A stretch of 64,000 nucleotides of DNA from positions 62,001-126,000 of the forward strand of contig CM030729.1 in the NCBI GenBank assembly GCA_018127085.1. Reading direction: 5' to 3'. A model generated the notes under the pieces. The model worked only from the letters and a program-made list of their open reading frames with translations, ran no database searches and was not told where the DNA came from. The translations under genes were made by a program, and so were the position numbers. This DNA is from Pneumocystis sp. 'macacae'. Lineage: Eukaryota > Ascomycota > Pneumocystomycetes > Pneumocystales > Pneumocystaceae. Position 1 is the first letter of the stretch; the number at the start of each line of letters is the position of its first letter. This document shows positions 1 to 64,000 of this stretch, piece after piece.

Positions 1-1045
1 AATGTTTAGATAAATGACCTGCAGTAGGTTCATAAGAACGCTGTACAAAAGATGTATGCTCGGTTGTTTCTTCGATTTGAAGCATTGGATAATTTGATTT
101 TATATTTTTTGTTTTAAAAGTAGAATTATAATTCATTTTTTCATTAGAAAAGCAATCTAATTGTGGTTCGATTTCTGAAGCATCTTCTACATTGAGATAT
201 TCTTTACCTTTATCCTCATCACTATAATATTCCATTAATAACTGTTCAGTTGTACTAGAACACAAGGCAGTCTGCTCAAGTATGTTTTGAGATATTGTAT
301 TTTCGGGTTTGGATGCAATTAAATGTCTTAAAGTTTCTTTTTCTATTGGAATAGAGTGAGATTTGTTTTGAGAAAATGGTTCTGACGAAAATTCGTCATC
401 AGAAGAGCAGGGTGAAGGTAGACCATTCACTACTCTTAGTATGCCTGGTGAAATTTGACCAAAATCAATGTTTGAAGGCGAAATTGATCCTTTATTAGAT
501 AAATGTGTAGAAAAGGGTGATGGTGTAGATATTATTTCATTAGCTGAAGTAAGAGCCGATGTTGTGCAATTATTATATCTAGAAATATTGGAAATAGATG
601 GACCATACCGAGTTGAAGTAGTACGTGGCATTGTATATGAAGTGCTCTGTCTATGGAAAGGTCTCGATGGGAAATACTGATAAGACATTCGATTATTAAC
701 AGGATCAATTCGATATTTTCTAGAAGGATGTTGAGTTCGGGATTTAAGAGTATCTTTCTTTCCACAAACAGGCAATTGAATGTCAGATATATCTATATAC
801 ATAGACGAAATAGGGTTTTTTGTTTTGGTGTACTTAGGAAGAGAATAAAACTCATCTGATTTGTTTACAAGGTTTGTCCCCGGATCAAATATATCTGTAA
901 AGTGATATACTGGTGCACCTGTATATCTATTCTGAAGAGCCGGAATATCATGAGAACCTGATTTCTTTTTTCTCTTTGTTAATCGACGAGCAAGTGGTTT
1001 TTTATCATAAAATGTTTGTTTCCCATTGATGTTTCCCATTATCAT
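1..1045 (-). CDS. Unknown protein, partial (runs off the left edge)
   Basis: A single long open frame on the minus strand starts at ATG 1045 (a second in-frame ATG is at 1039) and is still open at position 1, so the C-terminus is missing. An in-frame TAA lies just upstream of the start, which supports it. About 345 residues are visible. The N-terminus is basic, with RRLTKRKKK near residue 20, and looks like a nuclear localisation signal. The rest is rich in Ser, Thr, Asn and Pro with no membrane segment and several SP/TP dipeptides, including QISPGILRVVNGLPSPCSS. I do not recognise the family. A low-complexity nuclear protein (chromatin or kinetochore associated) is a guess only. A TTTCGCGTC site lies about 230 nt upstream, in the gap shared with the next gene. 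Confidence 0.6.
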   Translation of the reverse strand, partial: MIMGNINGKQTFYDKKPLARRLTKRKKKSGSHDIPALQNRYTGAPVYHFTDIFDPGTNLVNKSDEFYSLPKYTKTKNPISSMYIDISDIQLPVCGKKDTLKSRTQHPSRKYRIDPVNNRMSYQYFPSRPFHRQSTSYTMPRTTSTRYGPSISNISRYNNCTTSALTSANEIISTPSPFSTHLSNKGSISPSNIDFGQISPGILRVVNGLPSPCSSDDEFSSEPFSQNKSHSIPIEKETLRHLIASKPENTISQNILEQTALCSSTTEQLLMEYYSDEDKGKEYLNVEDASEIEPQLDCFSNEKMNYNSTFKTKNIKSNYPMLQIEETTEHTSFVQRSYEPTAGHLSKH

Positions 1046-1737
1046 TATAGGTAAACAAATCAATTAGCTGTCTATATATGACTTTTTTGTTTATATAACA
1101 TATAAACACTTTTCTCAATTTTTTGTTTCAATTTTCTATTTTTAATCAAATATTATTCAAATATTTTTAATTAAACTTCAATTTTTTGCAATTTATATTT
1201 GCACTCAGAATAATTTTTTCTTATACTATTTGTGCTTTTAAAACAACCGAAGCTTTATTTATCTCTTTTAATTTCGCGTCTAAAGAGGCTGAATATTTAT
1301 GTATTTTATGAACTTATTTGCTATCAATTTCGAGAGTGGAGAGTTAACCAGCCTTTTTTTTTATTTTAATATGTAAAAATATTAAAGAAATAAGAAAACT
1401 GTTTTATCTATATAAATATATATGAAATTATATATTTTTATGGAATTATATATTTTTTAAAGAAAAATGGTATTTATATTATTTTTAATATTTTATTTTA
1501 TTTTTGAAATTTTTAAATAACAGTTTCACTTTTCTTAATAAAGAATTTAGATTGATATTAATAAAATAAATACCAAACAATATTTCAATTTAAAAATATA
1601 TTAGTTATTCCATGTTTTATGTGTTTGAATGTTTTTTATATTTTCTTGTTTTTCTTACAGTTTTTATAAATATATTTTGTCTTATCTAAAAAGTGCGATT
1701 TAAATATATATTGATTTGAAAATTAAGAATTAAGTAG
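1046..1737. other. Divergent intergenic region, 0.7 kb
   Basis: It separates two divergently transcribed genes. It is very AT-rich with poly(A) and poly(T) runs. I see no ORF, tRNA or repeat. The only notable element is TTTCGCGTC near 1272-1280, a CGCG core that is rare in this AT-rich setting. Confidence 0.5.
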
Positions 1738-2888
1738 ATGATTATGAAAGGAAATAATAAAGAGCCTATTTTTAAACATTTTCATAAATCGGATGAAAAT
1801 ATGCAAAATAATTCATTTTCTTTCGATCATATGAATATTTTGAATAAAACAAGAGATTCATTTAGAACACGCTATCTTATTGACCCAGATAAGGTATTTG
1901 ATTATAATGCATGGTCAGTAGGAAACCCTTTTCTGAAATTTTATTTATAATGCATAGGGATAATATAGAATGGGATGAAGAGCAAAAAAAATCCGCAGTT
2001 GAGAAAATTAAAGAGCAAATGCTAAATCCTGTTATTGATAAAAAAAGGTATACTATCAACCCTTCTTTCTTTTGGAATAAATTTTATAAAAATCATAAAA
2101 CGAATTTCTTTAAAGATAGAAAATGGCTACTACATGAATTTCCTCAGATATATGATTGTATTATGCCTAATGTAAGTTATTGATTCTATTTCATTTTAGA
2201 AATTTATGAATGATAGTAGTCTGGTAAAAAATATATTTTAGAAGTTGGATGTGGTGTAGGAAATACTATGTTTCCTATTTTATTACAAAACAAAAACCCA
2301 TTACTTATAATCCACGGTGTTGATTATTCGAAAAATGCTATTTCAATAATAAGGAAATCTAATTTATTTTCTGGTGATAATGTTCGAGCATCTATTTGGG
2401 ATATGGCAAATTTAACTGGGGAACTTCCAGAAGGAGCAGTTAATGTAGATATTGTTATGCTCATATTTGTATTTAGTTCATTATCACCTGACCAATGGAA
2501 TAGAGCAGTTCAAAATATACATAAGGAAAAATATTTGATTTTTTTTTTTTTTTTAAATGTTTTTAGATTTTAAAACCAAATGGTATCATTTTATTTCGTG
2601 ATTATGGGCGATGGGATATGACACAGTTACGTTTTAAGAAAGAAAGGCTTCTTGAAGAAAATTTTTATATTAGAGGAGATGGTACTAGAGTATATTTTTT
2701 TGTTCCTGGTACTTTTGTTATTATTTATGTTAAAATTAATATTGTCTTTAGAACAAATACAAGAAATTTTTGGAAAAATATTCAAGATAGAACATAATGA
2801 ATTAGATAAACGACTTTTAGTAAATCGTAGTACTATGCAAAAAATGTTTAGGGTTTGGATTCAAGGAATTTTTAAGAAAATAAGTTAG
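1738..2888 (+). CDS. TRM140: tRNA N3-methylcytidine methyltransferase, TRM140/METTL2 type
   Basis: The family methylates C32 of the anticodon loop of Thr and Ser tRNAs with S-adenosylmethionine. The joined product is about 324 aa. In order it shows the family N-terminus ([15 protein letters not shown]), [20 protein letters not shown], AdoMet motif I ([11 protein letters not shown]), VDYSKNAI, a motif near [22 protein letters not shown] and the C-terminal signature [11 protein letters not shown]. There is no actin-binding extension like that of yeast Abp140. Introns that keep the frame are 1914-1957, 2172-2219, 2526-2566 and 2709-2751. The third one restores the family reading NIHK-ILKPNG but begins GGAAAA instead of GT. 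Taken literally, the frame would instead stop at 2573. Assignment is strong; TRM140 versus TRM141 specificity is not resolved. Confidence 0.9.
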
Positions 2889-2975
2889 TCATACATGAAT
2901 ATTATAATATTAGTGTACAATACTCTTTTTTTATAAAAAATTGTATCAGATTTATCGTAAATATTCTTAGAAATG

Positions 2976-4477
2976 CTATGAATCATTTATTTGATTTATT
3001 TGTACACAATGATCCTCTCCGCCACTTATAATACCAAAACTACTACTCCAATCGACACTGAATACTTTTGTATTGTCTTTTCCACTTTCACGTTTAATTG
3101 AATATAAGCTTCCATTTGGTGCTCGTATATCCCATGTTTTAACTAAACCATCATGACTTCCACTTATAAGCATATAATCATTTTTAATACATGGAGATAA
3201 TGATACTACAAAATTTGTATGTCCTTTCAATGTCTGTACAGTAGTTAATTTTGAAGAAGTTCTTGGATCATGAAGAAGAATATGTCGAGATGATGAACCA
3301 CATGCTAATAATGATAATGTAGGCATGGAGCGTATTGTAAAAAGAGCATCTTTTGTAGTCTGGTACGTTTAACATTTTTCTTAGTTTAAATATTTGTTTA
3401 CCCTAGTATCTACATTAGAAAATGTAACTAAATCCCATGTTTTAATATGATGATCTGTTCCAACAGAATATCCAACAGTAGAATCTTTAGAATCAAAGAT
3501 AATATCAGAAGATGATGAATGCCCCTGAACTATCGAAATAGGATTCTTTATATGTTAGTTTTATGCAGAAATACATGAAAATACTTTTGTTATAGTTTTA
3601 CTTTTTGATTCATTTTTTTTTCTTTTTTTGTCTAAATGTATTTTTTCTCCTGCATTGTGTATTAGATCAACATTATTGTCACTAATATCCCAAATTCCAA
3701 TGTTCCCATCTGCACCAGCACTTAAAAGTCTATTTGTTTTTGAATCAATTGCAATAGATTCAACTGACATAGTATGTCCCTTCATCTCGTAAACACAACG
3801 ACATGATACTTCGAAATTCGAATCATGTTTTGACTTCAATTTCCATATTTTAATTGTTTGATCCATACTTGATGTTGCAAATTGAGTATCCCCAATCCAA
3901 CAAACAGATTTAACAGGCCCAGAATGTCCTGATGCCTGTGCTACAATAATACCGCTCCCATTCCAAATTCGTGATAAACCATCATAACACCCTGAAAGTA
4001 TATATTGTGAATTAGATGCATGAACAGATGATACCCAGTCATCATGCATATAGGATGCAAGATATATTGGTGGTTGTGTAGAACGAATATATTCCACATA
4101 AAGAATTGTTTCCTGATTTATCAATATTTTGGCATAAGAAAAAAAATATCATACAGATGAAAGGTTTTTTTTTGTTAAATATTCTCCAATTGAAGTATGT
4201 AAAAATTGCCCATCAATCAGAAATGCAAAAGTTATAGGCACATCTGTATCGATGAATAAATATAAACTTAAATTTTTAGATGTTAATTTTCACTTTTTTC
4301 CAAAAGATGATTGACGATATGATTCAATCCAGATGGTGTTAATGAAAGTGGAACAAAAACTGGCGTAGGATCCACTTCAATGTCTTTTTGTTGTGTTGTA
4401 AAACATACACGAATCTACAAAATATTTGTTAGTAAAAGTATAAAGAAATCTTTATAAACCTTAGTATGATCGTTCAT
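2976..4477 (-). CDS. YTM1: Ribosome biogenesis WD-repeat protein Ytm1 (WDR12)
   Basis: Ytm1 belongs to the Nop7-Erb1-Ytm1 (PeBoW) complex needed for 25S/5.8S rRNA maturation in the nucleolus. Its N-terminal ubiquitin-like (NLE) domain is pulled by the AAA ATPase Rea1. Reading from ATG 4477, exon 1 is MNDHTK, followed by the NLE domain (IRVCFTTQQKDIEVDPTPVF, later FLIDGQFLHTSIGEYL). A WD40 propeller follows, with repeats such as HDDWVSSVH, HSGPVKSVCW, HTMSVESIAI, GADGNIGIWDIS, TDHHIKTWDLV, HTNFVVSLSPC and SHDGLVKTWDIRAP. Introns of about 40-50 nt interrupt it: after MNDHTK, inside the NLE domain, after YLTKKNLSS, and near 3560 and 3370. The stop is TAG at 2976-2978. The order of domains and the NLE signature separate it from other WD proteins. 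Confidence 0.92.
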
Positions 4478-5221
4478 AATGTTATTGGTTATAATGTTTG
4501 GCTTTATTAAGTTTAAAATTTTGAAGAAAATATACAAATGAAATTTATTTTAACGGAAGTACCAATTTAAATATGTTTATTGTTTCATATCAAACATAGC
4601 TATTTATCTTATTTTTTATGTTTGTTTTAATAAAATGATATATACAATTATCTGTTATATAAAAATATTTAAAAAAGTTAAATTGAAAATAAAAGGATTT
4701 ATTTGTTTTTTTTTTGAATTTTTTTAATATTTATATATTTTTGTTGAAAGATTTTTTTTATATTTGAATCAAGAATATTCTTTTATTAAAAAATTAATAG
4801 ATATTTTATTAAAAAAATTTACAAGAGTACTATTTTTAATAGTTATTTAAGTAAATATGATGTTTTTCATTTGAAAAATAATTATTATATATTTAATAAA
4901 TAATGGTTTTGAAATAAATAAAATTTATATTTTCTAATATTTAATTTTTTTATAATTTATGTAAAAAATATAGTAATTTAATAAATAGATAATTTTTATT
5001 TAAATTATAGAAATACAAGATATGTAAAATTTTTATTAATTTTATTAAGTTTTATCTTAATAAATAATAAAACATTTAGCAGGACCGATTAAGTAAAATA
5101 ATAATTTTAAAAAATTAATAAATTTTTGACTTAAATCAATTCATTTTAAAAGAATTTTTATTTTCTAGAATCAAAAATCTCTATTAAAATAAGAAATTAT
5201 CAACTATTTTTGTGTAAATAA
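4478..5221. other. AT-rich divergent intergenic region, 0.74 kb
   Basis: It lies between the 5' ends of YTM1 and the AVT3-like gene. The sequence is almost only A and T, with short TTTAAT and TTAATA motifs. I see no gene, RNA or repeat unit here. It presumably holds both promoters. Confidence 0.5.
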
Positions 5222-7446
5222 ATGTCTACAAATTTTGTTACTAATTCTTTATCGAATATAACAAATTTATCTGATGAAAAAAATGACAAGAAATTAAAAC
5301 CTCCATCTTATACATCATATTTAGTTGATAAATGTTTAAATGTTAGCGAATCTTATAAAATAAAAGATCCATATGATAAAGGATTTTCATCTCTTAGAAT
5401 GCAAGGTGGAGATATTCATCGGAATATTTATCGGTGGAAAGAAAATGTCAATTCTCAACACTATACAAGATCTCGCTCACAATCTGTTAATGTAGCGAAT
5501 TTAGATAACAATGCATTTCCCCCTATTACTATGTCTCAACTTCAATCTCCAGGAGGATTTAGACGTGGTTATATTCAAATGGAAGGGAATAAAATGAACG
5601 ATACACAAACTAATCCTAAATATTTAAGTTTTTTAGAATTTTTAGATTTATATTGGAATTTTTTTGGCGAAAATTTGAAATATTATGAGAATAAACATTT
5701 AAGTATTATTTTATAATAATTATAGTAATAGTAGTTTAAGATTTATATTAGTTGATAATATGGATAATGCAGAAAAGTCTCGAGAGTCTTTGCCACTATT
5801 ATCTATTTCTGAGAATCTTCATGCAACAAGTTTATATGTTAAAGATAAAAAAATGGATATTTTAAAAGCAATTCTTTTACTTTTGAAATCATTTGTTGGT
5901 ACTGGTGTATTATTTTTACCAAGAGCGTATGTTTTCCATTTTTTTATTGTTTTAATATATATTTTAGTTTTTCTTATGGAGGAATGCTGTTTTCACCAAT
6001 TATTCTTGTCGGAGTAGCCTTTCTTTCTTTATATTGTTTTATAGTTTTGATAAAAATTCGGGCTGTTATTTCTGGGAGTTATGGCGGTTTAGTATTACTT
6101 TTTATGTTATTAATTTTTTAATTAAACATAGACATGGGAAAAGCTATTTATGGTCCAATAATGAAATTTATTATTTTGTTATCTATTGTAGTATCTCAGG
6201 TCTGTAGTACTTTATTTTATTTATCAAATTAATAAAAAAAGATTTTATTTGGATCAGCCTATACTATTTTTGTAAAAAGAACTTTTCTTATAATATAATT
6301 CTCATAAAGAAATAGGTTTCGGAAAATGTAAGTGCACTTATAAGATCAATTACATCGAAACATTATTATATTAATCCTATATGGTTAATATTTTCTCAGT
6401 TTATAGTTTTTATTCCATTTGTATTAATAAGAAACATTTCAAAACTTTCAACTCTAGCTTTAATAGCAGATGTTTTGATTTTATTAGGAATATCATATTT
6501 ATATTATATCCTTATTTTTACTTTAAGTACACAAGGGCTAAGTGATATAGCTATTTTTAATACTTCCGGCTTTTCATTTTTTATTGGCACAGGTGAAATG
6601 ATTATAGTGTAAAGTATATTATTAAATTTATTATAGCCGTACTTTCTTTTGAAAGCATTGGTTTAATTCTTCCAATAGCAGAATCAATTACTCAGGTTTA
6701 TTTTAATTAATATTTTTTATAAATATGATTAATAAAAATAGCTGAAAAATATTTATTTTGTTTTATATTTTGTAATGGCTATAGTTACTATTGTTTTCAC
6801 ATCTGTAGGTATTTTAGGGTATGCTGCATATGGATCTAAAGTACATACATTGGTGTTTTTAAGTATGTTTCAAAATAATGTTTCAATGGTTATTCAAATT
6901 TTATATTGCATTGCTGTAATGCTATCAACTCCTTTACAGTTATTCCCTGCAATAAAAATAATCGAGAGTAAATTACTTACTGGAAGTGTATAAGTTTATT
7001 TTATTTAGGGGAAAATCGCTAATTACATATAGGGGAGACTTAATCCATATGTACGTTGGAAGAAAAATTTCCTTAGAATTATAATAACACTAATTACGGT
7101 ATTAATTGCATGGAGGTAAAAAATTATTATAGAAAAATTCAACTGATATGTCATAGTGGTTCTAAGAATTTAGAAAGATTTGTAATATATATATCTTGCA
7201 TAATAGCTCTAACTAATTATTTAGATTTCTTTAGTTGGCTCTATTGCATGGTATAATATTTCTAGTGATTCTTTTATCTAATTTAATCTAATCAGTATCC
7301 CATTAGTGTATATGTATCCATCATTACTGCATCTTAAAGTTTGTGCAAAACGAACATGGTCAAAAATCTGTGATATCATGGTATGTTCAATAGGCGCATT
7401 TGCAATGATTTATGTGACTATTGTTACCATTCAATCTCTTCGTTAA
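5222..7446 (+). CDS. AVT3: Vacuolar amino acid transporter, AVT3/AVT4 (SLC36) family
   Basis: This is a proton-coupled amino-acid transporter of the AAAP family; fungal Avt3/Avt4 export neutral amino acids from the vacuole. It begins MSTNFVTNSLSN with a hydrophilic N-terminal region of about 200 residues, including FRRGYIQMEG and SLPLLS. The family signature KAILLLLKSFVGTGVLFLPRA then opens the transmembrane region. Later exons encode further hydrophobic helices (PIILVGVAFLSLYCFIV, FIILLSIVVSQ, VLSFESIGLILPIAES, IVTIVFTSVGILGYAAYG, LSTPLQLFPAIKIIE, PLVYMYPSLLHLK). Introns checked: 5703-5751 and 5927-5967 (phase A/TT and GC/T), with more at about 6095, 6200, 6230-6316, 6605, 6695, 6990, 7115 and 7250. 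The product ends IVTIQSLR just before 7446. The subfamily choice (AVT3/4 rather than AVT1) rests on the long N-tail and the GTGVLFLPRA motif. Confidence 0.85.
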
Positions 7447-7578
7447 AAATAAAGCAGTTTATATCATTAATTATAAATTGTGAAATTAATTATTTTTCGT
7501 AAAAAAGTAAATTCATTAAGATACCAAAATGAACAAAGCAAATACATTTATATTTAGTATATAAATAAAAAAATTATT

Positions 7579-10500
7579 TTAGTAATCATTTAACGTTTTT
7601 TTTACTGTATAATATCCTATATTAGAAAATCCTTCCATTATTTCAATTGATTTTGAAGGCGCACTAACTATAAATGAATCTGATGTTTTAGGATCAAACA
7701 GATTTACTAAATATTGATTAAGAACATCATGCAATTCAATAATTGTAACATTCTAAATAGTTATTGTTTTAATATAAGGAGATAGGAATATTTACCGATA
7801 CATCATTAATTAATTGAAAACGTTTATTTTCTGGTTGGTTTTTTATAACTTGAGAAATAAAAGATTCTTGTGCCTATATTTTTTAAAAAGATTATATAAT
7901 GTTAATTATTTACCGTATAAAAAGGAGTAGCGTTTGCTGAGACTATATCATAAACAAGTGAGCTTTTTGCATTGATTACCATATTTTCATCAAAAGGAAT
8001 CTAAAAATTATTAATCGTTAAAATGATAATGTTTTAATATTAACCTTTTTATTCATTATATCATTTATTATATCTATAGATAATTAACAAAGATTTGTAA
8101 TAATTTAACTTATACCTCGTATCTTTTTCCATGCATTAAATGCGTTTGGAGATGAATAAATAGAACAATAAAAAAGTCCTAATTTAAAAAAATTATATAC
8201 TATAAACATACGTTATTAAAATTACCTGATTCTATATCAGTTTTAAAACTTATCCCATACGCTAAACCATTTCCTCTTATATGTTTCCAAAGTATACCTT
8301 CCATAATATTAAGATAAGACAAGAGAAGAATAAAAGCAGGAAAATCTTTATGATTAAAGTCCGAAAATAATTTTGAAGCATGAACTGAATATGAGCTTTC
8401 AACAGTAGGTAAAGATATTATATGAGCCTTGTATTGGTAAGCAAATATTAGTAAATAAAATAATTAATACTATTCCAGATGGAGATTTTCCTTCCTCTGT
8501 TAACATGAATTTCTTAAATGGAATCCGCAACATTTTGACATCATCCTTCTTAAAAATATTATTAAAAATAAAAAAGAAAAATATATACTTTTTGATTGAA
8601 AAAAGATTCCCAAGATCTTGCAGGATGTTCTAAATGTAAAACATTTGAAATAATTTGAAAATAAATGTTCTCTGGTTTAGAAACTTTTAACGTTATATAT
8701 TATGGACTTATTTTCATAAAGGCTTACTTTTTTCTTGTATAATTTGAAATTTTTTAACCACAGTGTTCGGTTCTTTCTCCAACTCTTTTTTTAACCTTGT
8801 CAAGAAATTCATCTGGGTAAGTATATTTACAGCTCTAGATGTAGATCGATTCTTATCTAGCTGATACCTTTAAACATTTAGAATAATTTCAAAAAAAAAA
8901 AAACAAAAAATGTTACATTCTCATTGATGCCCAACATATCTTAAAGCATTAGCAACAATTTTTTAAAACAAAAAACATATTACCTTATTCCCATTCCTTT
9001 TTTCTTGTGGAATATCATTTAATGATTTAATTACAAAAATCATAAGTCTATATATTTTAAGTATATATATAAAGATCATTATTACCTTTCAGGATCAAAA
9101 ACACTATGACAAAGTAAATCTTTTAGTAATAAAATTCCCTTTTTATAATTTTTTATCTATAGGATATTAAAATAAGAAATTTAATGAATATGTATAAAAC
9201 CTCGACTTTGATTTGAATAGTTATCATTTCCAAAAACGATCCAGATACACCCCATGTTGCGCTATAATCAACTGTCTCATTTTCTAACAATCTCACTACT
9301 TCTTCATAAGTTAATTCTGTTCCATCAGTACGAATAATTCCATTTAAAAAAAAATTATCAAGATAGATTCCAAGATATGGTTTAAGATCTGAATCTATAC
9401 ATTCTGAAGAAATATATGCTTGAATAGTTACGAATTCTGAATCAATATCTAGACAAAATTAGATAACAAAAAAATACTTAATATTACGATTAAAATGCAA
9501 ATAAAGAGGTATTTTCTCTGGAGAATCATTGTCAATATATTTTTGAACAGTGGTATGCCAATAGATAATATAAGGATATAATTGCTACAAAAATAATATA
9601 CTTACTGTTTTTCTTCTATATTATTTATTGTATTCGCTATACCTGCCTTTGCAGAAATACTTGTAATAAAGTTTATATTTTTAACACTTGGATTTTTATA
9701 ATCAGACAATATAGTCAAAGGAAATGGTATATTGTTTTTCTCTTGCGATATTTTTAATTGTTCTTCAAGTTTTTTAAGTTTTTTTTCTCCAAGCTTTTCT
9801 TTTCTATTTTTTATTCTTTGTTTCTCTTTTTCCTGTAACTTTGACGATAGTTCAGCTGAAGCTTTAGATATTATACATATGTGAAAATTCTGAATAAGCC
9901 ACCTAAAAATAAATAAGTTAGTATATTGAGCAACAAATGTAATATATACGTATCCAAAAGCTGCAACCATTGTGTTATTGTCCATGATTTTAGATTCTCA
10001 TATTCTTCATAATTTTGTAATGATTTCCTTAAAGTATCATTAGAATAATCACCATATAAGAAATCAGTAATAATTGCATTAGAAAAGATATTATGAGGAT
10101 CTGTTTCTACTTTTTGTTAAAAAGGTATTAATCAATAATATAATTGACCATTTTCATCTATAATCTATTTTTTTTAACTAAATACTTTAATCTTTTATAT
10201 TTACCGCAAGTTTTTCTCTGGATATAATCATATTTATTCGATTAATATCGAAGTTTTCAGGACAATCTTTAATTTTATTTAAAATTTTAAAAATCTGCTC
10301 TTGTATTTTTTCTAATTTTTCTGTTGGCACGCTATATAAATTTAAATATATAACACTTGGTAAACGGCTAACTGTCGAAAAAGAAATGTCTATATTTTTC
10401 TTTATTGATTAAATAAAAATAGATAATTTAACCGCACCTGAACAAAATTGATCTTGAATTTCTACAAGTTCTCTTTGTAATATAGAAATTGCAGAATCCG

Positions 10501-11674
10501 TTAGATATTTTCCTAAAATATTCAATGCTGTTAATATAGTAAAATCCTATGATTATTTAACGCAATTTTTTTTTAAAAAATAAAAAAATACATTGGCTGA
10601 AGGTCCAAGCCACCCTAAAAGAACTTCTCCTGCACTTTCATCCTCGTCAGGAAAGAGAACAATTTCTTTGCAAGATTCTGTCAAAGGAGGAGTTTTTATT
10701 GAATCAACCCATGGTCTAATAGTAAGAAAGGTCCCTTAAACTGTTTTTGAAAATATACCTTTTCCAATGAATTAAATCTGGTGTAAGATTTTTAAGAATG
10801 CTGGGCTCAATAATTTCATCAAGCACATAAAAAAGCTTACATATATCAACCTTCCCTGTAATAATAAGGCATAGGTTTTGAGGAAGATAGTATTCTGAAT
10901 GATATTTTCGAATTGTTTCAATATTTAATGTCCTCAATGATTCTAATTTTCCTCCGGTATGACTTCTATAACCAATTCCCTCAGGAAAGAGAGCACGGTT
11001 AAAACTAAATTATTAAAAAAATTCTCTCAGATATTTAAGATTTATTACTGTATTGACTGTAAATCCTCTAGTGTATTTTCATGTCCCTTTTAAGTATTAT
11101 ATAAAAATATAATGTTTACTAAAACAATTACCTGCATCTCACAATATACAACTCCAGCATCATTCCCTTGTCCGTCAATATGGTAGACTTCTGTATAAAA
11201 CCCATCATATGTAAGTGTAGGAAAAATAATATGATCGACAAATATAGGAAGAATTTGTAAAAATCCTTCTGCTCCTGCTGTACTAATTGTATACGCTGTA
11301 TGATCTGTATCTAAAAAAATTTGCAATTCATATATATGTTGCATAAAGTAGTACCTGTCCATGCATTGGTACCCTGTGCAAAAGAGCGATTTGCTAAAGA
11401 ATCCAAGATACCCTTATATGGGTATGTTTTGCTACCAAGAAATATCAAATGTTCTAGTGTATGAGGACATCCAGAGTCATTAAGAACTATAAATTGTTGG
11501 TTTCATGCATTTCAGACGCATATACTTGCTTTCAGTGGCAAGTACAAGTTTTCCTTTAGTCAAGGGTACGTTGATATCCACATATACAACCTGAAGACCT
11601 GTTTTGTGGCTTTTCCATGACTGTACGCGCCTTCCATACGCTTCAAAATCGTATTTTTTAATAAAATATGTCAT
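7579..11674 (-). CDS. M16 family zinc metalloprotease, Sdd3/C05D11.1 type
   Basis: A large M16C-like peptidase similar to the little-studied fungal Sdd3 (YOL098C) group. The start is ATG 11674 (MTYFIKKYDFEAYGRR); the TTG 9 nt upstream is not needed. Key residues: the inverted zinc site HTLEH in GCPHTLEHLIFLGSKTYPYKG, then ANRSFAQGTNAWTDTDHTAY, and the downstream acidic ligand in DAGVVYCEMQ, so the active site appears complete. Later pieces include RTLNIETIRKYHSEYY with LPQNLCLIITG, and GPSANVLFFK-like C-terminal M16 segments. Many small introns of 40-60 nt split it. The first, 11487-11529, begins with GC, not GT (A/GCAAGT), and gives the family sequence ATEILNDSGCPHTLEH. The end is TAA at 7579-7581. 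A second, different M16 gene (CYM1) lies at 43.8-47.3 kb. Confidence 0.85.
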
Positions 11675-12108
11675 TTTAGACAATTATATGTGTACTGCTA
11701 TTTTGTAAAATATCGAGTAATGTACGGTCTTAAAGACTAGATTTAAAAAAGTTTATATTTATTTGTGAAATCGTAGGAATTAAGAGATAAGATTTTATGT
11801 AAAAATATTATTTTTTGAAAATATAAATATCATTATTGTTTTATGCATAATTTTGCAAGATATATTTAATTTATAAGGGAATCAACAAATGCTTCGTTAT
11901 AATTAGAAAATAGGTTATATTTCAAAAAATGAATACTATATAATCTTTGAATTAGCTATATAATGTTATTTTTTTTTAAAATCTTTTTATAGTATTTTTT
12001 AGAATTTATTAGCGACTTTCTATAAACTATTTAAATTGTATGAAATTAAAAAAAAAACTATTAATCAGGTGCAAAGACTTTATTTATATTCCTGAAAATT
12101 GCAAATAG
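11675..12108. other. Divergent intergenic region, 0.43 kb
   Basis: AT-rich spacer between the 5' ends of the M16 protease gene and the Dsl1/ZW10 gene. No ORF, RNA gene or clear motif is seen. Confidence 0.45.
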
Positions 12109-14907
12109 ATGGATAGAATATGTATATCGAAAAATATGTATGCAATTTCCAATGAAAATCCCGAAATAATGGATACAATGATATTACGGTCTATTTTGGA
12201 TGACCAGGAGTCATTGCAAAAACTATCTAAGCAGGAAATGCCATTGGAGACCGTTTTTCAGCAAGTTGAATCTGAAATAGATAAAATCCGGGTTTTTACT
12301 AGTTTATATTTGTGATAATTGCTAATATAAGTATATAGGAAATACTTTTTAATTTGATTTTAAAAAATCAGAAATTGTTTTTAAGAATCATAAGTCAAAA
12401 AACTGAATTTTTTCAAAAAATAGAACATCTTGTTTCTAGTTCAGCTATTCTTTCTGAAGTTAGTATTAATAATAAAGTAATTTTCTATTTCTATTTTTAT
12501 AAAACCAATTTTTATTTTATAGAAAAATTCAAAAATACTTCAAGAAAAGAGCGAAAAATTGAAAGAATTGAAAGCTTCAATAAAAGTGAAAAAAAATCTA
12601 AAGGACTCTATTCTAAAATTAAAATCTATAATTAGTTTAACTAATAAAGCGGAAAGTCTTATTACTGAAGGAAGTTTATTTGATGCTTTTCATATAATAA
12701 AAGAAGCAGAAAATAAGTGTGATAATATCAATGGGCATGAAAAAATTGAAATTTTAGTTTCTTTTAAAGAAAAGTTATCTAATCTTAAATTGTCTTTAAT
12801 TGGAAAATTTAACAATATTTGGGATTATTTTATAATATTTGAAGGTGGTTGTATAGTTAAAAAGCAATTAAAAGGTACGAAAATTTTATTTTTTTCTATA
12901 TTAATAAATTGTAAAGATTCATTTCAAAAAGATATATCTTTAGCATCTTTTTTAGAATTGTCTATAGAACTTAAAATATTTGATTCCCGTATGTTGCTAA
13001 TTTCTAATAATTTTATATCAAAATTTCTATTTCTTTTCTTAGATAAAGAAAATTTTTATACATTGGAATTGAATGAAAACAATAATGAATATCAATTAAT
13101 TATTAAATCTGATATTTCAAAAGAAAATGGTATATCTTTAAAATATATTAAACCATTTATTTAACACCTTAGAATCTATTTTTCCGTCTTTATTAATACT
13201 AGTTAATTTTATAGAGAAAGCATTTCCATCTATCATGTTATTGGATTTAACTAAATATCTTTTTCCTAAAATACAATCAGTTTTAATTAAAGATTATATC
13301 GCTAGTATTGTACCGGATGAAATTGAATACTTAGGTTGTTTTAATAAAATACTTATAGAAGCTTTTAGATTTAATGATAAGATTAAACAAACTGTATGGG
13401 GCAATCAATTAGAAATAAAAAAATGGATAAACTTTGCATGTGACTCATGGATTTTGAAACAGAAATCTAATGCTATAGATGCTGTTAGAAATATTTTAAA
13501 TTCAAAAAATCCTGAAAATATTTTTCAAACTGTACAAAATATTGAAAATAAACTTGTTCAAAATGAAAATGTGGATTTTAATGACAATAATGAATGGGAT
13601 ATGTATTGGAATAACAATGATAAATATGTTGCTAATGGCGAGAAAAATATAGCTATTATGGAAAATGATAGATGGGAACTAAATAATGATGTGGATATTG
13701 AATCTGAAAATAGCTCTTTGAAAGAAGAATTATGGAATTGGGATGATAACGATGATTGGAATGTAAACGTAGAAAAATCCAATGATATGAAAGATATAAA
13801 AAATAATGGAAAAAAAACGTCTTTATCTGAATTTTCAATATGTGAAAATTACACAATTTCTTTTTTGCCTAAAGAAATTATTCTTATTGTCAAAAAATGT
13901 ATTTATACTATAAAAGAATTGATGGGTCCTCAGTAAATAATAGACGTTATTTTGAATTACACTAATAACTATTTATAGATATGTAGATTATATGATGGTT
14001 TCTTTTTTTCCTCAATTATCTGATTCAATAATAATGGCACTAAGCACATATAGAGCTCTTGCTCCTTTATACTATGATAAGTTATCAACATCTCCTATGT
14101 TATTATATAATGATTTTATTTATCTTTCAATACATCTTCAGGAACTATATGATGGTTCCGAAACTCTACGATGCATTCTTGACGAAAGTAATATTTTCCG
14201 TGAAGCGGGTAACCTTATATATTTTTCTGAGCTTGTAAGGATATTTAATGCAAATATATGTATTGATCTTAATAGCAAATGCAAAATAATAATATTATTT
14301 CAATTCTAGAAAAAGCAAATGGATTTGTGGATTGTACAGATAAACAACAGCTAGAAAGATGTATGTGTGTTATTTCAGATTTGCATGAAAAGTTTCAAAT
14401 GTTATCTGAATTATGGAGAGTAAATATTTCTAAATTATATTATGTAAATATATTAATATTTTTAGCAAATTCTTTCTAGAGAAGCATTATTTGAGTCTAT
14501 TGGTCAGCTTTTAGAAAGTGCTGTTTCTTATATTATTACTGCAATTAAAAATATTTCTGATATATCCGAGGAAGAATCTAAACAACTTTCAAAATTATGT
14601 AATCAATTTGCCCAAGTAGAAGACATTTTTGTTACCAAAAAACAAGAAGTTAGTCGCCATTATATGTCTAAGTTATATTAACAGCATATTTTATTAGCTT
14701 CCTATAACACCAACGTATGTTCCGAGTTGGTTAAAATTTCGATATCTCGCAGAAATTCTTGAAGCCTCAATGCATGATGTTATGTATTTATATAATTCTG
14801 GTGCCTTAATTGACTTCGAAAAAGAAGAAATTATAAGTTTGCTTAAAACATTATTTGCAGAAACACCTTGTCGAACAGAAAATATTTCAAAAATTAGAAA
14901 CAGTTAG
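12109..14907 (+). CDS. DSL1: ZW10/Dsl1 family vesicle-tether (or RZZ) subunit
   Basis: Fungal Dsl1/ZW10 proteins tether COPI vesicles at the ER. Start ATG 12109. The N-terminal half is helical and coiled (ENPEIMDTMILRSILDDQESL, KLKELKASIKVKKNLKDSI, SLITEGSLFDAFHIIKEAE). A strongly acidic, Trp/Asn/Asp-rich segment at 13560-13800 contains NEWDMYWNNND, DRWELNND, ELWNWDDNDDW. In yeast Dsl1 such an acidic Trp-containing loop binds coatomer. The C-terminus has the ZW10 signature: PSWLKFRYLAEILEASMHDV, then YNSGALIDFEKEEI and LLKTLFAETPCRTENISKI. The stop is TAG at 14905-14907. About eight introns (for example near 12290-12335, 12476-12521, 13165-13215, 13936-13979, 14265-14310, 14420-14480, 14670-14720) break the ORF. 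Family is well supported; Dsl1 rather than kinetochore ZW10 role is inferred from the Trp loop. Confidence 0.8.
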
Positions 14908-14966
14908 TTTTATCCATATAAATATAATAAAATAGATAGAAAAATCTTATTTTGAATTAAAAAGGA

Positions 14967-15228
14967 CTAGTGCGTCAGATATTTTCTTTTTTTTGCTATT
15001 CTTCGAGCAAGAATTCTGCGTCCACTAGCAGACCGTTTCCGAGCAAGAAATCCATGTCTTCGTTTTCTTACTCTATTTGAAGGTTGATATTCTGAAAGTA
15101 TATACCTAAGTTTGTCTGGGAAGTTATTTTCATATATAATTACCTCTTCCATAAGTTCGAAAACGTTTAATATTCAATAAGACTATTGATGGAAAAAATC
15201 TTAGGGACAACTTTTTAGTTTGGAACAT
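14967..15228 (-). CDS. MRPL34: Mitochondrial large ribosomal subunit protein bL34m
   Basis: The C-terminal half is unmistakable bL34: [18 protein letters not shown] then [18 protein letters not shown] and the end LTH before TAG 14967. The simple ORF would start [10 protein letters not shown] at 15152, but an intron at 15092-15143 (GTAATT...TTTCAG) joins, in frame, to an upstream exon starting at ATG 15228. That gives [20 protein letters not shown] plus KRFRTYGRE, a classic basic, non-acidic mitochondrial targeting peptide, and a 69-aa precursor. I prefer this model because the ORF start would lack any targeting signal. It is divergent from the proteasome gene PRE7 with about 395 nt between. 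Confidence 0.9.
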
Positions 15229-15623
15229 AAAAAAACTACTTGTCAAAATCAAATTGTGTGTTTGAGCCAATGAAGTATAAAATTTTTGTACTTGTTGCAT
15301 ATTCGGATTTATTTTTAAGATATTTTGATATAGATAATTTTGTATACATCTATAAGTATCAATAATTTTTTTTTTATAAAATAATTATTACTTATTAAAA
15401 GGAACATTTTTCCTTCTAAAATTATAATTTTTCATGTAAAATACGTTTTTTAAAGTATCAAATTTGAATAAATTTTTAAAATTCATTATCAATAAAGTTG
15501 TACTTAGTGTAAGGTAACGGAATCGAGAAAGTAAATGTTAATTGATTAAACTTTTAAAATAATAAAATACTCTCTGAAATTATATAATACGCTCATAATA
15601 TTTAAGTATTTATTAAACACGCT
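15229..15623. other. Divergent intergenic region bL34m/PRE7
   Basis: AT-rich spacer of about 0.4 kb holding both promoters. I see no ORF or RNA gene. Confidence 0.4.
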
Positions 15624-16676
15624 ATGGATACTTTTTTTCAAAATGTCTATGGTCCTCCATCTGATTTAGATGACCCTAGTTTGAGTGACGGATTTAAATC
15701 TATTTTTCTGCATTCAGGATTTAAGTGAATCTGTATGCTAATTAGAAAGGAATATACTAATATATATAAAATAGCCCATATCAGGATAATGGAGGACTTT
15801 CTATTGCAATTTCAGGCAATAATTATGTGGTTCTTGCGGGAAATACGCGTCAAGTAAAAGATTATAGTATCCAATCAAGATATCAACCTAAAGTGTTTGA
15901 CATTGGCGATGGATTAATTGTTAGTACGTGTGGATTTTCTGGGGATTCTAATGAAGTTATACGGGTTTTGAGGAAACGATTAATGCTATATCATCATAAG
16001 CACAATCGACAACTCAGTGTTAAGTCTGCAGCACGGCTTATACAGACAATTCTTTATAGTAGACGCTTTTTTCCTTATTATACTTATGTAATGGTTGTGG
16101 GTATGGATGAAGAAGGTATGTTTGTTATTTTTTGGAAAAACTAATTGTTATTAGGCAAAGGCGCAATCTATACATTTGACCCAGTTGGGTCTTATGAAAG
16201 GGTCTCTTATAATGCAATAGGAAGCTCTGCTAGTCTTGCATTACCGTTATTAGATAGTCAGGTATGGATATAAATTATCAGTAATGAGGAAAATCCTAGA
16301 CATGTATAATTTCTAGAAAAACTATTTTATACAGGATATATGGCTCTTGATAGTTATTTATATTATTGGATATTTTTAGTGGCATCTTTTGCAATCATTA
16401 ACATAGCTTTTATAGGTTGGTCGTAAGAATCAGTATGAAACAGTAGATGGACATCTTCAATCATGCATTCCAACTCCTTTGTCTCTCGAGCAAGCAGTAA
16501 AAATGATTATCGATACATATACAAGTGTTTCTGAGCGCCATATACAGGTATGGATTTCTATTTTAATTAAAATGAACTAATATTTACCATATTTTTAGAT
16601 TGGTGATAAATTTCAAGTGTTTATTGAGACAAAAAATGGTATACATATACAGGAATATCCATTGAGACGAGATTGA
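15624..16676 (+). CDS. PRE7: 20S proteasome subunit beta-6 (Pre7/PSMB1)
   Basis: A non-catalytic beta subunit of the 20S core. From ATG 15624 it reads [19 protein letters not shown]; an intron starting GTGAATCT after GGATTTAA and ending at AAATAG (about 15780) gives the family junction [18 protein letters not shown]. Then come [40 protein letters not shown], the long helix [60 protein letters not shown], and the end [19 protein letters not shown] and YPLRRD before TGA 16674. There is no catalytic Thr1, as expected for beta-6. Further introns are at about 16115-16155, 16262-16417 (longer, near 155 nt) and 16548-16598. Its partner ECM29 is also in this window. Confidence 0.93.
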
Positions 16677-16984
16677 TTGCATAGTGTACATTATTTTTTG
16701 TTTCGAATAATCGATTTTTTTACAACCTTAATACTTTTTTATACTTTTTGCTATGTTTAAAAAGAATTTAAATTTAAAAAAAAAGAAAACAAAGCGGACA
16801 TAGTTATTAGTATGAAAATTATGCAATTGAAAGGTGATTATAAAAAGCGATTAAAAATATTGGAATTATTTTTTGCAAGTACAGACTTTTTTGAATACTT
16901 CTATAGATTATAGTAAAATAAATAATAAGATGTAATTAGAAATAACAGTATATAATGTGAAAGATATAATATGCGATATTGTTT

Positions 16985-17588
16985 TCATGTTTTTTTAAAT
17001 GATTCGTACCCGCGAAAGCTAACAAACATCCAAAATTGCCATATTAAGTCGAAAAACGCAAAAGTAAATGTTAATCCGTTTGACATTGCTGGATTATTTG
17101 AAAAATAAATACATAGTGCTAATATAAAAGCCAACATTGTTCGAAATGGTGCTATGATATAAATAGATTTTTTTTTTTAAAATATATTTACCTAAATCTT
17201 TAAAAAACATCATATCTGTTTTAAGTAATGCAAAAAGATAAATGAAAAATAGATGAAACAACAATAGTCCTCCAACTACTACACATGTTGGATCTTCGCT
17301 TGGTCGTGCCTATCTCCTATTAGTTATGGTTTATTTAAAATCTAGCTGTAACAAAATGAGTTGTATGATAACTGAACTACACTTCGGTCAGCCTAAATTA
17401 AGGCTTAATCGATTTTATAAATTTTTGCTACAGTTATAAAAGTTTTACTTTACCAGATTCATGGCATCGCCTAAAACATAAATAAGACCTTGTTCAAGAA
17501 CTTTATGTGGACATAATATACATGAAATGCTTAATGTACACAAAATCACCAAATAGCTTTTTAATTGTGCCTGGACTCCAATTAGCAT
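16985..17588 (-). CDS. ILM1: Ilm1-family membrane protein
   Basis: Ilm1 (increased loss of mitochondrial DNA) is a small fungal ER-type multi-pass protein of uncertain biochemical role. Start ATG 17588, stop TGA 16985; removing introns 17310-17453 (144 nt) and 17152-17191 (40 nt) gives 139 aa. Segments in order: hydrophobic SYLVILCTLSISCILCP, the family-like motif LIYVLGDAMNL-ARPSEDPT, helix VVVGGLLLFHLFFIYLFALL, APFRTMLAFILALCIYF, and FFDLIWQFWMFVSFRGYE at the C-terminus. The 144-nt intron is about three times the local norm. The family call is from the GDAMNL/ARPSED junction and the four-helix layout; I am fairly, not fully, sure. Confidence 0.7.
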
Positions 17589-18425
17589 TCCCGGTTAATA
17601 TTAAAGTAAAAATAAAAGCTAAAACAATAAAAATAAATAATGATTAATTGATTATAGAAAAAAATAAAAAAGAGTTTTTATCCTTTAAAAGTTTTCTGTT
17701 GAATAGTATAATATTCTTTTTAAATCTTAAGGCTTTTTAAAAATTCCGAATTTTAAACTTCAGTTCTAGACAAAGTTTAATTGAATTCTTGCTAAAATTT
17801 AATTTTTAATTAAACCTTAAAAAATTAAAAATATAGTTACTTAAAAATTAAAATAAAGTTCTAAGAAAATTTTTGTATTTTTAATTAATCTTATTGTTTT
17901 GTCTATGTGTTAAATAACTTTAAAATTAAGAGTGATAAAGAGTTAAACTCGAAATTTAAAACGCTGAAGCTTTATAAATTTAAAGAAATTGAAGATTAAA
18001 AGCTTAAAACTTGAAAACTTAAATTTTTTAATAAGTTTTTAAAATTTAATTTAAAAATCTTATTTTTTACAAATGTTCAACTTAGATCGTTCTCTTAATT
18101 ACATTAATTTAGTTAAATTTTATAATAATCATCTTTAAGCGTTAATTATTTGCTAATTTTACTTCAATTTGACGTTGATAGCCTTAAAAACTTTGATAAA
18201 ACTTTGAAATTGATAAATCGTAGTTTTGTATTAATTTTTTTGACTGAATATTTAAACATTCTACAAGTTCTGATTGTCATTATAAAAATAAATTTCTAAA
18301 AAACCCAACACATTGCGGATTTTACTTAATATACATATAACATAACATTGCAATTAAGTATATATTGAATATGTGTCAAATATGTGCTAAAAGTTTTTGG
18401 AAGTGAAAATACATACATTTTTGGA
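17589..18425. other. Divergent AT-rich intergenic region, 0.84 kb
   Basis: It lies between the 5' ends of ILM1 and the mL59 gene. It is low complexity, with repeated TTAAA, CTTAAA and TTTAAAA words over about 17690-18070 but no exact tandem unit. I see no gene in it. Confidence 0.45.
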
Positions 18426-19279
18426 ATGATGCAAATAGATCAAAAGATCTTACGAAAATTGCCGCGTACACTTGCAGGATTTCTTCGAAAACATCTAGCT
18501 GCAAGCATAGAAGGTGGTCTTGCAGCAAGAAATTTATTTAGATGCGTTAAAAATAAAGAAACTGGTTGTTGGAAAGATCCGATTTATTCATTACGTCGTC
18601 AAGCAGTGCTGCGCAAAGAAGCAGAAAGATATGGTCTTTCTGAATGGCTACCACCCCGAAAAGATTCTAAACGAGCACCAATGAGTGGTATTTCTCGTTG
18701 GAAAGGCACACTTGGTGAGCGTACACGAACACAGAGGTGAGTTACTGCAAAAATCAATAATATGAAGTAAAATGAGTGGAAAAGTATACTCATAGGAATA
18801 TAAGGAAAACAGAGAGAAGGATTTGTGTGTATATTAGAAGGAAGAACATGAAGGATGTATAGGAACATGCATATCAAAATATATTTATTTTGGATATAAA
18901 CAGGATATAACGCTTATAAGCAGAAGATGATATCTATATATAACTTAACATATTAAGTTAAGTACTTGATACATTATCAATGAATATGATTCACTTTATT
19001 GTATCATATAGTTCCGATACATTTAGGGTTTACTAGTTAAAGTGCAAAAGAAGCATAAGTATATATAGGGTGTTGTGTTCTATTTAGAATTTTTCTTTGT
19101 TGAAATTTGTAATAAAAACTAACTTTTAAAGGGCGGCACGATTACAAAAAGCATTGGAAGAACAGCCACAGAAAATAGCTGCTTGGAAGGCGGTACGTTG
19201 ATTTATGTATGCAAGTCTGTTGACATCTCTATAGGCAAGGAGAAAAAAATCAAGCGAAAAAGATATTTTTATTTCGTAA
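18426..19279 (+). CDS. MRPL25: Mitochondrial large ribosomal subunit protein mL59 (MRPL25)
   Basis: From ATG 18426 (in-frame ATG also at 18429) the product is about 138 aa: MMQIDQKILRKLPRTLAGFL, then CVKNKETGCWKDPIYSLRRQ and AVLRKEAERYGLSEWLPPRK. It continues in RWKGTLGERTRTQR-AARLQK, LEEQPQKIAAWKA, ARRKKSSEKDIFIS. The motif of charged residues after a tryptophan-rich YSLRRQA segment is the mL59 signature. The product is a structural protein of the fungal mitoribosome. Two introns keep the frame: 18737-19131 (395 nt, GTGAGT...AAAG, phase 2) and 19193-19234 (42 nt). The first is about nine times the usual size here. The longer reading from a GTG at 18384 is unnecessary. The gene ends about 370 nt before PRP28. 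Confidence 0.88.
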
Positions 19280-19648
19280 GAGGTGATGCAGACAGGTTAA
19301 GAAAGAGAGAAGATTGTTGGCATTTGAGTATTTCAGAATCTTTCTTTAGATTTTATGAAACAATATATTTATCCCTGTCTCGTTACATATTTTTTTATTT
19401 CTAGACATAAAGCCCTTTTCTGATTCATGGTTAATTTTTCTAAATATGCTCTGCGTATATATCGTGAAGCATTAGATCACGAAAAAAAAACGAAATAATT
19501 AGTTAAACACTAGAAATGGATATTAAACATATGTTTTTGTGTACTCAGAATGTCCTTTGATTGTATGGGAGAAGTATGTTATTTTGATTGAAAGAAAAGT
19601 GGGAAAAATAGAGTTTTTAGGTTATTTATTTATATAGAAAGTTTTTCA
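19280..19648. other. Spacer between mL59 and PRP28
   Basis: About 370 nt, moderately AT-rich, between two genes on the same strand. It holds the mL59 3' end and the PRP28 promoter region. I see no ORF that looks real. Confidence 0.4.
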
Positions 19649-22497
19649 ATGGATATATCCAAAAAGTCTTTAGATAATAACGAAAATCTTTGCATTAATG
19701 GGACATTTTCTTCAGGGATGGCTCTGGATGGTAATTGTGAAAACATAATGCTGGATGAACCACCACCATTGCCACTTTCTTATCCTCCGCCACTGCCTAA
19801 GGAAGGCATGGCATTGTGTCTAGATGGGCCCAAACAGCTGTCTTCTTCTATTGAGGGGCTTAGTGGTGAAATATTTCCGCATAGTGCAACTGAAAAACAT
19901 GATGGGTTCAACAGAATTGCAGATCACTCAGCAGCTACCGCTTCAGCAAGAGCACCTGGACCCGCAGTTGGGGCTGTCTCAGGAAACACTGCAGTCTTGA
20001 AGGCAGAAAAGAAGGAGCCCCTGTCTATTGAAGAACTAGTCAAGAAGAAGAAAGAGGCTGCTGCTATGAATCGAGTAAGGAATGCATTTGGCAGGCTTTG
20101 CTGGTTAACAAAAGTAGCCAAAGTTCTTAACCCGAGAACAGCGCGAGGCAATTGCTCTCGAAAAGCGTCGTTTGGAAGTCGAGAAGCGCCGGCAAATCGA
20201 AAAAAACAATATAGACATGGCAAAAAAGCGTTCTCTGGAAGACCCCGAGAATGCTTTTCATGCCAAGACAAAAGGCAAGTGTGTTGTCCACAATGTACTA
20301 GCCATTTACGTTTAGATGCCCGCCACTCAGGCCGCAGCAAAGCCATTCCTACCGAGCCAAAGGCTATGAGGAAGGAACAAGATGCCCTCGCAAAGCGGAC
20401 TGCCGAGCTGTTTAAGTCGTCCCCAAAGAACCAGGAGCCCAAGTCCGGGATGACCCCCGAGGAAAAAGAAATCGACGACATCCGGGTAGCTATACTGGCA
20501 TTCGAGAAAACCCTCATGTCTCTAGAAAAGATATCTGGGCACCAGTGACACCAAGAAGAAGAAACGCAAGACAACCGAAAGAAAGTTTGTCTTCGACTGG
20601 GACAACACCGAAGACACCTCCTCCGACGTCAACCCAATATACTCCAACCGACACAGCGCCCAGTTCCTCGGCCGCGGAAGACTCGGCGGCTTCGACAACA
20701 AAGACTCCAGCCACTACACCCGCTCCTTCATCGACATGCTTGTCCGCTCCGGCAACGACGAAGACAGAGACCGCGCCAGACAGCTCATCGACATGGAGCA
20801 CCGCAGAGCCTCCAAAATCAGCTGGGACGACAAACACTGGTCCGAAAAACCCCTCGAGCTCATGAAGGAGCGTGACTGGCGTATATTCAAGGAGGACTTC
20901 AACATCTCCTCAAAAGGTACCCCCCCGCCCCCGCCCTGCCCCTAATCCCCAGGCGGCTCCATCCCAAACCCCATCCGCTCCTGGAAAGAGTCCGGCCTCC
21001 CCAAAATCCTCCTCGACATGGTCGAAATCGTCGGATACAAAGACCCCTCCCCCATACAGAGAGCCGCCATCCCCATCGGCCTCCAGAACCGCGACATCAT
21101 CGGCATTGCCGAGACCGGCTCCGGCAAAACCGCCTCCTTCGTCCTCCCCATGCTCGTATACATCTCCACCCTCCCGCCCCTCGGCGAACACAACAAAAAC
21201 GACGGCCCCTACGCCATCATCCTCGCCCCCACCCGCGAGCTTGCCCTCCAGATCGAGACCGAGACAAAGAAGTTTTCCGACCCAATGGATTTCGTCTGTG
21301 TCTCCATCGTCGGCGGCCACCGGATCGAGGAACAGGCCTTCAACCTCCGCGACGGCGTCCACATCGTCATTGCCACCCCCGGCCGCCTCCTCGACTGTCT
21401 CGAGCGCCGCGTCCTCGTCCTCAGCCAGTGTGCCTACATCGTCCTCGACGAGGCAGACCGCATGATCGATCTCGGCTTCGAAGACACCGTCAACAGACTC
21501 CTCGACGCACTCCCCGTCCACAACCAGAAACCCGACTCCGACGACGCCGAAAACCCCCTCCTCATGTCCAGAATCATCGCCGGCAAGGAGCGCTTCCGCC
21601 AGACCGTCATGTTCAGTGCAACCATGCCGCCCCCCGTCGAGAAGCTCGCCAAGAAGTATCTCCGCCGCCCCGCCGTCGTCACCATAGGCAACGCCGGCCA
21701 GGCCGTCGACACCGTCCTCCAGCTCGTCGAGATGATGAGCACCGAGGACAAGAAGAGGTGCGTCTCCCCACCCCACCATACCCAGCCCTGCCCTGCCTTC
21801 CTACACCCTAGCCCAACCCCTAAACCCTCTACCCAACCCTTCCCTAACCCTCTGCCTAGCCCTACCCTGCCTGGTGCTGACTGCTGCAGACGCCGGCTCG
21901 AGGAGCTCCTCAACAGCAACGACTATCCGCCACCCGTCATCATCTTCACCAACCAGCGGCGCAGCTGCGACGCCCTCGCCAAGTCGCTTGCCCGCATCGG
22001 CGTATGTCCCGCAGCCCATGCGTCTCTGACTGCCCAGTGGAACGCCGTCACACTGCACGGCGGAAAGAGCCAGGAACAGCGCGAGGCTGCGCTCGCGCAG
22101 CTGCGCTCAGGCAGCGCCGACTGCCTTGTCGCGACAGACCTTGCTGGCCGCGGCATCGACGTCGCCGATGTCTCGCTTGTCGTCAACTTCAGCATGGCCA
22201 AGACCATCGAGGGTAGTGCTCTCTGTGCTGCTGTGCGCTGCTGATGCCGCAGACTACACACACCGCATCGGCCGGACAGGCCGTGCCGGCAAGTCCGGGA
22301 CAGCCATTACGTTTCTGACGCCCGACGACACAGACATCATGTATGACCTGCGGGTGGCAATCAGCAAGAGCAGCATCTCGCGGGTCCCCGACTGGCTGCG
22401 GATGCACGAGGCTGCGCAGCGCAAGCAGGACAAGCAGCCGGCGAAGAAGACGGCCGACGAGCTGCTGTTCCAGATCCCCGCGGGGCGCTGGTACTAG
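19649..22497 (+). CDS. PRP28: DEAD-box pre-mRNA splicing helicase Prp28 (DDX23)
   Basis: Prp28 displaces U1 snRNP from the 5' splice site so that U6 can pair. Start [14 protein letters not shown], Pro-rich N-terminus ([13 protein letters not shown]), the family box [15 protein letters not shown], then [20 protein letters not shown] and [20 protein letters not shown]. Helicase motifs: Q motif ([14 protein letters not shown]), [75 protein letters not shown]. Seven introns (20075-20117, 20279-20337, 20486-20525, 20917-20952, 21758-21889, 22002-22037, 22213-22252) leave exactly 820 codons plus stop. The N-terminal exon is AT-rich; from about 20.3 kb codons end almost always in G or C. The 132-nt intron carries telomere-like repeats. 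LSM6 starts only 25 nt after its stop. Confidence 0.95.
21758..21889 (+). repeat. Degenerate CCCTAA telomere-like repeats in PRP28 intron 5
   Basis: The intron (GTGCGT...CTGCAG) is 132 nt, against 36-59 nt for the other six PRP28 introns. From about 21800 to 21875 it is built of variants such as CCCTAGCCCAACCCCTAAA, CCCTTCCCTAACCCTCTGCC and TAGCCCTACCCTG. The sense strand is the C-rich strand. Confidence 0.8.
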
Positions 22498-22522
22498 TGC
22501 GCGGGGGGGCGGGGGTGCGCGC

Positions 22523-22771
22523 ATGGAGCGCAGCGGGAGCGATGCGCCGGCAGCGTTTCTGCAGGACATTGTGGGGCGGCGAGTGCGCGTCCGGCTCAAC
22601 TCGGGCATCGACTACCGCGGGGTCCTGTCGTGTCTGGACGGGTGCATGAATGTTGCGCTGGAGGAGTGCGGCGAGTATGTCGAGGGCGAGCTGAAGAACG
22701 AGTATGGCGATGCGTTTATCCGCGGCAACAATGTCCTGTACATTGCAGCGGACGGGGCATGTGGCGGCTGA
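22523..22771 (+). CDS. LSM6: U6 snRNA-associated Sm-like protein LSm6
   Basis: An 82-aa, intron-free gene. LSm6 is part of the LSm2-8 ring on U6 snRNA and of the cytoplasmic LSm1-7 decapping ring. Visible Sm folds: Sm1 from FLQDIVGRRVRVRLNSGIDY with RGVLSCLDGCMNVALEE, and Sm2 DAFIRGNNVLYIA with the RNA-binding IRGNN. The length matches the family (about 80 aa). ATG 22523 is chosen because LSm6 proteins begin just before the first helix; the longer open frame upstream is the PRP28 tail in another frame. The start lies 25 nt after the PRP28 stop, and the end is 107 nt from the convergent SAD1 stop. Third codon positions are nearly all G or C. Confidence 0.95.
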   Translation: MERSGSDAPAAFLQDIVGRRVRVRLNSGIDYRGVLSCLDGCMNVALEECGEYVEGELKNEYGDAFIRGNNVLYIAADGACGG

Positions 22772-22878
22772 GAGTCCGTGCGGCGGCAGCGCCGCACAGG
22801 TGAAGCGCCGCGTTGCTGTGCCGTCGCGTGTTGCGCAGGGCCACGCGGCACAGCGCAGGCGGCAACGGCGCCGGCAGC

Positions 22879-24698
22879 CTATGCACGGGGCCGGCGCTCC
22901 CATATCTGCTGGTCAGTGGCCGGCGGGGCGGGTGGGAGGGCACACCTGGATGTAGCTTTCGTGGAGAAAGAGCATCTCGCGGGGGATCTCGTCGACATAG
23001 AGGTCGTGGATCTGGTACCACGTGTCGGTCGACTTGGAGCGGACCTGTGTGCGGAAGACACGCCTGTCGCCGTCGGTCGACGACAGTGTCTCGTGGACGA
23101 TGTTTGCACAGAGGTCGTAGAGGACGGGGGCAGCGGGGCGGACGGCGGAGTCGATGTCTGTGGTCAGCACAGCAGGAGAGGGGGGCGTACATGGACGCAT
23201 GTCGAGGTCTCTGACGGGGAAGGTGACGATGGTCGGGTTTTTTTCGTCGCGCCAGTTGTTCTTTGTGAAGCGGCGGATGTGGAAGACGAGGAACGGGGGG
23301 AGCACAGTGAGTGTGTGGCGCTTGCGGAGCCCCGACAGCTCCTGTGCAGTCGATCCGTCGTACTTTGCAAGGAGAGCAGACAGCGGCACCTGCGGGATGA
23401 TGTCCTGGAACTCGTCCTGGAGAAGGGGGGGGAGCGGCAGGTCGAGGGTGAGGAAGAGGAAGGGAGAGAGGTGGTCGCGGAGGTCGGCAGCAGCACGAAA
23501 GCGGAGGCGGTCGGCGTCGTCAGAGGTGGCAATGATCTGCTGGGTAAAGATGCGGACAGTGCCCTGGAAGATGCGGTGGACGATGCTGCCGCGGGGGGAG
23601 CGGAGGTCGCGGTGGAGTCTGTTGAGGAGCCAGGACAGGAAGTCGAGCGGGTCGCTCTGGTGGGCGAGGCGGAAGTGGCCGGCAGACGCCGCGCAGACCT
23701 CCTGGAGCAGCTCGTGGGGCGAGACGTGGGCGCGGAAGGCGCGCGGGTTCCATATCTTGCGTATCAGGATGCTCAGTCGCTGGGCTAGGCCGGTCAGGGC
23801 AGGGTTGGGGTTGGTAGGGTTGGGGTTAGGGTTCATGAAGGTAGGGTAGGGTTAGGGTATAGGAAGGAGGGTTGGGGTAGGGCTGGGCGGCGGGAGGCAT
23901 ACCGAGCTCGCTGCAGCCGGCAAAGTCGTGGAGGATAAAGTAGTTTCTGAAGGGCGCCACGTGCGACAGTGCGTGGACGACGCAGTTGAGATAGTTGTTC
24001 TGCTTGATGTTGTTGAGCCCGACAAAGCCTGTGTCTCAGCGGACAGGACTGCGGCAGGAGGCGTACCTGGAAAGTACTTGTTGTTGTCGAGGTCGTAGGA
24101 GGGCTCTGTGTGTGTGTCGAGGGCGAGGACCTGCTGCCTGGAATAGGTGGGGTTGAGGACGTATTTGATGTCGTCGAGGGCATTTGTGCGGACCTCGTAT
24201 GAGTCGGGGAGGACGTATATCTTGAGGGAGTGGAGATTGATGTAGACGTGGTGTGCCTCGTCGAGGCTGTGGAAGTATGCGTGGGAGGAGGGCCCGCGGC
24301 CTGGGATGTCAGTGGGGTGCTAGGGGCGGAGGATGGGGAGACCCTGGAAGTACTTGCCGCAGATAAGACAGGCGTAGACATTGAGGTTTGAGAGGGAGAT
24401 GGAGCAGAGTTTTTCAAAGTCAAAGTCGAGGCGTGTTCTGTCGACCTTTTTGTCTTAGAGGGGGGAGGGGGGAGGGGGGGAGGGGTACGGTGTCGAGATA
24501 CATGTCTACGGGGGGGTGGGGAGGAGTGGGGGGGGTTTGCAGAGGGGAGGTGTCATGTAGAGCGTCTTTTTTAGTGGAGAAGAGGGGGGTTTTTTGAGGA
24601 GGAGTGTCTTGCCCAGTGTGCAGTGCCAGAGACCCGTGTTCTTGTTCTTGTGCGCGGGTCGGAGTGCCGGAGTTGCCGGAGAGCCTTCTTTTTGGCAT
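22879..24698 (-). CDS. SAD1: Tri-snRNP assembly factor Sad1 (USP39), inactive ubiquitin hydrolase fold
   Basis: Sad1/USP39 is needed for U4/U6.U5 tri-snRNP stability. Start ATG 24698 (MPKRRLSGNSGTPTRAQEQE), then MYLDT-VDRTRLDFDFEKLCS, a UBP-type zinc finger (VYACLICGKYFQGRGPSSHA, FHSLDEAHHVYINL), and a USP-fold domain. The site that carries the catalytic Cys in true USPs reads GLNNIKQNNYLNCVVHALS, with Asn in its place. His-region: YDLCANIVHE; end HESYIQ-IWERRPRA. Introns: just after DMYLDT (C-only tract), at FQG/RG, at FPG/FVG, 23785-23902 (118 nt, telomere-like), at LDM near 23170-23205, and after SYIQ near 22907-22945. Expected to be catalytically dead, as in the family. It shares a 73-nt divergent promoter with the MetRS gene. 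Confidence 0.93.
23785..23902 (-). repeat. Degenerate TTAGGG/CCCTAA repeats in a SAD1 intron
   Basis: On the plus strand the core reads GGGTTGGGGTTAGGGTTC and GGTAGGGTTAGGGTATAGG, within about 23798-23880. In the sense (minus) direction the intron is therefore CCCTAACCC-rich, the same orientation relative to transcription as in the PRP28 intron. The intron is 118 nt, the longest in the gene, and splicing it keeps the frame (G/CC, Ala). Confidence 0.85.
24456..24540 (+). other. Clustered G-runs, potential G-quadruplexes
   Basis: Two groups of long G runs lie on the plus strand at about 24459-24485 and 24509-24536, each with four or more runs of at least four G. They are the template-strand face of SAD1 exon 1 and intron 1, so the transcript is C-rich. 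Confidence 0.75.
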
Positions 24699-24771
24699 TT
24701 TTGAGGTGAGCCGTGGGTGCCGATTTTGACTCGAAAAATATTAAATTCGAGGGGGACGGGGAGAAGCGGGG
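24699..24771. promoter_or_regulatory. 73-nt divergent SAD1/MSM1 promoter region
   Basis: The two start codons point away from each other with 73 nt between, inside the GC-rich island. A short AT patch (AAAAATATTAAATT near 24733) is the only TATA-like piece. Whether the true 5' ends lie here is inferred. Confidence 0.5.
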
Positions 24772-26653
24772 ATGGTGCAGGCGGGGGGCACGAGGAGGCC
24801 GTTTCGGGCGCTTGTCCGTGCAGCCGGGGCGGCGGGTCCCTTGTTGTTTTCGAGGAAAAACAGCCATGGGTCGGGGAAGCCGTACTATATTACGGCGCCG
24901 GTTTTCTATGTCAATTCAGGTGGAGAAAGTCTTTTGTTTTGGCGCGCTTATCGCAGTCCAGACCCCCATGTTGGCCATTTGTACACGCTTGTTTTGGGCG
25001 ATGTGATCCAGAGATACCAGCAGCTTAAAGACTCCCGGGTTGTCTTTAGAATTGGAACGGACGAGCATGGGATCAAAGTGGATATTCTTCCAGAGGCTTT
25101 TGAAGACTGCTAAAGGCTCACCAGATCCAGAAAGAGGCTTTGAAGTGCGGCCTGGATCCGCTTTTGTTCTGTGAAAAGACGTCACAGCGTTTTAAATACT
25201 TGGCCACGTTGGCGAATATTGGCTACAAGGATTTCATGCGTACAACGGACCCTAGGCACTGCCAGGGTGTCCGCCACTTCTGGAGGGTTTTGGAAGAGAG
25301 TGGGTATATTTATCAAGGCAGACATGAGGGATGGTATTCCATTAGTGACGAGACCTTTTATCCGTCGAGTGCAGTGAGGACTGTCGAGAATCTGGAGGAT
25401 GGCACTACGTCTACTGTAGACAGTGTGTGGTTTTTGCACCTTTGTTTCTAACCTGGTTTAGATTTCAATTGAAACGGGCACTAATGTTGAATGGATGTCT
25501 GAAAACAATTATCATTTTCGGCTGTCTGTCTTCAAGGACCGTCTTCTGGATCATTACAGAAAAAACCCCGGCTTCATTGTTCCAAATTCCTTGCAAGATT
25601 TTTTGTACAAGACAATCTCTGACGGACTAAGTGATATAAGTATATCGAGGCCGAGTTCTCGCTATTCATGGGGTATTTCTGTGCCCGGCGATGACTCGCA
25701 TACTATATATGTGTGGTTTGATGCCTTGCTGAGTTATATAACCAGTGCTGGATACCCATGGAATGACTCGGTCTTTGGAGAATGGCCTGCTGATGTTCAT
25801 TTGATTGGTAAAGATATTCTTCGGTAAGTTTCTTTGCATATTTTCCCTACATAGTTTTTCATTTTTAAATAGATTTCATTGTATATTATGGCCAGCACTT
25901 TTAATTGCTGCAAAGTTGCCTCTTCCTTGTCAAATTGTATCTCATTCACACTGGACAATGAATAACATTAAAATGTCTAAGTCGCTTGGGAATATTGTTG
26001 ATCCATTTGCCGAGATTCAGAAATTTACTGTTGATGCTGTAAGGTATTTCCTTATAAAATACGGGAGACTTGATAATGATCGAGGTTACTTCTATATTCT
26101 TTATTTTATTGTTTTTTAATATTACTAAGATTATGATTCATCAGATGTTCTAAAAGATTATGACATAGATCTTAGAGGACAGCTTGGAAACCTTCTGTTA
26201 AGAATTCTTTCCCCTCATTTTGATTTAAAACGTGCTTTGCTTTATTCAAAAAATCATATAAATGAAGATGCTTTGTTTCAAGATTTTGATATAAAGCTTA
26301 ATACAATTGCAGAAAATATTGATAATTATATGGCTTCGTTTCGTGTTCATGCTGCTTTAGAGGCTATTTTTGATTTTATAGGATCTATTAATAAGTTTTT
26401 TCAGAATTTTGAGCCATGGAAATATAAACATGATTCTTCTAAAGTTGATCCTGTCCTTTTTAGAACTTTAGAAGCTATACGCATTTCCGGCATTTTGTTA
26501 AAGCCTTTTATTCCTGATAAAGCATCTGAAATATTAGATCAATTGGGTGTTGAGGTTTCTCGAAGAAATTTGAAGTTTTGTAAATTAGGTGCTGATGATG
26601 GATATTTACGAGTTCAGTATACACAAAATAAACCCTTGTTTCCAAAACTGTGA
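24772..26653 (+). CDS. MSM1: Mitochondrial methionyl-tRNA synthetase
   Basis: A class I synthetase charging mitochondrial Met tRNA. Start ATG 24772: MVQAGGTRRPFRALVRAAGA is Arg-rich and lacks acids, as expected for a mitochondrial presequence. Then KPYYITAPVFYVNS-DPHVGH with the HIGH-type motif HVGH, RIGTDEHGIK, EVEWMS-like NVEWMSENNYHFRL, VWFDALLSYITSAG, and the KMSKS loop in IKMSKSLGNIVDP. The C-terminal helical anticodon domain follows (KFFQNFEPWKYKHDS, KPFIPDKASEILDQLGVE). Introns that keep the frame: after VNS (ends GTCCAG), after GIK (to CACCAG), after STVDS, after KDILR, and near 26083-26130. Codon use goes from GC-rich in the first exons to AT-rich by 26 kb, without a break in the protein. 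Confidence 0.92.
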
Positions 26654-26718
26654 AGTTCATAAGAATAAAATATAATTAAAATCTATGTACATATACAAAT
26701 AACATATTATTGACTATA

Positions 26719-28356
26719 TTAGACAGTGATTTTATTATGAATACCGAATTTAACTTGTTCACATTCAAGTGTTGAAAGGTTTAATAAAACAATGGTGCTA
26801 GTTTTACTAAACACTGGAAGCATAATTAAACGTATGATTTGCCCGTTTTCTCCTAAGTTTATTTAAGTCATCGTAACAAATATTGTTATATATCTAAACC
26901 TTCAATAAATTTAGTATTGAATTCTTCTTGGTTACCGACAAAATACACATGTGGTGTTTCTGACAAAATAAACGGGTCTTTTTCAGAGAATGGATAGCAC
27001 CCTAGTATAAATTAATCGACAATCAATTTAAAAAAGTAGTGACAAACACAAAGTATCGGGAGCAGTCGGTGCACAATGCTGCCATCTTAATGTGTATTCC
27101 ATAATCGACAATTTATTATGTTTATTCGTATATTTATATATATCATTAATCGTTTGCCCGCTTGAACCAAAAAATCTAGAAAAATATTTAATAAAAAAAG
27201 AGTAAATAAAATACAATACTTTACTCCATTGATTTCCAGCCATACTGGGTTTGTACATGTTTTTAATGTAGACCCATGATAATGTTTAGCATTCGGAAGA
27301 AGTGAAAAATGTATGGGTTGTTGAGGCAATAAAACATTTGATGGATCGGACTCTCCTGGCATAAGTATCACTGAAATTGTAGCACATATATTTGAAAGGA
27401 ATGTATCGAACATTTCTGCTGGTTTGGAATTATATATAAAGGTGTTAAATGCTTTCTGAAAAAAATTGTCATGAATATTAATTAAATCATATATTAGTTA
27501 CTTTTTTATTAACCAATATATTTTCGGTTTCTGATAAGGCTATAGAATTTCCGGCAATAATAAATTGAACTATTTGAGAACTGGTTATTTTGTCCTAAAA
27601 ATAGTTTAAATAAATATAAAAAAATAAGATAAAATACCGTTTGGTGCCCAATTCTTCCATTTAAATATTCTGAAAGAAGAAAAAGAGGTAATAAATTGTG
27701 CGTTTTATCCGTTATATTAAGCCCAGAAACCAAAGCAACATATTTATGAGTATCAGCATCTAAGTAAAAGGGTTATATAAACTATAGTAAATAAAAACAT
27801 ACTATCTCTATTTGGTAAAGGAATTTGATTGGGTAATTCAGGAAAACAAAGATCGATAACTTCAAAATTTCCATTTTGAATTTCAAAACCTAAAGCACCG
27901 ATAACACAACCTGTAACTAAGAATTCTTGCAATATTTTTGATCCTACAAGACGAATTCTCCCATATTCATCTTCTAATATTACACTGCTAATTGGAGAAT
28001 CAATATATTTCTCACTTTTAGGTGTAACCATCCAATACTATATAAAATCAGTATAAAAAAAAATGGATAAAATTTACATCTTTTTTAACATCATCTAAAA
28101 TATTCGGTTTCAAAGGTGCTTCAACATAAACTGTCCCAACAATCCAACATATCTCACCATGAACGATATCTAGTAAGCGACTTGCACGTTTGACTTTCCA
28201 ATCTTTAATAATCATATCCCCCCAATTCTGCTGTGCTTGATGAACAATTTTTGGTCTGATATGAACAAGACGTAAAAAATAAATATTCGCATACTGTTGG
28301 TAATATGATTTTTTTTTTCTACCATTAGATGGTAAGTTGTCATTTAAATAATGCAT
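26719..28356 (-). CDS. POL31: DNA polymerase delta small (B) subunit
   Basis: Pol31/Cdc1/POLD2 bridges the catalytic subunit and the third subunit of polymerase delta. Start ATG 28356: [50 protein letters not shown], the OB-fold region [20 protein letters not shown] and [12 protein letters not shown]. The inactive phosphoesterase-like domain follows with [76 protein letters not shown] and [18 protein letters not shown]. The last exon reads [20 protein letters not shown] and ends TAA 26719. At least eight introns are present. A TTTCGCGC site lies 60-67 nt upstream of the ATG. Confidence 0.92.
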
Positions 28357-29105
28357 ATATTAAAAAGTTTCCTACAAAACATAGTCCTCTTCGTGAAGAA
28401 GAGAAAATGCAACATTTTCGCGCACAAGAAACAACTTTTTTTCTTCCCTCAAATTACTAAATTTATTAGCTAAAAATACTAACTAATAACTGTAGTCTAT
28501 CTCCTAATGGGAAATAGGCTTTTTTAAAAAAACGTACTTCAATGTATAAAGGTCAGTATTCTTAAAACAACTCATTTTCTAGATATAGTTGACGTTTTTT
28601 GTTGCATTTTCAATTATCATACAAAAAAGGACGCATATTTTCCACTTTATTTTTGTTCTTAATTCTTATATGATTGTAATTCTTAAATTATATATGTAAT
28701 TAGGCTATATATTTGATTTTGTAATCTTGATCTCATTTTTTCTCTACCAGTGTGTCCATTGTTGTCTAGGCAACGTATTGATGCTTATCGTCATGTGACA
28801 ATGCTTTTGTTATTTGTAAATCTGATAATATCTTTTTTATTTTATATATGCGTAAGGAACTTTCTTTTAATCTACTTCAGTATAAACGCATTATTTTAGT
28901 GATTTTGGATTAGAGATTGAATAATATGTTTATATCTTGAAATTTCTTTAATTTTACTGTTTGTTTATATTTTGAAATTTCTTTAATTTTGCTATTTATA
29001 TTTTGAAAGTTCAGTATGAAATATATTATATATACAATTTCAAGCGTATATTTGTACGTATTATGTACATAAGACAAGATTATAATCAAGTTGGATGTTA
29101 TATAT
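28357..29105. other. Intergenic region upstream of POL31
   Basis: About 0.75 kb between POL31 and the small unknown gene. TTTCGCGC at 28416-28423 is an E2F/MBF-like site close to the POL31 start. The rest is AT-rich with two near copies of a TTTATATTTTGAAATTTC stretch (about 28928-28985). No gene is seen. Confidence 0.5.
28416..28423 (-). promoter_or_regulatory. E2F/MBF-like site upstream of POL31
   Basis: TTTCGCGC (GCGCGAAA on the gene strand) lies 60-67 nt before the start codon. Fungal MBF and animal E2F bind CGCG-cored sites of this kind at G1/S genes. Occupancy is inferred only. Confidence 0.45.
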
Positions 29106-29455
29106 ATGCACTGGGTTCAAAGTATTGAATTGTTTTCATGATGAAATCTTATCGATGATTTCCCTAAACAGGAAAAGCGTCATTTTATATACAAGGATTA
29201 AAAGAAAGGATATCCTTGTTTAACTGTCTGATAAGACATTCCAAAGAGATACCAGCTGCCAATCAAATTACGAGGATTTATGGCTGTTTGAATATTTTGG
29301 CTCAAAAAAGCAATTTTTTACAATGTTTACATATCTCAAGTTATGCGCCACAACCTTTTTGGTATGTTGAAGGCCAGTGCATAAAACATTTTCAAAAAAG
29401 ACATAAAAGGAGCTCCAGCCCACCTTATCTTCATTACTTTTACCAAACAGATTGA
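29106..29455 (+). CDS. Hypothetical small protein, two exons
   Basis: A 93-codon open stretch in this AT-rich region is extended in frame by a short exon: ATG 29106 (MHWVQ), intron 29122-29171 (50 nt, GTATTG...AAACAG), then KASFYIQGLKERISLFNCLI and onward to QRHKRSS-type basic sequence and TGA at 29455. The total is exactly 99 codons plus stop. It is Cys/His-containing and basic at the C-terminus (KRHKRSSSPPYL), with no signal peptide or membrane span. I do not recognise it. It is also possible that this is a chance ORF or part of the leader of the next gene. Confidence 0.35.
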
Positions 29456-29502
29456 AACACAAACTTAAGTATTATTATATTTTTGATTAAAAGTTTATCA
29501 GG

Positions 29503-29853
29503 ATGTACTTCCGTATTACAAGCATTTTTGTGACTATTGCTATGTTTTTTGTTATGATTCAGGCAACACCTTATAGTGAAGCATATTTGAGTATGTAAGA
29601 GAATATCAAATTGAGTTTACTGAGTAGTATAGATAAGTTCCGGAGAGAAAATCTTAAAAATGGGACAAACGCTGTGCTTTTGACGAATGGAACGAATCAT
29701 ACTGAGATAGGGAGGGGTGGAACAAATACGACCACTCTAGTTGGTGTGGAAGCAAATGCTACCACTGAACCAAATAGCTCTCTTCGTATAATGGTTTCTT
29801 TGGGTTCCTTGGTATTTGCTGTGTTGGCATTTATTGCATCTTTGTCGTTTTGA
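29503..29853 (+). CDS. Small N-glycosylated, GPI-type surface protein
   Basis: ATG 29503, intron 29591-29632 (42 nt), product 102 aa. The N-terminus MYFRITSIFVTIAMFFVMIQ followed by ATPYSEA is a clear signal peptide. The short middle is Thr/Asn/Gly-rich and holds six N-glycosylation sequons: NGT, NGT, NHT, NTT, NAT, NSS. The C-terminus, NSSLRIMVSLGSLVFAVLAF then IASLSF, is a hydrophobic tail without a basic anchor, as in GPI-attached proteins, with a plausible attachment site at the Asn/Ser just before it. No enzyme domain is visible. It is likely displayed at the plasma membrane or cell wall. I know no named homologue; small size and composition make homology hard to judge. Confidence 0.65.
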
Positions 29854-30475
29854 GCGGATTTAAATTTTAGGGTTATTTGCTCTTAAGTCATTTTGATCAT
29901 TTTTGTTTGAAACATGGAATCATAAAAATACGTATCTCTTGAAACTGAAATATCTTTTTTTATAAAAATTCTATTTTCAAGATTTTTGTATTGTCTTGAT
30001 CATTTTCCATAATAAAGTTGATTCCCTATTCTCCTTAAACGTTGTATGACAGTTGAGTTTTCATGAGCATTCGGATTGAATTTGCGTTTTTAGATATTTT
30101 TGTGCATGGTGTTTTGAAGAATTTAAAGAATTTTAAAAACAATATATCATTAAAAACATTAAAAAAGTTCTTTTTAAATGATATTTTGTTAATATTTGTT
30201 TTTTTTATTGGTTTTGATTATCTTGGCAATTTCGTTTCTTTTTTATATTTTCTCATAAAAATCAAGAGCCCAAGAAAGATTGAAAATTGTTAATATTTAA
30301 TATTTTTATCTTAATTTGTATTAAAGGTGTTAAAAGATAATATTTTTGAGATCTTTAAGAGAAATACATGTTGATTTGATATAGATATGTAATATATTCT
30401 GTTGTTTAAATAGCTTTATTAATATTATAAGATTGTTATTTTCGGCTATTTTCTTATAAAGCTTTATTCAATTAT
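29854..30475. other. Intergenic region, 0.62 kb
   Basis: Between the GPI-type gene and ECM29. A 76-codon Lys/Phe/Ile open stretch at 30063-30293 has low-complexity composition and starts at an isolated ATG; I do not accept it as a gene. No RNA or repeat is seen. Confidence 0.4.
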
Positions 30476-33400
30476 ATGGCAGATAAAGAATTAAAATTGT
30501 TGTTTTAATTTTTTAAAAAAAAAGGCTAATGTAAATAGACTTAATGGTGTTGAATTTCATTTGGCCTTAGCAGATACAGATATTAAACTAGAAAATATTT
30601 TAAAGATTTATTTATGTCCCACGCTTTTAAAACTAGCAAGTCCACATGATATTGTAAGGAAAAAAGTACTTAATTAATGAGAATTTTAAACTCTAGTTCT
30701 TATTTAATTAGGTGGTTCAAATCTGTAGTCATATTCGTATACGGACGAAATCAAATGAGAACATAAAATTCCCAATAGATGCATTGCTAGAACAATTTCA
30801 CTCTAAAGATGTTGGGAATTCTACAAAGGGCTTTACTCTTCTGTTTTTGGATATGGCTTTTTCTAGGTTAGATCAAGAAGTAAGTAAAAGACAACTAGAA
30901 TTTTATATTTTTAAAATTATTTAGGAAAAGAAGAAATTATTGTCCAAGTTAATACCAGGGCTTTCAAAATACTCTATTGAACATAAGAAACGGATTATAC
31001 ATTTAATTTTGAATATTTTAGGAGTATATGGTTCTTCTGAAGATTCAATTTATCAATTTGAAAATGATGATTCTATAAAATCAATTTTCGATTCTGGACT
31101 TTTTTTTGAAGATTTTTCATTTCTGGCGAAAGTATTTAAGGATTTGGCGTTGTTTTCATTGTCCTATTTTCATTCTTTGTTAAAAAAAATATCTCAAACA
31201 AAGATTCAAGAATTTTCATTTTCTAATTATTTTGATAAAACTAATTCATTTGATAATATTGATTATTCTTTACAAATTTCTGTTCTGAAGAAAACTTGTC
31301 CAGGTTTATCTTTTGATTCTTTGAAACTTTTAACACCAAAAGGAAATGATACATTTACTATAGATTCACTTGCTAAAATAAAAATAGGCACTATATGGTT
31401 TCTTTCTACATCTTACTTCTCATTAGATCAAAAATTTACTACACTTAGTGTTTTTAAATTTGATTCTGATGACAATATTAGTCTTATTGCTAATACTTGT
31501 CTTAAAAAATTGCCTAATATTGATTTAGAAAATGAAAAAATAATTGAGAATATATATGAACTTTTACTCGGAAATAATGAAGGATTAGAAACAATGCATA
31601 GGGATCCTGTTTCTTCTCGAATCTATATATATTTTATAAATCTTTTATCGAAGAGTCAATTTGCTGTTAAAAATATGGAAAATATACCTAAGTTATTAAG
31701 TTATGGTTTACAAAGTATTCTTTTGAGATCAATATACAAATATTTAATGGTATTAGGTAATATTGAAAAATTGGGAGAATCAACAGTTAGTTTTATTAAT
31801 TGGATTGCAAAGTATATTATTAAAATAAAAAGTAAAGTTTTAATTTTCTAGGATATCAAGTGATGAGTCTTTGAAATCCGTTTCTTTATCTATTTTAAAT
31901 TTACTGTTGACTTATATTCAGAATAGTGATAGTAAAAGTGAAATTTTAAGAGAACATTTATTTACGTCTCTTGGACTTATTGCCAAAAGAGGTCTGATTG
32001 GTATTTTTTTAATGTTATTAATATATATAGGAATGGAGAATATGGAAATTTCTATTTTAAGACTTTTGTTTGATTCTCTTAAAAAAGAGACGAAATTGGT
32101 TAGGTTTTCTATAGAACAATCACTTTCTTTAATAATACCCCATTTTCAAAATATTGAAGAGAAATTTTTAGACGAATTAAATACACTATTATTTGAAATT
32201 ATTATTTCTAATCACATAGATATACATTTTTCTGCACTTCGCTATTGTTTGACAGTGTTTCCTTTTCATGAAAGTAAAGCAAGAATGTTGTGTCTACTTT
32301 GTTTAAGAGAAAATTGTAAGCCCGAAGTTATAGAAGAAGCAAAAAAAGGATTAAATCCATATTGGTTTTTGGTACTTAATCAACAGAAAGATCCGAAACA
32401 AACTTCAGATACTGTTTTCTTAAGAAATAATCATAACACCTTTCTTTTTCCTGTTTTTGAAGATTTAATTGAAACGTTGGAGAATCAAAAAGTTAATAAT
32501 GGAGACAATTTTTTTAGTCAATCTTTTCAGATATATGCCCCTTGTGTTAAAGTCTATATGATAAAATTTATTCGGCAGACATTAATTATGAATCTTTTGC
32601 GATTTGATGATAATATTTGGAATAGAATTCCCTTAAGTAAGACGTGGGAAGAACAACTTGACATTGCCATTAGTAACAATGATAAATTCAGAACAGTATA
32701 TAAAAAAGGTTTTGATATGTTATGGAATAATAATAGTAAATTTAAAAAGTATTTAACTAATTATTTTCAATATCTTGTTACGATTTTTTTCGAAGTTCCT
32801 TCAGAATTTACATATTATGTTCTCGAATTAATTTCACTTGGATCTCCTGATTTAACAATAATGTTAACTGATAAAATTGATTTGCTTAAAACTATTGCAT
32901 TATCATCTAAAGATATTGAATGTGATATATTCCGTGTTTTAGGAATTGTTGGTAGTCATCCTCGTATATCTATTGAAAAAGTTGTAGAATTATTAATATT
33001 ATTTACTCGTGATAAGGTATCTCATGCTAATCAACAATTTATCTCAAAACATGCATCTATATTGTCTTTGGGATATTTATTAAGTCGTTTAAAGTGTAGA
33101 AATCGTTTGACTAGTGTTGACTCTGATTTGCTTAGTGAATGCTATGATTTTATTATTAAAAAAATATCTTCAGATAATAAGCTTGAAAAGAAATCTGCTC
33201 TTATGGCATTTAGTGAATTGAGTATTTTTGATGTTTTTTCAGATTTTAAAATTTTAAATGAACAAAAATTTAATTCTTTAATAATGACAATTCTTGATAT
33301 GTATAAAAAATTCAAAGTAGATACTGTCCTTCGGGAAATTGTAATTACTACATTAGGGAAAATTTCAGTTACTATGAATCCTAAGGATTCTAAGATTGAT

Positions 33401-36400
33401 TTTATTTTAAATTGTATATTTGAAAATCATGAGCGCGATGATTATTTATATTTTGCAGATGGAGAAGCTCTTTCTTGTATTGCAGTTGGATGGAAATCTA
33501 TGTATTTGCACAGGTTTCTTGATATGTCTATTTCTTATGTTCCAGAAACTTCTAGGTTAGAGCATATGGATTTTATTTTAAAAAAAGTACTTAAATATAT
33601 AATAAATCCAAAACTTTCCTTAAAAAAAGTATAAAGAAATATTATTATTATTTTGTATTTAATATCTATTAGGCATCAGTAATATGGCTTTTATCTTTGG
33701 TTCAATATTGTGGTGAATCTTTAACTATTCAAGTAATTTTTTGTATTTTATGAATTTTACTAAAGAAATATTAAGGCTAATATTTTAAATATACAAGATG
33801 CTTTTGTAATGTTATTATCAAATAAAGATAGTACGTTTCTATTGTTATTGATATTTATTAATACTCTTTAGGTTTTATTCAAGAATCTGCATCAAAAGGA
33901 TTGAAATTACTTTACGAAAAATGTCCAGAAGAAATAAAATCCGACTTGGTTCGAAATTTGATTTCATGCTTAATAAGTGATAGAAAGAATTATAAAAGGA
34001 TTATTACGTCCGAAACAGAGTTATTTGATTATGAAATTCCTGATGGAGATAATAATCTAATCTCAACATATGGAGATGTATTCTACTATACTTTTTAGTG
34101 TTTTAACTAGTAATAGGTTTGTAGACTAGTGACGGAGGTTGGGAATCCTGAATTGATATATCAATTTCTCAACATTGCATCAAACTCTGCTATTTGGCAA
34201 AGTAGAAAAGGAATTGCTTTTAGCATTAATGAAATTATTTTAAGCGATTTTAATGCTAATATTCTAAAAAATGATATAGAATTGTCCAAAAAATTAATAC
34301 CATGTTTATTTTTGTATAAATTTTACCCAGTGTTAAGTATAAAAAAAATAATGGAGAATATATTTAAGGTTTTTGTTAATTCGGAAAAAATTGTTTTATT
34401 CTATACGGATATTATAAATAGATTATTAAAAGGAATTAGCGATCAATCTTGGCATATTCGCGAAGCAAGTTGTAATGCGTTTGCAGATATTTTTCAAACA
34501 CAAATAGTTAAGAATATAGAACCTTATTTAGATGATATAATAATAATGAACTTACGTAGGATTGATGATGTAGTATTGGACTTTTGAATTTTTTTTATTA
34601 ATTATTATTAGGTAAAAGAAACCGTACGATTATCTGCATCTATTTTATGTTGTTCTATTATATCTTTTATTGTGAAGAATATTGAATCTAAAGATAATGG
34701 AGAAGTTAAAAAAAGACTTATTTTGGAAAAGAGCATTCCTATTTTTTTAAAGAGTGTAAATTCAGATTCACAAGAAATTAAAATGTACTCTTTAGACGCT
34801 TTGACAAAAATATGTAATGCAGGAAAATCTTCTTTGAAACCTTTTATTCCAGAACTCGTTGATAATCTATTAAATTTCCTTACTGAATTAGAGCCACAAT
34901 TTATGAATTATTTAGAATTAAATGTAGATAAATATGATATAACACAAGAACAAGTAAGTGAATATTTTACAAAATTTTATTTATTAAATTTTCTGAAGCT
35001 AGATGATTCAAGAGTTTCTTTGCTTAGAGTATCACCAATACTTAATGCTATTGAATATTGTATAGATCAACTTGATGAAGATGTAGTTCAAGAAACTATG
35101 GTTATTCTCCTTAGTAATACATTAAAAGCAGTTGGACTTCCTACAAAGGTATTTTATCTTTCCTAACATGAATGTATTATAAAGAGTTATAGCTTGCATG
35201 TTCTAGACTTATTATAAGTATTATTTTAAAAAAAAGAGATTATGTTTCTTCATATGCAAGTGATATATTTAAGACTTTTCATGCATGTCTTTTTGATAGA
35301 AGTCATACTGTAAGGATATCTTTTTCCACCTCTTTAGGATATATAGCACGTATTGCATTGGATAAAGATTTGGTATTTTTAAATTCGAATTTGAAAAAAA
35401 TGTATTTTGAAGAAGAAGGTATATTGATAAATTTTCAAAACAGTATTAATTTTTTAAGATGAGAAAAAATTAATAACTATTGCTTTCGTATATAAACATA
35501 TATCCACTTATGCAAATGAGAAATTTGTAGCATTGTTTTCTGTATTTCTTCCAATTATATTTTTGGGTAAACATGATCTATTTGAAAGTGTTCGTTCTTT
35601 ATTTAATGAAATTTGGGATGAAAATACTGGATGTAGTAGTTCAATAACTCTTTATCTGGAAGAGATACTTGATTATATACTTGTTGGTTTGGAAAATAAT
35701 TATTGGAGATCAAAAAAGATATCAGCAACTGCTCTTATTCAAGTGATTAAGGCTTCACAGATAGATAAATATTTAAATAAATTTATTCCACTTCTTATGG
35801 ATATTCTTCGAGGAAAGTTTTGGAAAGGTAAAGAAACTGTTCTTGATGCATTTATTACTTTGCTTTTTTATAATGAAAATTATTTATTGAATAAGGAAAA
35901 GTTAATCCAAGAAACATTTAATGTATTGATTTTTTTCTGTATAATTTTTTATATTGATAATTAATAGATTTTGGTTCGTGAAATAAAGAGAAATGATATT
36001 AATTACAAAAGACATGTTTTACATAATTTCAATAGATTTATCGAGTCTTATCCAAATTTTGAAAGTTTTGAAAATATTTATTTAATTATAGAAAATTTTA
36101 TATCTAATGATTCAGAAAAAATACAGATATTTGAAGATAATGAAATTTCAAAACCGATGTGAGAATTTTTTTGTAATAAATATTTTCTTATTTTATTTAG
36201 AAGGTTAATTCTTCGTGAATATGGTTTAAAAATAATTGCAAATGTTTTTAATTTAAAAAGTGATAGAATATGTATTAAATGAATTTCTGTTATCTTTAAT
36301 AATTATTATTTATAGATACTCACTATTTAGAATTGGTAAGAATTTGGAAGGAAAATATTGAATCAGCAACGTGGAATATACAAATAGTAATATGTCAATC

Positions 36401-36689
36401 TATTCAGAAAATCTTTAGGAAAAACTTTTTAGACATTTATTTACTCGATCAATTAAAAAACAGTAGTGTCTTATTAGATAATTGGAACATAATTTATTAT
36501 TCTCTTTGTAACAAAAATTATAAAAACGTACGTAGTGAGGCTGTGAAGGCTGCAAAAACATTTATAGAATCGTTAAAAAACTGCAATAATCACGAATTAA
36601 AATCTAAGATTTCTACTGATCTTGATGAACTTAAGTTAACAGAAGTATCCCCAATGATCAAAATTGAATTAGAACACATTGATTTTTAG
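30476..36689 (+). CDS. ECM29: Proteasome-associated HEAT-repeat protein Ecm29
   Basis: Ecm29 binds the 26S proteasome, steadies the core/regulator contact and acts in quality control. ATG 30476 gives MADKELKL, and the first intron 30499-30538 (40 nt, branch CTAAT) joins to LNGVEFHLALADTDIKLENI, with LLKLASPHDIVRKKVVQIC next. This is the family N-terminus. The rest is a long series of HEAT-type helices, for example SIEKVVELLILFTRD, ARSKH-like QFISKHASILSLGYLL, GFIQESASKGLKLLYEKCPE, GISDQSWHIREASCNAFADI, YSLDALTKICNAGKSSLKPF, GLENNYWRSKKISATALIQV and NYKNVRSEAVKAAKTFIES, ending LEHIDF, TAG 36689. It is the largest gene in the window with about 15 exons; the two longest are 30925-31851 and 31853-33634. 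Confidence 0.93.
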
Positions 36690-37038
36690 AATTAGTAATC
36701 GTTTTCTATAGTTATGAATATTGGAAATTAGCGTGACATATATTAATATATTTAATTTATCGATTATAGATTTAACTTCTATAAATAATAATTCTGTTCT
36801 GGTTATGAATTAATTGAGAAATGTATGTTTTTCTGATAGTTGAAAAAATAATATAAAATTGTAATATTGAAGAATGATGATTCATAGATTAAAGCTTCTT
36901 GCAATTTCCATCCATATTTTGCTTTTTATATGATATGTGAATTATGAATCAAGTTATTAATTAGTATTTAAAATTTCAAACATAGTGCAGCGTAAAATAT
37001 GATTCCTAGTTTCTTTATATTACTAACGTATGAAAAGA
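36690..37038. other. Convergent spacer ECM29/SPP2
   Basis: About 0.35 kb, AT-rich, between two convergent 3' ends. No gene is seen. Confidence 0.4.
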
Positions 37039-38235
37039 TTAATGCTTATCTTTATGGTGATTATAAATTTTGTTTCTATGTCTGTTTGTGCGGTAATAAT
37101 GTTCATACTGATTTGAATTCTTTCCTGTAGAATGATTTGAATGATATCGATCTCCATCATAATCTTTATATTTTCTATCATCTCTATATTCTTTGTAAGG
37201 ATAATAAATATTGTTTTTTTCCGCTGAGTTATTTCTAATTTCTTCTGGAGATTCTTTGGATGTACTTTTTTGATGGACTTTTGATTCATTTTTTGCTAAT
37301 GTTTCATATATTATTTCCCCTGTTGCTTTGTTGATTTTTAAAACAGGAATATACGTTTTGTCAACTCTCTGTTTAGTAATACCTTTTCCCCACGCACCCA
37401 ACTCATCTAATTCTTGTGCATTATATTCTTTTGCACCAATACCCAAAAATTGAGCCCTTCGAACAACTTTAACAGGTTTTATATTTAGATGCTTGTTTCT
37501 TCCAATTCCTTCACCTTCTTTCCAACCCATACCTCGTAATAAAGCGTTACCAAATTCTTCAACTGGAACATTCTCATATTCTTCTAAAGTTGAGGGATCT
37601 GGTAAAGATACTATATCTATTTTATATAATTCGTCTTCTGTCAAGCGTCGAGTATTTGTTTTCCAGTCCGTATTAGAAGCTATCATAGGTAATATAAGGT
37701 TTGAGTCTGTTTTTCGTTCTTCTGCTTCAGCTAATAATGCTTCAATAGCACGTTCATCTTCAGTAGCTTCTTTTTTAATGATGCTTTCAGTATCATAAGA
37801 TTCTATTTTTACTCGTTCAGATGGTATTTCTGTTTGTCTAGATGATATTTCTTTTTTTGAATTAATAAATGTTAAACCATATGTTTGCATATTTTCTTTT
37901 GTCTCATGCAAAACTTCATCTTTTTGTTTTAATGGTTCTTTTTTAGTAAATAGAGATAATGCTTCTTGATGCTTTAGTATTTCTTGTCTCCAGTCTCTAT
38001 TCTTTAGTGGAGGAATCATTAAAAGACCTTTTTTGACATTTTTTTCTGGGTTTAAAGATAAAGCACCAGATTGATCAAATCCTGTAAGTAGTTCATCTTT
38101 AACTTGCTCTTCTTCTTCTTCTGAGTCATTTTTAAGTACTGTTTTTTTTGTATATGTTGATTCTGGTTTTTTCCATTTTTGAGTATTTTTTATTGATTGA
38201 AAAGAAATACAAAACGGTTCTGTAGATTCTTTCAT
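37039..38235 (-). CDS. SPP2: G-patch splicing factor Spp2 (GPKOW)
   Basis: Spp2 stimulates the helicase Prp2 before the first splicing step through its G-patch. It is one uninterrupted exon of 398 aa, unusual in this intron-rich setting. N-terminus MKESTEPFCISFQSIKN, an acidic run EEEEEQ, then LPDPSTLEEYENVPVEEFG leading into the G-patch at about residues 230-275: GNALLRGMGWKEGEGIGRN, then RAQFLGIGAKEYN. The tail is charged and Tyr/Arg/His-rich (YRDDRKYKDYDGDRYHSNHS). The start is ATG 38235, and the stop is 37039. The YENVPVEEFGxALLRGMGW context is specific to Spp2/GPKOW among G-patch proteins. Confidence 0.92.
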   Translation of the reverse strand: MKESTEPFCISFQSIKNTQKWKKPESTYTKKTVLKNDSEEEEEQVKDELLTGFDQSGALSLNPEKNVKKGLLMIPPLKNRDWRQEILKHQEALSLFTKKEPLKQKDEVLHETKENMQTYGLTFINSKKEISSRQTEIPSERVKIESYDTESIIKKEATEDERAIEALLAEAEERKTDSNLILPMIASNTDWKTNTRRLTEDELYKIDIVSLPDPSTLEEYENVPVEEFGNALLRGMGWKEGEGIGRNKHLNIKPVKVVRRAQFLGIGAKEYNAQELDELGAWGKGITKQRVDKTYIPVLKINKATGEIIYETLAKNESKVHQKSTSKESPEEIRNNSAEKNNIYYPYKEYRDDRKYKDYDGDRYHSNHSTGKNSNQYEHYYRTNRHRNKIYNHHKDKH

Positions 38236-39358
38236 TTAAAAATTAGTTATTTTTTCGCATTATTCTTTTTTTAGTAAAAAGTTTTTTTTATTTATAAAAT
38301 AGTTAAATTTATGAATGGTTTTTTGATGTTGATCTGTAAATTTGTAATATTAGTGATAGACGTATGTTTTGCAGAGAAAATATAATTTAATAAGAAAAAG
38401 AAAAAGGCATCTATCAATTAGATTTTTAAGAAATAATGCAAAAAAACATTATAGAATTTATAAAAAAAATTAATATTTTTAAAAAAAACAAAGACTAGTA
38501 TTTTATGTTAATTGGGCTTTTAAATTTAGTGTTTATCTTTTTAATATTTGTTTGTTTTTTTATATAAAAAATGATATTCAAAATGTGTAATTTAAAAGAA
38601 TTAATTGTATTTTTTCATTTTTATTTAAATAAATAAAATGATATTTTTGAAGTATATGTATTATTTTTACGTTGATTTATAATTATAAAATGATGTGATC
38701 AATATTTTTATAGAGTTAGTATTTTAATTTTTTAGAAAATGAAAAAATTAAGTTTAAATATTATCGAAAAGAATTTATATTATATAATTATATTTTCTAA
38801 TATATAATTTTTATGGAGTTTAAAAATTTTTGCAATGTTTAATCTTTTTTTCAATACATATAATATTTTGATAAATTTTAAATCATAAAGATTTGATTTT
38901 TATAATTAAAGATATTGGTGTTGTATTATTGAGTATTTTTAGACATAAAATTTATATTTAAAAAGAAATTTTGAATGATCTACAACGAATTTATTGATTA
39001 ATTTTTTCTTAGATATATTTTTAGATACAATTTCTATTTAGAAATTGTTTGGCAAAAAAATAGGTTATATTTTGTATTATAATACTTTAAAAATTTTTTG
39101 ATAAATATTTTAAAGTAAAATATTTCTTATGATTTATATTGAATTTAATTTAGAAGATTTAACTATAAACGATAGAATTATGGATTAATCTAAAATTTGA
39201 CATTATTTAAAATAATAAATTTCTAATGTGTTATAGTACTATAAATCTGTTTTTAGAAATTATTCTCATTATTTGATAAATATCTTTTAAAATAAACAGA
39301 TATTATAAATTATCAAAGTATTTTTATTTGATAAAAAACGTTAACTAGTTGAATTATT
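38236..39358. other. AT-rich gene-poor stretch, 1.1 kb
   Basis: Upstream of SPP2 and downstream of RRN10. It is dominated by A/T with frequent TTTAAAATAT-like words and no ORF of note. I see no RNA gene or tandem repeat. Confidence 0.45.
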
Positions 39359-39815
39359 TCATATATCTTCTGTTTGTTCAACAAACATTTTTTCTCCATC
39401 TCCAATAAGTGTAGTTACTGTTTCTTCTATTAAAATACCTTGAAAATTTTCACTTAATATTTATAAAATCATCTACATACCTAATGCGAGTAATGCAGTT
39501 TCATCTAAACTTTCAAAAAGAGACGGAAAAGGATATCTCATACTAAAACTCGTAACATAGTTATTCAATGCATAAAGAAGTCCCTTTATTATATCAATAA
39601 TTTGTTTATATATCTTTTGTTCCGAAAAATCGTACAGAATCTGGGAGCTGTTCAGTTTGATCTGTTGATCTTATTTTAAGATATTCATCAGGGCCTCGAG
39701 GTCGTTGTTTTCTAAAACGAGGTAATTCTGATGCACTTGATGGTCGAGTATATTTATGAGGAGGAAATATATTATCGGATACTGCATCATAAACTGTTGA
39801 ATGTCGCTTTTTCAT
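39359..39815 (-). CDS. RRN10: RNA polymerase I upstream activating factor subunit, Rrn10 family
   Basis: In yeast Rrn10 is part of UAF, which recruits Pol I to rDNA promoters. Start ATG 39815 (MKKRHSTVYDAVSDNIFPPH), introns 39584-39635 (52 nt) and 39439-39480 (42 nt), giving 120 aa. Key segment: GLLYALNNYVTSFSMRYPFP, SLFESLDETALLALGILIEE, TVTTLIGDG. The block xxLFESxDETALLALGxLIEE is like the conserved core of the Rrn10 family. The rest diverges, so the call is likely, not certain. A simple ORF reading would end at 39606 (FFGTKDI) and miss this domain. Confidence 0.7.
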
Positions 39816-41617
39816 TATTAATTGTAGATATAAAAAGTATTTGGTTTTTTTATTAAAAACTTAAAAACTTATGTCTATAAATATTATTATAAAAACAAAC
39901 AAAAATGAATAAAAATACGTTTCATTAATACTAAAGTTTAATGAATGAGATCTTAGTAAAAATATTTTATGATTATTTTTTGAATATCGTAATGACGTTT
40001 GATGAGTTACGTAAAAAATGTTTAAATTTTTTTTTGTAATTTTGAACATTTTTTAAAAATAATTTTCCCTTTAGAATACCTTTATATATATAATTGTACT
40101 TGTTTTTATATTAAAAGTATAATATATTTGATAGATTTTATATTAAACCGTATAAAAATCTGTATTTTTTATGGATAAGAATTAGAAAGATTTAATTAAA
40201 AACAAGTATGGTTCTTATTTTTATTTAAAAATATTTTGGATTGTTTTTTGGTTTTTTTTTTTTTTAAAACAAAATTATTAATATGCTTATGGGATTTTAA
40301 GATTATGAATATTGAAAAATTGAAAATTAATTCTATCTCTTCTTATTTTTATTTTCGAATGTATATTTCATACATTTGATAATTCAAAGTTTTTATAGTA
40401 ATCTGAGTAATAGATGTAATCAAAAAAGAATATTTAAGTTTTTTTTATTTCTTTTAATTTACATATAATAAAATTTTATAAGAATTTTAATTAAAAACCC
40501 TTGGTAAATTTAATTTTAAAAGTAATTTAACTAGTAAAAATATATTTGATTGTAGTGAAATATCTTTTTGAAACGAATGATACTTTAATAGATATTTTGT
40601 TACTTAGTATAGATAATTAAGTTAGTGTTTAATATTTATTTGAATAGATCCTTTTTTTATATTTTTGTTTTTAATATTACCGAAATTTCTTAAAATAAAT
40701 TCATTATTTATAAATGTTTTTGAATATTTTTTGATGGATTTTGAAATTCCTATTAAATATTTATGTTTTATATTCTATAAATTATTTGTTAAAAACTACT
40801 TAAGATATTTTAATGAGTGATTCAATTGAAAAATTTAAAATTAAGTTTATACTTATTAAATTTCAGGTTTATAGCATTTTTTTGTTAGAATCTTCTCATT
40901 TATGTTTAAACAATATTTATCTGTTTAAATTTATTATATAAAGATAATAAATACTGTGTTTAGATAGTATATCGGTTGATTATATAATATTATATTTTTT
41001 CCCTTCTCATGAACAGAAAAAAAACTGTTATATTTTTGTTAAAATTATTTATTTGCTTGTAACGTAATATTCTTATTTATTTACAGAAAAGATTTAATTT
41101 TATAAAATTATTAAATATTGCAAGATTTTAAAAAAAATTATTTATGAATTTATTGTTGACTTTTACATATTTTGGATGTAAATTTTGTTATTATGCAAAC
41201 TTTAATTGAAAGAAGCTTTTTGTAAAGGCTATACATAAATGATAAAAATTGAATTTTACAGATTGAGAAAATTTTTAGTCTGATAAATGTTAAGTTTTCT
41301 CTATAAGAAACTAATATTTGTGATATATGGGTATTTTTAAATGTTATTTAGATTATATTTCATATGATAATTTATCTTTATTGGTAAGTATAAATATTTG
41401 AATAAAATATATTATTAAGTACACTAATTAAAATTTATTTTTATTTTTTATAATTTAAAATATTTATTTTTAGATAGTTTTATTAAATATTTTAAAAATA
41501 ACTGTGTAATTTATTTTTTGCTTAAAATGTTTTTTCATATAATCTATATTCAATTTCATATTTTTTTCTGTAGACACTTTTGGTTATATTTATGATTTTT
41601 TTAATTATTTCTAGACG
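39816..41617. other. AT-rich gene-poor stretch, 1.8 kb
   Basis: The longest apparent non-coding stretch in the window, between the 5' ends of RRN10 and the SOD-fold gene. Composition is extreme A/T with long T and A runs (for example near 40250-40265). I find no ORF above 60 codons with realistic composition, no tRNA-like B box and no repeat unit. A diverged RNA gene cannot be excluded by eye. Confidence 0.5.
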
Positions 41618-42594
41618 ATGTCTAGGACAATTATGTTTTACTTAACAAAACAATGGACATTTTTGTCTAATATAAAACAGGTTTTTGTGTATTTCTGAAA
41701 ATTTTACACCCTATTTTTACTTGTTATTAGACTTTGCATATTTCTATTCGTTGTTTGACACATCAAGTACCTTCTCTTCATTTACCATGGAAATGGGAAA
41801 AAGATGGGTTTCCGCCTTTATTTTCATCTAAAGGTTTAGAAATTGCGTATTTTCATAAACAAAAGTATCACTTGGATGAATTGAATAGATTTATTAAGGG
41901 TTTTTTTGTTTCTAGATAATACTATTAGACTAATTAATGTTCTAGGTACGGTTTATGAAGATATAGGCGATGTTGAAAGTATTGCACACCAGTCTGCGTA
42001 CAATGCATCACATTCATATATCTATAATCATGCTTCACAAGCTTTTAATAACCATTTTTTTTTTTTGGGCTTGGTATATCTTGACTGATTACTATTAGTA
42101 AATTAATTGTAGTTTAGAAGACAATAAAAGAACAAGTAGAACTTCGATCGGATTTTTTGGAACATATTATATCTAGTTTTGGTGATTTCCTTAGTTTCAA
42201 GGAACTTTTTATTCATACAGCACTGGCTATGTTTGGATCAGGTTGGATATGGCTTGTACACGATTTGGCCGAGCAAAAATTGAGAATTTTTCCAACCTTT
42301 AATGCTGGCCAACCGTATCATGAAAGACGTTCTGTTGCTCAAGGATTGAGTATAGGGCAACCAGCATTTCAAGCGCCAGTAAATATCCATGAAAAGCACA
42401 CAGAGACATTGTTAGTGCCTCTTTTGACTGTTAACTGTTGGGAATATGCGTGGATACATGATTACGGTGTTTTTGGAAAAGAAACGTATTTACGTCGTTG
42501 GTTTGATTGTATTAATTGGGAGATCGTAGTAGAACGTCAGGCTAACATATGGAAAACAACTGATGCAAATGCTATATCGTTAGATGAAGCATGA
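41618..42594 (+). CDS. Mitoribosomal small-subunit protein with superoxide dismutase fold (mS42/mS43)
   Basis: The Fe/Mn-SOD-like proteins Mrp1 and Rsm26 are structural parts of the fungal mitochondrial small subunit. ATG 41618: MSRTIMFYLTKQWTFLSNIK is a targeting-type N-terminus; intron 41681-41730 joins TLHISIRCLTHQVPSLHLPW. Then HKQKYHLDELNRFIK-GTVYED, HASQAFNNHFFFLGL, ALAMFGSGWIWLVHD, NCWEYAWIHDYG, YLRRWFDCINWEIVVERQ. In real SODs the C-terminal metal ligands are in D-x-W-E-H-A; here they read N-C-W-E-Y-A, so Asp and His are lost and the enzyme is expected to be inactive. Two more introns lie near 41896-41945 and 42074-42119. I cannot decide between mS42 and mS43. Confidence 0.85.
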
Positions 42595-42741
42595 AGTAAG
42601 ATCTCTGTGATATTAAATAGGAAATTTATACTTATTTTATAGATAATAATGGGTTTTTTTTTATTTTTTATCTTTTCGATAAAAACTGCCTATGCTTTAA
42701 AAATCTATTGTTTATGATATGCGATATATAGCTTTTTTATT

Positions 42742-43071
42742 ATGAGACAGACACGGCTTGATCTCATTCTAAATCAGAAGTTTCTTTTGTATACGTTTGT
42801 TGGACTTGTTACATTAGCAGTTACTTTTTATTTATGGTCACCTTATGAAGTTCTACCAGGTACTTTTCAAGGAAAAAAAATATATAGGGTTAATTAGTGG
42901 AATATAGATAAATGGACTGATGATATATTGAAAGATTGGTTGCTTAAAGTAAATTTTTAATTTATTTTTTTTCTTTTGATTATTATTTGATAGAATCATA
43001 TTTTTTTTGAAGAAACAGATGATAGAGAAACATTATTAAAAAAAGTGAAAACAGCGATGAGAAGTCTATAA
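42742..43071 (+). CDS. Small single-pass membrane protein with one Ish1/Msc1-type motif
   Basis: Introns 42860-42907 and 42949-42993 give a 78-aa product. N-terminus MRQTRLDLILNQKF, then one membrane span LLYTFVGLVTLAVTFYL, then a charged helix pair: DKWTDDILKDWLLKNHIFFE followed by TDDRETLLKKVKTAM. This W-s-x-x-x-L-k-x-W-L ... R-x-x-L-l-x-x-v pattern is that of the stress-responsive Ish1/Msc1 repeat, normally present several times in nuclear-envelope proteins. Here there is only one copy, on a very small protein. Location and function are unknown; the domain call is by pattern. Confidence 0.6.
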
Positions 43072-43801
43072 ACTAGTATATTAATGTATAGATACATATA
43101 AAAGTGTTTGGAATGGATTAACATCTAAATAATTATTTGAAAATTATTTGAACGTAGTATAAATATATAATTACATATATACTTATATACTTGGTTTTTT
43201 CAAAAATTTGCTTTAGTATTCCAGTAGATATACAACCAGTTAGGAGTATTTAATATGTTTTCCGTTCTATTTTGTTATGAGGTGATTCAATAGACTACAA
43301 TATTTAGTTGATATAGTTAATTATGGTTTGAAGTTTATATTGTAGGATAATTTAAAAACTTTAATATATTTAAGATTTTCCTTAAATAATATATTTTTAT
43401 GTTGTCTTATATATTTATATTGTTACTGTAAATGTATTTTTTTTAACTGTTAAAATACAAAATTTTAAAAAAATAAATCTTTGAATGTACCCTTGCTATA
43501 GTCCACATAAACTTTATGCTTATGCTTAGTAGATCTGATACTCGGGAAAATGTTTAAAACATATTTTTATTCTAGCACAACATCAGTGTCCAACATTATG
43601 ACTTTTAAATGAAGGAGTATCAAATTGTGCATAAGAAAACTAAGAAACAACGGACTAAATTTCTTATACTTTTTCCGTAATAATCCTATTCATTTGAAAA
43701 CTTTAAATTTAGAAATGTCAATAAAAATATACATTAGATTGAATCGAAAATGTGCAAGTGCATATGAAAGCAAACTTTTTATGATAATAAAAATAATATA
43801 A
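43072..43801. other. Intergenic region, 0.73 kb
   Basis: Convergent side of the Ish1-motif gene and CYM1. The part at about 43490-43720 is less AT-extreme than its surroundings but has no open frame; it could hold an untranslated RNA. I found no match to tRNA, U1, U2, U5 or U6 signatures. Confidence 0.4.
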
Positions 43802-46800
43802 TCATTGTGATATAGTATCTATATCATTATTCCAGTCAAAAATTTTCCATTGTTCTTCTTGTTCAATCCATTCTTTTTTTTCGCCTAATATAGTAGTACT
43901 AAAATGCTGTTGTGATAATGGTTCAAATATATATTCTTTCGCTACTCGATATAAATCGTCTATTTTTACGTCAAATAGACGTTCTCTACGACTATAAAAA
44001 TTTAAAAGAATACAAATTAATAATAAAATACTAACAGTTGATGCATTTCATCATTTATTGAATTAACGAAATATAATAACCCTTCTTGGTCAATACTGAC
44101 AGGTGCATCTAATGACTGGAATATGCTTAATTTAGCTTCATCCAATTCTTCTTTAGTCCAATTATGTTCTTTGGCCCAATATTCAGAATTCATAAAAATG
44201 GATAACGTTCTTTGAGGCGTGGGATCTCTATAACTATAAAATCCAAAAATGCCTTCTAAAGTATTATATGAAACACCACCACCATATGCACCACCTTTTT
44301 CACGAATTTCTTTATGTAGATATTGTTGAGTAAGTAATTTAGACAATATTTGAACAATAGGGCTATCCTGATGTATATATGGAACACCTAATAAGCAAAG
44401 AGATGTAAAATTAACAGAATATGGCAATGGAAAGAAAATTTTTTTACCAAAAGACGGAGTAAACTGAAATAGATCCTTAGGTTTGTGATAGTTTGAATTC
44501 TTTGGAAGACTTGAGAAAAATTTATTTAATTCTTGTCTGTTTATATTTATATGTTCATTATTACATGTAATGAAAATTCTAAGTGAATCCTGTGAAAATG
44601 CATACTTAGAAATTTCCTGGGAATTTATGTAAGTATTTTTTTAATATTAGAATAAATACTTTGAGTTTATTTACTAAGTCTGATAAATCCTCTTCTAGAC
44701 AAAGTTTACTAATTAGTTTTGCTTGTGTTATTCCATTCATTATTTCTGACAATTTCTGAGTAAATTAGTATATATTTAATTAATAATTATTGGATTTACT
44801 CCGCCTAAAGTCATTGACGAAGTGGAGAAAACTCGTGCATATGAATGACCATTTTCTGCAAGTGAACTCATTATATTACTATTACTAACTGATATTAATG
44901 ATTTTAACTTTTCAACATTGTCAAAATTCGTTTCTAAGAGCAATTTCTGAAATAAACTATACATATGTTGTATATTATGAGTCAAGCAACGACTTGAAAA
45001 TGTTAATCCTTCTTCTACTGTATTTAAATCTAAAAATTTAGATAAATTTTTAAAATGATTTATTTTACCATCATATCTGGAAGTAATGTGAGTAGAAACA
45101 TTTAAACCACCTGTTTTAAGTTTAATCTCGTCTTCTAAATCCGACATTGGTTGTGAAAAGGTTCCTAAATTAGTCAAAACCTTGAAATATTAGTCATAAT
45201 TATTTATTTTTTTAACAAATTACCTCTGCGAATAATGGTAAGTAAGGTCTGAGGTATTCTGGAAGTCCATCTAAAGGATTAATTGCTTTAAAATATGTAA
45301 TGTCTGTAGATGCAATTCTCCATTGTATATTTAATTTTCCAATATTTTCATGTAATATTTCAACTTTAAAAACGTTCTTTTCTATATTATTAATTACTAA
45401 TGTAGGCAAGCATGACAAATCCTCTTTTGCTTCTTGACTCTCTAGTAATTTTAAGCTTTGGATCTGAATTTCTTTCCTTTCTTCCAAAGATAGAGATTTG
45501 ATTTTAGCTGTTAAAGACTTAACTTCATTTGCAGATAATTCTTCCATAAATGTTTTAGAAGGAAACATAATGAATAGAAGTGAATTTTTATTGTTTAATA
45601 TATATCTATGTATCAACGACTTCAGGTATTGGTCATTGGAAGTAAATTCGCGGAATTTAGAGATTATTTCATTAATAGACATCATTAAAAATGGATCCGA
45701 ATTGTTGAACCATCCTGATTCTAAACTTTGCATCAAAGACAAACCAAAATTCGCAGATTTATGTTTCAAATTAAGTTCTATTTGATGAAGTATAGCATCT
45801 ATTTTGTGTTTTTCGAATCCTTTCTCTGCTACTTCCTCTAATATTTTTAGAATTTCAGATTCAACTTTTTTAATATTGTTTTCTGCAACTCCTTGAAGAC
45901 CTACTGAAAATATTCCTGTCTTGAAACTCGAATCATAACCCGAATTAGGTGACCAATCTGTCCCAAGACCTGATTCTATTAATTTTTTATATAAAGGAGA
46001 AGAATGTCCATCAAGTAATAATGAAGATAATACACGCATTGAGAATGTTTCGAAGATATCTGCTGTATCATTTGCACAAAAAGAAATAGACATTTTTATT
46101 TGAGACTTAGGATCTGATACTGCATAGAATTAGAAAACAGTGTTTCAAAATAATATGTACTAACAAGGGTCAAAAGGAAAAACATCATATATTTTTTTTG
46201 GTGAGTTAAATGGTTTGATATTTTTCTGGACACTATCAACAGTTGTTCTGTTAAATGATGATATTTTTGAATCAATGGCTTTTAGATGTTCATTTAGAGG
46301 AAAATTTCCTTATATTATTAATAAAATAGTAAAACAAGTAAAAATTACCATATGTAAAAAATTTAGAATTTGTTGGATGGTAATATTTTTTATGATAATT
46401 AACTAGATCTTCGTATGTAAGATCAGTAATAACTGCTGGATCACCTCCACTCTCGTTTTCATATATTGTATCTTTAAACATTTGTTGTTGATATCGAGTA
46501 TAAAATAAATACGATGAGTTAGACTATTTAAATATAAAAAAAAAAAAAACAATATTTTAAATTTAAGTTTTACCATTTGACCTTTCATTTCATTATATAC
46601 AACACCTTTGTAAACGATAGGAGATTGTGGATCTATAAATTTCTAAGAAAATAATTTGATTTTGAGAAAAAAACCTTTTATATTCTCATTTTCTAAGCGC
46701 CATCCTTCTTGCAAAAAGTCTATTTTTCGAAGTCTTGGAAACAAAGTTGCATCTAAATAGATTTCTCGAAGATTGGCATAGTCAATATGATTCATTGTTG

Positions 46801-47329
46801 CAAATGGATACATTGTATGATCAGAACAAGTAAATGCATTCATAAAATTTGCTAAACTTCGGTTTAGCATTTTAAAGAAAGGATCTTTAACAGGATATTT
46901 TGCAGATCCGCATAACACTGTATGTTCCTATAAGTTTTGTTAATATGAAATGAAAATTTATAAGTATTATGGATTTAACAAGAATGTGAGGCACACCTGT
47001 GCTGTTAGGAGGAGGTGTATGAAATCCTATTGCAAAAACATTGTTTTTATCGTTTTTCATAATATGGAGATGTTCTGCACCAGTTTTTTCATGTTTTAAT
47101 AGAACGGCTTCTAGACCAAGTTCACTAATATGTTTCGTCTGCCATATTTCAGATTTTTGATTCGTCTAGTTTTTACATAGCTTACACGTTCTACAAAATA
47201 CCCATGTAGCCGATCACCTACTACTGGAAGCTTTTCAAAATTTGAACTTCCATGATTCTTTCTACAAAAAAAAGACCTGTTTCTTTTACTTCTGTAGAAA
47301 CAATGTCTTATTATAGGTTTAATGGGCAT
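43802..47329 (-). CDS. CYM1: Mitochondrial presequence protease Cym1 (PreP, M16C)
   Basis: Cym1 degrades cleaved targeting peptides in the mitochondrial matrix. ATG 47329: [20 protein letters not shown] is a basic targeting N-terminus. Then [18 protein letters not shown], an intron (GTAAGC...GGCAG), [41 protein letters not shown] and [35 protein letters not shown]. The zinc site HxxEH reads HIL/EH and is split by an intron. The second catalytic acidic residue is in [13 protein letters not shown]-terminal half: [35 protein letters not shown], the end [11 protein letters not shown] before TGA 43802. About ten introns interrupt it. It is divergent from SEC53, with 117 nt between starts. Confidence 0.93.
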
Positions 47330-47446
47330 TCTGTGTAATTTTTATCTTTGTACTTTTTTTTTATTATTCGTTATTATCTATAGGGCAAATACCCTAATGT
47401 TAACACCTGTTTCTCGATTTTAATTAGTTGATTCTTTAACGTAAAA
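47330..47446. promoter_or_regulatory. 117-nt divergent CYM1/SEC53 promoter region
   Basis: The two start codons point apart with 117 nt between. There is a T-rich run but no recognised factor site. Shared regulation is an inference from spacing only. Confidence 0.45.
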
Positions 47447-48582
47447 TGTGTTCTACTGCTGCGTTTTCTAGTTCTATTGACATCAAGGACAGAACTAATT
47501 CCAATATACTTGTACTTTTCGATGTAGATGGTACACTAACACCTTCAAGAGATGTTTATTTATTTTAATTGAGAATCAAAAGTTAATAAAAATGAGTAGG
47601 TAATTAGTCAAGAGATGTTTAATCTTCTCTTAGAATTAAGAAAGAAAGTGGTTATTGGTTTTGTTGGCGGCAGTAATCTTGAAAAGCAGCAAGAACAACT
47701 TGGACTTTATGGAATGTCGGGTAAATATTTAATATATTTCTAGACTGCAACTTATTCTAGTTACTGATATTTTTGATTATGCTTTCCCTGAGAATGGTTT
47801 GATTGCATATGAACAAGGAAGACCATTGGAACGTCAGGTATATGTGTTTTGCTGTTAAATATACGAAATCAACCTATTTAAGTCCTTTATTGAGTGGTTA
47901 GGTGAAGAAAAATATAAGAAATTTGTCAATTTTTGTTTAAAGTATATATCTGAGATAGATATCCCTATTAAAAGGTATAAAAGCTATAGAAAATATTGTT
48001 GCATTACTGACGAATTATTAGAGGAACGTTTATTGAGTTTCGCAATGGACTGGTAATTTTTTATATCTATAATATTAATAAATTCCTAAATATGCGTTTT
48101 CATTGTGTAGGTGAACATTTGCCCTATAGGACGTAATTCAAGTATACAAGAACGTAATGAATTTGAAAAATATGATCAAATATATGGAATACGAAAAAAA
48201 TTTGTTAGTGTTCTCAGCGAAGAATTCAAAGAATATGGACTTGCTTTTTCAATTGGTTTTTTTTTCGCACTTTTATGTATTAGATTGAATATTATATAGG
48301 TGGACAAATTTCTTTTGATGTTTTTCCTAAAGGTTGGGATAAGACATACTGTTTAAGACATGTTAAAGACAAAGGATTCGAGTATATTTATTTCTTTGGT
48401 GATAAAACATATGAAGTTGAGCATTAAGAGTAATCGGTTTACCTACTTATTGTTTATAGGGAGGAAACGATTGGGAAATTTATAATTGTCCATTGATAAC
48501 TGGATATACTGTAGAAACACCTAATGATACTATAAGGATTCTTCGAAAGCTATTTTTCAGTAAAGATTCATTTCTTGCATAA
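47447..48582 (+). CDS. SEC53: Phosphomannomutase
   Basis: Sec53/PMM converts mannose-6-phosphate to mannose-1-phosphate for GDP-mannose, needed for glycosylation and GPI anchors. ATG 47447, [19 protein letters not shown], then the HAD active site [14 protein letters not shown]. Further motifs: [111 protein letters not shown] and [12 protein letters not shown], ending [13 protein letters not shown] 48582. About eight introns fall between these blocks; some are only about 40 nt. All family landmarks including the nucleophile Asp and the GGNDxEI box are intact. Confidence 0.96.
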
Positions 48583-48611
48583 AGTTGTTTTTTCGGATTT
48601 TGTTGCTATAG

Positions 48612-49473
48612 TTATGTGATTAAACGGATATACGCCAGCACTTTATTATTAGTTTTTTTATGATTCATGAAGGATTTACCTAGTGCTCCTCCGCCCGTAA
48701 TAATTCCGATCAATGATTGAAAAATTTGAAGTTTAACTGTCTCAGCTTGTGTCTTGATATTGTTTATTTCATTCTCAATTCTTGTATCTGTTTCTTTGAT
48801 CTTTAACTCGTGTGCTGAATATTCATCTCTGATTCGTCCTTTTTCCAAATTCAGGTCTAGACGTACATTTGCAAGCGTATGATTAATTTCATCGCGGAAA
48901 ACCCGCTTTAATTTTTCAAGATCTGATATGATTCTTTCGTAATCTTGCCTTATTAGTGTAAAATCGTTTTTCTCAAGCGTCCGCAGTTCTCCTCGTAATT
49001 GTGCAAAGTCTACTTTTTGTGTATAACTTATCTTTATTCATTATAACCATTTAAAATATAAAATGTGCTGCCAAGATCCGTTTAAAAAAGATAAAAATGC
49101 TAATAACAGGATCCATTAGCATATTAATAGTTTACGTACCCGTTCTTGTTCTTCCTTAGTTACCATAGCTTTTGTAAAATCGCTGAAACTATATGGTCGT
49201 TGGTTTTATATGAAAAATGGCAAACGATGTCATAAATGCAACTAACCTTTCTTCTAAAACTTTTTGCAGCGTCTGCATAACTGCATGACTTTGTTGTTTT
49301 GTGAATCCCTCGCTTTCCAATTGCTTTACTAGCTGAAGTGTATCAAAATACCACCGTGAACGTCTTGAATATGCTGAAAAAAAACGGATCCTAATCATAT
49401 GCAATGTGATTTGTTTCTTCATGGAAAATATGGTTTCAAATGGAGTAAATTGTTTACAATTTAACCAAAACAT
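48612..49473 (-). CDS. FMP32: Mitochondrial coiled-coil protein, FMP32/MCUR1 (CCDC90) family
   Basis: ATG 49473: MFWLNCKQFTPFETIFSMKK plus further basic residues suit mitochondrial import. The family signature follows: YFDTLQLVKQLESEGFTKQQ then SHAVMQTLQKVLEER. Next come SFSDFTKAMVTKEEQER and, after a 108-nt intron (49032-49139), SYTQKVDFAQLRGELRTLEK, a long coiled coil (LEKLKRVFRDEINHTLANVR, NLEKGRIRDEYSAHELKIKE, TDTRIENEINNIKTQAE) and a C-terminal hydrophobic helix with LIGIITGGGALGK. The family are inner-membrane proteins; human members link to the calcium uniporter and yeast Fmp32 to cytochrome oxidase. The 108-nt intron is longer than usual here. Confidence 0.85.
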
Positions 49474-49739
49474 GCTTTTTCAATTTTTGACTCGGATTGA
49501 TCGTTGAATAACCGAGAATTATTAAAGCGTTCTTTTATAGTACCAATAGACTTGTAATTAGTGTATGAAACGTATGCATAGCACATATAATTCACGTATA
49601 GTGTCTATATAATGTGCATATAGTGTGCATATATATCTTTAGACTGATTTTGGCACAATGTATGCTTCTGTTTATTTTAGAATATCTGTTAAAAAAAATA
49701 ATAGCACATATAGTCGCTGTTTAGGTGAATATATCTCGT

Positions 49740-52700
49740 ATGCACATGGAGAAACATATGAGGATTCAGGCAATTTTTGGTATGTTTTTTTATGTTGCAA
49801 ATAATGCTTTTTATCTTTTGTGCAGATGCTTTAAGTCATGATTTTCCTAAGAAAGCATTGCACTTGTCTACAAAGGCTATGAAGAAATATCCAGAGTTTC
49901 AAATATTTCAAGCTTTGAATGCGCTTTCTCTCCTGCGAATAGGACAGCAGAAGAAGGCGTTAGAAATGTGTGAAAATTTGAAGAAAAATATACCTACAGA
50001 TCAAGATGTTTTAAATGTTTTACAATTAGTATTTAAGGAGTTAAATATGGAAAATGAAATAGTAAAAATATTTGAAAATGCACTAAAGAAAATGCCAAAT
50101 GATGAAGAATTGGTTAAAAATTGGTTTTTTTCTATGGTAAGGATAAATAATATTATTGGACAACAAAAAGTACATAAATATGCTTTTGAAATAGTAAAGT
50201 AATAATGAAATAGGCTGCAATGAATCTTCAAAAGACGTTTGGCAGGAGAAAGTATTATTATTGGGCCGTTATGTCGCTTCAATTGTTTGAAGTATGTGAT
50301 TTAGAGATTTATTGGTATTAATTTATAAATTTAGATAATAGATATGGATGAAAATGAAAGACTACTTTTTCGGACTCTTGCTTATAGATTAGCAATGAAA
50401 ATGGTTGAAGAAAATAATGAATTATATAAATTATCATCTTCAGAAGAGTTACATTTGTATATTAATGTTTTGTTATCTTTCGGTAAGGTAGAAGATGTAA
50501 TAAATATTCTAGAAAGTGATTTTGGGAAGCGTTTTATGGATGTAGATCTTTTGAGACTTAAATTAGACCTTCTTTTTAAGTTAGAAAAGTGGACTCTTCT
50601 TTTTTCTCAATGCCGTGATCATATTGATTGTGGAAATAATGATTGGAAAATTTTTAATATGCATATTATATCTGCACTGAATTTGGCTACATTTGATATT
50701 TCTTCTAGGTTTGTTTTGTTTATTTTTTTTCATTTTAAATGAGTTCAATAGCATTATTTTGGATTTAGTAGATTATTATAGGAAAAAAAAAGAAGAGTTC
50801 CGATTTTCACCTAATTTTTATTTGGCTTTTTTGAAACTATCTTTTACAGTACCAGTAAATAATATTATCCAAAACAAGTTATATTCTTGTATTCAGTATT
50901 TTCAAACCTTTGCTATAAAAACGTCTTGTTTTGAAAATTTGAGATTTTTTGTAGGGAAATTGGAGAGAAATGATCAAATAGTATTTTTGGCTGATATTAA
51001 AGCGTTCTGTAATGAAGTTGGATTAAAAGAGGTTATAATTATTGTTTTTTTTTTTATAGAATCTTAATGTTAAATAAGATCAAGAAAAGAAATTATGTAG
51101 AAGTTTTGAAGAATGTTGAGAAATTTGAATATTTTATTAATTATTATGAATTAAAAGATGAGAATGCATGGATTGTATTTTCATCTCGGTTAATTCAAGA
51201 ATATAAGGATTCTTTGTTTTTAGATAATGACTTAGGTTTTGTTGATAATCAATATGGCGATGATTTTCTAATATTGGCTGTACATGCTCTTTTTAATGTA
51301 TTTTTTACTACACGTATGGATTTATATATTGCTTTGATATATATTTATTATTTTTTTTAGATAAACAGGGTTATCTTATAGAAGCAATTTTACTTTTGGA
51401 GATTGGACTTCTTCATAGTAAACATAATTTCCAGTTTAAGTTGTTGTTGATTCGTTTATACTCTATGATAGGTAAAAATGCATCTTTTTGAATCTTTCAT
51501 GAATATTTTAAGGTGCTTTTTCTTTAGCTTTTTCTATTTATCAGTCTTTGTCAATTAAACAGATTCAATATGATACACTAAGTTATGTTTTTTTGACAAA
51601 ATGCTCAAATTATTATCCCTCGAAATCACTTCAAGATGAATTAAAAGCTACAAAAACTATTTATTTGTCTAATATTCGAGAAGTTCCCGAAATGCTTGTT
51701 TTAGCTTATGAGAATGGTTCATACTCGAATATTAGTAATTTTATCGAATTTGGGATTAGACTTAATAACAGTATATGGAGACACGTATTGAAATATGAGT
51801 TGTTGCATTTATCATATTTAATAGATGATAACCTCCTTTGCGAAATTATAGAAAATAATGGTAATGAAATATGGATCAATTTATTTCAGTTGATACTATA
51901 TTAGGTTTTACACAAGAAAAATATTATGATAATAGAGACTTTAATATAATGTCTAATTTTGGCGCTTTTGAAAGTGAATCTATACGAGTAAAAAGCAGAA
52001 TTACTTCTATGCCTGATGTATTTTATAAATTTTATTCTATTATAACTAATTATTTTACATAGGAGAATTGGCTTAAAATTCAAAATTTCAAAATGTCTTT
52101 TCTTAGTTTATTAACATCTGGTACTTTTGAGGATATAAAACTGAAATTTAAATCTCGCGAACTCTTATTACCTGGATTAAAAAATGATATTTTAAGTGAA
52201 TTTGAAACACAGATGATATCTCTTCTTAGAATATTTTTATACTTATTGATTGAAGATGCTGATCAGAATATTTATAATTTTCAGGAAAATAAATTGAAAG
52301 AATGGATTGAAAGAAATTTTGTTATTTCCTTTTTAAATTCTGTAGATTATGATCATACTATATTAGAACATCTTGTTTTTTTATTCGAAGTAGATTTATA
52401 ATTTAATGTTTGTTGAAGCTAATCTTTTTTAGAGTTGCAAAAGTATAATATTGTTTGAGAATTTTGTTAAAAAATATCTCAAAACTCATGAAAAATTGTA
52501 TCTTGAATCTGATAGACTTAAACAAATAGTTAGAAAGTTTTATAATGATATTATTTTGTCTGTTTCTTTATTGAAAGAAAAAGTATCTATTAATGCCACT
52601 GAATTTATTGATATGTTTGAGCCAAATTTTGAATTATTTAAGGTAAACATTATATATTGATAGGTTTAAATTTATGGTTTTTGTAGATAAATAAATGTTT

Positions 52701-52788
52701 TGTTTTGACGAAAATAGAAAAAATAAATGAAAGTAGAAGAAATAGTTTAGATAATTTGGATTATATTACATATAATATAAAATTTTAA
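49740..52788 (+). CDS. MDM20: N-terminal acetyltransferase B auxiliary subunit (Mdm20/NAA25)
   Basis: NatB acetylates Met-Asp/Glu/Asn/Gln N-termini; Mdm20 anchors the catalytic subunit to ribosomes. ATG 49740 (MHMEKHMRIQAIF), an intron, then TPR-like repeats: DALSHDFPKKALHLSTKAMK, KYPEFQIFQALNALSLLRIG, QQKKALEMCENLKKNIPTD, and later GRRKYYYWAVMSLQ, ERLLFRTLAYRLAMKMVEE, NDWKIFNMHIISAL. The remainder is helical and weakly conserved (FRFSPNFYLAFLKLSF, VPEMLVLAYENGSYSNISN). The last intron (about 52642-52685) leads to a final exon ending NIKF, TAA 52788. Family is inferred from the TPR N-half and the WAVMSLQ/LLFRTLAYRLAMKM blocks. The start is divergent from FMP32 with a 266-nt gap. Confidence 0.8.
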
Positions 52789-52842
52789 ATATTGAAATGC
52801 ATAATTTAGTCAAACTAATAATACAATTACATAGAATATATT

Positions 52843-54080
52843 CTAGTTATTTATCTCTACATCAATTAGATCTCCATTTTCAAAATTATAACTAGAAATA
52901 GATAGATTTGGTTCAAGATGTTCGCCTTCGAATTTTAGTATTATGTGAGTGTTAATATCAATATTTTTAGATGCTTTAAAGATGTCAATAAGATTTGATA
53001 TTATTGTATTAGAATCAATAGATAATTTTAGGTTTTCGTTGTTTTCATTTCTTAATATTAACTCAATTGGTGATTCATCAATAACAATATATGGTGTTGA
53101 TTCCGATATTTCTGTGAGATCAAAAAAATTACATGTTTTATTATTTTTTATCATTTTTTTTCTTTTTATTTCGCTTATAAGGTGTTCATGTGTTGCTTTA
53201 GACATAATTTCTATTTTAATATTAAGAATACACTGGAAATAAATAACATTTACCTATCTCTATTTTAGAATCATATTTTAACATGCCAACTCCTTTGGGT
53301 GTAGCTGATTCAAATACCCTTTTTTCTTTAAATACTAATATGATTTGATTATAATGAGATTTAGGAAGCTTTTTATGAGAACAAAATGTATTTTTTACAA
53401 ATTTGAATCTTTGATTTTCATGAATTTTGAGTAATATTGGCTCTTCCCATGTTTCTGGAAAAAAGTCAGGAGCATCTGTTTTTATATTTCGCTTTCCAAC
53501 CACCGTTATTTCAAAAATAGTTAATGTACTACGATCCTTGAAGTATTCTATTACTTTTAGCTTACAGCATTTTTTTTTTATTTATACTTTGATCATATGT
53601 TTCAATAGCTGTATTATTATAGATACAAAAATTATCTTCTTTTTCTAAAGGAGAGTTTATTTTTTTAACAAATCTCTGGTTTGTTTTCGTTTCTTGTGCT
53701 AAACGCCTAGTTCGTTTTTAATAGATGTTTGTAATAAATAAGTTCATACATATACATACGGCGTCCTTCTTGAATAACTTGTTTAGATAAACGAGGTGGT
53801 GGTGTAAGACTACTACTTCTTTTTAAAGGGAATGAAGATTCGGGTGAATTAGTTATGTGGGTTTTACTGGTTGTCTTTTTTTGTGCGTTCTTGTAGTGTG
53901 TTTTTGTTGAAATATTTGTTGAGACTTTTTTAGTTATTGGATTGTTATCTTTTGCATGTAGTAATTTTTTTGATGAAATTAATACATCTTCAGAAGATTC
54001 TGATGTATTTTCTTGTGAAGATGATAGGTCTTGCTCTGAAGAAAGTATTTTTGATGATATTATTGTTGGATCAAAACTAG
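52843..54080 (-). CDS. RAD60: SUMO-like domain protein Rad60/Esc2 (5' end uncertain)
   Basis: Rad60/Esc2/NIP45 proteins carry SUMO-like domains and act with Smc5/6 and the SUMO pathway in DNA repair. The C-terminal SUMO-like domain is clear: SPIELILRNENNENLKLSID, SNTIISNLIDIFKASKN, HIILKFEGEHLEPNLSISSY, FENGDLIDVEI, stop 52843. Upstream is a first ubiquitin-like region (TLTIFEITVVGKRNIKTDAP, WEEPILLKIHENQRFKFVKN), preceded by a Ser/Lys-rich N-part (SSEQDLSSSQENTSESSEDV, TPPPRLSKQVIQEGRR). Introns that keep the frame occur near 53219-53262, 53536-53572 (37 nt) and 53690-53758. The N-terminal exon begins near 54080 after a probable 3' splice site; I could not find a convincing start codon, so the 5' end is open. 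Confidence 0.78.
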
Positions 54081-55390
54081 TTTAAAATTATGTTCAAAAT
54101 CTAAGAGAAGAATAAAAAAATACTCTAGGTTATCTTTTTTTATATCTAATATAAAAAATGCATGTTAGACATGTATATATTATTTTAAAGGCTATTTTTA
54201 CAGTATTTATTTTTTTCATTTATAAAAGAATGAGTCTCTTTAAATGATAAATTTCGGTTAAAAAAGAGTATTTCTTGATCGTATTGCATAATTGTTTACA
54301 TAATTATTTTTATAATCTTTTTATTTTTGTATATTTTTTTTTGATTTTTTAGATATTCAAATCTATTGATATTGGATATTTTTTATGAAAAGGATGATTT
54401 GAATAAATATACAGTATTATGATTTTTTTTCTTATTTTTATGTATAAGAATATTTATTATTGAAAAATATTGTTTTGATATTATTTTTTTGAAAAAAGTA
54501 TAGTAATTATATATATACAGATTATTAGAAAAAGTTTTTACTTACAGTTGACAAGAATATATATTAGCAAAAATATTTTTAAGTACCTAAATAAGTTTTT
54601 AGATTAATGGATTTTTTGGTTAGAAATAATATTTAGTAATAGATTTGTTATTTTTATATGAAAGTTATGAATAGTTTAGTTTTTTGTTAAAAAGTTGGAA
54701 TTAGTAAATCTATAAATAATTTAAAATGTTTATTTTATAATTTTTAAGTATGTTTATTTTCTAAAAAGTAATTTAATAGTAATATTTTTAGTTTAATTTT
54801 GGATTAAAAAAAAATATAAAATATCATAAATATCTTTTACAATAAAAAAACAAATAAAAAATTATTTGTAAAGATTGATTTAATTGGTTTTATACGTATT
54901 TTGTTTTATTTTTGATTTTTAAGTTATCAAAAAAGAAATAAGAAAAATATATCAATATTAAAAAATGAAGTTAGATTTAAATAATAAAATGATATTAATT
55001 CTAAAAAAAAAACAAAAAATGTTTCAAAACCTATGGAAACAGTTTTTTATCTAAGAATAAGAAATAATTTATTAAGTATTTAAATATTTTAGAATATATT
55101 AGTAAAAACACAATGTATATATTTATTGCTTTTATTTTTATTTATTTACAATAGAAAATGATCTATGATTTTTAATAGTTATTTAATATATATTTATTTT
55201 TGTTTTGTTTTCATATTCAATTTATCTACATTTTCAAAGGGTTAACATTCATTCATCGCCAATCAGTGTGTATAAAGTGAATATTAAACATAATTTTAAT
55301 AATATTGATTTCAGATTTAAAAATATCAGAATTTTATTAAAAAAATATTTTAAACGCTTAAACTTGCTAAAAATATATAATAATATCATT
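54081..55390. other. AT-rich stretch, 1.3 kb
   Basis: It should contain the first exon and promoter of RAD60 and the promoter of the UBX gene. Otherwise only A/T-rich low-complexity sequence is seen. An open frame from 55205 leads into the UBX gene but has a Lys/Ile/Asn composition typical of random AT sequence. Confidence 0.45.
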
Positions 55391-56963
55391 ATGGATGATA
55401 TAATCTCTCAATTTTGTTCTATTACTTGTGCAAGTTTAGAAGAAGCAAAATGCTATTTAGATTTGTCATCTATGAACCTTGAACAAGCAATTATCTTGTA
55501 TTTTGAGTTGAAAAGTGCAGGAGGAGGCTTAGAAGTGCCTATGAAACAAGATAGTTTTGAAGATAATACTATACATCATCATATCAGGAAAAATACAGGA
55601 AATTCTTTATTTCAACCTCAAAATGATTTAGCGAGTAGTAGTATTCATAATTCTATTTCAAAATCTCAAGATCACTTGGGAGAGTCGAACAAGTCAGAGT
55701 CTATGTTGAAATATACACAGTTCTATTCAAATAGTAAAGTTTTTTTACTGAAAAAAGCTATTAACTTTTTTCAGGGGCAAGAAAGAGTGTTTTTGATCAA
55801 TCTTTTTCATCTCTTTGGGAAGATAATGATTCTTTTGGTATACTTTATAGTTTTTTTTTAACTATTTACGAAAAAACAAGCAACACCGGAAGAACGTTCA
55901 AAGAAAAGTCGATTAGCATATCTCTTTAGGCCCCCATTTGATATTATGAAAAATATAGACTTAGATACTGCTCGAGAACAAGCTGAAAATGATATGTTGT
56001 GGGTAATGGTAAATTTACAAGATAATACGGATTTTTCATGTCAAAAATTAAATAGAGATTTATGGAAAGATCAAAGGATAAAGGATGTTGTTGTTGAGAA
56101 TTTTATTTTTTTACAAGTATTTCATTTTTTTGCAACTTTATTTAAAATATTATAGTATACAGCTGTTTCTCCGGATGGTATACTGTATCAGCAGTTTTAT
56201 CCTATAAAAGAATATCCTCACATTGCGATTATTGATCCAAGAACAGGTGAAAGAGTCAAAATATGGAGTAATTCTTCAATGGAACCAGATAGTTTTCTTA
56301 TAGAATGTGAGTTTTAGACATTTTTGCTTATTTTAAATCTTGATAATGCATAGTACATGATTTTCTTGAAAAATATTCTTTAAATTCAAATTTTAAAAAT
56401 CCTGTTATTCAAAAATCTACTGCAAGAAGAGTATGAAATACTTATTAATAATATTCTTTTAATTTGTAAATTAGATAGAAGATATGAGTGAAGTTGAACA
56501 AATTGATGCTGCATTAATTGAATCAATAAAAGAAAGAAAGAAAACTAATAATAAAACGATTTCTAATGAAAAAGAAGTTATTTTAATTTCTGATGATGAT
56601 ACAGATATTAATTATAATGGTGACCTTTTTTATTTTATTGTTCTCAATCTAATTTTTCAAGATACTCAAAATTTACCGTCCTTGTTCGAAAGTATTCCTG
56701 CAATAGCTCCTTCTGAACCTGATGTAGTTTCTACTGCTACTACTTATATTCAGTTTCGATTTCCAGATGGATCAAAAAAAGTTCGACTATTTAACTTATC
56801 AGATAAAATTTCTCGTTTGTTTGAATATATTAAGTCAGAATTACCATTAGATACTAGGAAATTTGAACTTATGTTTAATCGAATAAAGCTTATAAATGAG
56901 CTTAATCAAACTCTTAATGATTTGAAACTTAAAAATGTCAATATTACTGTTGAATTTGCATAA
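55391..56963 (+). CDS. UBX5: UBA-UAS-UBX protein (Ubx5/UBXN7 type), Cdc48 cofactor
   Basis: These cofactors link ubiquitylated or neddylated substrates to the AAA ATPase Cdc48/p97. ATG 55391: MDDIISQFCSITCASLEEAK with YLDLSSMNLEQAIILYFE is an N-terminal UBA domain. The UAS (thioredoxin-like) domain follows: RLAYLFRPPFDIMKNIDLDT, DMLWVMVNLQDNTDFSCQKL, NRDLWKDQRIKDVV, ISPDG-type AVSPDGILYQQFYPI, YPHIAIIDPRTGERVKIWS. An acidic UIM-like region (EQIDAALIESIKERKK, VILISDDDTDIN) precedes the UBX domain: TYIQFRFPDGSKKVRLFNLS, FELMFNRIKLINELNQTLND, KNVNITVEFA, TAA 56963. About six introns (for example near 55825-55865, 56113-56158, 56308-56352, 56435-56475, 56622-56661). Domain order identifies the UBXN7/Ubx5 branch. 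Confidence 0.9.
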
Positions 56964-57484
56964 TTTTGCAATTTACTATAAAATATTTTTAGTACGTATT
57001 TATGTCACTATAAAGTTTAAATAAATTATAACAATCTATTTTATATTATAGCAACATTCATTTCCGTTAAATTATTATAAATTATTTAAATTTTTGAATC
57101 AGATTTAATAATGAATTTACAGAAGATAATGTAAATATTAAATGTTATAAATTTGATGAATATATTTTGGGAGGTTTTTTTTAAATATAATTGTTTAATA
57201 GATTTAGGACTATTTTTAGTCTTTTATAATCTACGTTAAGTTTTTATTAATATTTTTAAAAAAAAATTGCAAATATTTAATTCGAAAGTTTTCTTAAAAT
57301 ACTTAATTTAGACTATAGAATTCCAGTTTTTATATCACATTTATTTAAATATTTAAAATTCAATTAAAATACATTATACAAACTAAATAATTTGAAACAC
57401 ATACAATTATTGTATTAAATAATTGAAATTCTACAAATTCATTGAGTAACTTAACTTCATACTAAATATAAATTGTTTTAATCT
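56964..57484. other. Convergent AT-rich spacer, 0.5 kb
   Basis: Between the 3' ends of UBX5 and CDC6. No ORF, RNA or repeat is visible. Confidence 0.45.
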
Positions 57485-59262
57485 TTATTTGAAAAAACAC
57501 CTTAAAAGATCAATATCACCAATAGCAGTAAGAATGTCTATTTCTGGCACTGTTAACTCGATTTTTTTATTCATTATATCGTTTGTTTTCGAAGAAACTA
57601 TTGTATTAGTAATATTAACAGTCATAGATGCTTCGAGAGTCCCAATAACGTCAGAAAATTCTACCGAACTTAAAGGATGTAGAAGCTTATCTCGACGGCA
57701 TAGATATGTATAAGTATCAAATAACTATTACAAATATTAAAAGAATAGGCTTAAAATAATTGAAGATACTTTTCCAACTGATATATAATTGGGATTTTCT
57801 TTTTTACAAACAGATAATGCACATAGAATAGCTTTTTGCTGAAGAGTAAAATTTTTAAGCCGTGTAATTATAAAATCACCATATATTGAACTCGAAACTC
57901 GAAGTATATGTTCTGCAGTTATCTTTGGCAAATCTTCCAAATTTTTTTCATTAAAAGCCGGATATCGATTTGTATTAGGTGATAATTTATTTGGAGAAAT
58001 TTCAGATAATGGTTTTTTATTGTCAATATATAGTTCCTCTTCTAAAAGCTCAATTGCCTTTTTAATTAAATCGAATGCTTTTCGAATGTCGCCGCTAGAA
58101 GATGCAACTTTTCTTGAACATAATTCTATTGCTGTTGGATGAACAAAGGGTATAAAATCCTTAGATGCATTTTCTGAAAGAGAATATAAGCGACTTTTAA
58201 TTATATCTGAAATTTCTTGTGGAGTATAAGGCTTAAATATGAAAACTTTGGGTAGAGCTAATTTTAGTTAGCCAAGATTATGTTTATATTCAATTACCAT
58301 TTTTTGCCTTAAGTCTTGGGAGGAAACGATCTGTTAAATCTAGTGTATTTGCGATTCCAATAACAATTAATCGTGAGTCTTTTATAATGGGCCATTCGAA
58401 CAATTGGTACAAAATTTCTTGATCTTTTGCAATTAAAGAGTCGATTTCATCTAATAATAAGAGGCTATACAATTAATAGGGTTTTTTCTACTTGAAAAAC
58501 TTACTACATATTATCTTGGAAAAATAGTTTTTTTAATTGCTCAAACGCTTTTTTTTCTGAAATTTTTATTTTTTTAAACAATTTCTCATACACTTCAGAA
58601 TAAATATTTTTCGGATCCTGAATCATGCAGTTAATGCTTGCAAATTGAATGTTTTTTTTAGAAAATTGCTGTTTTATAATATCGGCAATAATTACTGTTT
58701 TACCCGTACCAGGAGGCCCACAAACGTAAAGACTCCCTCCTTGTTTTTGTTTTACATGAGATTCAATAAATTCTTCAATAAATTCTCTTTCCGAAGATCG
58801 TCCTGTAAGTTGATTTGGTACTGTTCCTCGACAAAAAAGTGCTTTTCCTTTGGAATAAGGCGTTTGTGCTACAGGAGTATGCGTTCTTTTTGATACTGGT
58901 GTTCTATAAATTGTTTTTAAATGGTTTGGTGTCAAAGGACATCTAATTTTCTGCATATAAACAAGACCTTGATCTATTAATAATGTTTTTTACTGTATTG
59001 ATTATGAAAAATACCTGTTTGAGAATCTATTTTTTTATAACGTGTAGGTGTTTTCGGAGAAAGCATTGTCAATTCATCTTCTGATTCTAGATCATCTTGA
59101 TTAAACGCGTATTCTTGCCTATTTTTTACACGTTTTGCTGGTATATTCATGAATACTTGATTATTAGTTATTTTATTGTAAATTTGTTAAAAAAAACATA
59201 CTATTTTCTGAATTCTCCATTCTTACACGCTTTCTTATGTCCAGACCCATCCAATCACACAT
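57485..59262 (-). CDS. CDC6: Replication licensing ATPase Cdc6/Cdc18
   Basis: Cdc6 loads MCM helicase at origins. ATG 59262 (MCDWMGLDIRKRVRMENSEN); two introns (near 59154-59198 and 58968-59014) keep one frame into QKIRCPLTPNHLKTIYRTPV. The N-tail has several S/T-P sites followed by basic residues (SPKTPTRYK, RTPVSKR, AQTPYSK), typical CDK targets. AAA+ motifs: Walker A GPPGTGKT, Walker B LLLLDEID, sensor 1 VIGIANTLDLTDRFLPRL, sensor 2 region SSSGDIRKAFDLIKKAIE. The C-terminal winged helix includes SVCKKENPNYISVGKV and YTYLCRRDKLLHPLSSVEFS, ending LLRCFFK before TAA 57485. The split between Walker A and B exons is at DNM/YSLLLLDEID. Paralogue Orc1 would carry a BAH domain, absent here. Confidence 0.92.
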
Positions 59263-59619
59263 TTTAATGTAATTAAATAATTAAATATTTTATCAAATGT
59301 TAGGAAAAGCTACCCCGCCATCGTGTATGTACACGCTTATTCGCGTCGTGCACGTGCTTGAAACGTGATTTTATATATCTGCGAAATGCATTTACTGTTT
59401 TCTTTGTTAATAATAGAAAAAGGAATCAGTATTTTATTTAAATTGAGTTTATTTTATCTTCTATAAAATAAAATAAACCCTTTGTGTATTTTCTTGATAT
59501 AGATAATTATTTACTGTGTTTTAATGTCTTAAAAAGAATTAAAATCTTCCCTGAAAAATTCTAAATCTTTAAAGAAGAAACAATCATTTTTACTGAATAA
59601 TATAGAATCTTGTATTTTT
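59263..59619. promoter_or_regulatory. CDC6 upstream region with TCGCGT and CACGTG
   Basis: TCGCGT at 59341-59346 (ACGCGA on the gene strand) and CACGTG at 59351-59356 lie 80-95 nt upstream of the CDC6 start, in a small patch richer in G/C than its surroundings. CGCG-cored MCB sites drive cdc18 in fission yeast. The remaining 260 nt are AT-rich and form the 3' side of the next gene. Confidence 0.5.
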
Positions 59620-60075
59620 TTATAATGTTGATTGAGGATTTGATGTGATTTCGAAAACCATTTTTTCAAGTTCAGAGAGGTATGCTGAAGTCGTGTAAAT
59701 ATAGGATATTTAATTTCATGGGGCCTAATTATATGTACCTTGCTTTTGTGCTCGTTTTTCTTTTACATATAATTTCCACCATAAAAAATGGAGTCCAAAA
59801 TATGTAATTGATGCTATAAGAAAAACTCGTCCAAAAGGCCGTCCATACATTTTCCAGGAAACTACCTAAGGTTCATATTAGATCTTTAAATACTTAAATC
59901 TCTAAATAACCTAACATACATGTGATAATCTCTTTATCGTTAGATGTGGTTTATTTTTCAGGAACATATTATTATTTTGTGTAGACATGAAGAAACGCTG
60001 ATAAACTCGTGTTTGCTTCTTAGATATGTTGAAACCATCAAATTTATAACTTAAATACATTCGAAAACGTTGCAT
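59620..60075 (-). CDS. Small mitochondrial single-pass membrane protein, unknown family
   Basis: Three exons: ATG 60075, introns 59866-59919 and 59685-59738 (54 nt each), giving exactly 115 codons plus TAA. The N-terminus MQRFRMYLSYKFDGFNISKK plus QTRVYQRFF is basic and lacks acidic residues apart from one Asp, as in mitochondrial presequences. After KMYGRPFGRVF comes one membrane span (LIASITYFGLHFLWWKLYV), then a charged helix KEKRAQKQAYLSELEKMVFE. No gene name comes to mind; the layout resembles inner-membrane respiratory-complex assembly factors. None of its pieces exceeds 60 codons, so a simple ORF scan misses it. It shares a 60-nt divergent promoter with RAMP4. Confidence 0.65.
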
Positions 60076-60135
60076 TTTCTTTTTTGTTGAGAATCGAACG
60101 ACAATTTCAAAAACTCGAAGACGAAGTTAATAAAA

Positions 60136-60431
60136 ATGGTAAGATTAATACATTTAAATGAGTTTATATAACTGTTTTTAGACACAGACACCGAGACAAC
60201 GCCATGCAAATGAGATATATGCAATGAGAGAGGCTGCTAAGCGCGGGAAATCAAAAACAGAGAAGCCAGTGTTTGAAAAAAGAAAGCTAGGAATATCGAT
60301 TTATTGGGCATGTGCGTGGCTAATATGGTATTTCTGTATGTATATACTAATTTTTCTTGACAGATTTATTGATTTTTCTTGCGGTTGGAGGCGCAATGTT
60401 AGAAACGTTATATATGTTGTTTTTTAGGTAG
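60136..60431 (+). CDS. YSY6: Stress-associated ER protein RAMP4/SERP1 (Ysy6)
   Basis: A tail-anchored ER protein associated with the Sec61 translocon. The product is 66 aa, the family length: M-TQTPRQRHANEIYAMREAA, KRGKSKTEKPVFEKRKLGIS, then the tail anchor IYWAYLLIFLAVGGAMLETL and MLFFR. The basic QTPRQRxAN opening is the family hallmark. Introns are 60139-60181 (43 nt) and 60312-60363 (52 nt, branch TACTAAT). Exon 1 codes for the initiating ATG only, directly followed by GTAAGA. The ORF that ignores splicing (ending RRNVRNVIYVVF) loses the membrane anchor, so the spliced form is preferred. Confidence 0.85.
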
Positions 60432-61981
60432 AAGTTTCGGAAAGATGGTTAAAATGTTATGTGTGTTTTCATTTGTAGTGTTAATTCAAAATTCATGTAT
60501 ATATACGTTTGTTTTTGTTTCTTTTTTTGTATTTATTTTGTCTTTACTATATATGGTGAGTAGTGCTTGAAAGTTATATTTAAAATTGCTAGTATTGATG
60601 TTATTTACAAGAAAAAACAAAAAGTATGACTTGTACTATGTTTTGTTGTTTTATGTTCTGAGCATGTAAATATTTTTAAACCATTGAATGTGCAAAAATA
60701 TTTTAATGAAAGTTAAATAGTATTGTTAAAAATCATGATTTATAAATTTTTTATAATTCTACATTTGTTTATAATTTTTAAGAATGTTTTAAAATGATAA
60801 ATTTTTTTACTTTTAATGTTATTCATATAATAATTGAATTTCATTATTTAAATATTTTATACTTGATGAAAAATACTTTTTTTGTTTATATCGAGATATT
60901 TGAATTTTTAATAAAAAATAATTTGTAGCTGTTATTTTACATTGATTATTAAAATAATTTATAAATTTTAACATGATAAAATAATTCTAAATATTTTTAA
61001 TATCGTATTAATATATATTTAAAGATTTTTCAAGTTTATTAAAAATAAATTATTAAATATAATGTTTAAAATATTCATTTTATGATATATATGATTATTT
61101 AAAAAATTTTTCAATTTTATAAATCAGACTCAATATTTTTACTTTTTTTTACAAATTAAATAATTTATTTTGATTTCTAAAATTTATAGTATTTTTTATT
61201 TTAACTTTAAAAATTATCTATATTCATATTAATACTATTTTTCAAACAAGTTACAAAAAGTAAAAAATTATTTAGTAGCTACTTTTTGCTTTAAAAATTT
61301 AAAACACTATATATATGATTAATGAATACTAACAATCAAAATATCAATATTGATATATATTAGGATACTTTTTAAAAAAAAAAAAACATTTATAAATAAA
61401 ATATAAATATTTTAATATGCTATGTTTGATACTTATTTATATTTTAAAATGATTTATAATATAATCTTTTAAACTGTTTCTTTTTTTCATTTTTTGATTT
61501 CTTTAGTTTTGATAAATATTTAGTAGATAAAAGCATCATTTTCAGAGTGTTTTAATATTCAATCATATTTTGTCATATTTTAATATATATACTAACATAT
61601 TTTAATTTTTTTTTGAAATTGTCTTGTTTTTTTTTTAAAAATTAATTACTACATTAATGTGTTATCTTACAAATAAATGTTTTTTATTGATATTAGATAT
61701 TTTTATAAAAGTTTATATAATTTCATTTAAAAACATGAAATATGTAAATTATAAAAACTCATAATTTCGTATAGTTTTTTATATTCCTTTATGATTATTT
61801 GATTTATAAAATATAGTGTTGAAGACAATACTTTTAAGACATTATCAATATATCTTATGAGTAAATGATGAAAATAAATAATAAAATATATATGTATTTT
61901 ATTATATCTATTCTTTTGGATTATTTCCTAAAAATCCTCATATTATTTCATCATAGAAGCACTAGTATATCTTTATGAACT
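60432..61981. other. Convergent AT-rich gene-poor stretch, 1.5 kb
   Basis: Between the 3' ends of RAMP4 and THOC5. Mostly A/T with poly(A) and poly(T) runs and no open frame. There are no tRNA-like or tandem-repeat signals I can see. Unusually long for a convergent spacer here. Confidence 0.45.
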
Positions 61982-62702
61982 TTAATACTTCTGTAAAAAC
62001 TCTCGTAACGGTTCAGCACTCTTAAAAATAAATAAGATATTTAGTGTAAAAAAGGTACATACACGTATAAAATTCTTTAACTGAGAATCTAATGCTTCAA
62101 GCTCTTCTTTATGAGTTTTGTTTTGAGCGATTAATTCGGCTTTTTGTTTAAGAAGATCACGTCTAACCTTTTCAAGACGTTCTCTCTCTTGCTTTTCATA
62201 GGAAATTCGAGCAAGCATAAGTGCATGCGGATCTGTTGTAGCATTAAAATTTGGATGAAGTGCAAGAAATTCTTTTTCTGGAATTAAAGAAAGTGAGTCA
62301 CAGGTTGTACTAAAAAAACTCTAAGTAAATAAGCAATACTTCTTAAATGGACATTTACGGAAAAGCTTCACATGCTTTAATTGCAGCCAGAAGATGTTGT
62401 TGTTCATAATAAAGATTTTGAAGTTCAAAGTACTGTTGGTCAATAATTTGCCGTTGACGTAAAGTCTCTTGCTTTGCTGAACGGGTTTCAAGATATGCTG
62501 CTCTATTTGCTGCACGAAGTCGTCTCATTAATACCATCAAGTGTTTCTTTGCTCCAGGATCGACAGAAGATGAGTTTAAGAGTCGATAACATTGTTGTCG
62601 AGCTTCTTGCACAATAGCTAAACATGCTTCAAAACATCTTCCAGACAGGTTGTCTTCTAAAAAGCATTTGTTCATTTGTAGCAATGATCCAGTTTTTTCC
62701 AT
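61982..62702 (-). CDS. THOC5: THO complex subunit THOC5 family protein
   Basis: THO couples transcription to mRNA export. ATG 62702: MEKTGSLLQMNKCFLEDNLS, then LMRRLRAANRAAYLETRSAK, QETLRQRQIIDQQYFELQNL and YYEQQHLLAAIKACEAF, followed after an intron (near 62309-62357) by SLSLIPEKEFLALHPNF. A coiled coil follows (MLARISYEKQERERLEKVRR, DLLKQKAELIAQNKTHKEEL), and the last short exon after an intron near 62020-62065 reads SAEPLREFLQKY, TAA 61982. The LQNLxYE...IxxC.xF motif then xLIPExEF is the THOC5/FMIP signature. Only the N-terminal region of animal THOC5 is represented; the protein is short, as in other fungi with a reduced form. Confidence 0.82.
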
Positions 62703-64000
62703 TGCTGAGATGTTTTAAGAAGTTAAAGTACGAATAAAAATAAAAACCAAAATTTTTAAAGAATTAAGCAGAAAAAAAGTATGAAATATAATTTAATACC
62801 TTATTTCAGCAATCTTTCTTTAAATCACTCTTTAACGTAAAAATTTAAGTATTAAATTTTTGAGTTCATTTATTGTGATAATGTCAATCGATTTTTCGTA
62901 ATAAGGTGATTAGAAAGTTACTAGATAAATTTTATTTAATAAGTAGTTATTTAAACATATTGTTTTTTATAAAATAATTTTGGAATTAGCCTAAAAATTT
63001 TCAAAAATATTGAGAAATAATCATAAATAGTTTTAAATAAATATATATTTAAAAAAGAGATAAAATAATGAAAAAATAAAATATAAAGTCTAAAGTTTAA
63101 AAATTATAGTTATTATTTTGTCTTTATTTTTAAATTTTTAGTTTTATATTTATATTTTAATTTATTGGAATTTAAAAATTAAATATGTATTTAAATATTA
63201 TTTTTTTTAATGACTTAAAATTATATAAGATTATATTTAAGTGTTCTAATGTTTTTTTATATTTTTGAGTTATATTATAAAAGTATTAATGTATATATTT
63301 ATATTAATTACTAGTAGGATTAAAAAACTTAATATAGAAAATATTTAAAAAGAAAATATAAATAGTTATTAAAAATTTTTTATAATATTTTATTTTTGAA
63401 AACTTATAATTTTTGATTTTAAAATAATTAAAGAATTTTAAATTTTTTAATTTATAGATATTTAACATCAATTTTGATTAAATTTCATGTTTTTTTAATA
63501 TAATATTATATGTAAAAAAGTGTTATGAATAATTTGAAATAATTTAATTTATAATTTTTAAAATCATATTTTAAAGTTTATTTTTATATTTCATAAATAT
63601 TAAATAGTTAAACATATTTTCTGGAATATTTATTTACTCAAAAGTTTAAAAGTTGCTAATGATACTTTATTTTTTCAAAATCAAGAATGTTATTTTTAAA
63701 ACACATAACATTTTAAAGATAAATACAACATAAACCGTGATTAACATAAAATATTGATGAATTGAATTAACAAATAATTCAAGCCACATCTAGGGATTAT
63801 AAACAAATATAGTCTATGAACTTCTATATATCAGTTAAGGTAACAGATAATATATAATATTATATTGGGAAAAAATACAAAGATAAAAAATTGATTGTTC
63901 TATTTACAGTTGTTTTTAGAATCAACTATATAGTTTCATTTCTGTGTTTTAAACAATCGGAAGATTAGGTGGCAAACTAATCAATGATTAGATACTCATT
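62703..64000. other. AT-rich stretch to the window end
   Basis: About 1.3 kb upstream of THOC5. The composition is extreme A/T, with TTTTTAAATTTA-like words and no open frame of interest on either strand. Nothing else is seen. Confidence 0.45.

Follow-up and report, generated by a model that had tools for sequence, protein, structure and literature searches.

GC-rich islands of mirrored strand polarity in Pneumocystis macacae, candidate sites of recurrent strand-specific repair

Recombination sites with GC peaks are known, and the excerpts of the yeast GC3 model (PMC3020949) and of the work on the GC-rich regions of gerbils (PMC7403616) describe a local rise in GC that affects coding and non-coding DNA, declines with distance and, at hotspots of GC-biased gene conversion (gBGC), also alters proteins, all as in the islands described here. 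The term 'GC skew' is used in the excerpt of the gerbil paper for substitutions that favour G or C, not for an imbalance between the strands (PMC7403616). Human meiotic breaks share with the islands a centre, flanks of about 2 kb and mirrored strand-specific mutations (PMC7615360, in the part available), but here the effect has accumulated into permanent islands. Within the same genus, and for Mis12 within the same species, the genic centromeres and Mis12 peaks of Pneumocystis measure 4.8-8 kb, lie over active genes and include several Mis12 peaks per chromosome, like the islands; unlike them, the rodent CENP-A regions are below the genome in GC and occur once per chromosome, and the available part of that preprint mentions no strand skew (PMC10327204).

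The window, that is, the whole 64-kb stretch of P. macacae DNA that was analysed, contains one GC-rich island, in which GC peaks at 0.71 against about 0.25 in the surroundings (200 bp windows). Flanking GC is 0.258 at positions 1-19,000 and 0.251 at 27,000-64,000, and outside the island the window holds no 2 kb stretch that attains a GC of 0.32. A sequence-only reading of this DNA had reported the island, and the GC profile confirms it, together with hand counts of 42/60 at 21361-21420 and 18/60 at 33181-33240, both of them exact. That reading saw a sharp rise on the left and a gradual fall on the right; the latter holds, but the left edge slopes gradually as well, as shown by 500 bp bins (0.20-0.34 at 17.5-19.5 kb, 0.49 at 20.0-20.5 kb, 0.68 at 22.5-23.0 kb and 0.29 at 26.0-26.5 kb). 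The features of the locus are as follows.

19829..25354, no strand: GC island at half height (300 bp windows, GC 0.47 or more)
20400..22337: left arm, where GC skew is negative and the + strand is rich in C
22337: estimated centre, where cumulative G-C within the island is lowest, with some hundred bases of uncertainty
22338..25200: right arm, where GC skew is positive and the + strand is rich in G
19649..22497, + strand: PRP28, DEAD-box splicing helicase, 8 exons, 826 aa, intact
21758..21889, + strand: long C-rich intron of PRP28, 132 nt, with CCCTAA-like repeats
22523..22771, + strand: LSM-domain gene, 82 aa, with an LSM domain match, which we take to be LSM6
22879..24698, - strand: SAD1/USP39-type splicing protein, 7 exons, 501 aa, intact
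23785..23902, - strand: long intron of SAD1, 118 nt, with TTAGGG-like repeats, G-rich on the + strand
24772..26653, + strand: MSM1, methionyl-tRNA synthetase, 6 exons, intact, exiting the island

The island thus crosses four native genes, PRP28, the LSM gene, SAD1/USP39 and MSM1, all intact and spliced. PRP28 enters it and MSM1 leaves it as complete spliced frames, as had been proposed, and exons, introns and spacers all take part in the rise. Intron GC runs, in order,.42,.41,.45,.78,.64,.64 and.62 in PRP28, lies at.62-.78 in the six introns of SAD1, and falls from.50 through.42,.41 and.24 to.16 in MSM1. The PRP28 intron at 20,275-20,315 is of the GC-AG type. RNA genes do not mark the island, the window having neither a tRNA nor a match to Rfam at gathering score.

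The most telling property of the locus is its strand polarity. Both binned and cumulative skew show that GC skew changes sign near 22,337, a position that falls within the final PRP28 exon, and the same flip, from negative on the left to positive on the right, was found in 21/21 islands regardless of gene strand (19 called via the geometric midpoint, two via bins and cumulative skew). In 19 islands the skew difference between halves is 0.37-0.77, against a mean of 0.00, a standard deviation of 0.13 and a maximum of 0.29 in 158 flanking windows. Since the pattern by which the islands were searched, runs of G or C, is identical on both strands, it cannot have selected for polarity. Skew is limited to about 2.8 kb per side and is near zero past 3.2 kb in the mean of 11-12 islands, and 160 of 161 G-quadruplex motifs lie on the G-rich strand. 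Gene strand is rejected as the cause, because PRP28 and MSM1 share one strand yet show opposite skew; likewise, ORFs on both strands follow their side of the centre.

The other islands come from searches of the very AT-rich P. macacae genome with the G/C-run pattern, in which 8.27 Mb yielded about 44 candidates. DNA was read at 21 of these, the present locus included, and every one proved to be an island; a single contig may carry several, four of those read being on C10. Pattern matches left out comprise five homopolymer-like runs (C6:520,751; C10:1,486, 17,583 and 306,591; C12:166,683) and the eight occurrences of a recurrent motif, located near an end on contigs of known length, while at least three candidates are based on a single near-homopolymeric match (C2:75.9k, C4:234k and C15:256k). 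The candidates stay 72 kb away from contig ends, a statement valid for retained candidates only, because some of the removed matches lie near ends; the candidate at 8 kb on C19, a contig of unknown length, falls outside this test. Spacing is more even than random (32/44 candidates, 10 contigs). Island centres may fall in coding sequence, as at the present locus, LSD1 and RRN3, and one island, that of LSD1, is older than the split from P. jirovecii. Neither the skew flip nor the other islands figured in the sequence-only reading.

At silent sites the polarity is nearly total. The codon test drew on four genes and on the 13 of 20 scanned island ORFs that matched Pfam at an E of 0.001 (the other seven had no match; one of the 13 lies slightly under its curated cut-off). 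At fourfold sites 0.7-1.4 kb from the centre, base frequencies are C.75 and G.10 where the 3' end of the coding strand faces the centre, and C.04 and G.80 otherwise. If the tail strand is defined as the one with its 3' end toward the centre, 35 of the 54 amino-acid replacements that could be classed are changes to C on this strand (12 of 66 changed columns were left out), with G>C occurring 11 times and C>G not once. Part of these G>C replacements could represent two-step paths: a two-step path exists for V>L and M>I is explicable by two silent-path steps, while E>H requires an additional change. Lineage-specific replacements are accelerated in SAD1 (15 vs 1 and 3) and number 25 in LSD1 vs 7 in P. 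jirovecii.

We give roughly even odds to the view that strand-specific repair recurs at the islands, proceeding in both directions from sites that are fixed, and that these are most likely meiotic break hotspots. A DNA process would work outward from the centre repeatedly, over 2-2.5 kb per side, leaving the tail strand with C and the opposite strand with G. Here we infer the break, its meiotic setting and a G-preferring step: a persistent double-strand-break hotspot would break near the centre and be resected, outward repair synthesis would then produce the two G-rich strands, + to the right of the centre and - to the left, and a repair step would favour G on the newly copied strand, either by misincorporation or by mismatch correction tied to the tail strand. 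Ordinary GC-biased conversion would perhaps amplify this step, and coding and non-coding sites would be driven to tail-strand C, up to about 65% GC. Several observations speak for this reading: (i), the arms, spanning about 2-2.5 kb, form a strand-asymmetric footprint on both sides, of the size of resection, as a break hotspot should; (ii), a reach of about 2.5 kb matches tracts of resection and conversion in scale, resection at human hotspots being 1-2 kb (PMC7615360, in part); and (iii), a genome profile search found a Spo11-type domain above cut-off, and UNG-type and TDG/Mug-type glycosylases were also found. The flip in all islands read, its dependence on side and not on gene strand, the replacements toward tail-strand C, and the spacing of the candidates and their distance from contig ends speak for it too.

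Other observations count against repair at break hotspots. At human meiotic hotspots the mutations on the tail strand are C>N and A>N (PMC7615360, in part) whereas the tail strand of the islands gains C, so that the base sign is opposite; breaks of S. cerevisiae are almost excluded from coding sequence according to the excerpt of PMC3020949, whereas island centres can fall within it; two PRP28 introns by the left edge are without C-richness (C 5/G 13 and C 8/G 9); and PRP28 has no excess of lineage-specific replacements (5 in P. macacae vs 0-16 in five relatives). The Y-family polymerase domains IMS and IMS_C gave no match in the genome, in a search where split exons could conceal them and the controls were prokaryotes; this weakens the translesion-synthesis version, and Rev1 or Pol eta are disfavoured as the cause.

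While still short of an even chance, a broader proposition is that primate Pneumocystis carry fixed, evenly spaced sites, at least one of them older than the divergence of P. macacae and P. jirovecii, where a mutational or repair drive that is specific to the strand and acts in both directions, from any base to tail-strand C, overrides AT-biased mutation and bends conserved proteins, and that this drive is distinct from GC-biased gene conversion. No description of a local base-composition drive of this kind was found in the literature searched. If the sites are break hotspots, base composition alone would provide a recombination map of a fungus for which continuous culture is not possible, and one could test directly whether the human pathogen P. 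jirovecii uses the same sites for recombination. Two usually confounded causes of GC peaks, biased conversion and mutagenic repair, are told apart by the strand flip. Repair at such hotspots would also account for odd replacements in conserved splicing and chromatin genes, for annotation errors in GC-rich introns and perhaps for the puzzling extra Mis12 ChIP peaks of P. macacae.

Among the alternatives, efficient replication origins fare best, although we hold them to be improbable. Outward forks would expose the lagging-strand template, and damage or repair would make the strand of leading identity G-rich nearby; G-richness to the right of the centre is the sign usually described for origins, and the even spacing of the candidates fits. 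However, forks go much further than the 2.8 kb to which the skew is confined, the skew along the replicon expected of an origin being absent from the mean of 11-12 islands, and to our knowledge origins do not raise GC so much.

Somewhat less probable still is strand-blind gBGC at a recombination hotspot alone, in which heteroduplex mismatches are resolved toward G or C. It would raise GC across exons, introns and spacers alike and give gently sloping shoulders, which is what is observed, every site class at the locus being raised, introns and third positions included. Yet gBGC has no strand polarity and predicts that C equals G on each strand, so it is contradicted as sole cause by the fourfold C:G ratios on the two sides, the flip in all islands read and the one-way G>C replacements. 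The earlier attribution to GC-biased conversion at a hotspot therefore keeps its hotspot, as the best reading, and loses plain gBGC as the whole explanation.

Bidirectional promoters or R-loops, with G-rich non-template strands running outward, are a distant prospect. Vertebrate CpG-island promoters are GC-rich, with a change of skew sign at the centre and G-quadruplex potential, all as in the islands, and both the skew sign and the placement of the G-quadruplex motifs agree. Unlike at such promoters, genes traverse the arms toward the centre, PRP28 and SAD1 being transcribed in that direction with a C-rich sense strand, and centres can occupy coding exons.

Equally remote is a marking of the islands by kinetochore or centromere-linked chromatin. 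In P. macacae, ChIP of Mis12 produced about 4-6 peaks on each chromosome, with a tendency towards GC-rich regions (PMC10327204, a 2023 preprint, in part), and these peaks are possibly the present islands, which qualifies the earlier statement that no such island had been described in this group. P. murina and P. carinii, on the other hand, have a single CENP-A centromere per chromosome, with a mean GC 3.9% below the genome (PMC10327204, in part), against about 44 candidates on 16 chromosome-level scaffolds (PMC7940399, in part); both number and GC lead us to reject the centromere as a general explanation.

Foreign DNA, host contamination or misassembly, for which only the extreme composition relative to the genome would speak, is rejected with near certainty, as in-frame genes span both edges, the nearest relatives judged by best matches are Pneumocystis (all four named ones among the six best matches for PRP28), Nanopore and Illumina reads underlie the assembly (PMC7940399, in part) and the structure is repeated at the 20 other places read, so that the earlier preference for a local process acting on the DNA itself was well founded.

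The centres of the islands may also share a short motif. GCAGCGC lies within 500 bp of the centre in 19/19 islands, the null mean being already 14.5 islands, and GCAGCGCC does so in 14/19. The best shared 9-mers were equalled by 17/60 order-2 Markov simulations and the 10-mers by 6/60, while 0/60 produced any 7-mer or 8-mer so widely shared.

The GC-rich island noticed in the sequence-only reading is confirmed in the analysed P. macacae genome (8.27 Mb, 19 contigs), and the hand counts made there were exact on recount. On contig C10 (485,010 bases, with telomere repeats at its start), of which positions 62,001-126,000 form the window, GC rises to as much as 0.71 per 200 bp, against about 0.25 on either side. 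Four genes, with 18 introns in total, lie across the island:

PRP28, 8 exons, complete
LSM-domain gene, complete
22879-24698, minus strand, SAD1/USP39, 7 exons, complete
MSM1, 6 exons, complete

The island DNA is native and its composition was altered in place, because: (i), these spliced genes are intact, (ii), the GC of their introns tracks position and, (iii), the six best PRP28 matches (among the best 120 of 3110) comprise four Pneumocystis-named proteins (P. canis, 82 and 81% identity; P. murina, 79%; P. wakefieldiae, 70%) and two further ones at 80-83% identity. Just inside the left edge, the PRP28 intron at 20275-20315 has a GC donor (GCAAGT...TTTAG), which is what a T-to-C change at the splice site would leave. 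Within the island, the public P. macacae SAD1 protein (PMAC_000292) appears to be mis-spliced: GC-rich introns are read through, and exon sequence found in our own SAD1 model and in the orthologues from P. oryctolagi and P. carinii is missing.

The island belongs to a genome-wide set. Searches for long G/C runs pointed to about 44 separate places, leaving aside five runs of homopolymer type and the eight copies of one recurrent motif, and all of the 20 places beyond this island at which the DNA was read are GC islands. Eighteen of them and this one, compared in detail, stay above 50% GC over a width of 2.8-5.4 kb (some being cut off by the 6 kb stretch read), with a mean GC of 0.59-0.66; the other two, each a 4 kb stretch, are similar in look. 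The 32 candidates on ten contigs whose length is known all keep at least 72 kb away from the ends (P = 5e-5 if placing were uniform), and their spacing is more regular than expected by chance (CV 0.50 vs 0.80, P = 0.002), both tests omitting the dropped G/C-run rows, some of which are near ends. Of the 22 candidate islands that come first or last on a contig, nine sit at a distance of 72-84 kb from its end (C2, C3, C5, C10, C11, C14). The recurrent motif, a 19-base G/C run, TGGCGCGGGGGGCGGCGCG or its complement, is near an end on contigs of known length and is probably a subtelomeric repeat:

Copies of the TGGCGCGGGGGGCGGCGCG run (contig:position)
C3:306
C4:553169
C8:480287
C10:472864
C13:6509
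C15:374631
C16:10593
C16:338686

Among the genes in other islands (L004, L014, L015, L018, L021, L028) are those for histone H3, an LSD1-like protein, another SWIRM protein, a BET bromodomain protein, RRN3 and adenylosuccinate synthetase. No description of such islands in Pneumocystis was found in the titles, openings of abstracts and selected passages of the literature searched. Within the same material, the nearest published statement is a remark that Mis12 ChIP peaks of P. macacae, about 4-6 per chromosome and possibly artefactual, tend to lie where GC is high (PMC10327204).

All 19 islands compared in detail are polar: GC skew is negative in the left half and positive in the right, the halves being split at the geometric midpoint, chosen without regard to skew. 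The half-to-half difference is 0.37-0.77, against a mean of 0.00 (sd 0.13, maximum 0.29) in 158 flank windows, and the two 4 kb stretches show the same polarity about their cumulative minimum (-0.32/+0.33 and -0.20/+0.28). At 1.2-1.6 kb from the centre (the estimated skew-flip point), mean + strand letters are A.20 C.43 G.18 T.19 on the left and A.20 C.20 G.40 T.20 on the right; AT skew is small. Let the tail strand be the one with its 3' end facing the centre. Fourfold sites 0.7-1.4 kb from the centre then have C.75 G.10 where the coding strand is the tail strand (n = 307) and C.04 G.80 where it is not (n = 289); two-fold pyrimidine sites have C in.88 vs.64, and two-fold purine sites G in.71 vs.97. 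Non-coding letters match this polarity on the whole: in introns up to 2.7 kb from the centre, the + strand has 138 C and 75 G on the left and 54 C and 174 G on the right, and G exceeds C in 6/6 SAD1 introns and the first three MSM1 introns, though MSM1 is on the opposite strand to SAD1; the exceptions are the two leftmost PRP28 introns and the intron nearest the centre. Within 3 kb of the 19 centres, 160 of 161 G-quadruplex motifs are on the G-rich strand.

Telomere-like repeats follow the polarity as well (left arms, CCCTAA 62 and TTAGGG 1; right arms, CCCTAA 3 and TTAGGG 16; 19 islands). The introns at 21758-21889 and 23785-23902 are about three times as long as the others in this island. 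Within 500 bp of the 19 centres, GCAGCGC and related 7-8-mers recur across more islands than 60 order-2 simulations produced, but 9-10-mers do not, a weak hint of a motif at island centres.

Protein changes have a direction too. PRP28, SAD1 and LSD1 together offer 1022 columns at which the relatives used are in agreement; P. macacae departs from them at 66, of which 54 could be classed. On the tail strand, 35/54 changes end in C: G>C 11, A-or-G>C 11, T>C 8 and A>C 5, the rest being A>G 11, A>T 4, G>A 2, C>T 2 and C>G 0. The earlier base was taken from the shortest codon path, and a few of the G>C changes may be two-step paths. The changes are pushed toward C on the tail strand, which goes beyond a shift from A/T to G/C.

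The sequence-only reading favoured a local process acting on the DNA itself, such as GC-biased gene conversion at a recombination hotspot. Such a local process, perhaps at a hotspot, stands; as an explanation it is incomplete, since the polarity between strands and the existence of a set across the genome call for a strand-specific repair or mutation drive. The process would begin at a fixed centre and extend 2-2.5 kb both ways, on one strand per side, a footprint that looks like double-strand-break repair. In the textbook model of such repair, the newly copied strands are the + strand at right and the - strand at left, and those are the strands that are G-rich here. The genome contains a Spo11-type domain, a uracil glycosylase and a Mug/TDG-type glycosylase match, with a Mug score below the model's curated cut-off. 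The Y-family polymerase domains IMS and IMS_C had no match in the whole genome, the controls (matches in 11/14 and 10/14) being prokaryotes rather than intron-rich genes. Human hotspots show a mirror-image asymmetry between strands over an equal reach; the base sign is opposite in the islands, so the molecular step must differ (PMC7615360).

The lysine/arginine balance of SAD1 is 10/34 in P. macacae, compared with 25/22 for P. oryctolagi and 24/24 for P. carinii, a sign that the latter two species probably lack the present island; PRP28 showed no clear contrast. In 460 columns of the right half of LSD1, whose island is C4:281k, P. macacae and P. jirovecii have 13 residues in common that are not those of P. 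canis, P. wakefieldiae and two further close relatives, and 10 of the 13, by their listed codons, require that the + strand changed to G, which is the expectation right of the centre. Lineage-only changes number 25 in P. macacae and 7 in P. jirovecii. These shared and lineage-only residues place the origin of the LSD1 island before the two species split, an event put at about 62 million years (PMC7940399), and show it to be stronger in P. macacae.
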